Shown piece by piece: positions 1-59,900 of a stretch of DNA of 59,900 bases (within the stretch, counting starts at the first letter, position 1; each line of letters begins with the position of its first letter). Location: positions 1 to 59,900 of the forward strand of contig JANYAV010000011.1 of NCBI GenBank assembly GCA_025361145.1. Direction: 5' to 3'. Made by a program: the position numbers and the translations under genes. This DNA is from Dehalococcoidia bacterium (GTDB lineage Bacteria > Chloroflexota > Dehalococcoidia > Dehalococcoidales > UBA3254). The notes under the pieces were generated by a model. The model did no database searches and was not told the DNA's origin. It saw only the letters and a list, made by a program, of their open reading frames with translations.

Positions 1-54
1 CTTATATCGCTTTTGTATCGCTTGGGCATATTCCTTTATACTGTGTCGCGTCAT
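1..54 (-). CDS. Transposase/integrase, N-terminal fragment cut by the window edge
   Basis: Eighteen codons read leftwards off the window, MTRHSIKEYAQAIQKRYK, beginning at the ATG at 54-52. A strong ribosome binding site (AAAGGAGG) lies just upstream on the minus strand. The beginning MTRHSIKEY resembles the first residues of IS481/rve-type integrase-like transposases that are frequent in Chloroflexota MAGs; this is recalled from the family, not searched. The catalytic DDE domain would lie outside the window. The strong SD and the direct repeats at 65-116 fit the left end of an insertion sequence. Calling it a transposase is an inference from very few residues. Confidence 0.5.
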   Translation of the reverse strand, partial: MTRHSIKEYAQAIQKRYK

Positions 55-64
55 AGTTACCTCC

Positions 65-116
65 TTTCGGTAACACTAATTCTGACGCAACACTGCCCTT
101 TTCGGTAACACTAATT
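65..116. repeat. Two 17-bp direct repeats at an insertion-sequence end
   Basis: TTTCGGTAACACTAATT occurs exactly twice, at 65-81 and 100-116, a 35-bp period. The first copy overlaps the ribosome binding site region of the transposase start. Subterminal direct repeats of this kind are common at IS ends, where they can bind transposase; the true outer end of the element is probably close to 116-135 but cannot be fixed from one end. Confidence 0.55.
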
Positions 117-327
117 ATGAGTCAATTCGTTTGCTTGCTAATGTAGATCAAATGTTCTAGAATAGACTCATGGTATTAACCCTGCCGGGCAGCTAGCAGT
201 GGTTACCGTTCTTTAACAATTAAATAAGTAGCATGGTTCCTAAATATCGTAGGTCCCGCATGAGCGCAGTGAATCGGAACTAATTACTAACTACTAACAA
301 CTAATCCCTAATTACAGGTTCTTTCTT

Positions 328-356
328 TTGACATCCTCTCTTCAAAGTTATACTAT
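328..356 (+). promoter_or_regulatory. Promoter, sigma70-type, upstream of the alpha/beta hydrolase
   Basis: TTGACA (328-333), 17-bp spacer, TACTAT (351-356): a perfect -35 and a five-of-six -10. Transcription would start near 363 and run through the repeat-rich leader at 383-540 into the hydrolase gene. The remainder of 120-540 holds no gene that I can see. Confidence 0.6.
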
Positions 357-382
357 CCTCTCAGAGCCAGTTTAAAAACTCC

Positions 383-500
383 AAACTGACAACTTTGCTG
401 TCATCCTGGAGTCCCGACCTTCCTCTACTCGCCGCAGCGAATAGGATAGCGGGAAACCCTTTAGGGTGCCGGACGAAGCATCTCAGGGTGGTTGGGAAAC
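383..500. repeat. Dispersed intergenic repeat, copy A
   Basis: Begins with AAACTGACAACTTTGCTGTC and ends with AAGCATCTCAGGGTGGTTGG. Both ends recur with few changes at 44531-44602 (copy C), and the middle theme recurs at 42384-42437 (copy B). It is followed by a run of GAACTCG-like octamers (502-530), as copy C is followed by GAAGCTCG-like octamers. It has no reading frame and resembles small dispersed palindromic elements (the GTCATTCTGGAG...GAAGAATCT type) scattered between genes in some Chloroflexota. Confidence 0.5.
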
Positions 501-542
501 CTTGGAACTCGTAACTCGGAACTCAGAACTATTGAGGTACTA

Positions 543-1301
543 ATGCTCAAAGACCTGGACTTGATAGTAGACGGACTAAACATTAGAGGTCAATTGTACC
601 TGCCGGTGGATACTAAACACCCCTTTCCCACCGTCATACTTTGCCACGGCGTCCCATCAGGCACCGCCGATCCCACTGATGGGGGCTATCCGCTACTGGC
701 TAAAACCATCTGCGACAAGGGGTTCGCTGTTTATATTTTCCGCTTCCGGGGCACTGGCGAAAGCCAGGGCAACTTCGACGCTTTGGGTTGGACGCACGAC
801 CTGATCGCTGCCATCGACGCGGTCTCTCAGCAACCCCAAATCGATAAAAAACGGTTGGCTGTGGTCGGATTCAGCGCCGGGGCAGCGGTCTCTCTCTTTG
901 TGACCGCCCAAGACCGGAGGGTGGTGGCAGTAGCCGCTTGCGCTAGCCCCGCCAATTTTTCCTCTATCAGCGAATCCGCCAACCCTCAAATCACGCTTCA
1001 CTATTTCCGCAAGGTCGGTATTATCCGCGATTCCGCCTTCCCGCCTTCCCTGGAGGATTGGCTGGCCGGCTTCCGGGCAGTTAACGCCCTGAAAGCCATC
1101 CCGGCTATCTCACCCAGGCCGGTGCTATTAATCCACGCTGCTGACGATCCAGTCGTGCCACTGTCCAGCTCTGAAAAGCTGTATCAGGCCGCGGGTGAAC
1201 CGCGCCAGCTCATCGTCGTTGAAGGCAGCGAGCACCGTCTGCGCCGCAGCGAAGCGGCGGTAGACAGTCTCATCCACTGGCTAAAAGCTCACTTAAATTG
1301 A
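543..1301 (+). CDS. Alpha/beta hydrolase (dienelactone hydrolase / prolyl-oligopeptidase-like)
   Basis: A cytoplasmic serine hydrolase of 252 residues, with no signal peptide. The nucleophile elbow GFSAG puts Ser near residue 111; the acid lies in HAADDP near 202 and the histidine in GSEHRL near 231, so the triad is complete. The N-terminal VILCHGVPSG is the oxyanion-hole region. The frame is open from 492, but the ATG at 543 is preferred because GAGGT sits 4 bases before it and the preceding codons fall in the GAACTCG repeat run. The stop overlaps the -35 box of the purF promoter. The substrate cannot be told from sequence; an ester or short acyl-peptide bond is the usual target of this fold. 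Confidence 0.8.
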   Translation: MLKDLDLIVDGLNIRGQLYLPVDTKHPFPTVILCHGVPSGTADPTDGGYPLLAKTICDKGFAVYIFRFRGTGESQGNFDALGWTHDLIAAIDAVSQQPQIDKKRLAVVGFSAGAAVSLFVTAQDRRVVAVAACASPANFSSISESANPQITLHYFRKVGIIRDSAFPPSLEDWLAGFRAVNALKAIPAISPRPVLLIHAADDPVVPLSSSEKLYQAAGEPRQLIVVEGSEHRLRRSEAAVDSLIHWLKAHLN

Positions 1302-1327
1302 CCCTGTCCAGACCTAAGGGGTATAAT
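1298..1327 (+). promoter_or_regulatory. purF promoter
   Basis: TTGACC (1298-1303), 18-bp spacer, TATAAT (1322-1327). The -35 box overlaps the last codon of the preceding hydrolase gene. Transcription would start near 1334, which rules out the TTG at 1298 as the purF start on this transcript. Confidence 0.65.
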
Positions 1328-1372
1328 AAAGTTGTCAGTCTGTGTTCACAATTTGGCTTAAGGCAGGGGAAA

Positions 1373-2773
1373 TTGCGAGAGGCTTGTGGCATTTTCGGAG
1401 TGTATGCCCCAGGCGAAGACGTCGCCAGAATTACCTTCTTCGCCCTATTTGCTCTACAGCACCGCGGCCAGGAAAGTGCCGGCATATCTACTTCCGATGG
1501 TAAGAAAATTCAAGTTTACGCCAGAATGGGTCTGGTCTCTCAGGTATTTGACGAGGAGTCTCTAAGTCAACTCACCGGCAATATCGCTATAGGTCATAAT
1601 CGTTATTCCACCACCGGCTCCAGCCGCATGTGCAACGCCCAGCCCCTCGTGGTGGGTTCTGGAGATAACCTGATATCCATCGCCCACAACGGCAATATCG
1701 TCAACTCCGAACACCTCTATAAAGAACTCAGCGAAAAAGGCTACACTTTCAACAGCACCACCGATTCCGAAGTCATTGCTAATCTTATTCATTCCGCCCC
1801 CGGCGACGATTGGGTGGAGAAAATACGTCATTCCATGCGCCGCATCCAGGGCGCTTATTGCCTGACTATCCTTACTAAAGACCAGTTGATCGCCGTCCGT
1901 GACCCCATGGGAGTCCGCCCGCTCTGTCTGGGCAAGATCAATGGTTTCTGGGTAGTAGCTTCCGAAAGCTGCGCCCTCGACCACATCGGCGCTCTCTTTG
2001 TCAGGGATATCGATCCGGGCGAAATCATCACCATTGATGCCCAGGGCTTGCATAGCTACCGACAGGCCGCCGTTGAGAAAAAATCTACCTGTATCTTCGA
2101 ATACATCTATTTTGCTCGCCCCGATAGCATCATAGACGGTCGGTTAGTCTATTCAGCCAGACAGGCTATGGGTGCGACTCTGGCCGAGGAATATCCCGTT
2201 GAGGCCGACCTCGTGGTAGGTGTTCCGGACTCAGCTACAGTAGCTGGCATCGGTTACGCTACCAGATCCGGTATTCCCCATGGCGAAGGCTTAATTAAAA
2301 ACCGTTATGTCGGACGTACCTTTATTGCCCCCGACCAGCGCATGAGAGACCTGGGCGTCAAGATGAAATTCAATCCCCTGCGCGATATTTTGAATAATAA
2401 ACGGGTTGTGCTGGTGGACGATAGCATCGTGCGCGGCACTACCACCCCTAAAGTCATTAATCTGCTCAGAAAGGCCGGGGCCAAAGAAGTGCACATGCGG
2501 GTTTGCGCTCCCCCCATCAAACACCCTTGCTTCTTCGGTGTGGACATGGCCTCCCGCTGGGAATTGATCGCCGCCCAGAAATCCATTGAAGGCATCCGAG
2601 ACTACATCGGCGCTGATTCCTTGGGCTATCTCAGCATTGACGGACTGGTGAAATCTGTAGGCCTCCCCAAAGAAAACTTCTGCACCGCCTGCTTCACCGG
2701 CGACTACCCCATTTCGGTCCAGCTTCAAATGGATAAACTGGCCATGGAAACTGGGGCACCTAAGCTAGTATAG
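1373..2773 (+). CDS. purF: Amidophosphoribosyltransferase
   Basis: Catalyses the first committed step of purine synthesis: PRPP plus glutamine gives phosphoribosylamine. The N-terminal class II glutaminase has its catalytic Cys at residue 5 (CGIFG) once a short propeptide is removed. The C-terminal phosphoribosyltransferase has the PRPP loop VVLVDDSIVRGTT around residue 345-357. Cysteines at about 240, 386, 437 and 440 match the [4Fe-4S] ligands of the B. subtilis-type enzyme, implying an oxygen-sensitive cluster. The frame is open from TTG 1298, but that codon lies inside the -35 box; TTG 1373 follows an AGGGGA-rich stretch and places Cys near the N-terminus, as in the family. Its spacing to the ribosome binding site is short, so the start is only probable. 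Length is 466 residues, normal. purM follows under its own promoter. Confidence 0.93.
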   Translation: MREACGIFGVYAPGEDVARITFFALFALQHRGQESAGISTSDGKKIQVYARMGLVSQVFDEESLSQLTGNIAIGHNRYSTTGSSRMCNAQPLVVGSGDNLISIAHNGNIVNSEHLYKELSEKGYTFNSTTDSEVIANLIHSAPGDDWVEKIRHSMRRIQGAYCLTILTKDQLIAVRDPMGVRPLCLGKINGFWVVASESCALDHIGALFVRDIDPGEIITIDAQGLHSYRQAAVEKKSTCIFEYIYFARPDSIIDGRLVYSARQAMGATLAEEYPVEADLVVGVPDSATVAGIGYATRSGIPHGEGLIKNRYVGRTFIAPDQRMRDLGVKMKFNPLRDILNNKRVVLVDDSIVRGTTTPKVINLLRKAGAKEVHMRVCAPPIKHPCFFGVDMASRWELIAAQKSIEGIRDYIGADSLGYLSIDGLVKSVGLPKENFCTACFTGDYPISVQLQMDKLAMETGAPKLV

Positions 2774-2840
2774 TCCTCCCATGCAGCCAATTCTAAATCA
2801 CAATGCCCCAATGTATTGACTCCTCCAAGTCTTTCCAAAA

Positions 2841-2858
2841 TGTTATAAATGTTATAAT
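2841..2858 (+). promoter_or_regulatory. purM promoter with an extended -10 in tandem
   Basis: TATAAT (2853-2858) is preceded by TGT, giving the extended -10 form TGnTATAAT. The segment ATGTTATAA occurs twice in a row (2840-2857), so two overlapping -10 boxes are present. A TTGACT lies at 2816-2821 but is too far from either box for normal spacing. The leader is about 50 bases. Confidence 0.5.
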
Positions 2859-2913
2859 GGTGTTGTCTCAAAATTTCAGTAAATTTACTTGGATTAACTC
2901 GAGGAGAATACCT

Positions 2914-3921
2914 ATGGAAAAGATGACTTATGCCGCCGCCGGAGTGGACATTCAAGCCGGTTTGACTCTAAAAAAGAAAATCGCCGCACTGGCCAAACCC
3001 ACTTTCGGGCCGGAAGTCCTGAGAGGTGTCGGTTTTTTTGGCGGACTCTATGAGTTTAAAGGCTACAAGAACCCGGTGCTGGTCTCACATACTGACGGCG
3101 TGGGCACCAAGATGAAAATCGCCATCGCCCTTAATAAACACGACACCATCGGCAGGGACATCGTTAACCACTGCGTCAACGATATTTACTGCGGCGGGGC
3201 TAACCCGCTTTTCTTTCAAGATTACGTCGCCTCCGGTAAACTCAACCCGGACCGCGTCGCAATCGTGGTCAAAGGCCTGGCAGACGCCTGTCAGGAAATC
3301 GGCATGGCGCTGATCGGCGGTGAAACTCCGGAAATGCCGGGTATTTATGCGGACGATGATTACGATCTGGTGGGCTTTATCGTAGGTGTGGTGGAAAAAG
3401 ATGAGATGATCCTGGGAGACAATATCAAAATCGGCGATATCATCATCGGTTTACCTTCCAGCGGCCCGCATACTAACGGCTATTCACTGGTGCGAAAAAT
3501 ATTCCCTGAGGCTAAAGACCTCAATACCGGCTATCTGGAATTGGGCCGCACCCTGGGCGAAGCCCTGCTTGAACCCCACCGTTGCTATTATAAAGCGCTC
3601 AAACCCCTCCAACCCTCCATCAAGGGACTGGCCCATATTACCGGAGGCAGCTTTTACAAGAATATTCCCCGCTCATTGCCAGAAGGTTTAGCCGCCCAGT
3701 TAGATGGCCATTCCTGGGAAGTCCCCCCGCTCTTCCGCATCATACAGAAGGCTGGCAATGTGGAAGAAAACGAGATGAATCATGTCTTTAATATGGGCAT
3801 CGGCATGACGGTGATTTGTTCAAAAATCCATGCGGACAAGATGCTGCAAGCATTGCCCGGAGCGAAGATCATCGGTCAGGTAATAATACAGTCTGGCGAT
3901 ACAAGGGTCACGATAAAATAG
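2914..3921 (+). CDS. purM: Phosphoribosylformylglycinamidine cyclo-ligase (AIR synthetase)
   Basis: Fifth step of purine synthesis: ATP-dependent ring closure of FGAM to AIR in the cytoplasm. At 335 residues it matches the family. TYAAAGVDIQAG near the N-terminus, VSHTDGVGTKMKIA, HCVNDIYCGGANPLFFQDY and GGETPEMPG are PurM/PurL-superfamily signatures; the C-terminal half has GLAHITGGSF and NMGIGM. The open frame extends upstream to 2803, but ATG 2914 has GAGGAGA seven bases before it and begins where the family begins. It is transcribed in the same direction as purF, 140 bases downstream, with a separate promoter. Confidence 0.95.
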   Translation: MEKMTYAAAGVDIQAGLTLKKKIAALAKPTFGPEVLRGVGFFGGLYEFKGYKNPVLVSHTDGVGTKMKIAIALNKHDTIGRDIVNHCVNDIYCGGANPLFFQDYVASGKLNPDRVAIVVKGLADACQEIGMALIGGETPEMPGIYADDDYDLVGFIVGVVEKDEMILGDNIKIGDIIIGLPSSGPHTNGYSLVRKIFPEAKDLNTGYLELGRTLGEALLEPHRCYYKALKPLQPSIKGLAHITGGSFYKNIPRSLPEGLAAQLDGHSWEVPPLFRIIQKAGNVEENEMNHVFNMGIGMTVICSKIHADKMLQALPGAKIIGQVIIQSGDTRVTIK

Positions 3922-3956
3922 TTAGTAGTTCGTAGTTACTAACTAATGTTTAATAG

Positions 3957-4694
3957 TTACTGATGACTAATATTTGTGTGTAGAAATTTGGTAATCAGGC
4001 TGGCAACTTCCTGGGGGCTTTTCACTAATAACTCAAAAATCCCGCCTTCCAATCCGATTATCCAGATTTGCGGAATAGACGCCTGTAAAAAGGTTAAATT
4101 ATTGGTCATAGAGGACTGGCTGATAGTGCCTGTCCCGTAAAGATAGAGTACCGGCTGTTTGATATTTTTAGCCTCTTCCATCAAGCCCGCATTTGAATTG
4201 CTCTTGAGTCCCCATTTTTTCCAGTCATGGTGAGAAATAGATTTAGTTTCAGCTGCCCCGGTGATATACCAGCTGACGGTAACAATTTTATCCACCAGTT
4301 CCTGAAAACGGGCAGCCAGATCGAAGGCCACCGCTCCCCCAAAACCCCAGCCAATCAGCCTGACCTTCCCCAGTTTCAGTTGCTTAATAATGCTGACAAT
4401 AATTTCAGACCATTCCTGGACGGCCTTAAAATCACCCGCTTGACTGCTTGGGGAAGAAGTATTGACCGGATAATCCAGCGCCAGCAGCCTGTAGTCTCCT
4501 GCCAGCAACGGCATAAGTCGTCCCCAGGCCCGGTAAGTGCTGCTTGAGCCAGGAATCAGAATAATCGGATCGCCCTGACCGGCTTCAACGTAATGGATTT
4601 TTTGCTTGCCTATCAGCACAAATTTATCCAGCCCATATTTGGCTTTGCGCAGGAAACGTGCTGAACCGGCTTTTAATTCTTTTTCTGGACTCAC
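3957..4694 (-). CDS. Alpha/beta-hydrolase-fold protein without catalytic triad
   Basis: A 245-residue protein with a clear alpha/beta hydrolase layout: DPIILIPGSSSTYRAWGRL (oxyanion region, residues 42-60), the elbow strand VRLIGWGFGG (111-120), and C-terminal PVLYLYG. The nucleophile position 117 is Gly (GWGFG instead of GxSxG), the acid region reads YGTGT without Asp or Glu, and the C-terminal histidine position 219 is Ile (GGIFEL where GGHF is usual). All three triad residues are therefore absent while the fold pattern is kept. There is no signal peptide. It is the last gene of the rsmA-ispE unit, 15 bases after ispE. It may be a binding or scaffold protein; the function is unknown. Confidence 0.75.
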   Translation of the reverse strand: MSPEKELKAGSARFLRKAKYGLDKFVLIGKQKIHYVEAGQGDPIILIPGSSSTYRAWGRLMPLLAGDYRLLALDYPVNTSSPSSQAGDFKAVQEWSEIIVSIIKQLKLGKVRLIGWGFGGAVAFDLAARFQELVDKIVTVSWYITGAAETKSISHHDWKKWGLKSNSNAGLMEEAKNIKQPVLYLYGTGTISQSSMTNNLTFLQASIPQIWIIGLEGGIFELLVKSPQEVASLITKFLHTNISHQ

Positions 4695-4709
4695 TGACCC
4701 TGCCTCATA

Positions 4710-5552
4710 TTAAAAATCTGCCATATACGCCTGTAATCCCATACCCAGCAACTTTTTATGGATATCATAAGCTTTGACATCGTCCCGGGTCAAACTAAAA
4801 AGGGTCGGCCCGGAACCAGCCACATGCACACCCTCAGCCCCAGCCTCCATAAATTTATTTTTCAATTCTTTCAAACCACTAAAATAGCGGTAAGCCGGTT
4901 CCTCAAACACATTAAATAGGCCGATCCCAGGTTTGCTGGCCTTGCCGTCCAGCATGTTAAGAAAGTCTTCGGTAATACTGCCGGGGGTATAGTTACGTAC
5001 AGTTAACTGAGCGTACATCTGTTGAGTCTTGTTATCTGTCTTCAATGTTGATGGAATCAATAAAATAACAGTCATGTGCGGCATGGGGCGTAAAGGCCTG
5101 ATCCTTTCTCCCTTGCCCTCGATAAGCACGGTGCCCCCGTAGAGAAATAGTGGAACATCCGAACCTAGCTGCGCGGCATAAGCGATTAAATCACGTAATG
5201 AAAGCTTTAAATTCCAGAGAAGGTTTAAGCCGCGCAAGACAGCTGCGGCATCACTGCTGTCACCGCCCAATCCTGAACTAAGCGGAATGCGCTTTTCAAT
5301 CTCAATTAGGGCACCCTGATGGCTACCGATAGCGTTTTGCAGCAGGCTGACAGTTTTAGCAACCAGGCTCTTTGAAGCCGACCATTCCGGCAGATTACAC
5401 TTGATTTCCACTCTAGGAGCCGGACCGATTTTCACTTTATCATTGAAAGTGACCGTCTGCACCACACTGCGGATCTCATGGAAACCGTCTGGCCTTTTTT
5501 TAAGGACTTCCAGGGTTAAATTCAGTTTAGCGGGCGCCGTAGTGGTCATCAT
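4710..5552 (-). CDS. ispE: 4-diphosphocytidyl-2-C-methyl-D-erythritol kinase
   Basis: GHMP kinase of the MEP isoprenoid pathway; it phosphorylates CDP-ME at the 2-hydroxyl. At 280 residues it is of normal length. APAKLNLTLEVL opens the protein, and the ATP-binding glycine loop PLSSGLGGDSSDAAAVLRGL lies near residue 93-112; VAGSGPTLFSL near the C-terminus is the third GHMP motif. The start ATGATG follows the rsmA stop with no gap, indicating translational coupling. The rsmA-ispE pairing is a common bacterial arrangement and supports both calls. Confidence 0.94.
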   Translation of the reverse strand: MMTTTAPAKLNLTLEVLKKRPDGFHEIRSVVQTVTFNDKVKIGPAPRVEIKCNLPEWSASKSLVAKTVSLLQNAIGSHQGALIEIEKRIPLSSGLGGDSSDAAAVLRGLNLLWNLKLSLRDLIAYAAQLGSDVPLFLYGGTVLIEGKGERIRPLRPMPHMTVILLIPSTLKTDNKTQQMYAQLTVRNYTPGSITEDFLNMLDGKASKPGIGLFNVFEEPAYRYFSGLKELKNKFMEAGAEGVHVAGSGPTLFSLTRDDVKAYDIHKKLLGMGLQAYMADF

Positions 5553-6449
5553 CTATTTATTATCCTTCGCCAAGACTTTTTCCAATTTTGCCCATTCGGC
5601 CAAGGTCAACATTTCCGCCCTTTTTTGGGGATCAACTCCTGCAGTTTGCATTAAGGCTATAACTTCTGACTTGGGTATATCAAGTCCATGTGATAGCGAA
5701 TTAGCCACCTGTTTGCGCGCCGAAGAGAACCCGGCTTTAACGGTCTTAAAGAAGTTTTTCTCGGAGGTTACTTCTACCATGGGGCGGTCATACATATCAA
5801 TCTTGAGGATCGCGGAATCCACTTTAGGAGCAGGGTAAAAATTGGCAGCTGGTACATAATCGACAATCTGCGGTTTGCCGAAATATTGCACGCTGATAGC
5901 CATGATGCTTAAATCGCCTGGCTGAGCCACTATATTTTTAGCTACTTCCTTTTGTACCATGATCACCAGGCTGCGGGGTTTGACTGCGGCCTCACAAAAA
6001 TGGCGAATAATAGGCTGAGTGATATAGTAAGGTAGATTGGCTACCAGTTTATAGTCAGTGACGCTTTTCAAATGTTCCGGAAAACGGTCTTTTTCTTGCT
6101 GAATCAAGTCTTGAGGTTCGATTTCCAGGACATCCCCGGCGATGAGTGACAGATTATCGGAGGCGTAAAAAGTCTGCTTTAAGAGGTCAACCATTGATTT
6201 GTCCACTTCTATGGCAACAACGTAGCCCGCCTGTTTGACCAGTTCAGCAGTTAAAACACCGGGACCAGGACCAACCTCGATCACAATATCGGCAGGGGAC
6301 AGGTCAGCGGCGGCGGTTATTTTCTTTAGCACACCGGAATTGATCAGAAAATGCTGCCCAAGACTTTTACGCGCTCTTAATTCGTATCGCTCAAGCAATT
6401 CTCTGGTACGTACGAGAAGCGACTTTTCCGGGAAGAAGGATTCTGTCAT
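5553..6449 (-). CDS. rsmA: 16S rRNA dimethyladenosine methyltransferase
   Basis: KsgA/RsmA dimethylates two adjacent adenines in the 3' terminal helix of 16S rRNA during 30S maturation. The protein is 298 residues. RKSLGQHFLIN (family opening), VIEVGPGPGVLTAELV (SAM motif I), and LVANLPYYITQPII (catalytic NLPY, motif IV) are all present, followed by the C-terminal helical domain with FSSARKQVANSL. It lies just downstream of the SRP RNA gene on the same strand and is directly abutted by ispE. A likely transcript is rsmA-ispE-pseudohydrolase. Confidence 0.95.
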   Translation of the reverse strand: MTESFFPEKSLLVRTRELLERYELRARKSLGQHFLINSGVLKKITAAADLSPADIVIEVGPGPGVLTAELVKQAGYVVAIEVDKSMVDLLKQTFYASDNLSLIAGDVLEIEPQDLIQQEKDRFPEHLKSVTDYKLVANLPYYITQPIIRHFCEAAVKPRSLVIMVQKEVAKNIVAQPGDLSIMAISVQYFGKPQIVDYVPAANFYPAPKVDSAILKIDMYDRPMVEVTSEKNFFKTVKAGFSSARKQVANSLSHGLDIPKSEVIALMQTAGVDPQKRAEMLTLAEWAKLEKVLAKDNK

Positions 6450-6473
6450 TTTTCAGCTCTTATTGTAAAAAAA

Positions 6474-6744
6474 GAGGCTGTGCCCCGACTCTTGATCCCG
6501 CTCGGTAGCCTGCCCGCGCCAGCCTGCTCGGGCCAGGTATTCCTGCGGCACCCAGAAAGAACTATTTACCGCTGCTTCCTTTCGAACCTGACGGATTTCA
6601 TAGAATTCTGCCGCGCAGGACCCAGCCTTCAACACCACTTAACTCGAGCGGAACTACTAATATAGGACCTACAGCCAGAAATCAACCCTGCTAAAGCGGA
6701 TTGCAGGTACAGGGCACCGCTGGTTCCCCATCTAGCACAACCTC
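6474..6744 (-). ncRNA. ffs: Signal recognition particle RNA, long bacterial type, with its own terminator
   Basis: The minus strand carries the SRP domain IV signature: CGTCAGGTTCGAAAGGAAGC followed by AGCGG (6592-6567), the Ffh-binding hairpin with a TTCG-type tetraloop region. It also carries the Alu-domain segments typical of Bacillus scRNA, including GCGGTGCCCTGTACCTGCAA (6720-6701) and AAGTGGTGTTG. The 5' GAGGTTGTGC pairs with the 3' GCACAGCCTC over ten base pairs, giving an RNA of 271 bases, the size of the Bacillus RNA. Seven T residues follow at once (6473-6467), so the closing helix doubles as the terminator. This accounts for the open stretch between rsmA and the serpin gene. Confidence 0.95.
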
Positions 6745-6752
6745 AATCTCAT

Positions 6753-6779
6753 GCTATAGTTTATCCTTTTCTTTGTCAA
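6753..6779 (-). promoter_or_regulatory. SRP RNA promoter
   Basis: On the minus strand TTGACA (6779-6774) is followed after 15 bases by TATAGC (6758-6753). The first base of the predicted SRP RNA lies 8-9 bases downstream. The -35 is perfect; the spacing is slightly short. Confidence 0.55.
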
Positions 6780-6902
6780 GACAAACTTCACTGGGTATTT
6801 TGAGGCCATTCCATGATGTTTTAGAGCTTTCCCCAGGTTGTATATTTTTGACCAAACCCTAACTAATATCCGCTTTTTCCGTTATTACTAGATGAACACA
6901 GA

Positions 6903-6925
6903 ATATTCCCAGGAATATCTATAAT
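6903..6925 (+). promoter_or_regulatory. Operator-like palindrome next to the serpin -10 box
   Basis: ATATTCC-CA-GGAATAT (6903-6918) is a perfect 7-bp inverted repeat ending two bases before TATAAT (6920-6925). It occupies the spacer where RNA polymerase binds, as repressor operators often do. No clear -35 is visible, so the promoter may need an activator or the palindrome may be that site. Confidence 0.45.
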
Positions 6926-6954
6926 AATAGTGAACCCTAAAGAAGGAGCGTTCT

Positions 6955-8232
6955 ATGGAAAAACTTATTATTATAATGCTTAGCCTGATCGTTATTTCGA
7001 CTATGGTAGCTTGTACTCAACCGGCCGCTGCCGCCGAAGTAAAGTCAGACAAACCCCGGGAGACCGCACCGGCGGTATCGCCATCCGCGCAGTCCGCTTT
7101 AGTGAGCAACAACACTGATTTTGCCCTTAGCCTATATCAACTCTTAAAAACTAAAGATGGGAACCTTTTTTATTCACCTTACAGCATCTCCGAAGCCCTG
7201 GCCATGACCTACGGCGGCGCTCGCGGAGAAACTGAAAAGCAGATGGCGACAGCCCTGCGCTTCCAGCTTGCCCAGTCCCAACTACATCCGGCTTTTAACA
7301 GTCTGGATATTGCCTTAGCCAAACGCGGCAAGGGAGCCCATGGCACTGACGGGAAGGGATTTCGGCTCAACGTGGTTAATGCGATCTGGGGACAAAAAGA
7401 CTTTAAGTTCAGCAACAGCTATCTGGATCTGCTGGCACAGAACTACGGCGCAGGAATGCGCCTTGTGGATTATATAAATCAGAGTGAACCTGCCCGCCAG
7501 ACAATCAACCAGTGGGTTAGCGACCAGACAGAAGCCAAAATCAAGGACCTTTTACCTCAAGGATCAGTTACCGACATGACCAGGCTGGTGCTTACCAACG
7601 CCATTTATTTCAATGCGGCCTGGGCTTCACAGTTCAATAAAAGTATGACCCAGGAAGGTCAATTTACCCTGGTTGATGGCAATATAGTCACAGTCCCTCT
7701 GATGAGACAGCAGGATTCCTTCCGCTATACCGAGAGCACCGATTTTCAAGTAGTAGAACTCCCTTATGACGGCAATGAGCTTTCAATGATCATACTATTA
7801 CCTAAACTGGAGAATTTCAGCAATTTCGAAAAAGCCTTAACCAGCACCCAATTGAAAACCATTCTGGATAGTCTGAGCAATAATGAAGTCAATTTGAGCC
7901 TGCCAAAATTCAGCGTCAGCTCCGAATTTAGTCTGAATCAGACCCTTAGCGACCTTGGCATGCCGCTGGCTTTTTCTCCAACCGAAGCCGATTTTTCAGG
8001 TATAGATGGAGCCAGGGACCTGTATATCAGCGATGTAGTGCATAAAGCCTTCGTCACGGTCGACGAAGAGGGAACGGAAGCTGCTGCCGCCACTGGAGTA
8101 GTAATAGGAACGGATGATATGCCGCTGGAAGTCAAACAAATGACTGTAGATCACCCCTTCATCTACCTTATCCGGGACAATCCCACCGGCACAATTTTGT
8201 TTGCAGGCAGAGTAATGAACCCGACCAAATAA
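6955..8232 (+). CDS. Serpin, exported lipoprotein
   Basis: A serine-protease-inhibitor-family protein of 425 residues. The first 20 residues form a lipoprotein signal with lipobox MVAC, so Cys20 would anchor it to the outside of the membrane. The serpin body begins near residue 50 (NTDFALSLYQLL) and contains NAIYFNAAWASQF, ELPYDGNELSMIILLP and VVHKAFVTVDEEGTEAAAAT. The hinge EEGTEAAAAT (371-380) has small residues throughout, the mark of an inhibitory serpin able to insert its loop. Counting 17 residues from the hinge Glu puts P1 at Asp387, with P1' Asp388; this is an inference and could be off by one. DHPFIYLIRDNPTGTILFAGRV is the C-terminal signature. AAGGAG precedes the ATG by eight bases. 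It stands alone with its own promoter. Confidence 0.93.
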   Translation: MEKLIIIMLSLIVISTMVACTQPAAAAEVKSDKPRETAPAVSPSAQSALVSNNTDFALSLYQLLKTKDGNLFYSPYSISEALAMTYGGARGETEKQMATALRFQLAQSQLHPAFNSLDIALAKRGKGAHGTDGKGFRLNVVNAIWGQKDFKFSNSYLDLLAQNYGAGMRLVDYINQSEPARQTINQWVSDQTEAKIKDLLPQGSVTDMTRLVLTNAIYFNAAWASQFNKSMTQEGQFTLVDGNIVTVPLMRQQDSFRYTESTDFQVVELPYDGNELSMIILLPKLENFSNFEKALTSTQLKTILDSLSNNEVNLSLPKFSVSSEFSLNQTLSDLGMPLAFSPTEADFSGIDGARDLYISDVVHKAFVTVDEEGTEAAAATGVVIGTDDMPLEVKQMTVDHPFIYLIRDNPTGTILFAGRVMNPTK

Positions 8233-8238
8233 AGGGTT

Positions 8239-9417
8239 TTATTCCCTCTTAAGTTGCTGGGTTAAAAGTGGCACAATTTTAAACAGATCACCCACCAAAC
8301 CATAAGTCGCGATATCGAAAATAGGCGCTGAAGGATCGCTATTAATTGCGACTATAGTGTCGGCGGTTTGCATACCTGCGAGGTGCTGCACTGCACCGGA
8401 AATACCGCAGGCAATATATAATTTAGGAGCGACCGTCTTGCCGGTCTGCCCTACCTGATGTGAATAGGGTAGCCAGCCTTCATCCACAGGTGGTCTGGAG
8501 GAACCTAACGCAGCTCCCAGAGCTGCCGCCAGTTCTGCGATCAATTGGAAATTTTCCGTTTTCCCGACTCCCCGCCCTCCCGCCACAATCACATCCGCCT
8601 CATCCAGTTTAACTTTTTCAGAAACATCCTCAACAAATTTTAAGAGTTGGCTATGGGCCGTTATCCCCTCTTTATTGAAATCCAGCTTTATGATCTGACC
8701 CTGACGCCCTCCGTCGGGCGCATTCTTTTTAAAAGTGCGCGGACGCACTGTAGCCATCTGTGGACGGCTGGAAGGACAAATAATGGTAGCCATAATATTA
8801 CCGCCGAAAGTAGGCCTGGTCTGCAGCAACTGCCGCTTCTCAATATCAATTTCCAACCCGGTACAATCAGCGGTTAATCCGCAGCTGACTTTAGCTGCCA
8901 CCCGCGGAATGAAGGAACGTCCCAGGGCAGTGGCCCCGGCTAACACTATCTCCGGTTTATATTGCTGAATCAAGTTGCTCAACTGAGCTGTCAAGTAATC
9001 CTCAGGATTAGAGGATAAATCAGGACTATCCACCAGAAAAACCTTGTCCGCGCCGTGAGTAATTAATTGCTGTAAATCCTGAACCCCATGCCCGAAACAA
9101 ACCGCGCATACTTCGGTTTTAAGTCCGGCTGCTAACTCACGGGCTTTAGCCAGCAACTCCAGAGAAACGCTTTTAACCTTGCCATCTCTCTGCTCAGCGA
9201 AAACCCAAACGCCTTTATGCTCTGAGCTGACAGCGGTTTTCTGAGTTTCTTCCAATGTAATAGCCTCGCTGGGACAAGCTTCTTGACAGGCCCCGCAAAG
9301 CGTACAGCGGTCGTTGACCACTATCTTATCTTCTTTCAATTCCAGAGCGCCAAAGGGACAGGTATTGACGCAAATCGAGCATAAAGTACATTTTTCCGGG
9401 TTTATCTTAATAGCCAA
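8239..9417 (-). CDS. etfA: Electron transfer flavoprotein alpha subunit fused to a 2[4Fe-4S] ferredoxin domain
   Basis: A 392-residue protein. Residues 1-60 are a ferredoxin domain with two CxxCxxCxxxCP motifs ([12 protein letters not shown] and [12 protein letters not shown]). The rest is EtfA: an N-terminal adenine-nucleotide-like domain from about 70, and the FAD domain with [30 protein letters not shown] and the C-terminal [20 protein letters not shown]. Such ferredoxin-EtfA fusions are known in anaerobes, for example CarE of the Acetobacterium caffeyl-CoA reductase/Etf complex. The start is a TTG preceded by AAGGAAG. It is the third gene after acyl-CoA dehydrogenase and etfB, 21 bases after etfB. 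Confidence 0.93.
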
Positions 9418-9438
9418 TTTTCTTCCTTTCCAAATAAA

Positions 9439-10224
9439 CTAAGCCAGACCGCCTTCTCTAAGCTTGCCGAGCAGACAGGTCACTTGAATTTCAGGTTCTC
9501 CATGGATCATCTCGGCCTTCTTATCATGCTGAGGCGTAAAAATTTTAACCACTCGGGTAAAAGAGCCGTTAAGGCCGACCTTCTTAGGATCTAAACCCAT
9601 GTCCTGGAGCGTCCAAATGGGGATTTTGGCGCTTTTCGATTTCATTACGCCGCGTAGGGAGGGGAGGCGGGGAATATTAATCTCTTTGGTCACGGTGATT
9701 ACAGCGGGTAAGGTGGACTGAATAATTTCATAACCTTCGTCCATCATTCTCTTGACCCGCATTTGACCCGCGCTGATTTCTTCAATCTGACAGACATAGG
9801 CCGTAAAAGCCGCTCCCAGCATCTCCGCCATTTCTGGGCCTACCTGAGCGGTATCTCCATCCGTGGACTGGCGTCCGCAGATAATCAGATCGATTTGACC
9901 CATCTTTCTCACAGCTCCGGCCAGCGTATAAGCGGTCGCCCAGGTATCTGCTCCGGCGAATGCCCTATCACTCAGCAGTACGGCTTCATCCGCTCCAAGA
10001 GAAATAGTCTCTTTAAGCATATCCACAGCCTGAGCAGGCCCCATGCTGATAGCGGTAACTTTCCCACCAAATTTCTCTTTTAAGCGCACTCCCTCCTCCA
10101 GCGCATAGCTGTCAAAGGGATTGATGATATTCTTGATACCCTGCCTGATAAGAGTGTTGGTCTCAGGATTGATCTTGACCTCGGTAGTACCCGGAACCTG
10201 TTTTAAACAGACGACTATATTCAT
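9439..10224 (-). CDS. etfB: Electron transfer flavoprotein beta subunit, bifurcating-type signature
   Basis: A 261-residue EtfB that pairs with the downstream EtfA to carry FAD and, in bifurcating forms, a second FAD reached by NADH. MNIVVCLKQVPGTTEV opens the protein; ALEEGVRLKEKFGG and the nucleotide-binding segment CGRQSTDGDTAQVGPEMAE follow. The DGDTAQVGP form is typical of Etfs of anaerobes that bifurcate electrons, whereas classical Etfs have a different AMP-binding segment there; this is family knowledge applied by eye. The start codon shares one base with the stop of the upstream dehydrogenase (TAATG), so the two are translationally coupled. Confidence 0.93.
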   Translation of the reverse strand: MNIVVCLKQVPGTTEVKINPETNTLIRQGIKNIINPFDSYALEEGVRLKEKFGGKVTAISMGPAQAVDMLKETISLGADEAVLLSDRAFAGADTWATAYTLAGAVRKMGQIDLIICGRQSTDGDTAQVGPEMAEMLGAAFTAYVCQIEEISAGQMRVKRMMDEGYEIIQSTLPAVITVTKEINIPRLPSLRGVMKSKSAKIPIWTLQDMGLDPKKVGLNGSFTRVVKIFTPQHDKKAEMIHGEPEIQVTCLLGKLREGGLA

Positions 10225-11378
10225 TACGATTTGGCCTTTCTTTTACGCAGTTCAGCAGCGACAGCACTTCTCAAGACCTGATTGGAACCCTCATAAATCT
10301 GAGTAATCTTGGCGTCCCGCATCATCTTTTCCAGCGGATAATCTTTCATATAACCGGCCCCGCCGCATAATTGAACAGCGTCGGTGGTCACGCGCATAGC
10401 CACATCAGAAGCGAAAACCTTAGCTGCAGCCGAGCTTTCAGTAATGTCTTTAGCCCCGCTATCAGCATATCTGGCCGCCGCATAAATCAAGGCACGAGCA
10501 GCTTCTACCTGAATTGACATGTCCGCCAGCATGCTTTGCACAACCGGTTGGTTGATAATGGCCTGGCCGAACTGGATACGCTGGGAAGTATATTCATAGG
10601 CTGCCTCCAGAGCGCCCTGGGCGATACCCAGAGCTTGAGCCCCTACACCCGGACGAGATTTATCGAGCAATTTCATAGCCATAATGAAGCCCATACCCGG
10701 CCTGCCGATAATATTACCTTCTGGAATTAAACAATTCTGGAAAACTAATTCACAGGTAGCCGAGGCACGGATGCCCATCTTTTTTTCTTTCTTGCCAAAG
10801 GTGAATCCAGGAGTGCCTTTTTCAACCATAAAAGCGCTGGCGCCGCGAGGGCCTTTAGATTTATCAGTTAAGGCTATAATTGTGTAGAGTTCAGCTTCAC
10901 CACCGTTAGTAATAAATTGCTTGGTACCGTTTAGTAGATACCCGCCTTCAACTTTTTCTGCTGTGGTCCGAATGCCTGAAGCATCGCTGCCCGCAGTGGA
11001 CTCGGTTAAAGCAAAAGCACACAGCTTTTTCCCTGCCGCGATATCCGGTAAAAACTTGCGTTTGAGTTCTTCAGAGCCAAAGTCCATTAAGGTATAACTA
11101 CCCAGAGCGGTGGCGGCATAACTGATGGCTACGCCGCTGCAAACGCGGCTAAGTTCTTCCACCACTAAAGAAAGCTCTAAACAGCCCCCACCCAATCCCT
11201 CGTATTCCGCCGGGACAAAAACGCGAAAAAGGTCGGAATCCGCCATATCTTTAATAATCGGCCAGGGAAATTCTTCAGCCTCATCCAGATGGGCTCGCAC
11301 CGGCAAAATGCGTTCTTCAGCCAGCTTCCTGGCTAGCTCTTTAATAGTCTTCTGTTCATCCGTTAAAAAGTACTGCAA
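10224..11378 (-). CDS. Acyl-CoA dehydrogenase
   Basis: A 384-residue flavoprotein that oxidises acyl-CoA to enoyl-CoA, or works in reverse as an enoyl-CoA reductase when paired with a bifurcating Etf. CAFALTESTAGSDASG (FAD and substrate binding), the QLCGGAGYMKDYPLEK segment and IYEGSNQVLR near 363 with the catalytic Glu are all present. The TTG start has AAGGAG upstream. A TATAAT lies on the minus strand at 11420-11415, placing the transcript start about 30 bases ahead. The order dehydrogenase-etfB-etfA(ferredoxin) is that of carCDE. The chain length of the substrate cannot be read from sequence. Confidence 0.92.
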   Translation of the reverse strand: MQYFLTDEQKTIKELARKLAEERILPVRAHLDEAEEFPWPIIKDMADSDLFRVFVPAEYEGLGGGCLELSLVVEELSRVCSGVAISYAATALGSYTLMDFGSEELKRKFLPDIAAGKKLCAFALTESTAGSDASGIRTTAEKVEGGYLLNGTKQFITNGGEAELYTIIALTDKSKGPRGASAFMVEKGTPGFTFGKKEKKMGIRASATCELVFQNCLIPEGNIIGRPGMGFIMAMKLLDKSRPGVGAQALGIAQGALEAAYEYTSQRIQFGQAIINQPVVQSMLADMSIQVEAARALIYAAARYADSGAKDITESSAAAKVFASDVAMRVTTDAVQLCGGAGYMKDYPLEKMMRDAKITQIYEGSNQVLRSAVAAELRKRKAKS

Positions 11379-11486
11379 GGTACTCTCCTTTTTTAATGCA
11401 ATCGAAACCAGTCTATTATAAAAAACTATCTTCCGTCAAACTCAGACAGAGGAAAACCATGGAGACAAAGTTCAATTCCCTGCTAG

Positions 11487-11516
11487 TTGTCCAGGTCTTG
11501 GGGAAGAAGTTATAAT
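11487..11516 (+). promoter_or_regulatory. Promoter of the methyltransferase gene
   Basis: TTGTCC (11487-11492), 18-bp spacer, TATAAT (11511-11516). Transcription would start near 11523, about 40 bases before the ATG at 11565. It lies between the divergent acyl-CoA dehydrogenase and methyltransferase genes. Confidence 0.5.
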
Positions 11517-11564
11517 GGATGAAGTTAAACCTAATGCCTTTTGCTTCTCGACAAGGATGAGAAT

Positions 11565-12230
11565 ATGGTTTCAAACCAATCCCAATGGAATTCGGTCTAC
11601 AACCGCGACAAAAAGGTCTGGGGAGACAACCCCAGCCAACTGGCTGTGGTTGCCTACAACTATTTAAGAGAAAGCCAGGCCTTCAGGAACCGCAAAGACA
11701 TCTTCATCCTGGACCTCGGCTGTGGCTACGGACGGAACGCGATCTTTCTAGCCCAAAATCTGCCCTGCCACATTTTAGGGCTGGACAATTCTCAGCCAGC
11801 CATAGATATGGCCATGCAGTCTCTAAAGGGCTCTTTGGCAAAAAAGATTGAGTTTCTTTGCTATGATTTTACCAACGTCAGCGATAAATATGACGTGATC
11901 TTTGTCTCTAACCTGTATCAAGTTTTAAAACCGCAAGAAAGAACCCAACTCAGGGAAACCATCAAACGCTGCCTCAAACCCGATGGTATATTATTTTTAA
12001 GCACTTTTTCAGTACGTGACCCTGAACATTACGGCAAGGGTACACCGGTAGATGGCGAGCCCAATTCATTTTTCGACATCCGTTATATGCACCTTTGCAC
12101 TCGTCAGGAATTGGAACAAGACTTCGATTTTTTGACTATAAACGCCCTCTACGAACACATATTTCATGACTTGCGTCCTAACCACGATCATGATCACATT
12201 TCATGGATACTTATGGGACACCTGAAATAG
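11565..12230 (+). CDS. Class I SAM-dependent methyltransferase
   Basis: A 221-residue cytoplasmic methyltransferase. FILDLGCGYGRNAIFLAQ is motif I for SAM, LGLDNSQPAIDMA holds the acidic residue after strand 2, and YDVIFVSNLYQVL is the region after motif IV. The pattern is close to TehB-like and generic Methyltransf_11 enzymes. The C-terminus is rich in His and Asp (DLRPNHDHDHISW), which could bind a metal; TehB-like proteins that act on metalloid oxyanions are one possibility, but the substrate is unknown. The frame is open from 11541; ATG 11565 is chosen because AAGGA lies seven bases before it. Confidence 0.8.
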   Translation: MVSNQSQWNSVYNRDKKVWGDNPSQLAVVAYNYLRESQAFRNRKDIFILDLGCGYGRNAIFLAQNLPCHILGLDNSQPAIDMAMQSLKGSLAKKIEFLCYDFTNVSDKYDVIFVSNLYQVLKPQERTQLRETIKRCLKPDGILFLSTFSVRDPEHYGKGTPVDGEPNSFFDIRYMHLCTRQELEQDFDFLTINALYEHIFHDLRPNHDHDHISWILMGHLK

Positions 12231-12312
12231 CTAATTCCCAAGATCATAACCAAATAAATCATAATCAAGAATTGAATGTCTAACCCCAAATATAATAATT
12301 GGAGGCGTTTTC

Positions 12313-12891
12313 GTGTCTAAATCCATCAAAGGCACTCAAACTGAAAAAAATCTACTGGCGTCATTTGCCGGCGAATCCCAGGCCCGCAACCGTTACACCT
12401 ATTTTGCCAGCGCTGCCCGCAAAGAGGGCTTTGAGCAAATCGCCAATATCTTCACTGAGACTGCGGATAACGAGAAGGAACACGCCAAAATCTTCTTTAA
12501 ATATCTAGAAGGTGGAGAACTGGAAATCACGGCCTCTTATCCCGCTGGCATGATCCTGGACACCCAGGCTAATTTGCAAGCCGCTGCCGCTGGTGAAAAT
12601 GTTGAATGGAGTAAATTATATAGCGATGCGGCACGCACCGCCCAACAAGAAGGATTCCCGGAGATAGCCTCCTCCTTCACTCAGATCGCCAGAGTCGAGA
12701 AATTCCATGAGGCCAGATACCGCCAGCTGCTCAGTAACATCGTCAAAGGTGAGACCTTTAAGAAAACTGCACCTGTAAAATGGCATTGCGCTAACTGCGG
12801 CTTTGTTTTTGAGGGCACCGAAGCCCCATTGATATGTCCCGCCTGCAAACATCCACAGGCCTTTTATGAATTACTGGCTGAAAATTATTAG
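12313..12891 (+). CDS. Rubrerythrin
   Basis: A non-haem iron peroxidase that reduces hydrogen peroxide in anaerobes. Of 192 residues, the first 140 form a ferritin-like four-helix domain with the diiron ligands in [27 protein letters not shown] and [12 protein letters not shown]-terminal rubredoxin domain follows, with CANCGF and CPACKHP binding one Fe. The start is GTG with GGAGGCG upstream, and a TATAAT stands at 12291-12296. It is monocistronic. It implies that the cell meets oxygen or peroxide occasionally. Confidence 0.95.
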
Positions 12892-12993
12892 CTCGCCTTG
12901 TGGATACCGGCTTAATAGTATCTTAATAATTGATTGTTAACATAAGAGCAGAATAAAGGTGACCTTGAATTCAGGTATCAAGACTAATTTATA

Positions 12994-13022
12994 TTGAATA
13001 ACGTTTCGCTTTACGTTATAAT
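12994..13022 (+). promoter_or_regulatory. Promoter of the Ig-repeat protein gene
   Basis: TTGAAT (12994-12999), 17-bp spacer, TATAAT (13017-13022), about 60 bases ahead of the start at 13091. A second TATAAT at 13045-13050 may give an additional start. Confidence 0.55.
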
Positions 13023-13090
13023 CGTGACAATTAAACCGCTGGTATATAATATGGTTAAGAATCTAGTTTAAGACATGGAGGCCTGCGTAA

Positions 13091-16000
13091 ATGCGAAGAC
13101 TCTTTAGATACTTTTCTGCTGCATTGATCCTGGTGTTAATCTTCTCACTTATTTTGCCAATTTCAGCTCTGGCTGCTGGAACAATTATTTTTAGTAGTAG
13201 CGTTACCAGCGGACCTGTAGGAACTCCAGTGATAATTCAAGGATCAGGCTTTACCCCAGGCGAGGTTGTTTCAATCACTAATGACGGCAACCCCTGGACA
13301 TCTGCGACTGCCACAGGAGGTACCTTCAGTAAATCTATCAATATTCCAACCTGGCCTTACGGTGATCATGCAATTCTCGCTTCAGCAATCAGCGGAGCTT
13401 CCAATACTCTTACTTTCAGTGTAACCCCCAGTATCACCCTCAGTGCTTATACAGGAACAACCGGAACTACGATTAGTATCTATGGTTCTGGCTTCACAGC
13501 TAGCGACTCAGCTATCGAAGTGACGTTCGATAGTATAAGTGTGAAATCCGGTATTCAATCGAACACCAACGGGTATTTTAGTTCATCTTTCATTGTACCT
13601 TCCACTTCCTCAGGTTCTCATACTGTGACTGCCTCAGACTCGGCTGGCGTTCAATCCACACATTCGTTTACCAGTACTTCTAATGCGATCATAACTCTAA
13701 ATAAAACTACTGGCACAGTGGGGAGTTCACTCACAGTCTCAGGGACAGGTTTTGCGCCTAGTGAAAGCAATGTTGTCGTCACTTATGACAGCAATCTGAT
13801 AGGAACTTCTACTACAGCCACTTCTACAGGAAGCTGGAGTATTACTTTTAATATTCCCGCTTCTACTGGAGGCTCACATACAATTGATGCTTCTGGAGAT
13901 TCAACCCCATCCTCGGCTGTAACCAATAAGACGATCACGGTAACCCCCAACCTGACAATAGCAAAAACCAGCGGTCCCCCTGGAACTCAAGTACTAATAA
14001 CAGCCTCTGGTTTTGCTGATAGTGAACAGGGAATTACAGTTACCTGGGATAGTTCTCCGATTGGAAATCAGGTTAATGCTGGGAAAATCGGCGCCTGGAC
14101 TTCAACTATAACCATCCCCGCTTCTTCATCTGGACCTCATAACATCAATGCCTCTGGGCCAACTACTACAGCAGCAACAAATCAGGTTTTTACTGTAGGA
14201 GCAGGAATTTCGCTTAATAAGACCAGCGGTACAGTAGGGACCTCTATCAGCGTCTCCGGAGCTGGGTTCGGGGCCAATGACAAAAATATTTCAATAACTT
14301 TTGAAGGTGTCTCAGACCCGGTTGCCACAGTGCCTAAAACTACCGAAGGGGCTTGGACAGCCAACTTTACTGTGCCAACCTCCACCAGTGGAGATCATAC
14401 TATTACCGCGACCGTGGGTAGCACTAAGGTCACAGCAATTTTTACTACTCTGCCTAGTGTCAAACTGGACACCGCTATTGGCAGCGCCGGAAGTATCATT
14501 ACTGCCAGCGGCTCTGGTTTCAGCCCTGGCCAGAAGAATATCTCTATAAAATTTGACGACACAGAAGTTATCGGTGATATTACGGCTAGTTCTACTGGAG
14601 CATGGATCACCTCTTTCCCGATCCCAAATGCCGCTTCTGGTAATCACGTTATCAGTATTGCCGGCGCGGAAGGGCTTAATTTAAGTATAGATAACCTTAC
14701 TTTTAAGATTAAAGCAGCGGTTTCTTTATCTCCTGAGACCGGCACTGTAGGAACTGCGGTGGTAGTTAAAGGCGCCGGGTTCATTGCCGGCAGCAATATC
14801 AATATCACCTACGATGATATCAACCTTGCGAAAACCACCGCGTTATCAGATGGTAGTTTCAGTAAATCTGTCGTCATCCCCGCATCAAAGGCGGGTGACC
14901 ATGAGATTAAGGCCAGTGATTCAGCCAATACCGCTGTCATGAATTTCAGCATTGACGGGACTGCTCCTGCTGTGCCCAAACCCACCAACCCTGAGGACGG
15001 GGAAACAGTCGGATTTATGAGCAGCATCACTCCCTCTTTCTTCTGGACCAAAGTGACCGCCAGCAGTCCGGTAACCTATACCTTCCAGTTGGACAGCGAT
15101 CCGGAGTTTTCCAACCCTCTGGAAAAAACCGGGTTGAATGGTACGAAATATTCCTTGAGCAAAGCTGAGGCATTACCCAGAGGCGATTATTACTGGAGAG
15201 TCAACGCCATTGATGCCGCCGGCAATGAAAGTCCCTGGTCTCAACCCCAATACCTCAAGTCAGGTATGATCTCCCCATTTCTGTTTATTTTAATCCTGAT
15301 CCTGGTTATTGCAGGTCTGGGCTATGGCGTATTCTTCCTGATGACTAAATTGCTCCCAAGACGTCGGGCAGCACAAGCAGCTGCCGCTTCGCCTGAAATC
15401 GTTATTCCTGAAATAATCAACGCTGAGTTCAAACAGATTGATGGCGGTAAATCGGCCATGCCCTGGAGATTAGCCTTGCCGCAAGCGCCCCAACAACCTA
15501 AAGGTTCAAAATCTCTGTCTTCCGAAGACCAGGCCAGATTGAAGGTCATCATCGACTTCGCCAAATCCTTGCCTCTGCCTCAACCCGATTCAAATACTGG
15601 CTGGCTGGTTGAACTGGCTGAGAATGTTACCGGTAGCTCGGCTTCACCTGCCCTTTACAGCCAGATATTGAAGGGGGAAATCCAGATCCGTTACGAACCA
15701 GCCTGGATGCGCCATCCCACCTTCCTGGACTTGCAAGCCCTGCTTGAAGGACAGCCTATTATGCAGGACCTGACTACGTTTGTAGACAGTGTTAACAACC
15801 TGACTTCCAGCACAAACCTGGTATTACAAGACATTTATCATGATACTACCGTTGAAGTCACCTGGGACCTGCTCTCTAATGGGGGGTGGGCTTATATCTC
15901 GGGGGTATACACTGATGGAGTGGGTTGGTTCCAGGGTAAAAACCTGCGAGAACCTTCCGACCGTGATTACAGCGTCAAAACCGAAAGTCCTTCCGGTGAG

Positions 16001-16234
16001 CAACCGGCTGTCACGGGGCTTTACGGTGAACCGAATACAGTTTTTGCTGGATTACTGGTCAAAACCCCAGGTGAGGCAGATGTCCAACAATTACGTGCAT
16101 TGCATTTAAAACTACGCCGCACCTACCGCAATAGTGACAAGTTAAAAGACCTTGTTAGCCTGATCACCCAACTGGAAGTCCAGCGCAACCGTCTACTGAA
16201 CGCTTTCAGCCAATTTAACAGACTCAGCACCTAG
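13091..16234 (+). CDS. Large membrane protein with seven Ig-like (IPT/TIG-type) repeats and a cytoplasmic tail
   Basis: A 1047-residue protein. Residues 1-29 are a signal peptide ending ISALAA. Seven repeats of about 85-90 residues follow (roughly 30-620), each opening with a line such as GTVGTSISVSGAGF and ending near SGDHTITA; they look like IPT/TIG or Big-type Ig folds. An Fn3-like domain (about 620-724, ending PRGDYYWRVNAIDAAGNESP) comes next. One transmembrane helix lies at about 728-752, followed by PRRR. The last 290 residues would be cytoplasmic and match no domain I recognise. GGAGG precedes the ATG. The form suggests a surface stalk joined to an internal domain, either a receptor or an anchoring protein. 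A terminator follows. Confidence 0.75.
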   Translation: MRRLFRYFSAALILVLIFSLILPISALAAGTIIFSSSVTSGPVGTPVIIQGSGFTPGEVVSITNDGNPWTSATATGGTFSKSINIPTWPYGDHAILASAISGASNTLTFSVTPSITLSAYTGTTGTTISIYGSGFTASDSAIEVTFDSISVKSGIQSNTNGYFSSSFIVPSTSSGSHTVTASDSAGVQSTHSFTSTSNAIITLNKTTGTVGSSLTVSGTGFAPSESNVVVTYDSNLIGTSTTATSTGSWSITFNIPASTGGSHTIDASGDSTPSSAVTNKTITVTPNLTIAKTSGPPGTQVLITASGFADSEQGITVTWDSSPIGNQVNAGKIGAWTSTITIPASSSGPHNINASGPTTTAATNQVFTVGAGISLNKTSGTVGTSISVSGAGFGANDKNISITFEGVSDPVATVPKTTEGAWTANFTVPTSTSGDHTITATVGSTKVTAIFTTLPSVKLDTAIGSAGSIITASGSGFSPGQKNISIKFDDTEVIGDITASSTGAWITSFPIPNAASGNHVISIAGAEGLNLSIDNLTFKIKAAVSLSPETGTVGTAVVVKGAGFIAGSNINITYDDINLAKTTALSDGSFSKSVVIPASKAGDHEIKASDSANTAVMNFSIDGTAPAVPKPTNPEDGETVGFMSSITPSFFWTKVTASSPVTYTFQLDSDPEFSNPLEKTGLNGTKYSLSKAEALPRGDYYWRVNAIDAAGNESPWSQPQYLKSGMISPFLFILILILVIAGLGYGVFFLMTKLLPRRRAAQAAAASPEIVIPEIINAEFKQIDGGKSAMPWRLALPQAPQQPKGSKSLSSEDQARLKVIIDFAKSLPLPQPDSNTGWLVELAENVTGSSASPALYSQILKGEIQIRYEPAWMRHPTFLDLQALLEGQPIMQDLTTFVDSVNNLTSSTNLVLQDIYHDTTVEVTWDLLSNGGWAYISGVYTDGVGWFQGKNLREPSDRDYSVKTESPSGEQPAVTGLYGEPNTVFAGLLVKTPGEADVQQLRALHLKLRRTYRNSDKLKDLVSLITQLEVQRNRLLNAFSQFNRLST

Positions 16235-16252
16235 TCCTAATCAGACTCGAGA

Positions 16253-16292
16253 GAAAAAAGAGGGGTAAAGCTAAACCTTGCTCCTCTTTTTC
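16253..16292 (+). terminator. Rho-independent terminator after the Ig-repeat gene
   Basis: AAAAAGAGG (16255-16263) pairs with CCTCTTTTT (16283-16291) around a 19-base loop. The A/T-rich arms would allow it to work in both directions, though only the plus strand has a gene upstream. Confidence 0.6.
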
Positions 16293-16354
16293 TGTTTGCT
16301 AAAGGGCTATTAAAATTTTATGATTACTATTAGATATTTATTAAAGGAAAAGAG

Positions 16355-17692
16355 ATGGATCTGACACAACTATTCAACGCGCAAAACTTTAAAAGCCTGT
16401 GGCTTCCGGTCATTATAGGGATCCTGGTTATCGTGGTCTTATATATATTGAGACGCTATCTTTACAAATTCATCCATAAACTAGCCGCTAAGACTGCTAC
16501 TTGCTTCGACGATATTATGATTCAAGAAACACGCATCGCCACCTTCTTATGGTGTATCTGGCTAGGTGTGTTCACTGCCTATAAGCTGGTCGAGACGCCC
16601 CCAGCCTGGTTAGAACTGGAAAACAAAATCATCCCAGTGCTGTTTGTAGCTTTTGGCATCTATACCGTCGTCATGATAATTGTAGCAACTTTTAAATGGT
16701 ACAAAGCTGAGATTTGCCCTCGAACTTCCAGCAGCCTGGATGATTTGATCACAGGGGCTCTTATCTGGGGAACCCCCATTGTGGGTATTATCCTGGGCGC
16801 CATTCTGGTATTAAATATGTTGGGCTATAAGTCAGCTCCAATCAATCAATTTTTACTGGACCACGGGGTAATCATGGCTGTCATGACCATTGTCACGGTG
16901 ACGCTGCTTTTAACGACAGCTCTCTTAACCCCCAGAGTAATTGATGGCATCGTACGTAGTGCTCGGGCGGAACAAACAGAAGAAGAATTACAAAAACGTT
17001 CCAATACCTTGATAAGTGTAATTGTGGCGGTCATTCAAGTTGTCGTTATATTCGTCTTCCTGCTGAGCCTTGCCAGCAATTTGGGCATTAATATTACTAC
17101 TGTTTTGGCTGGCGCAAGCGTCCTGGGTGTAGCGATAGGCTTCGGAGCCCAATCCATGGTCAAGGATGTAATTGCAGGTTTGTTTATTATTCTGGAAAAC
17201 CAGTACCGTAAAGGCGATGTGGTAAAAATCGCGGGGGTGGATGGGGAAGTGGAAGAAATTAATCTCAGACGTACTATTTTGAGAGATACGAACGGCGTCT
17301 ACCACGTGGTTCCCAATGGTGAAATCCGGGTCTCCAGTAATCTAACCAAACAATTCTCAAGAGTTAATCTGAATGTATCAGTAGACTATGAGACCGACCT
17401 GGATAAAGCCATGGGGGTCATTAACCAGGTGGGTAAAGAAATGATCTTGGATCCAGTCTGGAAAACCTATCTTACCAGCGCACCAAAGGCATTGCGGGTG
17501 GATAACCTGGGAGAATCTGGCATTGACATCAAAGTAATAGCTGACACCCGTCCATCTCGACAATGGGAAGTGGCCGGAGAACTGCGGCTACGCATTAAAA
17601 AGGCTTTCGATAAAGAGGGGATCGAAATTCCTTATCCGCATACTAAGGTAATCTTGGAAACACCTTCACCCAAAGGAGAAACTGCCGAGTAA
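16355..17692 (+). CDS. Small-conductance mechanosensitive channel, MscS family
   Basis: A 445-residue membrane protein that opens on membrane stretch to release solutes. About five hydrophobic helices occupy residues 15-290. The pore helix with small residues is ITTVLAGASVLGVAIGFGAQ, followed by SMVKDVIAGLFIILENQYRKGDVVKI and the MscS beta domain VDGEVEEINLRRTILRDTNG, VPNGEI. The C-terminal alpha/beta domain ends near GIEIPYPHTKVILE, as in the family. AAAGGAAAAGAG precedes the ATG. It is longer than E. coli MscS because of extra N-terminal helices. It faces the DUF2851 gene with only 18 bases between the stops. Confidence 0.92.
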   Translation: MDLTQLFNAQNFKSLWLPVIIGILVIVVLYILRRYLYKFIHKLAAKTATCFDDIMIQETRIATFLWCIWLGVFTAYKLVETPPAWLELENKIIPVLFVAFGIYTVVMIIVATFKWYKAEICPRTSSSLDDLITGALIWGTPIVGIILGAILVLNMLGYKSAPINQFLLDHGVIMAVMTIVTVTLLLTTALLTPRVIDGIVRSARAEQTEEELQKRSNTLISVIVAVIQVVVIFVFLLSLASNLGINITTVLAGASVLGVAIGFGAQSMVKDVIAGLFIILENQYRKGDVVKIAGVDGEVEEINLRRTILRDTNGVYHVVPNGEIRVSSNLTKQFSRVNLNVSVDYETDLDKAMGVINQVGKEMILDPVWKTYLTSAPKALRVDNLGESGIDIKVIADTRPSRQWEVAGELRLRIKKAFDKEGIEIPYPHTKVILETPSPKGETAE

Positions 17693-17710
17693 GGCTTAAC
17701 CCGGAGGCAT

Positions 17711-19006
17711 CTATTTATTCAGCAGACATTCCAAACAGCGTCCTTGTGTACAATAAGACTTATACAAATACAGCAAGCCCTGCTGACGAAGTGCAGAATT
17801 CACTAATGCCTTTTCAGCTTTTAACTGACCGAGCATGTGCTTTTGTATAGAATTTGTTTCGCAAGGAGGATAACGGCGGATAATATTATCTAAACCGCTT
17901 ACGAGCTTATTTTCCCCGATCAACTCGCCCCAAGCCTTGAAAAAGGGAAAAATTACGTTAATAACGATCTCGTTGGCTCGCCCCTCTCCAAGCAGCCATT
18001 TATTACGGCTAACAGCAGATGGACAAAAATCATAACGGCCGTACCAGTAGTCCTGCGCTCTGACCCTTAGTAACGCTCCCCAATCTACACCTTTATCATC
18101 CTCCACAGCCCGCTCAATTACCCGATGCCAGGTATCCAGCCAGCCATATCGCCGATAGCGGAAAAACACATGTGAAAGGGCAATGATACGGCATACCGGA
18201 TTGTTGCTGGGCCTTACCCTGAAAAATTCCCAATCCAGATGGGACATTAACTGGACAGAACCAATCTCACTCCAAATCTTTTCCAATTCCCCAACATAAC
18301 TATCAGCACACTCTTTTAATCGGCGCTGCGACGGCAACAGACCGGCTGAACCTAATAAAAATGCCTGAAGCCTTATCCGATCCCATCCTCCCACACCCAA
18401 TTGTTTTAGATCAGTTAGTGGCACCTGGCAAGCTAAATTGAGAAAAGGTCTTTTGTTTTTAGAATATCCCAGAGCTTCCAGAAGACCAACATAAAAGACC
18501 TGCTCAGCCTCCATTTTTTGAAGAGCTGAACTGAATCGCTCAACTTTCTCTGCCAGTCTGGTTTCTCCCAACCTCTCCAGGATGTTACTCAGCTCGGCAG
18601 TCTGGCTCATCCTGCAGGGCAACGTCTTGCCCCCCTCTTCCATGTCAGCCAGTTCTCTATCCAATACAATAGTCGGAACGCTTTGCCCATCTTCTAAAAA
18701 AATACATTCACCACTGTCCTGTTGCCAGGCTACATGAAGCACAACCTGATTATAATGAGGGTCAAGGTGATGGCCGTGGGCTTGCCAACCCGAAGTGCAA
18801 CTGTGGATTTCGATATTGCCCTGCTTGACGTCATTACCGGACAGAATAACGGCATCCTTGAAATCCCCTCCTCGACCGTCGTTCAAACGGCCGGGATAAA
18901 TAACTTCTACTGATCGTCCGTCGGCGGCTAGCATTTTGCGCTGGCTGTCCATTTGCCGCTGCCAACGCCGCACCACTTCTATTTCTGGCACGACATTAGG
19001 ACTCAT
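17711..19006 (-). CDS. DUF2851 family protein
   Basis: A 431-residue protein of unknown function. The N-terminal GNIEIHSCTSGWQAHGHHLD and YNQVVLHVAW match the conserved core of DUF2851 as I remember it; the GDFKDAVI...GNIEIH order recalls a nuclease-like D...E-x-H pattern, which is only a suggestion. The last 15 residues contain CTQGRCLEC, a possible metal site with the Cys at CETNS. There is no signal peptide or membrane helix. No good ribosome binding site precedes the ATG. It is preceded by a consensus promoter with a palindrome in the spacer and, upstream of that, a small XRE regulator on the same strand. Confidence 0.75.
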   Translation of the reverse strand: MSPNVVPEIEVVRRWQRQMDSQRKMLAADGRSVEVIYPGRLNDGRGGDFKDAVILSGNDVKQGNIEIHSCTSGWQAHGHHLDPHYNQVVLHVAWQQDSGECIFLEDGQSVPTIVLDRELADMEEGGKTLPCRMSQTAELSNILERLGETRLAEKVERFSSALQKMEAEQVFYVGLLEALGYSKNKRPFLNLACQVPLTDLKQLGVGGWDRIRLQAFLLGSAGLLPSQRRLKECADSYVGELEKIWSEIGSVQLMSHLDWEFFRVRPSNNPVCRIIALSHVFFRYRRYGWLDTWHRVIERAVEDDKGVDWGALLRVRAQDYWYGRYDFCPSAVSRNKWLLGEGRANEIVINVIFPFFKAWGELIGENKLVSGLDNIIRRYPPCETNSIQKHMLGQLKAEKALVNSALRQQGLLYLYKSYCTQGRCLECLLNK

Positions 19007-19110
19007 TGTGACGGAATACCCAAATCACCGATAAAATTTTCAAAAGGCATATCGCCAAATTTTATATCCATCTCCAATATGATAAAGCTCCCAATCTACG
19101 ATTATCTTCA

Positions 19111-19139
19111 ACAGTACACGTTATCGTGTATTTTGTCAA
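19111..19139 (-). promoter_or_regulatory. DUF2851 promoter with an operator-like palindrome in the spacer
   Basis: On the minus strand TTGACA (19139-19134), 17-bp spacer, TACTGT (19116-19111). The inverted repeat TACACG-TTAT-CGTGTA (19115-19130) lies almost wholly inside the spacer. The half-site CGTGTA also overlaps the -10 of the neighbouring XRE gene, so the XRE protein is the natural candidate to bind here. Transcription would start near 19104, leaving a leader of about 100 bases. Confidence 0.6.
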
Positions 19140-19200
19140 TAGCATTATTCCGTTGTGATATTATTTGGAGGATCACAGAAAATTGAAGATTAGAAATTGA

Positions 19201-19431
19201 TTATGGATTTTTCGCTTGATAATCGAAGTTGGCTTTTTCCGCTACCATAAATAATAGCGTCGCGGAGGCTCCCCGCGGTTGATACATACCGGTTTCCCAT
19301 TCACTGATGGTCTGCTGTCGCGTACCCAAACGTTCGGCCATCTCCTGCTGCGTGAGTCCTAAATGACGGCGCAGGGACTGAATGCTCTGGCTATCCCATT
19401 GAGGTTTATCAGCCTGATATTTCTGCGACAT
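19201..19431 (-). CDS. Small XRE-family helix-turn-helix regulator
   Basis: A 76-residue DNA-binding protein. SLRRHLGLTQQEMAERLG, then TRQQTISEWETG is the classic Cro/C1-type HTH (residues about 20-50). The C-terminal stretch ATLLFMVAEKANF replaces the longer effector domains of bigger regulators. Such small proteins act as repressors or as toxin-antitoxin antitoxins; no toxin gene is beside it. Its ATG lies six bases after a TAAAAT -10 box, so its mRNA may have no leader. It is upstream of DUF2851 on the same strand. Confidence 0.85.
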   Translation of the reverse strand: MSQKYQADKPQWDSQSIQSLRRHLGLTQQEMAERLGTRQQTISEWETGMYQPRGASATLLFMVAEKANFDYQAKNP

Positions 19432-19437
19432 GCTGCT

Positions 19438-19467
19438 ATTTTACACGTCTCAGGATAAAAAGGTCAA
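19438..19467 (-). promoter_or_regulatory. Promoter of the XRE gene, probably giving a leaderless mRNA
   Basis: On the minus strand TTGACC (19467-19462), 18-bp spacer, TAAAAT (19443-19438), then six bases to the ATG at 19431. Transcription would begin at or next to the A of ATG. The half-site CGTGTA (19447-19442) overlaps the -10. Confidence 0.55.
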
Positions 19468-19703
19468 AATAATCTTTACCTTTTGATATTTGAATTTTGC
19501 CCCCTTTTATTTGTATATCCAACAATGTTCTATTAGAATATATAAGTTTCCTAGAATAAATCCTTGTAGGTGAACATACAGTATCCGGGTAAAAAACACC
19601 TGTTTTTACAATTGAAGAAAGAATGCCGAGGCTTATTAGGGCCAGTTTTGCTCCTGCCCATCTTTTTTCTCCCGAAATTTTCTGAATCCAGTCCAGCGCT
19701 GAT

Positions 19704-19764
19704 TTGCACGATGTGGATATATGCGCTATTATATATCTTAGCAGTCAATCATTTTGACTGCTAA
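19704..19764 (+). promoter_or_regulatory. groESL promoter and CIRCE-like HrcA operator
   Basis: TTGCAC (19704-19709), 17-bp spacer, TATTAT (19727-19732), then the inverted repeat TTAGCAGTC-N9-GACTGCTAA (19738-19764) starting at the expected transcription start. The CIRCE consensus is TTAGCACTC-N9-GAGTGCTAA; this copy has one change per arm and the two changes complement each other, so symmetry is kept. It implies repression by HrcA and induction by heat. The rest of the 19440-19800 gap shows no gene. Confidence 0.85.
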
Positions 19765-19806
19765 ATCAAAATAAAAAGTAGAAAAACTTAATCAGGAGGA
19801 TAAAGC

Positions 19807-20100
19807 ATGGCAGTCAAGTTACAACCGTTAGCTGATCGTTTGGTAGTCAAACCCACCGAGAAGGATGAAAAAACCAAGAGTGGTATCTACCTGCCCGATA
19901 CAGCCAAAGAGAAACCTCAGGAAGGGGAAGTAGTGGCGGTGGGCCCCGGTAAACTTAACGAAGAAGGCAAGCGTATTCCTATGGACCTCAAAGTTGGAGA
20001 CAAAGTCATCTACTCCAAGTATGGTGGTTCGGAAATCAAGATCGATGACGTAGAAATGATTATCCTTCGCGAAAGCGATATTCTAGCCAAGAAAATTTAA
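19807..20100 (+). CDS. groES: Co-chaperonin GroES
   Basis: A 97-residue Hsp10 that caps the GroEL cavity. [29 protein letters not shown] is the N-terminal signature with the mobile loop, and [16 protein letters not shown] with the ending [12 protein letters not shown] is the family's C-terminal half. AGGAGG precedes the ATG by about seven bases. It forms an operon with groEL 26 bases downstream, under the CIRCE-like operator. Confidence 0.97.
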
Positions 20101-20123
20101 GAGACAATTTAAGGAGATAATAA

Positions 20124-21761
<1,638 letters not shown>

Positions 21762-21768
21762 TCCCGCC

Positions 21769-21791
21769 GAATTCCGGATAATCCGGAATTC
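21769..21791. repeat. Perfect palindrome directly after groEL
   Basis: GAATTCCGGAT (21769-21779) and its exact complement ATCCGGAATTC (21781-21791) flank a single A. It is an 11-bp inverted repeat eight bases after the stop codon. It has no T-run and lies before the true terminator, so it may protect the 3' end of the mRNA or be a protein site. Confidence 0.6.
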
Positions 21792-21810
21792 ACTGATAGC
21801 GATTAAACAA

Positions 21811-21843
21811 ACACCCCCCGACGTTGTTGTCGGGGGGTGTTTT
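21811..21843 (+). terminator. Rho-independent terminator of groESL
   Basis: ACACCCCCCGAC (21811-21822) and GTCGGGGGGTGT (21829-21840) form a 12-bp stem with a six-base loop, followed by TTT. It separates groESL from the convergent M16 peptidase gene and could serve both. Confidence 0.9.
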
Positions 21844-21893
21844 AATTTCTTGTTATATTAATTATTTTAGAGTTATTGAAGATTGATTTTTGT

Positions 21894-23234
21894 TTATTCC
21901 GCGTCTATTTCAAGCATCTTCTTTAATGCGTTCGAACTCTTAACCGGCCCTACTACCGCCAGCCTCATCTTCTCAGTATGTATCAGCTCCCGTGCAATCC
22001 GCTGCAAATCCACGACCTGTATACCATCAATGATCATCACCACCTCTTCCATTGTCAGAATATGTCCCGCCAGCATCTCCTGTCCACCCAGCCATCCAGC
22101 CACGTTACGGCTATCTTCCATCCTGAGCATTAAACGGCCTTTAGAAATCTCACGAGCCTTGCGCATTTCAGACTCTGGAATATCTTCCTTGAGCAGATTA
22201 AGCTGCTGGATAATGGCTTTAACCGCTTTATTCAAGTTGGAGGGGGAGACACTAGCTGCTACGGTCAAAGAACCGCTGTCCAAAAAATGCTCCACATAAG
22301 AACTGATACCATAGGCCAAACCCATTTTATCGCGGATTTCGGCAAAAAGCCGACTACTCATACCCTCGCCCAATATAACATTCAGCAAGTCCAGATGAAA
22401 CCGTCGCGGGTGGCGCAGGGAGATGCCAGGCAGGGCCAAACAAAGATGGGCTTGTTCAGTGTCCCGTTTTTCTATTATTAGCCTCAGACCAGTCTTTTCT
22501 TCATAAGCAGTATAGACCGGGCGAGGCGCGTTATTGGTCCAACTGCTCAGTAATTTCTTCACCGTCGCCAATACCTTGGCTTCTTTAACGTTGCCGGTTA
22601 CGGCGATTAAAGTATTTTTTGGATTATATTTTGAATTCATAAATTTTAGCAAACCTGCCCGATTGATGGCACTTACCGTTTCTTTAGAGCCAGCAATGTC
22701 TCTCCCCAGCGGATGCCCTGGCCACAGCAATTCATCAATCAACATGCCTACTTGCTGGGAAGGTGAGTCCTTGCACATATGGATTTCCTCGATGATCACC
22801 TGGCGTTCTTTTTCAATGTCATCAGGCTCGAATTTGGAGTTCAACAACATATCTGCCAGAACATCAGCCGCCTCTTCAAAATGTTCTGGGGTCACCTTGC
22901 ACCAATAGAAGGTAAGCTCTTTATCAGTGGCTCCGTTCAGAATACCTCCCACGCCCTCTATGGATTCGGAAATATCCCGGGAAGTCGGACGCTTTAGTGT
23001 GCCGCGGAAAGATACGTGTTCAATGAAATGGCAGGTGCCCGCTTCGACTGTAGATTCATAACGCGAACCCACCCCTATAAAAAGAGCGACGCATACCGCG
23101 TGGGTCTCCTTCATCTCACAGGTAAGGACACGCAGACCATTCTTGAGAGTGGTTTTTTTATACAATAGACCACCCGTTGAATGTCCCTTAGTAATACTCG
23201 AGGTCACCTTCTCCAGAGAGGTTTTTTGATACAA
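21894..23234 (-). CDS. M16 family zinc metallopeptidase
   Basis: A 446-residue processing-peptidase-like protein. The inverted zinc motif HFIEH (residues 69-73, in AGTCHFIEHVSFRGT) supplies two His ligands and the catalytic Glu; the third ligand Glu lies near 150 in the DIEKERQVIIEEI segment. The C-terminal half is the paired inactive M16 domain (GEGMSSRLFAEIRDKMGLAYGISSYVEHFLDSG carries the usual RxxxGLAY arginine and tyrosine). No signal peptide is visible. The start is TTG behind AAGGGGTGA. Bacterial relatives include the B. subtilis mlpA/ymxG type. It is divergent from leuS. Confidence 0.9.
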   Translation of the reverse strand: MYQKTSLEKVTSSITKGHSTGGLLYKKTTLKNGLRVLTCEMKETHAVCVALFIGVGSRYESTVEAGTCHFIEHVSFRGTLKRPTSRDISESIEGVGGILNGATDKELTFYWCKVTPEHFEEAADVLADMLLNSKFEPDDIEKERQVIIEEIHMCKDSPSQQVGMLIDELLWPGHPLGRDIAGSKETVSAINRAGLLKFMNSKYNPKNTLIAVTGNVKEAKVLATVKKLLSSWTNNAPRPVYTAYEEKTGLRLIIEKRDTEQAHLCLALPGISLRHPRRFHLDLLNVILGEGMSSRLFAEIRDKMGLAYGISSYVEHFLDSGSLTVAASVSPSNLNKAVKAIIQQLNLLKEDIPESEMRKAREISKGRLMLRMEDSRNVAGWLGGQEMLAGHILTMEEVVMIIDGIQVVDLQRIARELIHTEKMRLAVVGPVKSSNALKKMLEIDAE

Positions 23235-23394
23235 AATATCACCCCTTTTTTATATTTCGGAGTCAATCCTACCGGCATTTTGCCGCTAAAAGATAGTCAG
23301 ATTATTAAGTTTTTATATGAGTTTTCTGGCTTAATTTTACGTTTTTAGGAGATAAAGTGTCAAACCGGTAAGAGTTAAAAAGCAGCTTTTCCGG

Positions 23395-23423
23395 TTGCGC
23401 CCTATAGCCAATATTGCTACAAT
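23395..23423 (+). promoter_or_regulatory. leuS promoter
   Basis: TTGCGC (23395-23400), 17-bp spacer, TACAAT (23418-23423). The leader is about 80 bases and contains no T-box motif (no AGGGTGG-ACCGCG). Confidence 0.55.
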
Positions 23424-23511
23424 TAATTTCGATAAGGCGACAGACGCAGTTTTAATTTTTACCGTACTTTGATCTCGTCCAGGCGCTTCTAAAACAGGAG
23501 AACGAATCATC

Positions 23512-25968
23512 ATGGTTGAAAAATTCAATCACCGGGAAATTGAGACAAAATGGCAGGCCAAATGGGCTGAAGATAAGCTCTATGAAGCTAAAGAGATAAC
23601 CAGCAAACCCAAGTGGTACGCGCTGACCATGTTCCCCTATACCTCAGGGGACCTGCACATCGGCCACTGGTACGCCATGGCACCCTCAGACGTCCATGCC
23701 AGATTTAAAAGAATGCAAGGTTTTAACGTAATGCACCCTATTGGGTTTGACTCTTTCGGCCTTCCGGCTGAGAACGCCGCTATCAAACGGGGCATTCATC
23801 CGGCCGCCTGGACGATGAAAAATATCGAGAATATGCGTAAACAGCTGAAGACCATGGGTGCGATGCATGATTGGAGCCGTGAAGTCATCACCTGCTTACC
23901 TGATTATTATAAATGGACTCAATGGTTTTTCCTGAAACTCTACGAGGCCGGATTGGCCTACCGCAGTAAGGCGCCAGTTAACTGGTGTCCAAGTTGCCAG
24001 ACCGTGCTGGCCAACGAACAGGTTGTGGAGGGTTTTTGCGAGCGATGCGATTCAGCCGTGATACACCGTGATCTAGAACAATGGTTTTTCCGCATCACCA
24101 AATATGCCGATGAACTGATGAAACACGAAGGCCTCGACTGGCCTGAGCGCATCAAGACCATGCAGAAAAATTGGGTAGGACGCAGTGAAGGTTCTGATAT
24201 CTCTTTCCAGCTGGATCATCCCGCCGTTCCTGACAAGGAAATTAGGGTTTTCACCACCCGCCCAGATACGGTGCATGGCGTAACCTTTATGGTATTGGCC
24301 CCCGAACACCCCCTGGTAGCCAAAATCACCACACGTGCCCAGAAGAACGCCATAGAAGAATATATCACCAAGACCCGCCGTCAGACCGATATTGAGCGAC
24401 TTTCTACTGAGAAAGAAAAGGACGGGGTTTTTACGGGTACATTTGCCGTTAACCGGCTAACTGGAGATAAAGTACCTATCTGGATCGCCGATTATGTGCT
24501 GACCAGTTACGGTACCGGTGCGGTCATGGCTGTCCCCGCTCACGATACCCGGGATTTCGCGTTTGCGAAAAAATATGATTTGCCTATTAAAGTGGTTATC
24601 TCCCCGCCCGATTGGAAAGGCGAGCAACTGAAAGAGGCCTATGTTGGCGAAGGACCAATGATCAATTCGGCTCAATTTGACGGTACCCCCAACCTCCAGG
24701 GCATTAAAACCGTCACTTCTTACCTGGAGCAGAAAGGCTGGGGTAAAGCCACTGTCAGTTACAAGTTGCGCGACTGGTTGATATCCCGCCAACGCTATTG
24801 GGGCGCTCCTATCCCCATGATTTATTGTCCAAAATGTGGGACTGTGCCTGTGCCGGAGAAAGACTTGCCGGTCCAACTACCGGAAGATGCGGAATTTAAG
24901 CCCACTGGCGAGTCTCCTTTAAAATATAACGAGAAGTTCGTTAATACCGTCTGCCCGGTCTGCGGTGGAGCTGCCAAGCGTGAAACTGATACACTGGATA
25001 CATTTATGTGTTCCTCCTGGTATTTTTTCCGTTATACCAGTCCGCATAACGATAAAGCCCCATTTACCCCAGAAAATATTAAATACTGGATGCCGGTCGA
25101 TATCTATACCGGCGGGGCCGAACATGCCGTAATGCACCTGTTCTATGCTCGTTTTTTCACCAAGGCCATTCGTGATATCGGGCTGATTGATTTCGGCGAA
25201 CCCTTCCTGAGACTTTTCAACCAGGGGACAATCATATCCCAGCACATGAAGATGAGCAAGTCACGCGGGAACGTAGTCAATCCTGATCTTTATGTCTCGC
25301 AGATGGGCGCCGATACCGTGCGGGCTTATTTGATGTTCATCGCGCCCTGGGAAAGAGGTGGTGACTGGAATGATAGCGGCATTAGCGGTATTTACCGCTG
25401 GCTAAACCGTATCTGGAATTTGGTGCTGGAGAGCTACACTGCCAATTCCATTGTGGCAAGCGAGGAAAGGCAAAAAGCCGACCGCGATCTGACGCGGTTG
25501 ACCCATAAAACTATACAAACCGTTACCGAAGATACTGAAAAAATCCGTTTTAACACCATGATCTCCAGTCTGATGGAATATACCAACTATCTGGATAATG
25601 TACGTTCGAAAGGATCTGTTACCGAATCAGTCTGGCAAAACGCTATGCAAACCCTGATGCTGCTGATCACCCCCACCGCCCCTCATCTGGCAGAAGAACT
25701 GTGGTCTCTGACCCAGCATCCTTACAGCGTTCATAACCAGAAATGGCCAATTTTTGATCCTAAGCTAATAGAGGCAGAACAGGTTACCCTGGTAATCCAG
25801 GTCAATGGCAAATTGCGCGACCGCTTTGACGTGCCCGTCTCGATCTCTGAGGAAGAAGCTAAAAAGCTGGCGTTTGAAAGCCCCAAGGTCAAACCGCATG
25901 TTGAAGGCAAGCAGGTCATCAATATCATATATGTACCCGGCAAACTGATCAATTTGGTCGTGAGGTAG
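23512..25968 (+). CDS. leuS: Leucyl-tRNA synthetase
   Basis: An 818-residue class Ia enzyme that charges tRNA-Leu. HIGH (49-52) in TSGDLHIGHW and KMSKS (580-584) form the ATP site. The CP1 editing domain includes TTRPDTVHGVTFMVLAPEHP and GTGAVMAVPAHDTRDFAFA with the editing Asp. Zinc-type Cys pairs occur in NWCPSCQTVLANEQV and YCPKCGTVP. The anticodon-binding helices and a C-terminal domain (VTLVIQVNGKLRDRFDVP) complete the bacterial form. AGGAGA precedes the ATG. The next gene begins two bases after its stop. Confidence 0.98.
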   Translation: MVEKFNHREIETKWQAKWAEDKLYEAKEITSKPKWYALTMFPYTSGDLHIGHWYAMAPSDVHARFKRMQGFNVMHPIGFDSFGLPAENAAIKRGIHPAAWTMKNIENMRKQLKTMGAMHDWSREVITCLPDYYKWTQWFFLKLYEAGLAYRSKAPVNWCPSCQTVLANEQVVEGFCERCDSAVIHRDLEQWFFRITKYADELMKHEGLDWPERIKTMQKNWVGRSEGSDISFQLDHPAVPDKEIRVFTTRPDTVHGVTFMVLAPEHPLVAKITTRAQKNAIEEYITKTRRQTDIERLSTEKEKDGVFTGTFAVNRLTGDKVPIWIADYVLTSYGTGAVMAVPAHDTRDFAFAKKYDLPIKVVISPPDWKGEQLKEAYVGEGPMINSAQFDGTPNLQGIKTVTSYLEQKGWGKATVSYKLRDWLISRQRYWGAPIPMIYCPKCGTVPVPEKDLPVQLPEDAEFKPTGESPLKYNEKFVNTVCPVCGGAAKRETDTLDTFMCSSWYFFRYTSPHNDKAPFTPENIKYWMPVDIYTGGAEHAVMHLFYARFFTKAIRDIGLIDFGEPFLRLFNQGTIISQHMKMSKSRGNVVNPDLYVSQMGADTVRAYLMFIAPWERGGDWNDSGISGIYRWLNRIWNLVLESYTANSIVASEERQKADRDLTRLTHKTIQTVTEDTEKIRFNTMISSLMEYTNYLDNVRSKGSVTESVWQNAMQTLMLLITPTAPHLAEELWSLTQHPYSVHNQKWPIFDPKLIEAEQVTLVIQVNGKLRDRFDVPVSISEEEAKKLAFESPKVKPHVEGKQVINIIYVPGKLINLVVR

Positions 25969-25970
25969 TT

Positions 25971-26639
25971 TTGAGCGCGGATATTGAGGCCAATCTGAAA
26001 GGAGTGCGAGAGTGTATCGACCGAGCTTGTCTGCGCGCCAATCGATTACCCTCCGAGATTACTCTTGTAGCCATCACCAAGACAGTCGCCCCTGAGATTA
26101 TTGAGCAGGTCTTTGGCCTTGGTATTCGTGATTTTGGTGAAAATCGCGTGCAGGAAACAGAAAACAAATTCAGCTTTTATTCCCAACTCCGACCTCACCC
26201 AACCCTGCATATGATCGGTCACCTGCAGTCCAATAAGGTCAAAACCATTTTACGGCTTTGCGATATAATTCAAAGCGTAGACTCGCTTAAACTAGCACAA
26301 GCTATCGACCGGCAAGCCGACAGAAAGATCCCTATTCTGCTGGAAGTTAATGTAGCCGGAGAAGACAGTAAAAGTGGTTTCTCACTCATGGAAATCGAGC
26401 AAGTAATCAAAAACGTTTTAACTTTAAAAAACCTGGAGCTCCGTGGTTTGATGACCGTGGCACCCGTTGTTAATAATCCTGAGGAAGTCAGACCATTTTT
26501 TCGCCAACTCCGGGAACTTAAAAATAATTATAATCTAAAACATCTGTCAATGGGCATGACGGAGGATTTCGAGATCGCCATCGAAGAAGGGGCTACCATG
26601 ATCAGGATAGGCAGAGCCATCTTCGGAGACAGGCAATAA
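25971..26639 (+). CDS. YggS/PLPBP-family pyridoxal-phosphate homeostasis protein
   Basis: A 222-residue PLP carrier with an alanine-racemase-like TIM barrel, believed to buffer free PLP. The PLP lysine is in VAITKTV (near residue 37); NRVQETENK, HMIGHLQSNKVK, LEVNVAGEDSKSGF, RGLMTVAP and SMGMTEDFEIAIEEGATMIRIGRAIFG follow in family order. The start is TTG two bases after the leuS stop, and GAGGT in the leuS tail serves as ribosome binding site, so the pair is coupled. In many bacteria this gene lies beside proC, as it does here. Confidence 0.93.
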   Translation: MSADIEANLKGVRECIDRACLRANRLPSEITLVAITKTVAPEIIEQVFGLGIRDFGENRVQETENKFSFYSQLRPHPTLHMIGHLQSNKVKTILRLCDIIQSVDSLKLAQAIDRQADRKIPILLEVNVAGEDSKSGFSLMEIEQVIKNVLTLKNLELRGLMTVAPVVNNPEEVRPFFRQLRELKNNYNLKHLSMGMTEDFEIAIEEGATMIRIGRAIFGDRQ

Positions 26640-26692
26640 ATACGTATTTAAGTCTAATTAATGATAGCTAGATACTAAAACAGGAGATTGGG

Positions 26693-27493
26693 ATGAAAAT
26701 AGCTTTTATTGGCGGCGGCAACATGGCGGAGGCCATTCTTTCTGCCATTCTGAGCAAGGGGGTGGCCAGGGCAGGCGAGATCAACGTCTGTGACGTATTG
26801 GAAAGCAAACGCGATTCTTTAGAACAGAAATATCAGGTAATGGTTACCGACAGTAATATCGATGCTGTGAAAGGCAAAGACATCATCGTTTTGGCCGTGA
26901 AGCCACAGATTTTCAGCGAAGTTGCTTCACAGTTAAAAGGGCAATTGAAACCCAGCCAACTGGTAATCTCGATCTTGGCCGGGAAAAGTATCAATACCAT
27001 TAGCAGCGGGCTTGCTCATAATTGCATCGTACGCTCAATGCCCAACACTCCGGCCCAGATCGGGGAGGGCATGACAGTCTGGACTGCCACGCCCCAGGTC
27101 TTGCCTCAACAGAAAAACTGGGCAGCCTCGATTTTAGGCGTAATGGGAATTGAAATCTGTGTAGACGATGAAAAATATCTGGACATGGCCACCGCCATCA
27201 GCGGCAGCGGCCCGGCCTATGTCTTTCTCTGGGTAGAAGCCATGACCGAAGCAGCCGTTAAACTGGGTTTCACGCCGGAAGTCGCCCAAAAACTGGTCAC
27301 GCAAACCCTCATGGGTTCAACCCACCTGCTTCAGAAATCCGGTAAGACCCCCGCCGAACTTCGCCGCATGGTAACCTCGCCAGGAGGCACCACCGCTGAA
27401 GCCATCACTACCTTTGAAAAGGGCGGTTTCAACGCCCTGGTCACTCAGGCTGTAACCGCCGCGTATGAGAAAGCTAAAAAATTGGGGGGTTAA
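26693..27493 (+). CDS. proC: Pyrroline-5-carboxylate reductase
   Basis: The last step of proline synthesis, NAD(P)H-dependent. At 266 residues the length is standard. The Rossmann start IAFIGGGNMAEAIL binds the cofactor. VRSMPNTPAQIGEGMTVW, AISGSGPAYVFLWVEAM and the C-terminal MVTSPGGTTAEAI are the P5CR signatures. AGGAG precedes the ATG. It lies 53 bases after the YggS-type gene and likely shares its transcript. Confidence 0.97.
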   Translation: MKIAFIGGGNMAEAILSAILSKGVARAGEINVCDVLESKRDSLEQKYQVMVTDSNIDAVKGKDIIVLAVKPQIFSEVASQLKGQLKPSQLVISILAGKSINTISSGLAHNCIVRSMPNTPAQIGEGMTVWTATPQVLPQQKNWAASILGVMGIEICVDDEKYLDMATAISGSGPAYVFLWVEAMTEAAVKLGFTPEVAQKLVTQTLMGSTHLLQKSGKTPAELRRMVTSPGGTTAEAITTFEKGGFNALVTQAVTAAYEKAKKLGG

Positions 27494-27511
27494 GGTTATC
27501 CTATGCGCTGA

Positions 27512-27541
27512 TTGCCATTTTTCCCGTATACGATGTATGCT
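27512..27541 (+). promoter_or_regulatory. Candidate promoter of the ABC exporter operon
   Basis: TTGCCA (27512-27517), 18-bp spacer, TATGCT (27536-27541). The short inverted repeat CGTAA-GGTCA-TTACG (27547-27561) follows between the promoter and the ribosome binding site and could be an operator. Confidence 0.4.
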
Positions 27542-27573
27542 GATCACGTAAGGTCATTACGGGAGAAGATGAA

Positions 27574-29082
27574 ATGCGTGGTTGGCGTTTAGGTGTTATT
27601 TCGATATTACTTATCCTGCTCATATTAGCAGTTTCTGCCTGCGGTAATACACAGAATCAGAATCTACAGCAGCAAATTTCAGTCCTCCGTGGAAATTTGA
27701 TTATCAAGGCCAACGGCAGCGGTAGAGTCAACTTTGAGGCTGATGCTGAAGTCAATTTTGGTACCGGCGGGAAGATCGCCAAGCTCTATGTCAAAGAAGG
27801 TGACCTGGTTGCTAAAGGCACAATTCTAGCTCAACTGGAAACTGATAACCTTGAGCTAGCCTTATCACAGGCCAAAGTCGCCGCAGCCCAGGCGCAGAAA
27901 GCCGTAAGTCAAGCTGAGATAGGCGTAACTCAGACTGAAATAGCCCTGACCCAAGCTCAGGTTGGCCTCACCCAGGCGCAATCTGCCTTAACCGGGGCTC
28001 AATTTAACCTGGATAGGATTCATGCGGTGGGAGATTTGAAAGATGAGATTATGAAATTACAGATGCTCATCAACGCCACAGAGGTAAATCGCAAACAGGC
28101 TAGCGCGACCGGAAATACCGCGGAATACAAATATCTTAACACCTACCTAATTGAGCTCAATACGGAATTGGACAAACGGAATTCCGACCTTCAGAAGTTA
28201 CTGGCCAAAGATGAGTACACTAATGTTGCACCCTATGAAATCATGATCTACGATCCATTTCAACAGACTTACAACCTGGGAGGACAAACCTATGACCGCT
28301 TAATCGTAGAAGATATCCAGCTAAAGCAGCAGCAGGTCACCCTTGCCCAAAAAGGGGTTGAATCAGCACAGCAAAACATTGGCCTGGCTAACCAAAACAT
28401 TGATGTTTCTAAACAAACCGTAGAGCAGACTAAATTGACAGTAGATCAAGCCAATAAAGCCGTGGTAGTAGCTGAAAAACAGATAAAAGACGCTTCCATT
28501 TATGCCCCTATCGATGGATATATCGTCGATCTAAACGTCCGCGAAGGTGATGTAGTTTCAGGCACCGGTCTGGGCACGAACAAATTGGTTTATATACTGA
28601 ATACTTCCCGTATTCATATTAGTGCCCAAATTGATGAAATCGATATAGCCTCTGTTAAAGAAGGTCAACACGTTATTATCCACCTGGATTCAGCCCCTGA
28701 TGTTACTTATGACGGCACAGTCAGGACCGTCTCACTAGTACCCATGGTTAACGTCCAAAACGCAGGTGTAGTGGTCTATGAAGTAAAAACTGACTTTACC
28801 AATCCGCTGCCCGCCTCCATTAAACTGGGTATGAGCGCGACTGTGGACATTGTTACTAATCAACGTGCTAATGTCCTATTGATACCTTCTAGAGTCATTA
28901 AAGAGGATGCTGATGGTAATCCGGTGGTAGACGTCCTGGTCAATGGCAAGACTGAAACCCGCAAAATACAGTTGGGTCTAACCAATGGGATTGATACAGA
29001 AATACTAGGTGGACTAAGCGAAAACGATATCTTGATCTATACCCGTACTGCCGCAAGCAGCCTGGGAATGTTCGGACAATAA
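27574..29082 (+). CDS. MacA/HlyD-type membrane fusion lipoprotein of an ABC exporter
   Basis: A 502-residue periplasmic-adaptor-family protein. The N-terminal signal has lipobox VSAC. A barrel-sandwich half follows (VNFGTGGKIAKLYVKEGDLVAKGTILAQLE). A long coiled coil rich in AQ and TQ heptads runs from about 90 to 310, interrupted by an insert near 160-240 (TYNLGGQTYDRL). Then come the second lipoyl half (DASIYAPIDGYIVDLNVREGDVV) and the beta-barrel domain. It precedes the ATPase and permease genes directly. In a single-membrane cell it would reach out from the membrane without an outer-membrane channel. Confidence 0.88.
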   Translation: MRGWRLGVISILLILLILAVSACGNTQNQNLQQQISVLRGNLIIKANGSGRVNFEADAEVNFGTGGKIAKLYVKEGDLVAKGTILAQLETDNLELALSQAKVAAAQAQKAVSQAEIGVTQTEIALTQAQVGLTQAQSALTGAQFNLDRIHAVGDLKDEIMKLQMLINATEVNRKQASATGNTAEYKYLNTYLIELNTELDKRNSDLQKLLAKDEYTNVAPYEIMIYDPFQQTYNLGGQTYDRLIVEDIQLKQQQVTLAQKGVESAQQNIGLANQNIDVSKQTVEQTKLTVDQANKAVVVAEKQIKDASIYAPIDGYIVDLNVREGDVVSGTGLGTNKLVYILNTSRIHISAQIDEIDIASVKEGQHVIIHLDSAPDVTYDGTVRTVSLVPMVNVQNAGVVVYEVKTDFTNPLPASIKLGMSATVDIVTNQRANVLLIPSRVIKEDADGNPVVDVLVNGKTETRKIQLGLTNGIDTEILGGLSENDILIYTRTAASSLGMFGQ

Positions 29083-29090
29083 CGGAAAAA

Positions 29091-29798
29091 ATGGTTGAAC
29101 TTAAAAATATCACCAAAACCTACCGAATGGGCAAACTAGAAGTCCCCGCGTTGAAAGGCGTAGACCTGACTATTATTAACGGAGAGATGGTGGCCATTAT
29201 CGGCGCCTCAGGCTCTGGAAAATCTACTCTTATGAATATCATCGGCTGTTTGGATAAACCCACTTCCGGCACATATCTGCTGGAAGGCCAGGATATCAGT
29301 CGTTTAGACGATAACCGTCTAGCCGAACTTAGAAATAAAAAAATCGGTTTCGTCTTTCAACAATATAACCTGCTGCCGCGTATTAATGCCATTGCCAACG
29401 TAGAACTTCCCCTGATTTACAGCGGTATTTTACAGAAGCGCAAACGGGCTATCGAGGCGCTGGAACGGGTGGGACTAGGTACAAGGATCAACCATAAACC
29501 CACAGAGATGTCCGGCGGAGAACAACAGAGAGTAGCCATCGCCAGAGCGCTTATCAACAATCCTAGTTTAATATTAGCCGACGAACCTACCGGCAACCTG
29601 GATACCGCGGCTTCAATTGAAATTATGGCGATTTTTAAAAAGTTGAATGATGATGGTATGACAGTCGTACTGATTACTCATGAATCTGATATAGCCCAGA
29701 TGGCCAAACGCATCATTCGCGTCTCAGACGGCCACCTAATTAAAGATTATGCCGTCGAGCATCCCCATCTTCATCTTGAACCCGGAGTGACCCTTTGA
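29091..29798 (+). CDS. ABC transporter ATP-binding protein, MacB/LolD type
   Basis: A 235-residue ATPase. Walker [11 protein letters not shown]-loop FQQYNLLP, signature [15 protein letters not shown], Walker [13 protein letters not shown] and H-loop ITHE are all intact. The pattern fits the LolD/MacB/FtsE branch, which powers mechanical transmission more than substrate passage. It begins nine bases after the adaptor and its stop overlaps the start of the permease by four bases. Confidence 0.95.
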
Positions 29799-31036
29799 AC
29801 GTTTTTGAATCTTTCACCATGGCCATACGGTCATTATTAACTAATAAACTCCGTTCAGCTCTGACCATGCTGGGCATCATTATAGGCGTAGCCTCGGTGA
29901 TTGCATTGATGTCTGTAGGACGCGGCGCTCAAGCCAGTATCATCTCTACTTACGACCGTTTGGGTACTAACATGCTGGTCATCGTACCTTCTTCAGGTGA
30001 AGGTGGTATGACCGGTTATTCTACCACCACAACCACCCTAACCTTAGAGGACGCTAAGGCTATAGAAAAAGCCTATGGAGTTACCGCCATCGCTCCTTCC
30101 AATGAGAACTTCGTCCATGTTAGCACCAACAATGACGATAAATTTACCGTGATGGAGGGTGTCACACCGACATATCTTCAAGTTATGAACCACACTGTAG
30201 CTTCCGGCCAATTCATTACCCAGCATGATGTCTCATCCAGAAGTTTGAATGTAGTGCTGGGATCGGATACTGCCGCTTCACTTTTTGGTACGCGCAACCC
30301 GATCGGACAAAGCGTTAAAATTAAGGGCTACCGATTTACCGTCACCGGCACTCTGGATGCGGTTGGCGGCTCGATGATGGGTATGAGTATGGACAACGTG
30401 ATCTACGTTCCTATCACTACTTTTCAGACCCGGCTCTTCCCACAAAGAACTTCAAGCGGCGAAGATGCCGTTCAGCAAATCGCAGTACGGGTAACTAATA
30501 CCGACATAATGCCGGATACAACATTAGACATTCAAAATATCCTGCGCCGACAGCACCGCCTGACTGCAGATGCAAAAAACGATTTCTCGGTGATCAGCCA
30601 GCAGCAGTTAGTTGGAATAATCAACCAGGTTACCGGCGTTTTTAGCATCTTTCTGGGAGCCATCTCAGGTATTTCATTAGTCGTGGGCGGTATCGGTATA
30701 ATGAATATTATGCTGGTTTCCGTAACCGAGCGCACCCGTGAGATCGGCATTCGTAAAGCCGTAGGAGCAAAAAAACGAGATATTCTCGTTCAGTTTCTGC
30801 TGGAGTCCGGAGTATTGAGCCTGATCGGCGGGACGATTGGTATTATTATCGGCTGGCTGTTCTCTTTTGCCATTTCACAGATTGACATTGGCGGAATGAA
30901 GATCAATGCTCTGGTAACCCCAGATGTGGTCGGACTGGCTATCGGAGTATCTCTGACGATCGGACTGGCTTCCGGAATTTATCCAGCTATGCGCGCCGCA
31001 CGCCTCAACCCCATTGATGCGCTGCATTATCAGTAG
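29795..31036 (+). CDS. ABC transporter permease, MacB family
   Basis: A 413-residue permease with the MacB arrangement: one N-terminal helix (LRSALTMLGIIIGVASVIALMSVG), an extracytoplasmic MacB_PCD domain (about 45-270), then three helices with VVGGIGIMNIMLVSVTERTREIGIRKAVGA between them and a C-terminal RLNPIDAL motif. The start is TTG overlapping the ATPase stop. Together with the lipoprotein adaptor it forms a complete tripartite-type exporter, possibly for peptides, lipids or antibiotics; the substrate is unknown. Confidence 0.94.
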   Translation: MNVFESFTMAIRSLLTNKLRSALTMLGIIIGVASVIALMSVGRGAQASIISTYDRLGTNMLVIVPSSGEGGMTGYSTTTTTLTLEDAKAIEKAYGVTAIAPSNENFVHVSTNNDDKFTVMEGVTPTYLQVMNHTVASGQFITQHDVSSRSLNVVLGSDTAASLFGTRNPIGQSVKIKGYRFTVTGTLDAVGGSMMGMSMDNVIYVPITTFQTRLFPQRTSSGEDAVQQIAVRVTNTDIMPDTTLDIQNILRRQHRLTADAKNDFSVISQQQLVGIINQVTGVFSIFLGAISGISLVVGGIGIMNIMLVSVTERTREIGIRKAVGAKKRDILVQFLLESGVLSLIGGTIGIIIGWLFSFAISQIDIGGMKINALVTPDVVGLAIGVSLTIGLASGIYPAMRAARLNPIDALHYQ

Positions 31037-31159
31037 CTATTAAGATGTTCCCAATTTTTTATATTGTATTTATGATCTAGCACCTTGTCTTGTAATGATT
31101 ATATTTTTATATTATGATTTCTAATTTTTTTGTTGCATTTCCGTTAAAAAAGGTAGTAA

Positions 31160-31171
31160 TATAATAAAACT
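31160..31171 (+). promoter_or_regulatory. -10 box placed for a leaderless cvpA transcript
   Basis: TATAAT (31160-31165) is six bases from the cvpA ATG at 31172, so RNA would begin at the start codon. No Shine-Dalgarno fits between them. The preceding 120 bases are AT-rich and hold no gene. Confidence 0.4.
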
Positions 31172-31660
31172 ATGAACTGGTTGGATATTGTTATTTTAAT
31201 CATAATTATTACCTCCGCAATCAGAGGTTTCATCAACGGCTTGATCAAATCTGTTTTATCGCTGGTGGGATTGATAGTTGGTATCGTATTAGCAGGACGC
31301 TATTATGTGACCTTTTCCAGCCACCTGGGATTTATTCCCGGAGATAGTGGTCCCCGTATTGGGGCTTTCATCATCATCTTCCTAGCGGTGATGTTGGTCG
31401 CTACGCTGCTGGGTATAATTTTGACCAAGATTTTTTCAGCCATTATGCTGGGTTGGCTTAACCGTATCGGTGGAGCTGTGCTGGGTATAATTCTGGGCGC
31501 ATTGTTAGCCGCTTCTCTGTTAGCCATCTGGATACAGGTAGGCAATCCAGGTGATTACATGACTGCTTCCAAACTAGCTCCAATACTGTTGGATAAGCTT
31601 CCCCTTGTCCTGGGCCTGCTGCCGCCTGAGTTCAATAACGTCCAACAGTTCTTCCAATAG
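31172..31660 (+). CDS. cvpA: CvpA family membrane protein
   Basis: A 162-residue integral membrane protein with four hydrophobic helices. The N-terminal WLDIVILIIIITSAIRGFING and the short LKSVLSLVGLIVGIVLA segment are characteristic of CvpA/colicin V production proteins, which are linked in other bacteria to envelope integrity and stress. A terminator follows, and the convergent ferredoxin gene lies beyond it. Confidence 0.85.
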   Translation: MNWLDIVILIIIITSAIRGFINGLIKSVLSLVGLIVGIVLAGRYYVTFSSHLGFIPGDSGPRIGAFIIIFLAVMLVATLLGIILTKIFSAIMLGWLNRIGGAVLGIILGALLAASLLAIWIQVGNPGDYMTASKLAPILLDKLPLVLGLLPPEFNNVQQFFQ

Positions 31661-31676
31661 AATTCCTTTTTAAACT

Positions 31677-31708
31677 AAAAAAGCCGGGGCAGTCAGCCCC
31701 GGTTTTTT
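31677..31708. terminator. Bidirectional terminator between cvpA and ferredoxin
   Basis: CCGGGGC (31684-31690) pairs with GCCCCGG (31696-31702) around a five-base loop. Six T residues follow on the plus strand and six A residues precede it, so it can stop both converging genes. Confidence 0.9.
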
Positions 31709-31744
31709 ACTCTATAGATCTTCCATATCGGGAAAAAGGCTTTA

Positions 31745-32008
31745 CTAGACTTTAGGAGTCTGGCCTGGATGCAGGGTCTTCCACTTTGCTAAAAGCTGAT
31801 CTTTGGTTTCTTTGCGAGCGGGATCAGGATTGGGTGCTCCGACGGGGCAAGTCTCCGCGCATTTTTGAACAGAGAATGAACCCACGCACTCGGTGCATTT
31901 TGCCGGGTCAATGACAAAAGTGGTATCGCCCTCTTTTATTGCTGCATTGGGACACTCGGATTCACAAGCGCCGCAGCTGATGCAATCTTCATTAATTTTG
32001 TAAGCCAT
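31745..32008 (-). CDS. 2[4Fe-4S] ferredoxin
   Basis: An 87-residue electron carrier. First cluster motif CISCGACESECP; second is CTEC-x8-CAETCP, with an insert between its second and third Cys as in Allochromatium-type ferredoxins, which have very low potentials. The C-terminal 25 residues are a helical, lysine-rich tail. GGGAGG precedes the ATG. It is a candidate partner for the Etf complex and for the NADH-module-free complex I elsewhere in the window. Confidence 0.93.
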   Translation of the reverse strand: MAYKINEDCISCGACESECPNAAIKEGDTTFVIDPAKCTECVGSFSVQKCAETCPVGAPNPDPARKETKDQLLAKWKTLHPGQTPKV

Positions 32009-32062
32009 TTAGAATTCCTCCCAATAATATTTTCCAATAATCGGTAATTTTTTTCAAACAGA

Positions 32063-32551
32063 CTAACCTTTGTTGCCATATTTCGATATTAAAGCCCGAG
32101 CCACAATGGACGGCACCAGTCCTTCAATATCTCCCCCCAAACTGGCAGCCTCTTTCAGCAGACTGGAACTGAGAAATTGATATTCCACCGCTGACATTAA
32201 ACACAACTGTTCTAGCTCAGGATATAGCCTGCGGTTCATCATGGAAAGGGTAAATTCTTTCTCAAAATCGCCGCCCATACGCAAGCCACGCACCATCACA
32301 TGCGCATGGACTTTACGGGCGTAATCTCCAGTAAGCCCTTTATAGGAGACTACCTCAATCTTAGGATTGTCCTTAACCGCTTCTCTCGCCAATCTAACTC
32401 TCTCGCGGGTGGAAAATAAAAGGGTCTTCTCAGAGGGACGATCGTAAATACCAATAATCAATTTGTCAAAAATCCGGCTGGCCCGGAGGGCGATATCCAG
32501 ATGTCCATTGGTGATAGGATCAAAACTGCCCGGATAAATAGCTATAGTCAA
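32063..32551 (-). CDS. coaD: Phosphopantetheine adenylyltransferase
   Basis: A 162-residue nucleotidyltransferase that makes dephospho-CoA. YPGSFDPITNGHLDIALRA carries the TxGH motif; RGLMGGDFEKE-type segment (RGLRMGGDFEKEFTLSMMN) and the FLSSSLLKEAASLGGD signature follow. Its start overlaps the rsmD stop by four bases. The rsmD-coaD pairing is widespread in bacteria. Confidence 0.96.
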   Translation of the reverse strand: MTIAIYPGSFDPITNGHLDIALRASRIFDKLIIGIYDRPSEKTLLFSTRERVRLAREAVKDNPKIEVVSYKGLTGDYARKVHAHVMVRGLRMGGDFEKEFTLSMMNRRLYPELEQLCLMSAVEYQFLSSSLLKEAASLGGDIEGLVPSIVARALISKYGNKG

Positions 32552-33102
32552 GGTTTAACCTCCTTGTGGTAAAGAGCGATGCAACTATCGCCATGTCTCC
32601 GCTCTTTGATCAAATTCAAGGGTGGATAGCTGGTTTCCAGCACCAGGTGTGGAGAATGAGTAACGACTACAATAGTCTCATCTCCCACCAACTTGGAATT
32701 AGCCAGTTTGGTAACGATTTCCCCGATTTCCCGGTTGCGGTAGGGCGGGTCCATTATAATGACATCGTATTCCTTGTCAAGGAAGCTGATAGCTTTTGCG
32801 ACCTCGCAACAATAAACATGAGCCTGTTCCGTCAGCCGGGTTTTAGTCAGATTATCCTTAATTATATCACAACATCTTCGCTGGCGGTCAACAAAGTCCG
32901 CCCAACCTGCCCCCCTGCTCAGGGCCTCAATACCCATGGCTCCGGTGCCAGAATATAGATCCAGTACAAGTGACCAGTCGGCTGCCAGGCCCTCTAATAT
33001 GGAGAAAGTGGCCCCCCGCACCAGGTCAGTGGCCGGCCGGGTCAACTTCATATCTGGCCCTTTAAGCGGAAATCCTTTAGCTGAACCTGCAATAACCCGC
33101 AT
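32548..33102 (-). CDS. rsmD: 16S rRNA (guanine-966 N2) methyltransferase
   Basis: A 184-residue SAM enzyme acting on 16S rRNA in the 30S subunit. MRVIAGSAKGFPLKGP is the family opening; LVLDLYSGTGAMGIEALSRGA binds SAM; IIMDPPYRNREIGE is the catalytic DPPY motif. It is the first gene of the rsmD-coaD unit, divergent from the nuo cluster. Confidence 0.95.
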   Translation of the reverse strand: MRVIAGSAKGFPLKGPDMKLTRPATDLVRGATFSILEGLAADWSLVLDLYSGTGAMGIEALSRGAGWADFVDRQRRCCDIIKDNLTKTRLTEQAHVYCCEVAKAISFLDKEYDVIIMDPPYRNREIGEIVTKLANSKLVGDETIVVVTHSPHLVLETSYPPLNLIKERRHGDSCIALYHKEVKP

Positions 33103-33351
33103 TCAATTTCCTACTTTTCTGAGACATCTGAGTCTATTATAGCAAAATGATCCAGCAGACTCTTAAAACCAGCCAAATAACATGGGAAGTTAGCCAGCAT
33201 TCCTATTATAACTGATATCTAAGGAAAACCTGTAACAACACGGCCTCTAAGAAAAAGGCTAAAATTCATCTCTCCCTTTCAGTCGGATTAAAAGGTTAAT
33301 CAGCTTGATTCATTTACACTTTAGCTCTTTTACGACTTAGTTATCCGAATT

Positions 33352-33379
33352 TTGTTGCCAATAGATGTCAAATTATAGT
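33352..33379 (+). promoter_or_regulatory. Candidate nuo promoter
   Basis: TTGTTG (33352-33357), 16-bp spacer, TATAGT (33374-33379), some 35 bases before the nuoA start. The 315-base gap between rsmD and nuoA (33103-33417) otherwise shows only AT-rich DNA and a TATAAT on the minus strand at 33210-33205 that may serve rsmD. Confidence 0.4.
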
Positions 33380-33417
33380 AAGATTATTTAAACTATCTTC
33401 TTGTCCCGGAGAATTGA

Positions 33418-33789
33418 TTGCTTACCGATTACGCTTACATCGGATTATTTCTGTTAGTCGCGATAGCTATGGCTGCCGTGATGATTTTATTGCCGCTTTT
33501 CTTAAGGCTGATCCGTCTTGCCCCCCATAAACCCAACGCCGTTAAAAATTCTACCTTCGAATGCGGTATGGAGACTATCGGCAAGACCCTTGTTAGATTT
33601 AATTTCCGCTATTATTTTTATGCCCTATTGTTCATAGCCATGGATATTCTGGTCCTCTTTATCTACCCCTGGGCTGTAGGACTGCGTCAATTGGGCTGGA
33701 CGGGATTTTTCGCCATTCTGGTATTCATCTTTTTAATCATCATCGCTTATCTCTATGCCTGGAAAAAGAAGGTGCTGGAATGGAAATAG
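33418..33789 (+). CDS. nuoA: Complex I subunit A
   Basis: A 123-residue membrane subunit with three helices. The loop NAVKNSTFECGMETIGKT holds the conserved ECG motif near the quinone site. The TTG start follows GGAG by six bases. It is the first gene of the cluster and overlaps nuoB by ten bases. Confidence 0.92.
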   Translation: MLTDYAYIGLFLLVAIAMAAVMILLPLFLRLIRLAPHKPNAVKNSTFECGMETIGKTLVRFNFRYYFYALLFIAMDILVLFIYPWAVGLRQLGWTGFFAILVFIFLIIIAYLYAWKKKVLEWK

Positions 33790-34400
33790 AACAAGAAAAT
33801 CTTTCTTGCCCCTACAACGGGCGTATTGATGATCTTAGCGAAGGCCGCCAAATCGCTTCTCTTAAAGCTAACAGTACCAGCATCATTCCTGATCCGGATA
33901 ACTGGCTGGATGAGGAGATTAAAAACAATATATTGCTAACCACCGTTGATTGGGCGATTGACTGGGCTAGACGCTCCTCGCTATGGACAACCGTCTGTTT
34001 CCCTGCTTGTTGCGCTTTTGAATTCATTACCACCGCAGCCTCCCGTTTTGATATCTCCCGTTTCGGTATGGAAATCATACGAGCCACACCCAGGCAAGCT
34101 GACCTTATGATTACTGCCGGAACTCTTACCTGGAAAATGGCCCCCCAGGTCAAACGTATTTACGATCAGATGGCGGAACCTAAATGGGTGATCGCTATGG
34201 GGGCCTGTGCCTGCAGTGGCGGTATCTTCGCTAATTCATATAGCGTTGTTCCAGGCTATAACCGGCTTTTCCCCGTAGACGTTTACGTCCCGGGTTGCCC
34301 TCCCCGACCCGAAGGCCTGCTGTATGGTATCCAGATGCTGCAAAAGAAAATTGGAAAAGAACACACTGATATCAAATTACCCTCCTTGAAGGAAGGCTAA
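33780..34400 (+). CDS. nuoB: Complex I subunit B (N2 cluster)
   Basis: A 206-residue peripheral-arm subunit carrying the terminal [4Fe-4S] cluster N2. Ligands by position: adjacent Cys77-Cys78 (FPACCAFEF), Cys143 (GACACSGG) and Cys173 (VPGCPPRPEGL). An N-terminal extension of about 45 residues precedes the usual domain. It delivers electrons to quinone at the membrane. Confidence 0.95.
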   Translation: MEIEQENLSCPYNGRIDDLSEGRQIASLKANSTSIIPDPDNWLDEEIKNNILLTTVDWAIDWARRSSLWTTVCFPACCAFEFITTAASRFDISRFGMEIIRATPRQADLMITAGTLTWKMAPQVKRIYDQMAEPKWVIAMGACACSGGIFANSYSVVPGYNRLFPVDVYVPGCPPRPEGLLYGIQMLQKKIGKEHTDIKLPSLKEG

Positions 34401-34418
34401 TAGAATAGGATATCCATA

Positions 34419-34862
34419 ATGACAGTTATTTTACCCGCTCAGGATATAGCCAATTTGATTACCGCCCAATTTCCGCAGGCGGTTATTGAGTTTGATAATC
34501 AGGCCGTGGTTATCAAAAGCGAATTTCTATTGAAAGTTGCGGACTTTTTAAAAAATAATCAAGCTCTTTCTTTTAACTATCTTACTGATCTCACTGCCGT
34601 GGATTATTACGATTATTTTGAGGTTGTCTATCATTTATCTTCCTTAGAACAAAATAAAATTCTCACCCTGAAAGTCCGCTGCTGCGACAGAAATAATTTG
34701 CAATTGCCTTCCGTTACCCATTTCTGGAAAGGAGCGGATTTTATGGAACGAGAAATTTTCGATCTCCTGGGTATTTCTTTTCTCGGTCACCCTAACCTTA
34801 AGCGTATTTTATTGTGGGAAGACTTCTCTGGACATCCCTTGCGCAAATACTATTTACAGTAA
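34419..34862 (+). CDS. nuoC: Complex I subunit C
   Basis: A 147-residue subunit, separate from NuoD, unlike the E. coli fusion. The C-terminal FWKGADFMEREIFDLLGISFLGHPNLKRILLWEDFSGHPLRK is the NuoC signature. It starts 18 bases after nuoB. The 148 bases after it are AT-rich phrase-like repeat. Confidence 0.92.
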   Translation: MTVILPAQDIANLITAQFPQAVIEFDNQAVVIKSEFLLKVADFLKNNQALSFNYLTDLTAVDYYDYFEVVYHLSSLEQNKILTLKVRCCDRNNLQLPSVTHFWKGADFMEREIFDLLGISFLGHPNLKRILLWEDFSGHPLRKYYLQ

Positions 34863-35010
34863 ATTAAATTGAAAACTGGAAACTCTAGTTTGTAATTTGG
34901 GAGGTCGTAATTCGGCTTTAACTTTTGAATTTTTACTTGCACTTTTGGCTTTTAACCTTTGATTTTTGACTTATAACATTTGAGATTTTTAATTTGAGAT
35001 TTTATAAATT
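34863..35010. repeat. AT-rich phrase-like spacer, nuoC-nuoD
   Basis: Runs of variants on TTTGAATTTT, TTTTGACTT and TTTGAGATTT fill the gap. The same style fills the gaps at 40697-40836, 42322-42523 and 44003-44160. There is no reading frame and no Shine-Dalgarno before nuoD. Confidence 0.55.
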
Positions 35011-36117
35011 ATGTCTTTGAACACTGAACAATTTATTTTAAATATTGGTCCCTCCCACCCATCCACCCATGGAGTCTTCCGCATGAAAGCTACCATGGAC
35101 GGTGAAGTCATTGTGGAGCTGGAACCTGTCTTCGGTTATCTCCATCGCGGTATTGAAAAACTGGCTGAACAGCGCACATATACAGGCATAATTCCCCTCA
35201 CCGATAGATTGGATTATCTTTCTGCCATGAGCAATAATCTGGCCCACTGTATAGCTGTGGAAAAACTCGCTGGTATCCAGGTACCCGAACGCGCTGAGTA
35301 TCTGAGGGTAATTCTGGCTGAATTGCAAAGGATCGCCAGTCACCTGATTGCTGCCGGTGCCTTATTAAACGATTGTGGCGCCTTCATGACTCCCATCCTT
35401 TATATGCTCAGGGAAAGAGAAAAGATACTGGATCTCTTCGAGATGGTCAGCGGGCAGAGATTAACCTATAGCTACATCCGTCCCGGCGGCCTGGCTCAAG
35501 ACGTTCCAGCAGAATTTCTGCCAGCCTTGCAAAAAGTAGTAACGGACCTGCCCCACTTCTTTGATGAGTACGATCAGTTACTCAAAGAAAATGAGATTTT
35601 ACTCGCCCGCTCTAAAGGTGTGGGTATTTTAACCCGGGAAATGGCCATTAACACCTCGGCCAGCGGCCCTGTCTTACGAGCCAGCGGGATCAAGTGGGAT
35701 ATCCGCAAAGCTGACCCCTATTCTATTTACGACCGCTTTCAGTTTGAGGTCCCCACCGGCAAGGCCGGCGATTGCTATGACCGTTACTGGGTTAGAATGC
35801 TGGAAATGCGCCAGAGTTTACGCATCGTCGAGCAAGCCATTCAACAGATGCCAGCCGCCGGCGATATTCAGACTAAAGTCCCTGCATTGATCCGTCCTCC
35901 TGTGGGAGAGATTTATTCACGTACCGAAGTTCCCAAAGGTGAATTGGGCTTTTATATTGTCTCCGATAACTCCATCGCTCCTTACCGTTATCATATTCGC
36001 GGGCCCAGTTTGCTCAACCTGACCGCTCTCCGGGATATGATTGTCGGCTGGAAGATCGCCGACGCTATTCTTATCTTCGGCAGCATTGATATCTGCATGG
36101 GAGAGGTAGACAGATAG
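35011..36117 (+). CDS. nuoD: Complex I subunit D (49-kDa type)
   Basis: A 368-residue subunit related to NiFe-hydrogenase large subunits but without metal cysteines; it forms the quinone cavity with NuoB. GPSHPSTHGVFRM near the N-terminus (the quinone-loop His), PVFGYLHRGIEKLAE, RLDYLSAMSNN and the C-terminal SIDICMGEVDR are conserved. No Shine-Dalgarno precedes the ATG, which follows the AT-rich spacer. Its stop overlaps the nuoH GTG by one base. Confidence 0.94.
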   Translation: MSLNTEQFILNIGPSHPSTHGVFRMKATMDGEVIVELEPVFGYLHRGIEKLAEQRTYTGIIPLTDRLDYLSAMSNNLAHCIAVEKLAGIQVPERAEYLRVILAELQRIASHLIAAGALLNDCGAFMTPILYMLREREKILDLFEMVSGQRLTYSYIRPGGLAQDVPAEFLPALQKVVTDLPHFFDEYDQLLKENEILLARSKGVGILTREMAINTSASGPVLRASGIKWDIRKADPYSIYDRFQFEVPTGKAGDCYDRYWVRMLEMRQSLRIVEQAIQQMPAAGDIQTKVPALIRPPVGEIYSRTEVPKGELGFYIVSDNSIAPYRYHIRGPSLLNLTALRDMIVGWKIADAILIFGSIDICMGEVDR

Positions 36118-37178
36118 TGACTGAATTTACCTGGCTGCACTGGCTGTTATTTACCGTCATAATTTTGGCTTTTGTCATCATTATGGTAATGGTCTTTATC
36201 TATCTTGAGCGTCGTCTCCTCGCACGCATGCAAGCCCGTCTGGGACCTAACCGTACCGGTCCTTTTGGTCTACTCCAGCCGGTGGCGGATGCTGTTAAAG
36301 TCTTACTCAAAGAAGACATTATTCCGGACGAAGCCGATAAATTGGTCTATTGGCTGGCTCCTGTGGTAGCTTTCTTCCCGGTTCTCTTGGTTTTCGCCGT
36401 GATTCCCTTTCAAAACGGCGGCTTGCTAGCTGACCTTAATATCGGTTTTCTCTTCGTCATGGCGGTCACTTCTATTTCAACCATCGGCGTTTTCATGGCT
36501 GGCTGGAGTTCCAGTAATAAGTATTCTCTGCTGGGGGCTATGCGTAATGTAGCCGCACTGGTCAGCTATGAGATTCCTCTCCTGCTTTCCACGGTGGGAG
36601 TTATTATCATCAGCGGCTCACTTTCCATGCAGCAAATCGTCGCCGCGCAAGATATTCCCTTTATATTAACGCAGCCTCTGGGCTTCTTGCTCTTCTTCAT
36701 CGGCGGCTGCGCGGAGATCAACCGCAGTCCTTTCGATCTACTTGAAGCTGATTCTGAATTAGTCGCCGGACATCATACCGAATACTCCGGTATGAAATTC
36801 GCTATGTTTTATCTGGTGGAATATGCCGAAGCCCTGGCCTTGTCCGCCATTATTACCACCGTCTTTCTCTCCGGCTGGCGAGGTCCGCTTCTGCCGCCCT
36901 GGTTATGGTTTGTTTTAAAAATAGTGGCTGTTTTTGGCCTCATGATCTGGACCCGTGCCACTTTTCCCAGAGTCAGGATCGACCAGTTAATGGCCCTGGC
37001 TTGGAAATTCCTCTTTCCACTCTCCGTTATCAATCTACTGATAACCGCGGTTGAAGTGCTTCTCTTAAAGGATTCCTATAGCTGGGTGTTAGTTCCCATT
37101 AACCTTGCTATAATGTCCATATTAATACTGCTGTGGGCTAAACTGTTTAAGTTAGGATGGGGCAAAATTGAAGTTTGA
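36117..37178 (+). CDS. nuoH: Complex I subunit H
   Basis: A 353-residue membrane subunit with about eight helices, joining the arm to the membrane domain and lining the quinone tunnel. RMQARLGPNRTGPFGLLQP and EINRSPFDLLEADSELVAG are the signatures, with the acidic residues used in proton coupling. The GTG start shares its first base with the nuoD stop. Confidence 0.96.
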   Translation: MTEFTWLHWLLFTVIILAFVIIMVMVFIYLERRLLARMQARLGPNRTGPFGLLQPVADAVKVLLKEDIIPDEADKLVYWLAPVVAFFPVLLVFAVIPFQNGGLLADLNIGFLFVMAVTSISTIGVFMAGWSSSNKYSLLGAMRNVAALVSYEIPLLLSTVGVIIISGSLSMQQIVAAQDIPFILTQPLGFLLFFIGGCAEINRSPFDLLEADSELVAGHHTEYSGMKFAMFYLVEYAEALALSAIITTVFLSGWRGPLLPPWLWFVLKIVAVFGLMIWTRATFPRVRIDQLMALAWKFLFPLSVINLLITAVEVLLLKDSYSWVLVPINLAIMSILILLWAKLFKLGWGKIEV

Positions 37179-37749
37179 AAGATATGGCGTCGGACTGGTG
37201 AAGGGCCTGCTTGTCACCTTCAAACACCTCTTTCGCCACCCGATCACCACTCAGTATCCTGAACAGAGGCTCGTTCCTTCCAGGCGCACGCGCGGCAATG
37301 AACTGGTCTGGAACAATGTTAAATGTGTGGTTTGCACAACCTGCGCTAAGACCTGTCCGCAGGGCGCTATTAATATGGAAACAGAGGTTGATCCGGCCAA
37401 TCCCGGGAAACGTATTATTACCCGCTTTGAAGTGGATACCGGCTATTGCATCTCCTGTGGTCTCTGCGTAGAGTCTTGTCTTTACAACGCCCTCCACATG
37501 GGCTACGCCTATGAGAGAGCGCAATACCGCCGTCAGGATTTGATTCAAAGTAATGACGGATTGCTGGCCTCTGAAACCCGCAAAGCCAGCGCCTTCATGC
37601 ACACTGATATGGAAAAGGACTTCCCTGAGCAAACCCTATTAATCGATCGCAATAAAAAGAAGGCTGTAATCAAGCCATCTGGAGATGCGAATATAGAGCC
37701 AGCAGCAGCGCCTCCGCCGGAATCAACACCTGCTGCTCCAGCTTCGTAG
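37168..37749 (+). CDS. nuoI: Complex I subunit I
   Basis: A 193-residue subunit with clusters N6a and N6b. Cys motifs CVVCTTCAKTCP and CISCGLCVESCL; the second ends in Leu where Pro is usual. The last 30 residues are a Pro/Ala-rich tail not needed for cluster binding. The start is TTG, overlapping nuoH by 11 bases. With NuoEFG absent, this would be the outermost Fe-S entry subunit. Confidence 0.94.
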   Translation: MKFERYGVGLVKGLLVTFKHLFRHPITTQYPEQRLVPSRRTRGNELVWNNVKCVVCTTCAKTCPQGAINMETEVDPANPGKRIITRFEVDTGYCISCGLCVESCLYNALHMGYAYERAQYRRQDLIQSNDGLLASETRKASAFMHTDMEKDFPEQTLLIDRNKKKAVIKPSGDANIEPAAAPPPESTPAAPAS

Positions 37750-37764
37750 TTTTATAAGGAGAAA

Positions 37765-38253
37765 ATGGGAACGACTATCGCCTTCTATATTCTCGCCGCC
37801 GTGGCTGTTTTCGCAGCTTTGGGCGTCATTGTGCAAAAAAATATCTTCCGTGTTGCCCTGTCTTTGATTGTCTGTCTGATAGCGGTAGCTGGCATTTTTG
37901 TTCTGCTCAGTGCCGATTTTCTGGCCGCTGCCCAGATTCTAGTATACGTGGGAGCCATCTCCGTAGTCATAATTCTGGCCATCATGTTAACCCGCCAGTT
38001 TGCCCACGGCAGTCAACCCAACCGCTTGGGACTACCGGCCTTATTCGTTTCTGTGGTCCTTTTCGCTTTGCTTGTCTTTGCCATTTTAGGGACTAATTGG
38101 AAACAGTCAATTGAGCAGCCGATAGCCGACACTACCCCGGCCCTGGCTAAACAACTGTTAGGAAGTAGCGGTTTTATCCTTCCGCTGGAAATTTCTGCTG
38201 TTTTGATATTGGCAGTTGTGGTCGGCGCTATTGTTATCGCGAGGGAGAAATAG
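37765..38253 (+). CDS. nuoJ: Complex I subunit J
   Basis: A 162-residue membrane subunit with five helices. [20 protein letters not shown] contains the conserved G in the third helix, where a pi-bulge forms. AAGGAG lies upstream. It is followed by nuoK one base later. Confidence 0.93.
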
Positions 38254-38254
38254 G

Positions 38255-38563
38255 ATGATCGGATTACAGCATTTTCTGATCCTGGCCGCCGCCCTCTTTT
38301 GTATAGGGTTATATGGCGCCTTGACCAAACGTAATGCCATTGTTATTCTTATCTCAATCGAACTTATGCTTAACGCGGTTAATATTCTAATGGTGGCCTT
38401 CTCACGGTACGTTACACCTGTTGCTTTAACAGGACAGGTCTTTGCCATCTTTATCATGGTTGTGGCTGCCGCGGAAGTCGCCGTCGGCCTTGCTATCATA
38501 ATCTCTATTTACCGTAGCCGTGATACTATCGATACTAATAAAATTGACTTGATGAAATGGTAA
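38255..38563 (+). CDS. nuoK: Complex I subunit K
   Basis: A 102-residue membrane subunit with three helices. Two conserved Glu residues occur in helices two and three ([11 protein letters not shown] and [13 protein letters not shown]). The frame is open from 38216 but ATG 38255 gives the family N-terminus (IGLQHFLIL) and lies next to the nuoJ stop. Confidence 0.94.
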
Positions 38564-38591
38564 TTATGAATCTATTTAGGAACTATCAAAT

Positions 38592-38786
38592 ATGTGGTCT
38601 GAGATTAAGACAGCCCCTAATTTAGCTCTTGCTGAGATGTGGAAGGAGTACTTCGAGGGTGAAGGTATTCCCACCCAGATCTTGCCTGTAACCGGCGAAG
38701 CCCCCGGCCGTGAACTGGTGGCTTACCGTATTTTGGTACCTGCCGATAAGAAACACTTGATTGAGGAGATTCTGAGAACGCTGTGA
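38592..38786 (+). CDS. Small DUF2007-like protein inside the nuo cluster
   Basis: A 64-residue soluble protein. WSEIKTAPNLALAEMWKEYF, then EGIPTQILP resembles DUF2007 (putative signal-transducing proteins), in which an N-terminal helix follows a short strand and the segment ends in ILVPADKKHLIEEIL. Its stop overlaps the nuoL GTG by three bases, so it is translated together with nuoL. It is not a known subunit of complex I. A role as an assembly or regulatory factor is an inference from position. Confidence 0.7.
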   Translation: MWSEIKTAPNLALAEMWKEYFEGEGIPTQILPVTGEAPGRELVAYRILVPADKKHLIEEILRTL

Positions 38787-40696
38787 TACCCTATCAATTA
38801 ATCTGGTTGATCTTCTTCCTGCCGCTTATCTCGTTTGCGGTGATCGCGCTTGTCGTCCGTCCGCTGGTTAAACCCGGCAACCGGATAAGCGGTTATTTGG
38901 CTATTGCCGCGATAGGCGGTTCGTTGGCACTTTCCATCTGGACGCTCTTCTCAGTTATGCAGCAGGCCAGCCATGAAATCGCTGTTCCGGCCATCACCTG
39001 GCTTAGCATCGGCAGCTTATCAGTCCAGATTGGCATCTTAATGGATTCCCTTACTGCGGTCATGCTGGTCGTGGTCACTCTGGTCAGCCTCATGGTTCAG
39101 ATTTACTCACAGGGTTATATGCGCGGTGACCCCGGTTATCATCGCTATTTCGCCTGGATGTCTCTCTTCACTATGTCCATGCTGGGACTGGTGCTTGCTA
39201 ATAATCTCTTGATGATGTTCGTCTTTTGGGAGATGGTCGGTCTCAGTTCTTATCTGCTGATCGGCTTTTGGTTCCATAAACCCGCCGCCGCCAACGCCGC
39301 TAAAAAGGCCTTTATCGTGACTCGTTTGGGTGACTTCGGTTTTCTAGCCGCTTTACTGCTTTTATTCGCCAATACCGGCACTTTCGATATTATTGCTTTA
39401 AGAGGATTGGCAATTTCTGGCGTTTTGGGTGGAGCGGTCTTGACCTGGGCAGCTATCGGTATTTTTGCTGGGGCGGCCGGTAAATCCGCTCAATTCCCTC
39501 TGCATGTCTGGTTACCAGACGCGATGGAAGGCCCCACCCCCGTCAGCGCCCTGATCCATGCTGCTACCATGGTGGCCGCTGGCGTCTTTCTGGTAGCCCG
39601 CACCCTTCCCCTCTTCGAGCATTCTCTGGTTGCGATGAACACCGTAGCCATCATCGGCGGTTTTACCGCCATCTTCGCCGCCACTATGGGCCTGGTCGCT
39701 TTTGATATTAAACGAGTCCTCGCTTATTCTACAGTCAGCCAATTAGGTTATATGATGCTCGGGCTTGCCACTGGCGGTGTAGCTGTCGGTATCTTCCATC
39801 TTTTCAATCATGCCTTCTTTAAAGCTCTCCTTTTTCTGGGAGCCGGATCTGTCAATCATGCCACTGGCACCTTCGATATGCGTGAAATGGGCGGCTTGCG
39901 CAAAGTCATGCCCTGGACTTACGGCCTCTTTATCGTCGGTTCACTCAGTCTGGCTGGCATCTGGCCTCTGGCTGGATTCTGGAGCAAGGATGAAGTACTG
40001 GCTTCTGCTCTGGATAAGCAGCCTATTCTCTTTGTCCTGGCTTTGATTACTGTCTTTATGACCGCTTTCTATATGTTCCGGGCAGTCTTTATGACCTTTA
40101 CTGGAGCTTCCCGAGCTAAGACACATCACGAACATGCTGAAGGCCATAGCATTCGCCATGAGTCACCGGCTGTAATGCTGGTTCCGATGATCATCCTGGG
40201 TGTTCTGGCAGTAGTTTCCGGCTTCTGGAACGTCACTGGTGGATTTAATGCCTTCATGGGCGAGGCTGGAGAAACTCACAGCTTTATTGCCGGCTTATTC
40301 GGTGTTTTCGCTCATCCCCTCCCTTGGATCGCCTTGCTGGTTGCTTGTTCCGGGGTTGCTCTTGCGGCGATCATGTACAATACCCGTTTGCTTTCCCCTG
40401 AAAAAGTAGGTAAGTTGTTCAAACCGCTTTATACCCTCTTCTTGAATAAATACTGGCTGGATCAGTTATATGAGAAGCTCTTTGTTAATAACTTCTTGCT
40501 GAATAAATTATTCGCCGGGTTCCAGTGGTTTGATACAGGAGTAGTGGATGGAGCCGCTAACGGTGCTGGTGATGCGACCAACGCCGCAGGCAAAGCTCTT
40601 CGGCGTGCCCAAACTGGCCAGTTGCAGGTCTATGCATTAACCTTAGGCCTGGGCCTGATCGCCATTATCGTTTGTGTATTAATTTTCGGCCATTAA
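38783..40696 (+). CDS. nuoL: Complex I subunit L
   Basis: A 637-residue antiporter-like subunit with about 16 helices. FVFWEMVGLSSYLLIGFW has the conserved Glu and GKSAQFPLHVWLPDAMEGPTPVSALIHAATMVAAG the Lys and His of the proton channel. The C-terminal long lateral helix region ends in hydrophobic LGLIAIIVCVLIF. The start is GTG. Confidence 0.96.
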   Translation: MIPYQLIWLIFFLPLISFAVIALVVRPLVKPGNRISGYLAIAAIGGSLALSIWTLFSVMQQASHEIAVPAITWLSIGSLSVQIGILMDSLTAVMLVVVTLVSLMVQIYSQGYMRGDPGYHRYFAWMSLFTMSMLGLVLANNLLMMFVFWEMVGLSSYLLIGFWFHKPAAANAAKKAFIVTRLGDFGFLAALLLLFANTGTFDIIALRGLAISGVLGGAVLTWAAIGIFAGAAGKSAQFPLHVWLPDAMEGPTPVSALIHAATMVAAGVFLVARTLPLFEHSLVAMNTVAIIGGFTAIFAATMGLVAFDIKRVLAYSTVSQLGYMMLGLATGGVAVGIFHLFNHAFFKALLFLGAGSVNHATGTFDMREMGGLRKVMPWTYGLFIVGSLSLAGIWPLAGFWSKDEVLASALDKQPILFVLALITVFMTAFYMFRAVFMTFTGASRAKTHHEHAEGHSIRHESPAVMLVPMIILGVLAVVSGFWNVTGGFNAFMGEAGETHSFIAGLFGVFAHPLPWIALLVACSGVALAAIMYNTRLLSPEKVGKLFKPLYTLFLNKYWLDQLYEKLFVNNFLLNKLFAGFQWFDTGVVDGAANGAGDATNAAGKALRRAQTGQLQVYALTLGLGLIAIIVCVLIFGH

Positions 40697-40836
40697 CATG
40701 TTTGAAATTTGGAATTTGAATATTGAGATTTGTTTGGTTATTGTTTCTTGGTTATTGGTTATTTGATCAGGTTTGGGATTTAGAATTTAGATATTAGAAT
40801 TTTTTGAATTTCGGATTTATAAGGTAGGCATATAAC
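40697..40836. repeat. AT-rich phrase-like spacer, nuoL-nuoM
   Basis: Consists of variants on TTTGAAATTTGGAATTTGAA and TTATTGTTTCTTGGTTATTGG. The nuoM ribosome binding site AAGGTAGG lies at its end. There is no gene. Confidence 0.55.
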
Positions 40837-42321
40837 TTGGGTTTACTGAGCTTAATAATTTTCTTGCCCGTTCTCGGGGTTATCCTCATCGCCTTGATAC
40901 CCCGTTTGGCTGAAAAAACCATCAAATGGCTGGCGGCCGTTTTCACCTTTATTCCACTAGCCTTGGCCTTTTATCTTTTTTTCGTCTTTGATCGCTCCTC
41001 CGGATCCATTGGGGTTATGCAGTTCCAGGAAAACCTGAGCTGGATCCCTGCCATCAACTCCTTCTACCATGTGGGAGTGGACGGCATCAGCCTGCCGCTA
41101 GTGCTCTTAATGGCCATCCTGGGTTTCCTTGTCGTTCTCATCTCCTGGAAAGTTCATCTTAGAGTCAAAGAGTACTTTATTTGGCTGCTCCTGCTGGAGA
41201 CCAGCATCCTGGGAGTCTTCGCTTCTCTAGACTTATTGCTTTTCTTCCTGTTCTGGGAAATTGAGATTGTTCCTATGTATTTCCTGATCTCGATTTGGGG
41301 TACCGGGCGTCGCTCCTATTCAGCCATGAAATACGTGATTTTTACTTTGGTAGGCAGCGCCTTCATGTTGGCGGGTATTCTGGCCCTTTATTTCACCACC
41401 GGTAGCCTTAATATGCTGGAAATCACTCAAAAGATCGGCGCCGCGGCAGCTGTCATTCCCTTAACCGCTATCTTTTTCCTGCTGATCATCGGCTTTGCGA
41501 TCAAACTGCCTGTCTTCCCCCTTCACACCTGGCTGCCGGATGCACATACCGATGCCCCTACGGGTGTCAGTGTTGTGCTGGCTGGTGCTCTGCTGAAAAT
41601 GGGCGGCTACGGCATAATCCGCGTTTGCGTTAGTATTTTCCCAGACGTCGCCCGCACCTGGGCTCCCTTATTTATTGTTCTTGCGGTTATTGGCATTATC
41701 TACGGCGCAGCTATAACTTTACGGCAGACCGACCTTAAACGCCTGATCGCTTATAGCAGCGTCAGCCATATGGGTTATGTCCTGCTGGGTATCTTCGCCC
41801 TATCTCAAGTCAGCCTCGTCGGCGCCAGCCTGCAAATGTTCAGCCACGGCATTGTTACCGGCCTTCTCTTTGCCATGGCCGGACTGGTAATGCATAACGC
41901 AGGGGAACGCGACCTGCGTAAACTGGGCGGACTGGCTAAACAGACTCCCTTAATTGCTGTAGTCTTTTCACTGGCCGGACTGGCTTCTTTAGGCTTGCCT
42001 TTAACCAGCGGCTTCGCTGCGGAATTCCTGGTCTTTGTGGGCGCCTTCTCTTCTAAAGTGGTGGCTGGTATCCAGGTTTATACCCTGATTTCTGCCATAG
42101 GTGTCGTCCTGGCGGCTGGTTATATACTCTGGATGATCCAGCGGGTTTTCTTCGGCCCAGCCCTGGAAAAATTCAATGCTGTCAAAGACGCCGATAAACT
42201 TGAAATGGTCTATATGGTCGCCTTCGTCGCCTTAATCTTATTGGTCGGCATCTTCCCGTCGATCCTGACTAATATTTATAATATGGGTATCGAACCCATT
42301 GCAAAATTTCTTATACCTTAG
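40837..42321 (+). CDS. nuoM: Complex I subunit M
   Basis: A 494-residue antiporter-like subunit with 14 helices. FFLFWEIEIVPMYFLI and the KLPVFPLHTWLPDAHTDAPT segment hold the channel Glu and Lys; LIAYSSVSHMGYVLLG is also conserved. The TTG start follows AAGGTAGG. Confidence 0.96.
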   Translation: MGLLSLIIFLPVLGVILIALIPRLAEKTIKWLAAVFTFIPLALAFYLFFVFDRSSGSIGVMQFQENLSWIPAINSFYHVGVDGISLPLVLLMAILGFLVVLISWKVHLRVKEYFIWLLLLETSILGVFASLDLLLFFLFWEIEIVPMYFLISIWGTGRRSYSAMKYVIFTLVGSAFMLAGILALYFTTGSLNMLEITQKIGAAAAVIPLTAIFFLLIIGFAIKLPVFPLHTWLPDAHTDAPTGVSVVLAGALLKMGGYGIIRVCVSIFPDVARTWAPLFIVLAVIGIIYGAAITLRQTDLKRLIAYSSVSHMGYVLLGIFALSQVSLVGASLQMFSHGIVTGLLFAMAGLVMHNAGERDLRKLGGLAKQTPLIAVVFSLAGLASLGLPLTSGFAAEFLVFVGAFSSKVVAGIQVYTLISAIGVVLAAGYILWMIQRVFFGPALEKFNAVKDADKLEMVYMVAFVALILLVGIFPSILTNIYNMGIEPIAKFLIP

Positions 42322-42523
42322 GTGTTTGAGATTTGTAGTTTAATTATTGTTTGTAATTTGAGATTTGGAGTTTCTTAGTGTGGTGTCATTCTGGAGGCCC
42401 GATTTGCTCGGGCCGAAGAATCTGGTGGCGGGGTAGTTAGTTTTTAATTTGCAATTTGAATATTGAAATTTATTTAGTATTTCGAATTTTGGATTTTGGA
42501 TTTAAGGTATATTAGGAGTCAAT
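42322..42523. repeat. Spacer nuoM-nuoN with AT-rich phrases and repeat copy B
   Basis: AT-rich TTTGAGATTTGGAG-like runs flank a GC-rich segment at 42384-42437. That segment (TGTCATTCTGGAGGCCCG, an inverted CCCGATTTGCTCGGG, then GAAGAATCTGG) is a shorter relative of the repeats at 383-500 and 44531-44602. The end supplies AGGAGT for nuoN. Confidence 0.5.
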
Positions 42524-44002
42524 TTGAATTTCTCTTTGTTAATGCCAGAACTTACCCTCGCCATCACCGCCGTCTTGGTGATTCTGCTCGACCTCTTTAT
42601 CAAGCAGAAATCTTGGCTGGCCGCCGTCAGTATCCTTGGTTTGGGAATCTCATCCGCCTTCGCTTTAGGCCTCTGGAACGGGACTCCCCAATCTGCCTTC
42701 AACAATATGCTGGCAGTAGACAATTACGCTATTTTCTTCAAGCTGCTTTTCGCTGGCATCGCCATACTTGTCATTCTGGCTTCAACCGACTATGTTTCTA
42801 AATTCCAGCGTTTCCAGGGTGAGTACTATGCCCTCATTCTCCTCTCCGCCCTGGGTATGATGCTCATGGCCTCCACCACGGAATTGATTACCTTGTTTAT
42901 TTCGCTGGAATTGGTTAATCTCTCGCTTTACGCTCTGGTGGGTTTCCTCAAAGATGGTAAGTCCGCTGAAGCTTCCCTGAAATATCTGCTTTTAAGCGCC
43001 GTAGCCTCCGCCGTCCTGCTCTTCGGCATGGCGCTGGTCTTCGGTTTCACCGGTCAGACCCAGCTTGGTGAAATCGCCAGATCGATTCAATCCACCCTGG
43101 CCGCCGGTCAGGTCAATTCTGCCCCCGCTGTTCTGGTAAGCCCTGGTCTGTTTGTGGGCATCGTCCTGATGATTGCCGGTTTTGGTTTTAAGATCGCCAT
43201 GGTCCCCTTCCAGATGTGGGTACCAGACGTTTATGAAGGCGCCCCCACTCCCGTCACCGCTTATCTTTCGGTAGGCAGTAAAGCCGCCGGATTCGCCATT
43301 ATTTTACGCGTCTTTTATTCGGCTTTTATCCAACCTTCTAATCTCGGTTTGGACTGGGGTATGATCTTTGCCGTCTTGAGCGCTGTTACCATGACTGTTG
43401 GTAATATTATCGCCATCCAGCAGGATAATATTAAAAGAATGTTGGGATACTCCAGCATCGCTCAAGCCGGCTATTTGATGGTCGGCTTAGCCACCGTAGG
43501 TCTGGCTCCCGCTCTCACCTCTGCGGGGCAAGCGCCGCTGCTCTTCTTTTTAGTCAGCTACTCCCTCACCAACCTGGCTGCTTTTATCGCCATCATCGCT
43601 ATCACTAGCGAGACCGGCAGCGATTTGATCGACGATTTTAAGGGTATGGGCAAACGCTCGCCCTGGCTGGCTGCCGCCTTGACTCTGGCCATGATCTCTT
43701 TGATCGGCATGCCCCCGGCTGCCGGTTTTATAGCTAAATTCTATATCTTTAGCGCAGCGGTACAGCATGATCTGCTTTGGCTGGTGATTATCGCCGTTAT
43801 TAACAGCGTTATCTCAGCCTTCTATTACTTGAGGGTAGTCAAAGTCATGTGGATGAACGAACCAGCTTCCGCGGAAAAAGTCCCCGCCTCTGCAGCGTTG
43901 ATAGTCGCTCTGATCTTCTGCAGCTTGGGTGTTTTGCTCTTCGGCCTGTTACCCGGCCTAGCTATGAATCCCGCCGGTTTGGCAAATATGTTGGGTTTTT
44001 AG
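42524..44002 (+). CDS. nuoN: Complex I subunit N
   Basis: A 492-residue antiporter-like subunit, the last of the set. FISLELVNLSLYALVGF carries the Glu, and FKIAMVPFQMWVPDVYEGAPTPVTAYL the Lys. ISLIGMPPAAGFIAKFYIF is the C-terminal signature. The start is TTG. nuoE, nuoF and nuoG are not found in the cluster. Confidence 0.96.
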   Translation: MNFSLLMPELTLAITAVLVILLDLFIKQKSWLAAVSILGLGISSAFALGLWNGTPQSAFNNMLAVDNYAIFFKLLFAGIAILVILASTDYVSKFQRFQGEYYALILLSALGMMLMASTTELITLFISLELVNLSLYALVGFLKDGKSAEASLKYLLLSAVASAVLLFGMALVFGFTGQTQLGEIARSIQSTLAAGQVNSAPAVLVSPGLFVGIVLMIAGFGFKIAMVPFQMWVPDVYEGAPTPVTAYLSVGSKAAGFAIILRVFYSAFIQPSNLGLDWGMIFAVLSAVTMTVGNIIAIQQDNIKRMLGYSSIAQAGYLMVGLATVGLAPALTSAGQAPLLFFLVSYSLTNLAAFIAIIAITSETGSDLIDDFKGMGKRSPWLAAALTLAMISLIGMPPAAGFIAKFYIFSAAVQHDLLWLVIIAVINSVISAFYYLRVVKVMWMNEPASAEKVPASAALIVALIFCSLGVLLFGLLPGLAMNPAGLANMLGF

Positions 44003-44160
44003 ATATTTCTTGTTTGTGACTTGCCGTAGGTCCCGCATGCGTGAAACCCATCGGGATAATTTGCATATTGAAATTTATTTGCGATTTGTGATTTGGTCAA
44101 TTACTCTTTAACCTTTAACTTTTGACTTTTGACTTACTTACGTTTATTTCGTATTTTTGG
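44003..44160. repeat. AT-rich phrase-like spacer after nuoN
   Basis: Contains TTTGTGATTTGG, TTAACTTTTGACTTTTGACTT and similar phrases. The 15-mer CGTAGGTCCCGCATG at 44025-44039 also occurs exactly at 248-262, so two distant spacers share it. Confidence 0.5.
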
Positions 44161-44175
44161 TTTGGGAGGTGTCCT

Positions 44176-44484
44176 ATGAATCCCATAGAGCTTAATTTAT
44201 TTGTTGCTTTCTGCAAGACCTTTATCGGCCAGGAATTGACCATTATAGGCGGTAAATCAAAGTTTACACTCCAGAATATTTCTGAAAACGATTTTTATTA
44301 CCGTGTTTCACCGGATAACATCCGCAAACAACACATTCGCTACGTAAAGCGGGTACTTGATCAGTACGCCAAAATTCAATCGATAAACCCTGGCCATTAC
44401 GCCAATATTACTCAAAACGCGGCGTACACCCTGGCTTTGATCAAGCTCTATGAAAAACAAAACCCTCAACCTCAAAGTGTTTAG
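44176..44484 (+). CDS. Hypothetical protein, 102 residues
   Basis: Not recognised. The ATG at 44176 has GGGAGG seven bases before it, and the upstream part of the open frame is repeat DNA. The protein is soluble, opens with MNPIELNLFVAFCKTFIGQE, is basic in the centre (NIRKQHIRYVKRVLDQY) and ends in a helix (YTLALIKLYEKQN). The centre-to-end part could be a small all-helical DNA- or RNA-binding module; this is a guess. It lies downstream of nuoN and may be co-transcribed. Confidence 0.6.
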   Translation: MNPIELNLFVAFCKTFIGQELTIIGGKSKFTLQNISENDFYYRVSPDNIRKQHIRYVKRVLDQYAKIQSINPGHYANITQNAAYTLALIKLYEKQNPQPQSV

Positions 44485-44530
44485 TTTCTGCTCTTTTTCC
44501 ACGCTGGAAGCTCGAAGCTCGTCCAAGCTC

Positions 44531-44602
44531 AAAACTGACAGCTCTGCTGTCATGCTGGAGGAGGGCATCGCCCGACAAAGCATCTCAGGGTGGTGGGGAT
44601 AA
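44531..44602. repeat. Dispersed intergenic repeat, copy C
   Basis: AAACTGACAGCTCTGCTGTC and AAGCATCTCAGGGTGGTGGG match the two ends of copy A at 383-500; the middle is shorter. It is flanked by GAAGCTCG-like octamers on both sides. No gene lies between 44485 and 44637. Confidence 0.55.
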
Positions 44603-44637
44603 CTCTCATCTAGAAGCTCGTACCTCGAAGCTCGCAG

Positions 44638-44784
44638 CTACCCCATTAAAACGCCCCCCAGAAACCACGGCCACACCACTATTCCCAGCAAAATTTTCCA
44701 CCAGACCAGATTGGCGAAACTGATTGTGAATAACCACCCCGCAAACCAGAAAGCCCCCGCGAATCCAGCTCCACCCTTATTCAT
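44638..44784 (-). CDS. Small membrane protein, 48 residues
   Basis: The minus strand encodes 48 residues from ATG 44784, with GGAGGG eight bases upstream. MNKGGAGFAGAFWFAGWLF starts the first hydrophobic helix, and the second, WWKILLGIVVWPWFLGG, ends the protein. Aromatic and Gly residues dominate. It lies 50 bases after the PspC-domain gene on the same strand, so the two are likely co-transcribed. Small membrane proteins beside PspC genes occur elsewhere; its function is unknown. Confidence 0.65.
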   Translation of the reverse strand: MNKGGAGFAGAFWFAGWLFTISFANLVWWKILLGIVVWPWFLGGVLMG

Positions 44785-44834
44785 TGCTATTCCCTCCGTT
44801 TAATTATTTTTAACTAATTCGTGATTCTTTATAA

Positions 44835-45017
44835 TTAACCTTCAACTGGAACGGTGATAACCATAATAAAACAAGCGATGATTCCCAGGCCTCTGATGAA
44901 TATCGAAACTACTGCCAGAACCAGGATAATAACCGGATCGATGTTGAAATATTTGGACAGACCCCCGCGAACTCCCCATATCATACGTTCGCCTCGGCTG
45001 CGATACAGCTTCTTCAT
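44835..45017 (-). CDS. PspC-domain membrane protein
   Basis: A 60-residue protein that is almost wholly a PspC domain: KKLYRSRGERMIWGVRGGLS then KYFNIDPVIILVLAVVS and a second hydrophobic stretch. PspC senses or relays envelope stress in the phage-shock response; here there is no PspA or PspB beside it. GAGGAG precedes the ATG. It diverges from the giant surface-protein gene and has its own promoter. Confidence 0.9.
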   Translation of the reverse strand: MKKLYRSRGERMIWGVRGGLSKYFNIDPVIILVLAVVSIFIRGLGIIACFIMVITVPVEG

Positions 45018-45058
45018 TGGTGTCTCCTCGATTAATGATTCTCCAATTATCTGCTGCT

Positions 45059-45087
45059 ATATTATCTTGTTTCCGTTTGCTTTTCAA
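45059..45087 (-). promoter_or_regulatory. Promoter of the PspC gene
   Basis: On the minus strand TTGAAA (45087-45082), 17-bp spacer, TAATAT (45064-45059), about 35 bases before the ATG. Confidence 0.5.
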
Positions 45088-45297
45088 AGAGTTAGGATGT
45101 CTAATTTTAACCTAAAGATAAGTATTATGTCCCCGTCTGACACTCGCAACAGAAATCTCGCTGAGTTTATATAAAAAATAAAGTAAAATGAAAAGATAAA
45201 ATACGTAGTGCGACCTAAAAAACTAAGTATTTTACCGTATGCTTTGAATTTGCGGTAACCTCTAGAATGAAGATTAGGGGCATGATAAACCGAATTG

Positions 45298-45315
45298 TAT
45301 ACCAAGCCTGGTATA
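45298..45315. promoter_or_regulatory. Operator-like palindrome upstream of the giant gene
   Basis: TATACCA-AGCC-TGGTATA is a perfect 7-bp inverted repeat 65 bases before the giant gene's start. No strong -35/-10 pair is obvious in 45090-45379, so this may be an activator or repressor site. The rest of this 362-base gap is AT-rich without a gene. Confidence 0.4.
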
Positions 45316-45379
45316 TCGCTTGTTCTGTTTTTACCTGAAAAAAATAATTTCCTGATTATATAGTTTGTTGGGAGGAAGT

Positions 45380-48300
45380 ATGAAAGCGCTCAAGTATTTA
45401 ATCACCCTAATCATGGTTCTGGCGATGTTAATGCCAACCTTTACCTGGGGCACTACCCAGGTATTGGCTGCCGACCCACCGGCTGTTGGTGATACCAGCC
45501 AACAGATGCCTCCGATGGGCACTACGACTAATGCCCAGAGACATGAAGCTGCACAACGGGCGGCAGCGGCTCGCGTGCAAGTGGCCGCGGCGGCTGCTCA
45601 GGCTGGCCCTGATTCTATACAGCCAGCATTGGTACCCGGTCCGGGTACTACCCCAGACTACTTTGGCACCACTCCTAACTGGGCTAATAGTCCTATTGCT
45701 CAACAAAATCTACCTGCGGTCTCTTTCAGCGCTCCTCCGGCTGGGGGAACTGCACCGACCGCGACAGCTATTGTATCCAATAATCTGGCTGGTATCACTG
45801 TGACTGATCCTGGTATCGGCTATACTTCGCCACCCAGCATAACTATTACCGGGGGCGGAGGCGCTGGAGCTACGGCTTCAGCCTCCATTACTGGAGTTCT
45901 TTCGGGTATTTCTTTGACTAACGGGGGCAGCGGTTATACCTCACCTCCCCAGGTCTTTATCACCGGGGGCGGCGGCACCGGGGCTACCGCCGTGACCACC
46001 ATTGGTGGTCAAAGCGTTGTGACCGGTATTACTATTAATAATCCCGGCGCGGGCTATACCTCCGCTCCGACTATCACTTTTAGCGGTGGTGGAACTCCTT
46101 CAGCTCAGGCTACGGCTATCGCCGTTATTTCAGGAACTGTCAGCGGCATCACCATCGTGAGCAGAGGAACTGGCTACACCAGCCCTCCCACGATTGTTTT
46201 TTCAGGTGGTGGAGCAACTACCCAGGCCCAGGCCACCGCTACGATTGTTAATACTGTTAATACCGTTAATGTTTCAGCGGGCGGTTCAGGTTATACCTCC
46301 GCGCCAACTGTCGGTTTTACCGGCGGCGGTGGAACTAATGCCGCTGCCACGGCTAATATTTCTAATGTCGTTTCTAACATCACTGTATCAGCCGGCGGCA
46401 CAGGGTATACCCTGCCCCCGAGCGTTAATCTTTCCGGAGGTGGCGCCACTACTCAAGCTACCGCTACTTCCACTATTGCTAATGTGGTTACCGGGGCACG
46501 CGTCACTGCTGGCGGCAGTGGTTATACTACTGCCCCTGTAGTGAACATAGCCGCTCCCGCAGGTGGAGGGACTCAGGCCACCGCTACTGCCACAATTGGT
46601 AGAGTAGTAGCCAACATCACGGTCACTGCCGGAGGAACCGGTTATACCACTGCTCCTAGCGTGGTATTGACTGGAGGCGGAGGGACAGGAGCTACCGCTG
46701 TAGCTACTGTTTCAGCCGGCAGGGTTTCTGCTATCACGGTTACTGCCGGTGGCAGTGGATATACGACTGCTCCTACCATTTCTTTCAATGGCGGCGGCGG
46801 TACCGGTGCAGCTGCAACAGCGGCTATTTCCGCTACCAGCCAGGTCACCTCAATTATCATTACTAATCGCGGCAGCGGCTATACCGGCATTCCGGCTATT
46901 ACTTTCAATAATACCGGTACCGGTGGAACTGGAGCCGCGGCTACTGCTACTGTGACCGGAGTAGTCGTTTCCGTCACGGTCAACCCAGCCTCAAGAGGTT
47001 CAGGTTATACTTCCGCACCGACCGTTTCCTTCACAGGTGGTGGAGGTGGCAGCGGGGCTGCCGCTACAACCGCCATTACAGGGTCTGTGGTCAGCGTTAC
47101 CCTGACTAATCGCGGTACTGGCTATACTTCTGCCCCAACCGTCGGTTTCACCGGCGGAGCGGGTACTGGAGCAGCGGCCACCGCTACTCTGACCGGTGCT
47201 CTGAATACCATAACTATTACTAATCCTGGCACAGGCTATACTTCTCTCCCCACCGTCACCTTCAGCGGAGGTGGCGCTACAGCTCAAGCTACAGGCACAG
47301 CTAACCTATCCATACTCATTACAGGTGCGATTATTACCAGTGGCGGAGTTGGTTATACCGGAACACCCATCGTGACTTTTAGCCCAGCTCCCGCTGGCGG
47401 CACTACCGCTCTGGGAACTGCCGTAGTTTCCGGGTCTAATAGTCTAACCGGAATCTCCATTGTTTCCGGCGGCAGCGGCTATACTGCCGCGCCCATCGTT
47501 TCATTTACCGGCGGTAATGGCTCTGGAGCTGCGGCTACTGCCAGTATTTCTGGAGGCGTAGCCTCTATTGCTGTAACCACTCCAGGTAGTGGGTATACAA
47601 CTGCGCCTACCGTGTTCTTCACCGGCGGTGGTGGTACAGGGGCGTCAGCAACGGCCACCATCTCAACCGCCAGCGCTGTTTCTGCGATCACTCTGGGATC
47701 TGGCGGCAGCGGTTATACCTCTGTTCCGGGAGTTTCCTTTAGCGGTGGTGGGCCTGGTACGGGCGCTGCTGCTACCGCAGTAATTTCTGGCGCTATTGCT
47801 AGCATCAACGTAACTACCCCGGGTACCGGTTATACTTCTGTTCCCTCCATCTTTATCACTGGAGGCGGCGGCTCTGGCGCCACCGCGACTGCCACCCTTT
47901 CTCCAGCCGGCGGGGTTATCTCCATTAATTTAACTAATAAAGGCAGCGGCTATACCTCAATTCCTTCTGTCGTCATTAGCGGCGGAGGAGGAGGCGGTGC
48001 AACTGCAACTGCTGCCATCGATGGCATTGTTACAGGTCTTTCTCTTTCTAATCCCGGTAGTGCTTACAGCTTACCGCCTGTGGTCAGTTTCACTGGAGGC
48101 GGGACTCCTTCCGCTCCGGCCTTGGCAATCAGCACGATTGATTCTATTGTCACAGGGGTCACTGCCCTGGTGGGTGGTGCGGGCTATACCTCAGCGCCCA
48201 GCGTTGCCATCGGAGGCCCGGGCCTGGGAGCTACTGCGACTGCTACGATAAGCGGCCCTGTTGCCAGTGTCAGTATTGGAAACGGGGGCACCGGCTATAC

Positions 48301-51300
48301 CGCGGCACCATTGGTCACGGTTACTCCGCCTGTTGGTAATATTCCTGTTACCGCAGCGACAGCTACAGCATCGATCAGTGGTGTTACCGCCATCAATTTG
48401 GGTGTCGGTGGTACGTTATATACCGTAACCCCAATCGTTACTATCACCAACGCTGTGGGCGATGTCACAGGCAGCGGCGCCACAGCCACAGCTATTTTAA
48501 GCGGTGGATCTGTTAGCGGGTTTACGATCACTAATAAAGGCTCCGGTTATACTGCCAATCCGACCGTCTCAATTACTCCTAGAGTGGGCGACACTACCGG
48601 ATCAGGGGCTACGGCTACCGCCGTTGCCTCAATTGGAGTTGTCACCGGCCTCACTTTCACACCTGGCACCGGTTACAACGCTAATCCTTCAATAACGATC
48701 GCTGCTCCGACGGCCGGGACTACAGCCACAGCTACCGCTGCTATTAATGGCACGGTAACTGCTGTTACCATTACTAACGCCGGCAGCGGTGGTTACATTA
48801 CCGTTCCTACTATTACTATCGGCGCTCCCACCGGAGCCAGCCCGGTTCAGGCTACGGTGACTGCCGTCACTGCCAGCGTCGTGACCGGTTTAACCCTCCT
48901 CTCAGTCGGCAGCGGTTATACCTCGGCCCCAACCGTAGTTTTTACTAATGCAGTCGGTGATACCACCGGCAATGGAGCTGCGGCTACCGCCAGCTTTGCC
49001 TCGGTGGTCTCAGCCATCACGGTGACCGCAGCAGGTACTGGGTATACCAGCGCGCCTGCGGTTGCTATTATCGGAGGTGGTGGACTTGGCGCCAGCGCAA
49101 CCGTTAATATCGGCGGTGGCATTGCCAGTATCGCAGTTAATAATGGCGGTACCGGCTACAACGCTTTATCGCCTATCGTTATCAATATTACTGGCGGCGG
49201 AGGTTCCGGCGCGGTGGCGTCTGCCGTTATTTCAGCCTCAGTTATCGGTTTTAATCTCACTAACGGCGGCGGCGGTTATACCTCAACTCCTGTGGTCACA
49301 GTGGCTGCCTCTCCGGCTGGAGCGCCTGCTACCGCCACAGCTGTCATGGCTGGCGGTACGGTAACTGGATTCACCGTTACCAGTCCCGGTACAGGCTATT
49401 CCTCTGCACCGACCGTCTCATTGACTGGAGGCGGGGGCACCGGAGCTACTGCCACAGCGGCTATATCAGCCTCAGTAACCGGCTTAGTGCTCACTAATTT
49501 TGGATTTGGCTATTCCGCAGCTCCGGGAGTTGTGTTTACTAATGCGGTGGGTGATACTACAGGCTCCGGCGCTTCCGCCATTGCGGCAATTTCAGCGCAG
49601 GTCACCTCAGTCACTCTCACTAATCCAGGTACTGGGTACACCTCCGTGCCTTCTATTACTATCGGCCCTTCCAACACTGCTGGCGGTATTCAGGCAGTGG
49701 CGGCTATTAACGGCATCAACTCTATAGTCAGCAGCATCACTCTGAGCAATCAGGGTACAGGATATACCTCGGCGCCGACTATCATCATAAGTGCTCCCAA
49801 TGTGGCGGGTGGCAGACAAGCTGTTGCTACGGCTACTCTGGCTACCACAGGATCTATATCCGGATTCAATATTACCTACCCCGGCAGCGGTTATATTACC
49901 GCGCCTACTGTTACTTTAACCACTTTACCCGGTAGAGCAGGTAGTGGCGCTACCGCTACCGCGACCCTTGGTTCTGGCTCGACCGCCGGACAAGTCGTGG
50001 CGGTTAATGTCGTCACCAGCGGCACCGGCTATGGCACACTGATCAAGGACACCAGCACCGCTGTCACCGGTATCCTTATTACCAACGGCGGCTCAGGTTT
50101 CACTTCCGCTCCTACCGTCACCATATCGGGCGGCGGCGGCACAGGTGCTACGGCCAGGGCCTGGATTGCCCTGGGACGGGTTAACGGCATTACCATTACC
50201 AACGGTGGCAGCAACTACACCACTGTCCCTTCCGTTACCATTAGCGGAGGCGGAGGGACCGGGGCCACCGGCACGGCCATTATCGCTTATAACAAAACTA
50301 TCGGTGTACGGAAATTTGTAGATTCGCTGCCCGGCCTGAACGCCGCTGGCACTAACAATCTTGGCCAATATATTCCGGTGGCTATTCCGGATACTACTAC
50401 TTATCCCAATACTGACTATTACGAAATTGCCCTGGTACGTTACACCGAGCAGATGAACAGCGACCTGCCTCCCACCGAACTCCAGGGTTATGTTCAGACC
50501 AATACGACAGACGCTACGGTTAAAAAGCCCAACTATTTGGGACCGATCATTGTAGCCCAGGAAAACAGGGCTGTCAGGATCAAATTCACCAACTTACTGC
50601 CTACAGGGGCTGATGGCAATCTCTTTATTCCTGTAGATACTACGGTGATGGGTTCAGGCATGTCTGTAGATGGTGTCAACAGCTATACTCAAAATCGCGC
50701 AACCTTGCATCTTCATGGTGGAGCCACTCCCTGGATCAGTGATGGTACGCCTGACCAGTGGACCACTCCAGCCACTGAAATAACTCCTTATCCTAAAGGA
50801 GTTGACGTACAAAATGTTCCGGATATGTGGTACGATCCTGTCACCCATGTCACCGTTCCGGCTGGAACTGCCGGCGCTACCAACAATCCCGGTGCTGGTT
50901 CAATGACTTTCTACTATACCAACCAGCAAAGCGCCAGACTGATGTTTTATCATGATCATGCCTATGGCATCACTCGCTTAAATGTTTACACCGGCCAGGC
51001 GGCGGGCTATATTGTCCGTGACCCGACCGAACAGAATTTGATCACTACCGGAGTGATCCCAGCGGCTGAAATTCCTCTGGTTATTCAAGACCGCACCTTT
51101 GTACCCGGACCGACCCAATTGGCAGCCGAAGATCCTACCTGGCAGCCGGCTAAATGGGGCGGCACCGGCAATCTGTGGTTCCCCCATGTCTATATGCCTA
51201 ACCAGAACCCGGCTGATCCCTCCGGTACTAACGCTATGGGTAGATGGGACTACGGACCCTGGTTCTGGCCGCCTTATCAAGGGTTAGTGAACGGCCCGAA

Positions 51301-54300
51301 ACCTAATCCTTACTTTGTGGCCGGTACCAGCGAAGGTCCCACTATTCCTGGTGTACCTGATCTTTCGCTTACCCCCGAAGCCTTTATGGACACACCTGTC
51401 GTAAACGGTACGGCTTATCCTTTTCTGACCATAGAGCCCAAAGCATATCGGTTCAGAATCCTGAATGCCAGCAACGACCGTGCTCTTAACCTGTCTCTGT
51501 TCTATGCGGCGTCCAACGGCCAGATGTGGGATGCTACTACCGGCGCTTTGCTTGATCCCAATGCCGGTGAAGTTCCCATGGTTCCCGCAGTTGCCGGAAA
51601 TCCCAGCACTGCCGGCTATTCCCCTGACCAGCTTGACGGACGCGCTGGTGGTGTTCCTGATGCCAGAGCGGCTGGGCCTGATTTAATCCAGATCGGCTCT
51701 GAGGGCGGTGTTTTACCTGCTACCGCGACCATCGCTAACCAACCGATAGGTTATGAATACTTCCGCCGCAGCATAACTGTGTTGAATGTCTCTACTCATT
51801 CTCTCTTCATCGGCCCGGCTGAAAGAGCGGATGTTATTGTTGATTTCTCCCAGGTGCCTCCGGGATCCAAGCTGATACTTTACAACGATGCCCCAACCCC
51901 TGTTCCGGCTTTTGATACCAGAACTGATTACTATACCGGTGACCCGGACCAGACCGATATCGGCGGCGCGCCGACTACTCAACCTGGATATGGTCCTAAC
52001 ACCCGTACTGTTATGCAGTTCCAGGTAGCTGGAACACCGGCAGCGGCTTTTAACAAAGCAGCACTGGATGCTGCTATACCCGCCGCCTTTGCGGCCACTC
52101 AACCTAAACCTATTATCCCGGTTGCGGGTTATGACGCGGCCTACAATGCCAATTTCCCGGCTGATGCTTATGCCAGAATCCAGGATACTTCTCTTAACAT
52201 CTTCAATACCCTGCTTTCTAATGGCGCTCTTTCAGGAGTCCAGGTGACTAATGGAGGTAGCGGCTATACCGCCAATCCGGCGGTGACCATTGCTCCACCC
52301 GCGGTTGGCACTACCGCCACGGCTACTGCCGTAGTGGGCGGTCTTACCAGTCTGGTCTTAACCAGTGGAGGCAGCGGCTATACCGCTCCGGTGACAGTCA
52401 CCATCAGCGCCCCCGGTGGCGCCGGTGTAAGGGCTACTGCCGTCGCAACTGTGGATGGCAGTGTAATTACCGCGATTAATATCACGAATCCTGGTTCTTT
52501 ATACACCACGAATCCCACCGTCACTATTAGCGGCGGACCGGGTACCGGTGCTGCGGCCACGGCTACTGTAATAACTGGTGCCGTGACCAGTTTCACACTG
52601 ACTAATGCGGGCACTGGTTATACCTCAGTTCCTATAGTCACTATCGGTGCTCCTACCGGCACGGGTCCGGTGCAGGCTACAGCTATCGCCCTGGGCGTAA
52701 ATATCACCATGCAGCCTAAAGCTATTCAGGAACTTTTCGAGGTGACATACGGCCGCATGAACGCAACCCTGGGCGTAGAATTGCCTAACACTAATGCGAC
52801 CATTCAAACTACCATTCCATATGGCTATATCGATCCGCCTACGGAATTGATGTTAGATACGCCGGCAGCTGCCGTTTTAGGTTCGGCCGCAGATGGGACA
52901 CAGGTCTGGAAAATTACCCATAATGGCGTGGATACCCATTTCATCCATTTCCATTTGTTTAACGTTCAGGTGCTAAACCGCGTCGGTTGGGATGGCACCG
53001 TAAAACCGCCAGATGCTAATGAATTGGGTTGGAAAGAGACTGTGCGCATGAATCCCCTGGAAGACATCATTGTGGCAATGAGGCCCACTGCGCCTACAGT
53101 TCCTTTTAAAATGGCCAATGCGGTTCGGCCTCTCGATCTGGTAAATCCCTTAAACAGTACCGGACAGTTTTTTGGAGTAGATCCTAACAATAATCCTGTT
53201 ACTGTGACTAATACTCTGGTTAACTTCGGTTTCGAATACGTCTGGCACTGCCATATCCTGGGCCATGAAGAGAATGATATGATGCGCCCGATTATCCTGG
53301 TAGTACCTCCTGATGCCCCTTCAACCTTGACTGCTACACGTACCGGTACTACCGTCAATTTGAGGTGGATAGATAATGCCGCCAACGAATCTGGCTTTGT
53401 CGTCCAGCGTGCGACTGACGCTGCCTTTACCAGCAATGTGGTCACCTTTAACGCTAATTCCAGCTCCCCTGCCGGAGCCTACAGCGTAAATGTTAGCTAC
53501 GCTGATGCCACTGTAAGCGCGGCTACCAGCTATTATTATCGGGTGATGGCTATTAACACCGTCGGCTATGGCAATGGATATCCGCAAATGACGGCTAATT
53601 CAGCCTACACAGCCGCTATTAATGTTGGACCCACCCCTGCAGCTCCTACCAACTTTAGAGCTACGGCAGCCAGCGCCACTCAGGTCAATCTCACCTGGAC
53701 CAATAATGCTGCCGGGGCTGCTATCGTAATCCAGCGAGCTACCAACAGCACCTTTACTGCAGGATTGACAGTAATCAATCTGGCCGCTGGTACTGCTGCC
53801 TATTCGAATACCGGCCTGACGGCTAGTACGGCCTACTATTATCGAATCTATGCTGTCAATGGTGCCAGTGCTTCTGCCATGACCAACGCTACTCCTCCCT
53901 TCCCTGTTACCACTCTAACTGGCTTGCTGGCTCCCGCGGCGCCCTCCAACTTGACCATCACCCGCACCAGTCCTACTCAAATGAGCCTGAGGTGGACTAA
54001 TAATGCCGTTGCTCCTAACGCTGCCACCGGGGTTGTCTTACAGCGCGCCACTAATAATACCTTCACTGCTGGATTGGTAACCTTCAATCTGGCGGCAACC
54101 ACACGACTGTACACTGATACCACCGTCGTTTCCGGTACTTTGTACTACTATCGGGTCTACGCCTTTAACGCCGCTGGCAACTCAGCTTACGCCAATGTTT
54201 TAACCGCTATGCCTTTGATGGTGGTCAATCCGGCTTCGGAGATCTTGCCTATGGCCGCACCCACGGCGCCCACCGCTTTTAGAGCTACTGCAGATAGTGC

Positions 54301-57300
54301 CACGCAAATCACGTTGTTGTGGACGGATACTAACACGGCTGCTACTGAAACTTCCAGCCTTCTCGAGCGCTCAACAGCCTCCAATTTCGGGGCTAACCTG
54401 GTTCAGGTCACTTTATCTCCGCCCGATCCAGCTATCACCCCTCCCGACAACATGTGGTATGTTGATACCAGTGTCTCAGCCGGTACCTCCTATTATTATC
54501 GGGTTACAGCTACTCAAACAGGTGTCGGTGGTGGTTCTGTGACGGTTAATGCCCCTGCCACTGATTTCCCGGTCATTACTCCTGGAGTGGCCTCTGCCCC
54601 TGCTGCACCTACTGCAATGACCGCTACCGCGGCTAGCGCTACCCAGGTCAATCTGGCCTGGGTAGATAATGCGAACAATGAATCCGGTTATGTCGTTGAA
54701 AGAGCCACTTCTGCTGACTTTGCTACCAATTGGACCAATTTTAACTTGATACTGGCTCCGAACACTACTTCATATTCGGATACTACAACAGTTGGGAATA
54801 CCAGCTATTATTATCGTGTTAATGCCTTTAATTCAGTTGGAGTTTTTTCAGCTTTTGCTAATGCTGCTCCAGTAACGACTCCGGCACCGGTAGGCGTTCC
54901 TGCCGCACCCAGCGGATTAACAGCTATTGTCGATCCCAATACACTCATCCCTAATACCGCCATTAGACTAGACTGGACTGATAACTCTAGCAACGAGACC
55001 GGGTTCCACATCTTCCGGTCGACGAACGGAGTTTTCAGCCCGGTGCCAACCTTTACAGTTGCCACGGCCAATACCACCACTTTCAGTGATAATACTGTGG
55101 TTGGCGATACCAACTACTACTATCAGGTAACTGCCTACAACGCCAGTGGCGATTCGCAACCCTCCGGTTCAGTCGTTGGCGTTATCCTGCTGCCTCCTGC
55201 GGCGCCTACCTTGACTCAGGCAATCGCTACCAGCAGTACCACCGTTCACTTACAGTGGACTGATAACTCCGCCACTGAGACAGCTTTTATTGTGCAGCGT
55301 AGCACCGATGCTGGTTTTACCGCGGTGACTACCTTACCCGCTCTGGCGGCCAATACCACTTCTTATGACGATCCCGCTCTCACGGCCAGCACTACTTATT
55401 GGTATCAGGTCATTGCTAACAATGCAGCCGGACAAAATGTTTCAGGCCCGCTGAGCGTTACTACCCAGGCTGCCGGCGTGATTACCACCATTACTATTGA
55501 AACTGCTGTTGATGGAACCGGAGCACTTGTCCCTGCCCAGACCTTGACTGTCGGCAGTGCTTTACAGGTGTACGCCATTTTCCGCGATCAGACCACTCAT
55601 GCTTTTATCGCCAACGTAGCTGCTGACAGCTGGTCTTTAACCATCACCAACGGCAATGTGGCGGCCGGAGACCTCGTAGCTGCCGTGGATAAAAAGAGTG
55701 CGGTGATGACTGGAAATCTGCGTGGTTCCGGAGTCATCACTGCTACCACCGCAGCGGTACCCGCTAATTCAGGGATGATCTCCGTTGTGGCAGGCCCAGC
55801 GACGCAACTCAGAATAGAGACTTCTGCGAACGGCACTGGTGCCGTAGTTTCGGCTCAAAGCTTGAATGTGGGCGGCGCTCCTTTAACCCTGTACGCCATT
55901 ACCCGCGATGCTTTTAACACCTTTGTGGCTAATCCTTCTGTCACCTGGTCGTTAACCGGAACAGTCGGCAACGTAGTGGTAGGGGACTTAAGCTCAACCA
56001 CTGGAGCCAGTGTAGTCTTAACTCCCAATCACGATGGAACTCCGGTGATTCATGCCGATAATGGAGCCGGACTAACAGGTAATTCAGGCATCATTTCCAT
56101 CATTGGCAGCCTGGGTGCGGCTCATCTGGCCATTAGCCAGTCTCCTGCCAGCACACTCGGGGTCAGTGCTGCCTTTACCACACAACCCTGGCTTCTGGTT
56201 ACAGATGCTGGCGGTAATCCTGTCAACGGCACCGTTGTAACAGTTTCACTCGGATCAGGTACCGGTACCTTAAGAGGAACTCTGACCGCTACCAGCGGAG
56301 CTGACGGTCTGGCTAAGTTCACCGATTTGGGGTACAGTAAGACCGATGCTTTCAATCTACATTTCGCGGCCGGGGCTTTGTCTGCCGATACCACGCCCGC
56401 TATTGGTCCTTTAGCGGCTGGTACCACCAGTGTTATCAGCGTAGAAACTGCCGCCAATGGCAGCGGGAGTGTAGTTGCGACGCAGACCCTGACAGTAGGC
56501 CAGTCCATCACTGTCTACTCTATTGCCCGCGATCAGTTTGGTAACTTTATCGCCAATGCGGTTCCGGATAGCTGGTCACTTGTTGGTAGCATAGTAAATA
56601 CCGATTTGACCCCAGCTGTCAACAACAAGAGTGCTACCTTGACCGCTAACAGTGTTGGCAGTGCGGTTATTCATGCTCCGATCAACGGAATAACCAGTGT
56701 TGACTCAGGAACAATTACGGTAGCTGCTGCAGTGGTTTCAGGTGGCGGCGGTGGCAACACAGGTGGTGGCGGGAGTACTCCTACTCCTGCACCCATCATT
56801 ACCCCCGTTTCTCTGTTCGGCGTAACTGCTTTGGGTAATGCGATAGATTCTGCCGGTACATTCAAGACTACTGTAGTGGCTAAAGATGTCGTTGGAACCG
56901 CATCAGTGACGGTCGCCTCAGGTGTAAAGGGATTGACTGCCAGCGGTGTTCCTCTGGTCTCACTCACCGTTACTCCGATGGCTAACCCACCGGCTCCGCC
57001 TCAAGATACTCAGGCGGTTGGCGTATTCTTTGACTTTGGTCCCACGGGCGCTACTTTCAGCGCGCCTGTTACGATCACTTTAACCTATGATCCGGCTAAA
57101 CTGGCAGCCGGCACTGATCCTTCAACTCTGTACATCGCCTGGTATGACACAATAACTCAGAAATGGGTCAATTTACCCGGTGTGGTTGACCTGGTCAAAC
57201 ATACAATTTCAGCCACGGTCAATCACTTTACCCTGTATTCGATTCTATATCCTAAACCTGCAGTTCCGGTAGTGACCCCAACTGTTACCGCGACACCCAC

Positions 57301-57529
57301 AATAACCGCCGTGGTTACTCCTACAGCTACACCTGTGATCACAACCACTGCCCCTGTAACTACGACTCCTGCGCCTATAGTGACATCAACCCCAACGCAG
57401 GTTGTGACCACCACATCCGCGCCTGCTCCCAAACCTTCATCCAACAACACCTGGCTGATCATAGCGGGCGCTATAGTGGTGATAGCAGTAGTTATCGCGG
57501 TGATGGTTTATCGCAGAAAGCGGGCTTGA
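45380..57529 (+). CDS. Giant cell-surface multicopper oxidase with glycine-rich repeats, Fn3 and Ig-like domains
   Basis: A 4049-residue protein in one open frame; the ATG at 45380 follows GGGAGG. Residues 1-34 are a signal peptide (QVLA-A). About 38 repeats of 36-44 residues, built on GGSGYTSAPTV then GGGGTGATATA, fill about 111-1637. A multicopper oxidase covers 1637-2643: HLH at 1777-1779, HDH at 1858-1860, HFIHFH at 2520-2525 and HCHILGHEENDM at 2623-2634, so the T1, T2 and T3 copper ligands are all present (Cys2624, His2629, Met2634 for T1). Four more repeats interrupt it at about 2282-2439. Seven Fn3 domains (2644-3364), about four Ig-like domains (to 3787), a C-terminal beta domain, a Thr/Pro stalk and a TM helix (about 4022-4043) with RRKRA follow. 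The oxidase core recalls CotA and the Geobacter OmpB type. Its substrate could be a metal or an organic molecule. Confidence 0.9.
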   Translation: MKALKYLITLIMVLAMLMPTFTWGTTQVLAADPPAVGDTSQQMPPMGTTTNAQRHEAAQRAAAARVQVAAAAAQAGPDSIQPALVPGPGTTPDYFGTTPNWANSPIAQQNLPAVSFSAPPAGGTAPTATAIVSNNLAGITVTDPGIGYTSPPSITITGGGGAGATASASITGVLSGISLTNGGSGYTSPPQVFITGGGGTGATAVTTIGGQSVVTGITINNPGAGYTSAPTITFSGGGTPSAQATAIAVISGTVSGITIVSRGTGYTSPPTIVFSGGGATTQAQATATIVNTVNTVNVSAGGSGYTSAPTVGFTGGGGTNAAATANISNVVSNITVSAGGTGYTLPPSVNLSGGGATTQATATSTIANVVTGARVTAGGSGYTTAPVVNIAAPAGGGTQATATATIGRVVANITVTAGGTGYTTAPSVVLTGGGGTGATAVATVSAGRVSAITVTAGGSGYTTAPTISFNGGGGTGAAATAAISATSQVTSIIITNRGSGYTGIPAITFNNTGTGGTGAAATATVTGVVVSVTVNPASRGSGYTSAPTVSFTGGGGGSGAAATTAITGSVVSVTLTNRGTGYTSAPTVGFTGGAGTGAAATATLTGALNTITITNPGTGYTSLPTVTFSGGGATAQATGTANLSILITGAIITSGGVGYTGTPIVTFSPAPAGGTTALGTAVVSGSNSLTGISIVSGGSGYTAAPIVSFTGGNGSGAAATASISGGVASIAVTTPGSGYTTAPTVFFTGGGGTGASATATISTASAVSAITLGSGGSGYTSVPGVSFSGGGPGTGAAATAVISGAIASINVTTPGTGYTSVPSIFITGGGGSGATATATLSPAGGVISINLTNKGSGYTSIPSVVISGGGGGGATATAAIDGIVTGLSLSNPGSAYSLPPVVSFTGGGTPSAPALAISTIDSIVTGVTALVGGAGYTSAPSVAIGGPGLGATATATISGPVASVSIGNGGTGYTAAPLVTVTPPVGNIPVTAATATASISGVTAINLGVGGTLYTVTPIVTITNAVGDVTGSGATATAILSGGSVSGFTITNKGSGYTANPTVSITPRVGDTTGSGATATAVASIGVVTGLTFTPGTGYNANPSITIAAPTAGTTATATAAINGTVTAVTITNAGSGGYITVPTITIGAPTGASPVQATVTAVTASVVTGLTLLSVGSGYTSAPTVVFTNAVGDTTGNGAAATASFASVVSAITVTAAGTGYTSAPAVAIIGGGGLGASATVNIGGGIASIAVNNGGTGYNALSPIVINITGGGGSGAVASAVISASVIGFNLTNGGGGYTSTPVVTVAASPAGAPATATAVMAGGTVTGFTVTSPGTGYSSAPTVSLTGGGGTGATATAAISASVTGLVLTNFGFGYSAAPGVVFTNAVGDTTGSGASAIAAISAQVTSVTLTNPGTGYTSVPSITIGPSNTAGGIQAVAAINGINSIVSSITLSNQGTGYTSAPTIIISAPNVAGGRQAVATATLATTGSISGFNITYPGSGYITAPTVTLTTLPGRAGSGATATATLGSGSTAGQVVAVNVVTSGTGYGTLIKDTSTAVTGILITNGGSGFTSAPTVTISGGGGTGATARAWIALGRVNGITITNGGSNYTTVPSVTISGGGGTGATGTAIIAYNKTIGVRKFVDSLPGLNAAGTNNLGQYIPVAIPDTTTYPNTDYYEIALVRYTEQMNSDLPPTELQGYVQTNTTDATVKKPNYLGPIIVAQENRAVRIKFTNLLPTGADGNLFIPVDTTVMGSGMSVDGVNSYTQNRATLHLHGGATPWISDGTPDQWTTPATEITPYPKGVDVQNVPDMWYDPVTHVTVPAGTAGATNNPGAGSMTFYYTNQQSARLMFYHDHAYGITRLNVYTGQAAGYIVRDPTEQNLITTGVIPAAEIPLVIQDRTFVPGPTQLAAEDPTWQPAKWGGTGNLWFPHVYMPNQNPADPSGTNAMGRWDYGPWFWPPYQGLVNGPKPNPYFVAGTSEGPTIPGVPDLSLTPEAFMDTPVVNGTAYPFLTIEPKAYRFRILNASNDRALNLSLFYAASNGQMWDATTGALLDPNAGEVPMVPAVAGNPSTAGYSPDQLDGRAGGVPDARAAGPDLIQIGSEGGVLPATATIANQPIGYEYFRRSITVLNVSTHSLFIGPAERADVIVDFSQVPPGSKLILYNDAPTPVPAFDTRTDYYTGDPDQTDIGGAPTTQPGYGPNTRTVMQFQVAGTPAAAFNKAALDAAIPAAFAATQPKPIIPVAGYDAAYNANFPADAYARIQDTSLNIFNTLLSNGALSGVQVTNGGSGYTANPAVTIAPPAVGTTATATAVVGGLTSLVLTSGGSGYTAPVTVTISAPGGAGVRATAVATVDGSVITAINITNPGSLYTTNPTVTISGGPGTGAAATATVITGAVTSFTLTNAGTGYTSVPIVTIGAPTGTGPVQATAIALGVNITMQPKAIQELFEVTYGRMNATLGVELPNTNATIQTTIPYGYIDPPTELMLDTPAAAVLGSAADGTQVWKITHNGVDTHFIHFHLFNVQVLNRVGWDGTVKPPDANELGWKETVRMNPLEDIIVAMRPTAPTVPFKMANAVRPLDLVNPLNSTGQFFGVDPNNNPVTVTNTLVNFGFEYVWHCHILGHEENDMMRPIILVVPPDAPSTLTATRTGTTVNLRWIDNAANESGFVVQRATDAAFTSNVVTFNANSSSPAGAYSVNVSYADATVSAATSYYYRVMAINTVGYGNGYPQMTANSAYTAAINVGPTPAAPTNFRATAASATQVNLTWTNNAAGAAIVIQRATNSTFTAGLTVINLAAGTAAYSNTGLTASTAYYYRIYAVNGASASAMTNATPPFPVTTLTGLLAPAAPSNLTITRTSPTQMSLRWTNNAVAPNAATGVVLQRATNNTFTAGLVTFNLAATTRLYTDTTVVSGTLYYYRVYAFNAAGNSAYANVLTAMPLMVVNPASEILPMAAPTAPTAFRATADSATQITLLWTDTNTAATETSSLLERSTASNFGANLVQVTLSPPDPAITPPDNMWYVDTSVSAGTSYYYRVTATQTGVGGGSVTVNAPATDFPVITPGVASAPAAPTAMTATAASATQVNLAWVDNANNESGYVVERATSADFATNWTNFNLILAPNTTSYSDTTTVGNTSYYYRVNAFNSVGVFSAFANAAPVTTPAPVGVPAAPSGLTAIVDPNTLIPNTAIRLDWTDNSSNETGFHIFRSTNGVFSPVPTFTVATANTTTFSDNTVVGDTNYYYQVTAYNASGDSQPSGSVVGVILLPPAAPTLTQAIATSSTTVHLQWTDNSATETAFIVQRSTDAGFTAVTTLPALAANTTSYDDPALTASTTYWYQVIANNAAGQNVSGPLSVTTQAAGVITTITIETAVDGTGALVPAQTLTVGSALQVYAIFRDQTTHAFIANVAADSWSLTITNGNVAAGDLVAAVDKKSAVMTGNLRGSGVITATTAAVPANSGMISVVAGPATQLRIETSANGTGAVVSAQSLNVGGAPLTLYAITRDAFNTFVANPSVTWSLTGTVGNVVVGDLSSTTGASVVLTPNHDGTPVIHADNGAGLTGNSGIISIIGSLGAAHLAISQSPASTLGVSAAFTTQPWLLVTDAGGNPVNGTVVTVSLGSGTGTLRGTLTATSGADGLAKFTDLGYSKTDAFNLHFAAGALSADTTPAIGPLAAGTTSVISVETAANGSGSVVATQTLTVGQSITVYSIARDQFGNFIANAVPDSWSLVGSIVNTDLTPAVNNKSATLTANSVGSAVIHAPINGITSVDSGTITVAAAVVSGGGGGNTGGGGSTPTPAPIITPVSLFGVTALGNAIDSAGTFKTTVVAKDVVGTASVTVASGVKGLTASGVPLVSLTVTPMANPPAPPQDTQAVGVFFDFGPTGATFSAPVTITLTYDPAKLAAGTDPSTLYIAWYDTITQKWVNLPGVVDLVKHTISATVNHFTLYSILYPKPAVPVVTPTVTATPTITAVVTPTATPVITTTAPVTTTPAPIVTSTPTQVVTTTSAPAPKPSSNNTWLIIAGAIVVIAVVIAVMVYRRKRA
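45712..50290 (+). repeat. Array of about 38 coding repeats in the giant gene
   Basis: Each unit encodes G-S/T-GYTSxPTV, a short strand, GGGGTGA or a replacement, then ATATAxI and a hydrophobic strand ending T-N. Variant units with NAVGDTTGSGA instead of GGGG occur near units 23, 24, 27 and 32, and units with APTGxxPVQAT near 26. Codons differ between units, so they are old duplications. It is coding sequence, not a CRISPR or satellite. Confidence 0.9.
52224..52695 (+). repeat. Four coding repeats inserted within the multicopper oxidase domain
   Basis: Four units of the same family (starting NGGSGYTANPAV, SGGSGYTAPVTV, NPGSLYTTNPTV, NAGTGYTSVPIV) lie between the second copper motif and the C-terminal cupredoxin. 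The last (IGAPTGTGPVQATA) is most like unit 26 of the main array. Oxidase sequence resumes with MQPKAIQELFE. Confidence 0.85.
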
Positions 57530-57567
57530 TAAAATCCTGACAGATAACTAGTCTGTACAACTAAACG

Positions 57568-57601
57568 AAGGAGCCCCTGATCAGATCAGGGGCTCCTTTT
57601 G
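57568..57601 (+). terminator. Rho-independent terminator of the giant gene
   Basis: AAGGAGCCCCTGATC (57568-57582) and GATCAGGGGCTCCTT (57584-57598) form a long perfect stem followed by T residues; the convergent cyclophilin gene ends 47 bases further. Confidence 0.9.
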
Positions 57602-57644
57602 TGTATATCTCATACCTTTCTATGCTGTGGTTTGTTGCTATTGT

Positions 57645-58787
57645 TTATTTTTCTTCCACAGTCACTTTTAACAGCTTATCGCCTTGTTTGATTTTATTGA
57701 GAACGTCCATCCCCTGGGTCAGTTGCCCGAACACTGTAAAACCTCCATCAAGCGAAGGCTGATCTGAATAGCAGATAAAGAATTGACTGCCGTTAATGTT
57801 AGGGCCAGCGTTAGCCATGGAGAGTGTCCCGGCGATATGCTTGCGGCTGGATATTTCATCTGGAATCTGATAGCCAGGTCCTCCACTCCCCGTTCCCGTA
57901 GGATCACCGCCCTGGACCACAAAATTCGGCACAACCCTATGAAAAATGGTTTCGTCGTAAAACTTGTCACGGCTCAAAAAGACGAAGCTATTGACAGTCT
58001 GCGGCGCATCCGCGGGGAAAAGTTCAAAAACCATCTCCCCATAAGCCGTAGTCATTGTTGCCCTATATTGTTTATTTTTGTCTATTGTCATAGGAGGAGC
58101 ACTGGAATAGTTGGTTTTGGTGGAGGTAGGAAGAGCAGCTGGATTGGTTGTAGGTGTGGTCGTTATATCGATGAATGTGAAGCTATTAATCGCCGCATCC
58201 AGTATCGGAGCATATTTATCATAGGCACTTTCAATAGAATAGACGCAGATCACATAAAATTCACTTCGCGTATTCGCAATGTACCATTTCATTTCCCACT
58301 GGCCGGCTGAATCTGTTACCAACCATATTGCTTCATACCCGGAGATTTTTTGGCCGAATTGAACCTTAGCAGCGGATTGTTCAGTTAAATTTTTAATGTC
58401 AGCGGATTGTCTGGCCGAAGCTAGAAAATTTTGATAATACACCTCTAAAGTGACGTCCTGAGAATATTTGGAATTATCAATAGTGACCACAATCCCTGAT
58501 TCATTATTACCAAAATCACTGTTCCCTGAAATCATGCCCTGGCTGAAAGCTCGAAATTGATTAATCACCGGGTTTTCAACCTGCCATTCCAGCGGATAAT
58601 CTAGTGAGTAACCAAAATTGCTATCTGAATAATTTTTCATGGCCACGGGGGGTGTCGGAGTAGGAGTTGGGCTATCGGAAGGAGTTAGACTGGGAGTGCT
58701 TGTTTTCCCGTTATTGCAACTGGTCATCAAAAGACTTGCTGCGGTAAAAAGAGCTAAAAGTAACCATATTAATCTCGTTTTATTCAT
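57645..58787 (-). CDS. Exported lipoprotein with a C-terminal cyclophilin-type prolyl isomerase domain
   Basis: A 380-residue lipoprotein. The signal ends at lipobox MTSC; a Ser/Thr/Pro linker follows. Residues about 50-200 (FGYSLDYPLEWQVENP ... INSFTFI) look like a PsbP/DUF1795-type domain. Residues about 235-380 are a bacterial cyclophilin: FHRVVPNFVVQGGDPTGTGS (catalytic Arg and the Gln/Gly wall), GTLSMANAGPNINGSQFFI and LDGGFTVFGQL. It would catalyse cis-trans isomerisation of X-Pro bonds outside the membrane. It converges on the giant surface protein, whose repeats each carry at least one X-Pro. Confidence 0.93.
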   Translation of the reverse strand: MNKTRLIWLLLALFTAASLLMTSCNNGKTSTPSLTPSDSPTPTPTPPVAMKNYSDSNFGYSLDYPLEWQVENPVINQFRAFSQGMISGNSDFGNNESGIVVTIDNSKYSQDVTLEVYYQNFLASARQSADIKNLTEQSAAKVQFGQKISGYEAIWLVTDSAGQWEMKWYIANTRSEFYVICVYSIESAYDKYAPILDAAINSFTFIDITTTPTTNPAALPTSTKTNYSSAPPMTIDKNKQYRATMTTAYGEMVFELFPADAPQTVNSFVFLSRDKFYDETIFHRVVPNFVVQGGDPTGTGSGGPGYQIPDEISSRKHIAGTLSMANAGPNINGSQFFICYSDQPSLDGGFTVFGQLTQGMDVLNKIKQGDKLLKVTVEEK

Positions 58788-58839
58788 TTTTCCCCCGCTT
58801 AAAAATATTTTGAGATTTTAAAGACTTTACTTCCCCTCT

Positions 58840-58894
58840 ATTATAATCTACTGACTATGCATCAAGTCCACTTTCAGGCCTACAGTGTTATAAT
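58840..58894. promoter_or_regulatory. Divergent promoter region between the two lipoprotein genes
   Basis: On the plus strand an extended -10, TGTTATAAT (58886-58894), lies about 50 bases before the start at 58943. On the minus strand TATAAT lies at 58845-58840 for the cyclophilin gene. The -35 boxes are weak. Confidence 0.4.
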
Positions 58895-58942
58895 GCCGAT
58901 TAAAGTTGGAATATCTTTGGCCCACCCCATATAATAAATAGT

Positions 58943-59638
58943 ATGAAATACAACTCACTCTCTTTTGCTAAACGAACCATCGGCATCGGCATAGCAATAG
59001 CGCTGACTGTTCTGTTTCTTGCGGCTTGTATTTCCCCTTCGAGTACATCCGTTAGCCAGAACAACCTGGCTTTAATCCAACAAAATGGCAATCTATCAGT
59101 AAGATTCTTCAGTGTGATGACCTTCAGCTCTTCAGGCACACTCGTGACCGCTCCTTCTGAGTTGGGTGTCTCAGGTGTCCCCATTAATTGGATGGGTGTA
59201 ATTTTCAACGGCAGGTTGGAGGAGTTCTTAGCCGGAGAAGATACCACCGACGAGGTTCACGGCAGTGTCTCTGCTGATGGTAATTGGATCGAATCTATGT
59301 ATTATTCCCGCCAAATTTTGCGCACAACCGCGAATCCCAGCGGTACCTTCTATCGTATCAGTCTTAAAAGCGTACCCATTTCAGGAGCGGCTAGTGGCTC
59401 GACGTTAGGCCCTGGCAATTTCGAAAAATCCAGCGGGGACATTCAGAAGTATATTACCCAGATTGAATATGCTGACGGGCCCGTCATAGATAGCAAGATC
59501 AATTCCATAACTAAGTATATTTCCACCGACTGGGGCAATACGTTCAAAGGGCAAATCCCAACTTTAAAGTTGACCTTTGCCCAGGGTAGCGGTAATCTCG
59601 GAAAAACCCCGACTAAATCCGGTATGATGGGCCAATAA
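58943..59638 (+). CDS. Lipoprotein of unknown function, 231 residues
   Basis: Not recognised. The signal peptide ends at lipobox LAAC (near residue 29), so it is membrane-anchored and exported. The body is mostly beta with few charged residues: LIQQNGNLSVRFFSVMTFSS, a central GRLEEFLAGEDTTDEVHGSVSADGNWI and YRISLKSVPI. There are no further cysteines and no repeats. It is divergent from the cyclophilin lipoprotein. A two-sheet binding domain is plausible but not shown. Confidence 0.75.
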   Translation: MKYNSLSFAKRTIGIGIAIALTVLFLAACISPSSTSVSQNNLALIQQNGNLSVRFFSVMTFSSSGTLVTAPSELGVSGVPINWMGVIFNGRLEEFLAGEDTTDEVHGSVSADGNWIESMYYSRQILRTTANPSGTFYRISLKSVPISGAASGSTLGPGNFEKSSGDIQKYITQIEYADGPVIDSKINSITKYISTDWGNTFKGQIPTLKLTFAQGSGNLGKTPTKSGMMGQ

Positions 59639-59684
59639 GCGCACCTTCCTGTCTTTAATTCTGGAAACCTCTCACTTCTCTGCC

Positions 59685-59714
59685 TTAACTGGATATTAAT
59701 ATTTATTTTATAAT
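59685..59714 (+). promoter_or_regulatory. Candidate promoter of the last, partial gene
   Basis: TTAACT (59685-59690), 18-bp spacer, TATAAT (59709-59714), about 55 bases before the ATG at 59774. Confidence 0.4.
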
Positions 59715-59773
59715 ATAGAAGTGGGGAATGTTATTTCTAAATCGATGCGTTCCATGAAGATTGAGCAAGATAA

Positions 59774-59900
59774 ATGCTAAGCTCTATATTTGTCAGATTA
59801 ATAAAATTTATCGCCAAACCCAGGCTAGGGTTGATGCTGGCTGTTTCAGTTTTAACTTTACTATTTTTGGTTCTTGCGCCTTTTAAAGAGTTTGCGGCTG
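59774..59900 (+). CDS. Exported or membrane protein, N-terminus only
   Basis: The frame is open from ATG 59774 to the window end, 42 complete codons. MLSSIFVRLIKFIAKPRLG is a positively charged N-region and LMLAVSVLTLLFLVLAPF a hydrophobic core, then KEFAA: a signal peptide or first membrane helix. No strong Shine-Dalgarno is seen. The rest of the protein lies outside the window, so no family can be named. Confidence 0.5.
   Translation, partial: MLSSIFVRLIKFIAKPRLGLMLAVSVLTLLFLVLAPFKEFAA

Follow-up and report, generated by a model that had tools for sequence, protein, structure and literature searches.

A giant multicopper oxidase of the MofA/OmpB type with 41 inserted glycine-rich repeats in a small-genome Chloroflexota bacterium

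The open reading frame at 45380–57529 (+) encodes a protein of 4049 amino acids that almost certainly belongs to the MofA/OmpB-type family of multicopper oxidases (MCOs), with the architecture described below. Comparison with its relatives indicates that the MCO core is the conserved part of the protein, and that the glycine-rich repeats are inserts into that core and not the reverse. Taking the explanation as a whole, we think it probable that this is a secreted, C-terminally anchored surface oxidase of the MofA/OmpB kind, having a CotA-like core extended at two sites (A and C), and that it would carry out O2-linked oxidation outside the cell.

The window, i.e. the stretch of DNA that was analyzed, is the whole of a 59.9-kb contig (G000:C16) from a genome of 1.70 Mb that is 96% complete. 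The frame is stop-free, as the original prediction held, and its ATG is preceded by GGGAGGAAGT, a clear ribosome-binding sequence. Within it the longest exact DNA repeat is 18 bp, TRF detected no tandem array, and GC3 is even from end to end; none of these three measures points to an assembly artefact. The protein begins with a Sec-type signal peptide (45380–45472, +), followed by a leader (45473–45700, +) with PDYFGTTPNWANSPI at its end, immediately before site A. At the other terminus a Thr/Pro stalk (57248–57448, +) leads into a transmembrane anchor and the basic tail RRKRA (57449–57526, +), so that the signal, stalk, anchor and tail that had been predicted are all present in the sequence. 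A fibronectin type III (Fn3) region follows the core (53309–55579, +), in which three stretches score above threshold for PF00041 (E about 1e-24; E = 9e-26 for the region); Fn3 domains had been predicted correctly, although their full number of seven is backed only in part by Pfam. The segment beyond (55580–57247, +) holds further domains that match no Pfam family above threshold, and the roughly four Ig-like domains once proposed find no Pfam backing. Downstream of the gene, between it and a converging cyclophilin gene, lies a palindromic terminator-like stem of 14 pairs (57568–57598; one found, 0.1 expected).

Pfam and NCBIfam alike call the protein a multicopper oxidase. Three Pfam Cu-oxidase domains are recognized, with PF07731 and PF07732 above the gathering score and PF00394 just under it (19.5 against 21 bits). 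Domains 1 and 2 (50300–52213, +) and domain 3 (52703–53308, +) are delimited by Pfam, by alignment with CotA and by the relatives. CotA laccase (1gsk) is the closest solved sequence relative of the core (E = 2e-42; profile E = 8e-61), and in the profile alignment to 1gsk, with the ligands numbered as in CotA, all 12 ligand residues for the type 1, 2 and 3 coppers are kept, and in order. They fall in the four motifs that had been named as copper motifs from the outset: HLH (aa 1777–1779; 50708–50716, +), HDH (aa 1858–1860; 50951–50959, +), HFIHFH (aa 2520–2525; 52937–52954, +) and HCHILGHEENDM (aa 2623–2634; 53246–53281, +). Also kept, as D1788 and E2630, are the equivalents of CotA D116 and E498, which adjoin the trinuclear site in CotA. 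The sole cysteine in 4049 residues, C2624, is the type 1 copper ligand. A Foldseek search with a model of the core returned CotA (E = 7.5e-22, prob 1.00), the pLDDT of that model being only 47.5. Judged by the aligned residues, the protein has a three-domain CotA-like core with intact copper ligands, which is likely to be catalytically competent. Metal binding without catalysis, offered earlier as an alternative, is disfavored by the retention of every ligand and of both the D116 and E498 equivalents. CotA itself shares the core but differs in its setting, being a spore coat protein of 513 aa with neither repeats nor anchor.

Scoring with an HMM gives a total of 41 repeats, about 37 at site A between the leader and domain 1 (45710–50284, +) and four at site C in the linker between domains 2 and 3 (aa 2281–2437; 52220–52690, +). 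The original count of about 38 overlooked the four that lie inside the MCO. Two order-mates have repeat-free relatives of 1559 and 1562 aa (L037 and L038), which possess a twin-arginine signal instead of the Sec-type signal peptide, and whose core is about 56% identical to that of the giant. In these proteins the site A array is missing, and the leader PDYYSLTVPNWAWTPP joins LRKFVDGLPGL directly (PNWAWTPP running into LRKFVDGLPGL); the motif that ends the leader of the giant occurs in relatives too, and abuts RKFVD in the repeat-free ones. At site C the order-mates skip the repeat segment, and the flanks again meet directly (FQTLSG..PLQPKAIQ), with domain 2 continuing into domain 3. Because the flanks join at both sites, the arrays are to be read as inserts in the oxidase, which reverses the earlier description of an MCO lodged inside a surface protein. 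The 450–650 residues formerly given as the norm for MCOs does not apply to this family, where large size is usual, the close relatives examined being about 1030–2360 aa long. At 4049 aa the present protein is beyond all of them, and is the extreme of a known size trend in MofA/OmpB-type MCOs.

The repeat is about 39 aa in length and composed largely of Gly, Thr, Ala and Ser, with the consensus VxxITVTNGGSGYTSAPTVTISGGGGTGATATAxI and about one tyrosine per copy. Charged residues number just 23 of 1526 in the site A array. The repeat model has three strands per repeat, with a pLDDT of 62 and a best PDB match no better than E = 0.4, so that we assign it no fold; the repeat is uncharged and probably beta-rich. 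Divergence between copies is greatest at the third codon position (0.68, compared with 0.46 and 0.51 at the other two), and we conclude that the protein sequence of the repeat is under selection. Recent tandem duplication was considered and rejected, since the DNA likeness between copies stays at about 56% whatever the lag, and no array is detected by TRF. The repeat gave no match in Pfam or the PDB, and nothing on the motif was found in the part of the literature that was covered. It is apparently uncatalogued, and more novel than the MCO itself.

Matches outside the gene were sought with a 75-aa consensus spanning two repeats, a 38-aa query being too short and the alignment of repeats too weakly conserved. 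All matches in the source genome are confined to the MCO gene, with no other copy scored. Elsewhere the repeat is found in more than 500 viral stretches and in many bacterial and archaeal contigs, and this occurrence across many phyla and viruses rules out an element specific to the order. Virion families in PHROGs with the same repeat include head closure Hc2, baseplate wedge and virion structural proteins (E down to 6e-82); these share the ~39-aa repeat with the MCO, whereas the host proteins are unrelated. Phage hosts of the repeat are the nozzle and neck, sheath and baseplate-like proteins (the last three named from their opening sequences), and cellular hosts comprise SusD, SecD, molybdopterin subunits, di-haem peroxidase, pilin-like proteins and an Fe-S protein. 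Judged by family, most are presumably exported or virion proteins. Clusters of two repeats are commonest, followed by four and six.

In one family of the order, SecD or SecDF has about four repeats within its P1 region (L042 8108–10852, L070 244–2022 and L071 973–2751). Molybdopterin subunits resembling xanthine dehydrogenase have pairs of repeats at two sites (L043 9764–12547, L041 8834–11689, L044 7885–10464 and L049 775–3321), and the first insert, present in L043, is missing from L049 where the empty site is visible. Four repeats lie between the cluster motifs of a ferredoxin-like protein (L046 315–1544, −) that bears a twin-arginine signal, and di-haem cytochrome c peroxidases (CCP_MauG) with inserted repeats occur in dehalogenase-rich order-mates (L072 700–2418 and L074 703–2490).

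Among about 40 relatives of the oxidase from many phyla, repeats occur in the core at three sites only, that is, site A before RKFVD, site B within domain 2 (corresponding to aa 2043/2064 of the giant) and site C. The named relatives were retrieved by means of the repeat, so that repeat carriers are over-represented; a survey of the phylum using the repeat-free core also returned repeat-free members (L295, L038, L300 and L302), while L037 came from a separate search. Counted without filters, so that the weak copies of L301 and L305 are included, the repeats number 1–17 per occupied site in the relatives, and the 37 at site A of the giant is the highest number. At site A of L303 the repeats are visibly decayed and fall below HMM scoring, so that 'none' is not to be taken literally there. 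Repeat-bearing MCOs are found in Neobacillus cucumis (L202), Methanoperedens (L240 and L252), G429 (L296) and others. These have the same core as the giant, with identity up to 63%, and repeats at A, B or C; they differ in having 1 to 17 repeats per site and a length of at most about 2360 aa. Parsimony on the tree requires 6 changes at site A, 5–6 at B and 7 at C, and therefore the presence of the repeats is labile while their place is fixed.

The nearest core is that of G501 (68% identity), from another family of Chloroflexota, with Neobacillus second, ahead of the order-mates. Vertical inheritance together with the MCOs of the order-mates was rejected by the AU test (p = 1e-42 and 5e-5), and the grouping with G501 suggests transfer or old paralogy behind the core. 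A genome of the same genus (G001) has no match. The G501 core has no scored repeats, so arrays can evidently come and go quickly even between closest relatives. It seems to us about an even chance that the GSGYTSAP repeat is an undescribed promiscuous beta module, often paired and residing in fixed loops only of phage virion proteins and of bacterial and archaeal extracytoplasmic enzymes. On this proposal it would have been gained, lost or expanded repeatedly at three sites of MofA/OmpB-type MCOs, and the present protein would be the largest expansion seen, in which an anaerobe bears a copper enzyme at its surface on a long, neutral stalk. The order also has a distant MCO-like giant with a 3020-aa frame (L039 9190–18249, +), which lacks these repeats and has a Pro-rich stalk and an anchor at its C terminus. 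The repeat-free oxidase gene of L037 is followed on its 3′ side (13149–16974) by genes for a methyltransferase, a DUF4418 protein, an unknown protein, an FtsX-type permease and an ABC ATPase, and the matching stretch of L038 is similar in the sizes and order of its frames.

A contig of Leptothrix discophora (L217) encodes a 1645-aa MCO, then an FKBP-type isomerase, then a cytochrome c protein. This is the published order of mofABC (PMC5566968), from which we identify the MCO as MofA, a putative Mn(II) oxidase for which Mn versus Fe as the oxidized metal is still debated (PMC11412304). The giant is 39% identical to it in domains 1 and 2 and 57% in domain 3; the two have a homologous core and the same type of repeat at site C. 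With more than 1000 aa and Fn3-type domains after the core, the giant resembles the large MCOs of the MofA/OmpB type. It differs from MofA in having 41 repeats against 5–6, most of them at site A, where MofA has none, and in possessing a Thr/Pro stalk and C-terminal anchor that MofA lacks. Genes for an FKBP-type isomerase and cytochrome c lie 3′ of mofA, but neither is 3′ of the gene for the giant. The content of mof gene clusters differs among known members (PMC5566968), and the mofB/mofC/SCO1 cluster is therefore a non-essential feature of the family. OmpB of Geobacter sulfurreducens (GSU1394) is reported to be an Fn3-bearing MCO of the cell surface that is homologous to MofA and required for Fe(III) oxide reduction (PMC5566968). 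The likeness of the giant to OmpB runs through MofA and the published description. OmpB had been the original lead, and it was a good one, the giant being a homologue of MofA; a role in metal handling is something that we infer.

The neighbors of the gene are complex I genes and the converging cyclophilin, with no mofB- or mofC-like gene beside it. The complex I (nuo) cluster (33418–44002, +), several subunits of which are recognized, is just upstream. The cyclophilin-type peptidyl-prolyl isomerase (57645–58787, −) has a weak PsbP-like N-terminal part; MofB is an isomerase of FKBP type. A bacterial large SRP RNA is found at 6478–6740 (−; Rfam RF01854, 171.6 bits). The source genome gave no match to the SCO1/SenC copper chaperone, nor to a reductive dehalogenase; order-mates with single-contig genomes of about 1.5–2.1 Mb have 18–50 dehalogenase matches each, which would suit Dehalococcoidales. 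Neither COX1/haem-copper nor cytochrome bd terminal oxidases were found in the 96% complete genome, in keeping with the anaerobic character ascribed to it at first. The genome does encode a multihaem cytochrome (L318, G000:C24:31181), whose open frame of 577 aa contains 17 CxxCH motifs.

We can suggest how such a protein might act. It would be exported and anchored at its C terminus on the cell surface, where the uncharged arrays may act as neutral spacers and, along with the Fn3 stalk, keep the copper core at a distance from the cell. The type 1 copper would take electrons from a reduced extracellular substrate, which could be Fe(II), Mn(II), Cu(I) or phenolic or humic compounds, and the trinuclear center would reduce O2. 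Where oxic and anoxic zones meet, an anaerobe might in this way clear traces of O2 and oxidize metals or organics. Such O2-linked oxidation of these substrates is put forward only tentatively as the natural role. Counting against our explanation, no terminal oxidase was found, hence O2 respiration does not proceed by a known route; there is no SCO1/SenC and there are no mofB/mofC-like neighbors, the core model is of low confidence and that of the repeat is modest.

The main rival to O2-linked oxidation is metal reduction of the OmpB kind, in which the core would function in anaerobic extracellular electron transfer between the multihaem cytochromes of the cell and insoluble Fe(III) or Mn(IV) oxides, and contact with the mineral would be made by the repeats and Fn3 domains. 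The 17-haem-motif cytochrome of the source genome and the presence of relatives in anaerobes (dehalogenase-rich order-mates, Methanoperedens and Desulforhabdus) are consistent with this. Against it, EXXE motifs, cited as iron-binding in OmpB, number just one in 4049 aa, no cytochrome gene adjoins, and the trinuclear site for O2 reduction is preserved in full, although electron transfer of this kind has no need of it. We regard it as rather unlikely. Defense against copper or oxygen stress in the manner of CueO, in which Cu(I) would be oxidized outside the membrane or O2 itself would be removed, would suit a genome with no terminal oxidase, and CueO is a recognizable though weaker relative; yet the closest relatives are large MofA-like proteins, and long arrays and an anchor are unexpected in a small soluble cuprous oxidase, making this explanation improbable. 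Nothing except its unusual size suggests that the frame arose by faulty assembly or belongs to a decayed gene, and either is scarcely credible for 12 kb of stop-free sequence with even GC3, exact repeats no longer than 18 bp, selection on the repeats at the protein level and the same architecture in isolates from other phyla.

Large MCOs of the MofA/OmpB type were already known; what is new is the record size, and the 41 repeats at two of three sites. A predicted surface copper oxidase of a type that is a candidate in Mn and Fe cycling is now found in small-genome Chloroflexota akin to organohalide respirers, and because its carrier has no terminal oxidases, the reason for which an anaerobe keeps a copper oxidase becomes a testable question. 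An unnamed repeat without match in Pfam or the PDB, common to phages and cells, has in many phyla been inserted into a single enzyme family at the same three positions, and this constitutes a natural experiment in domain insertion.
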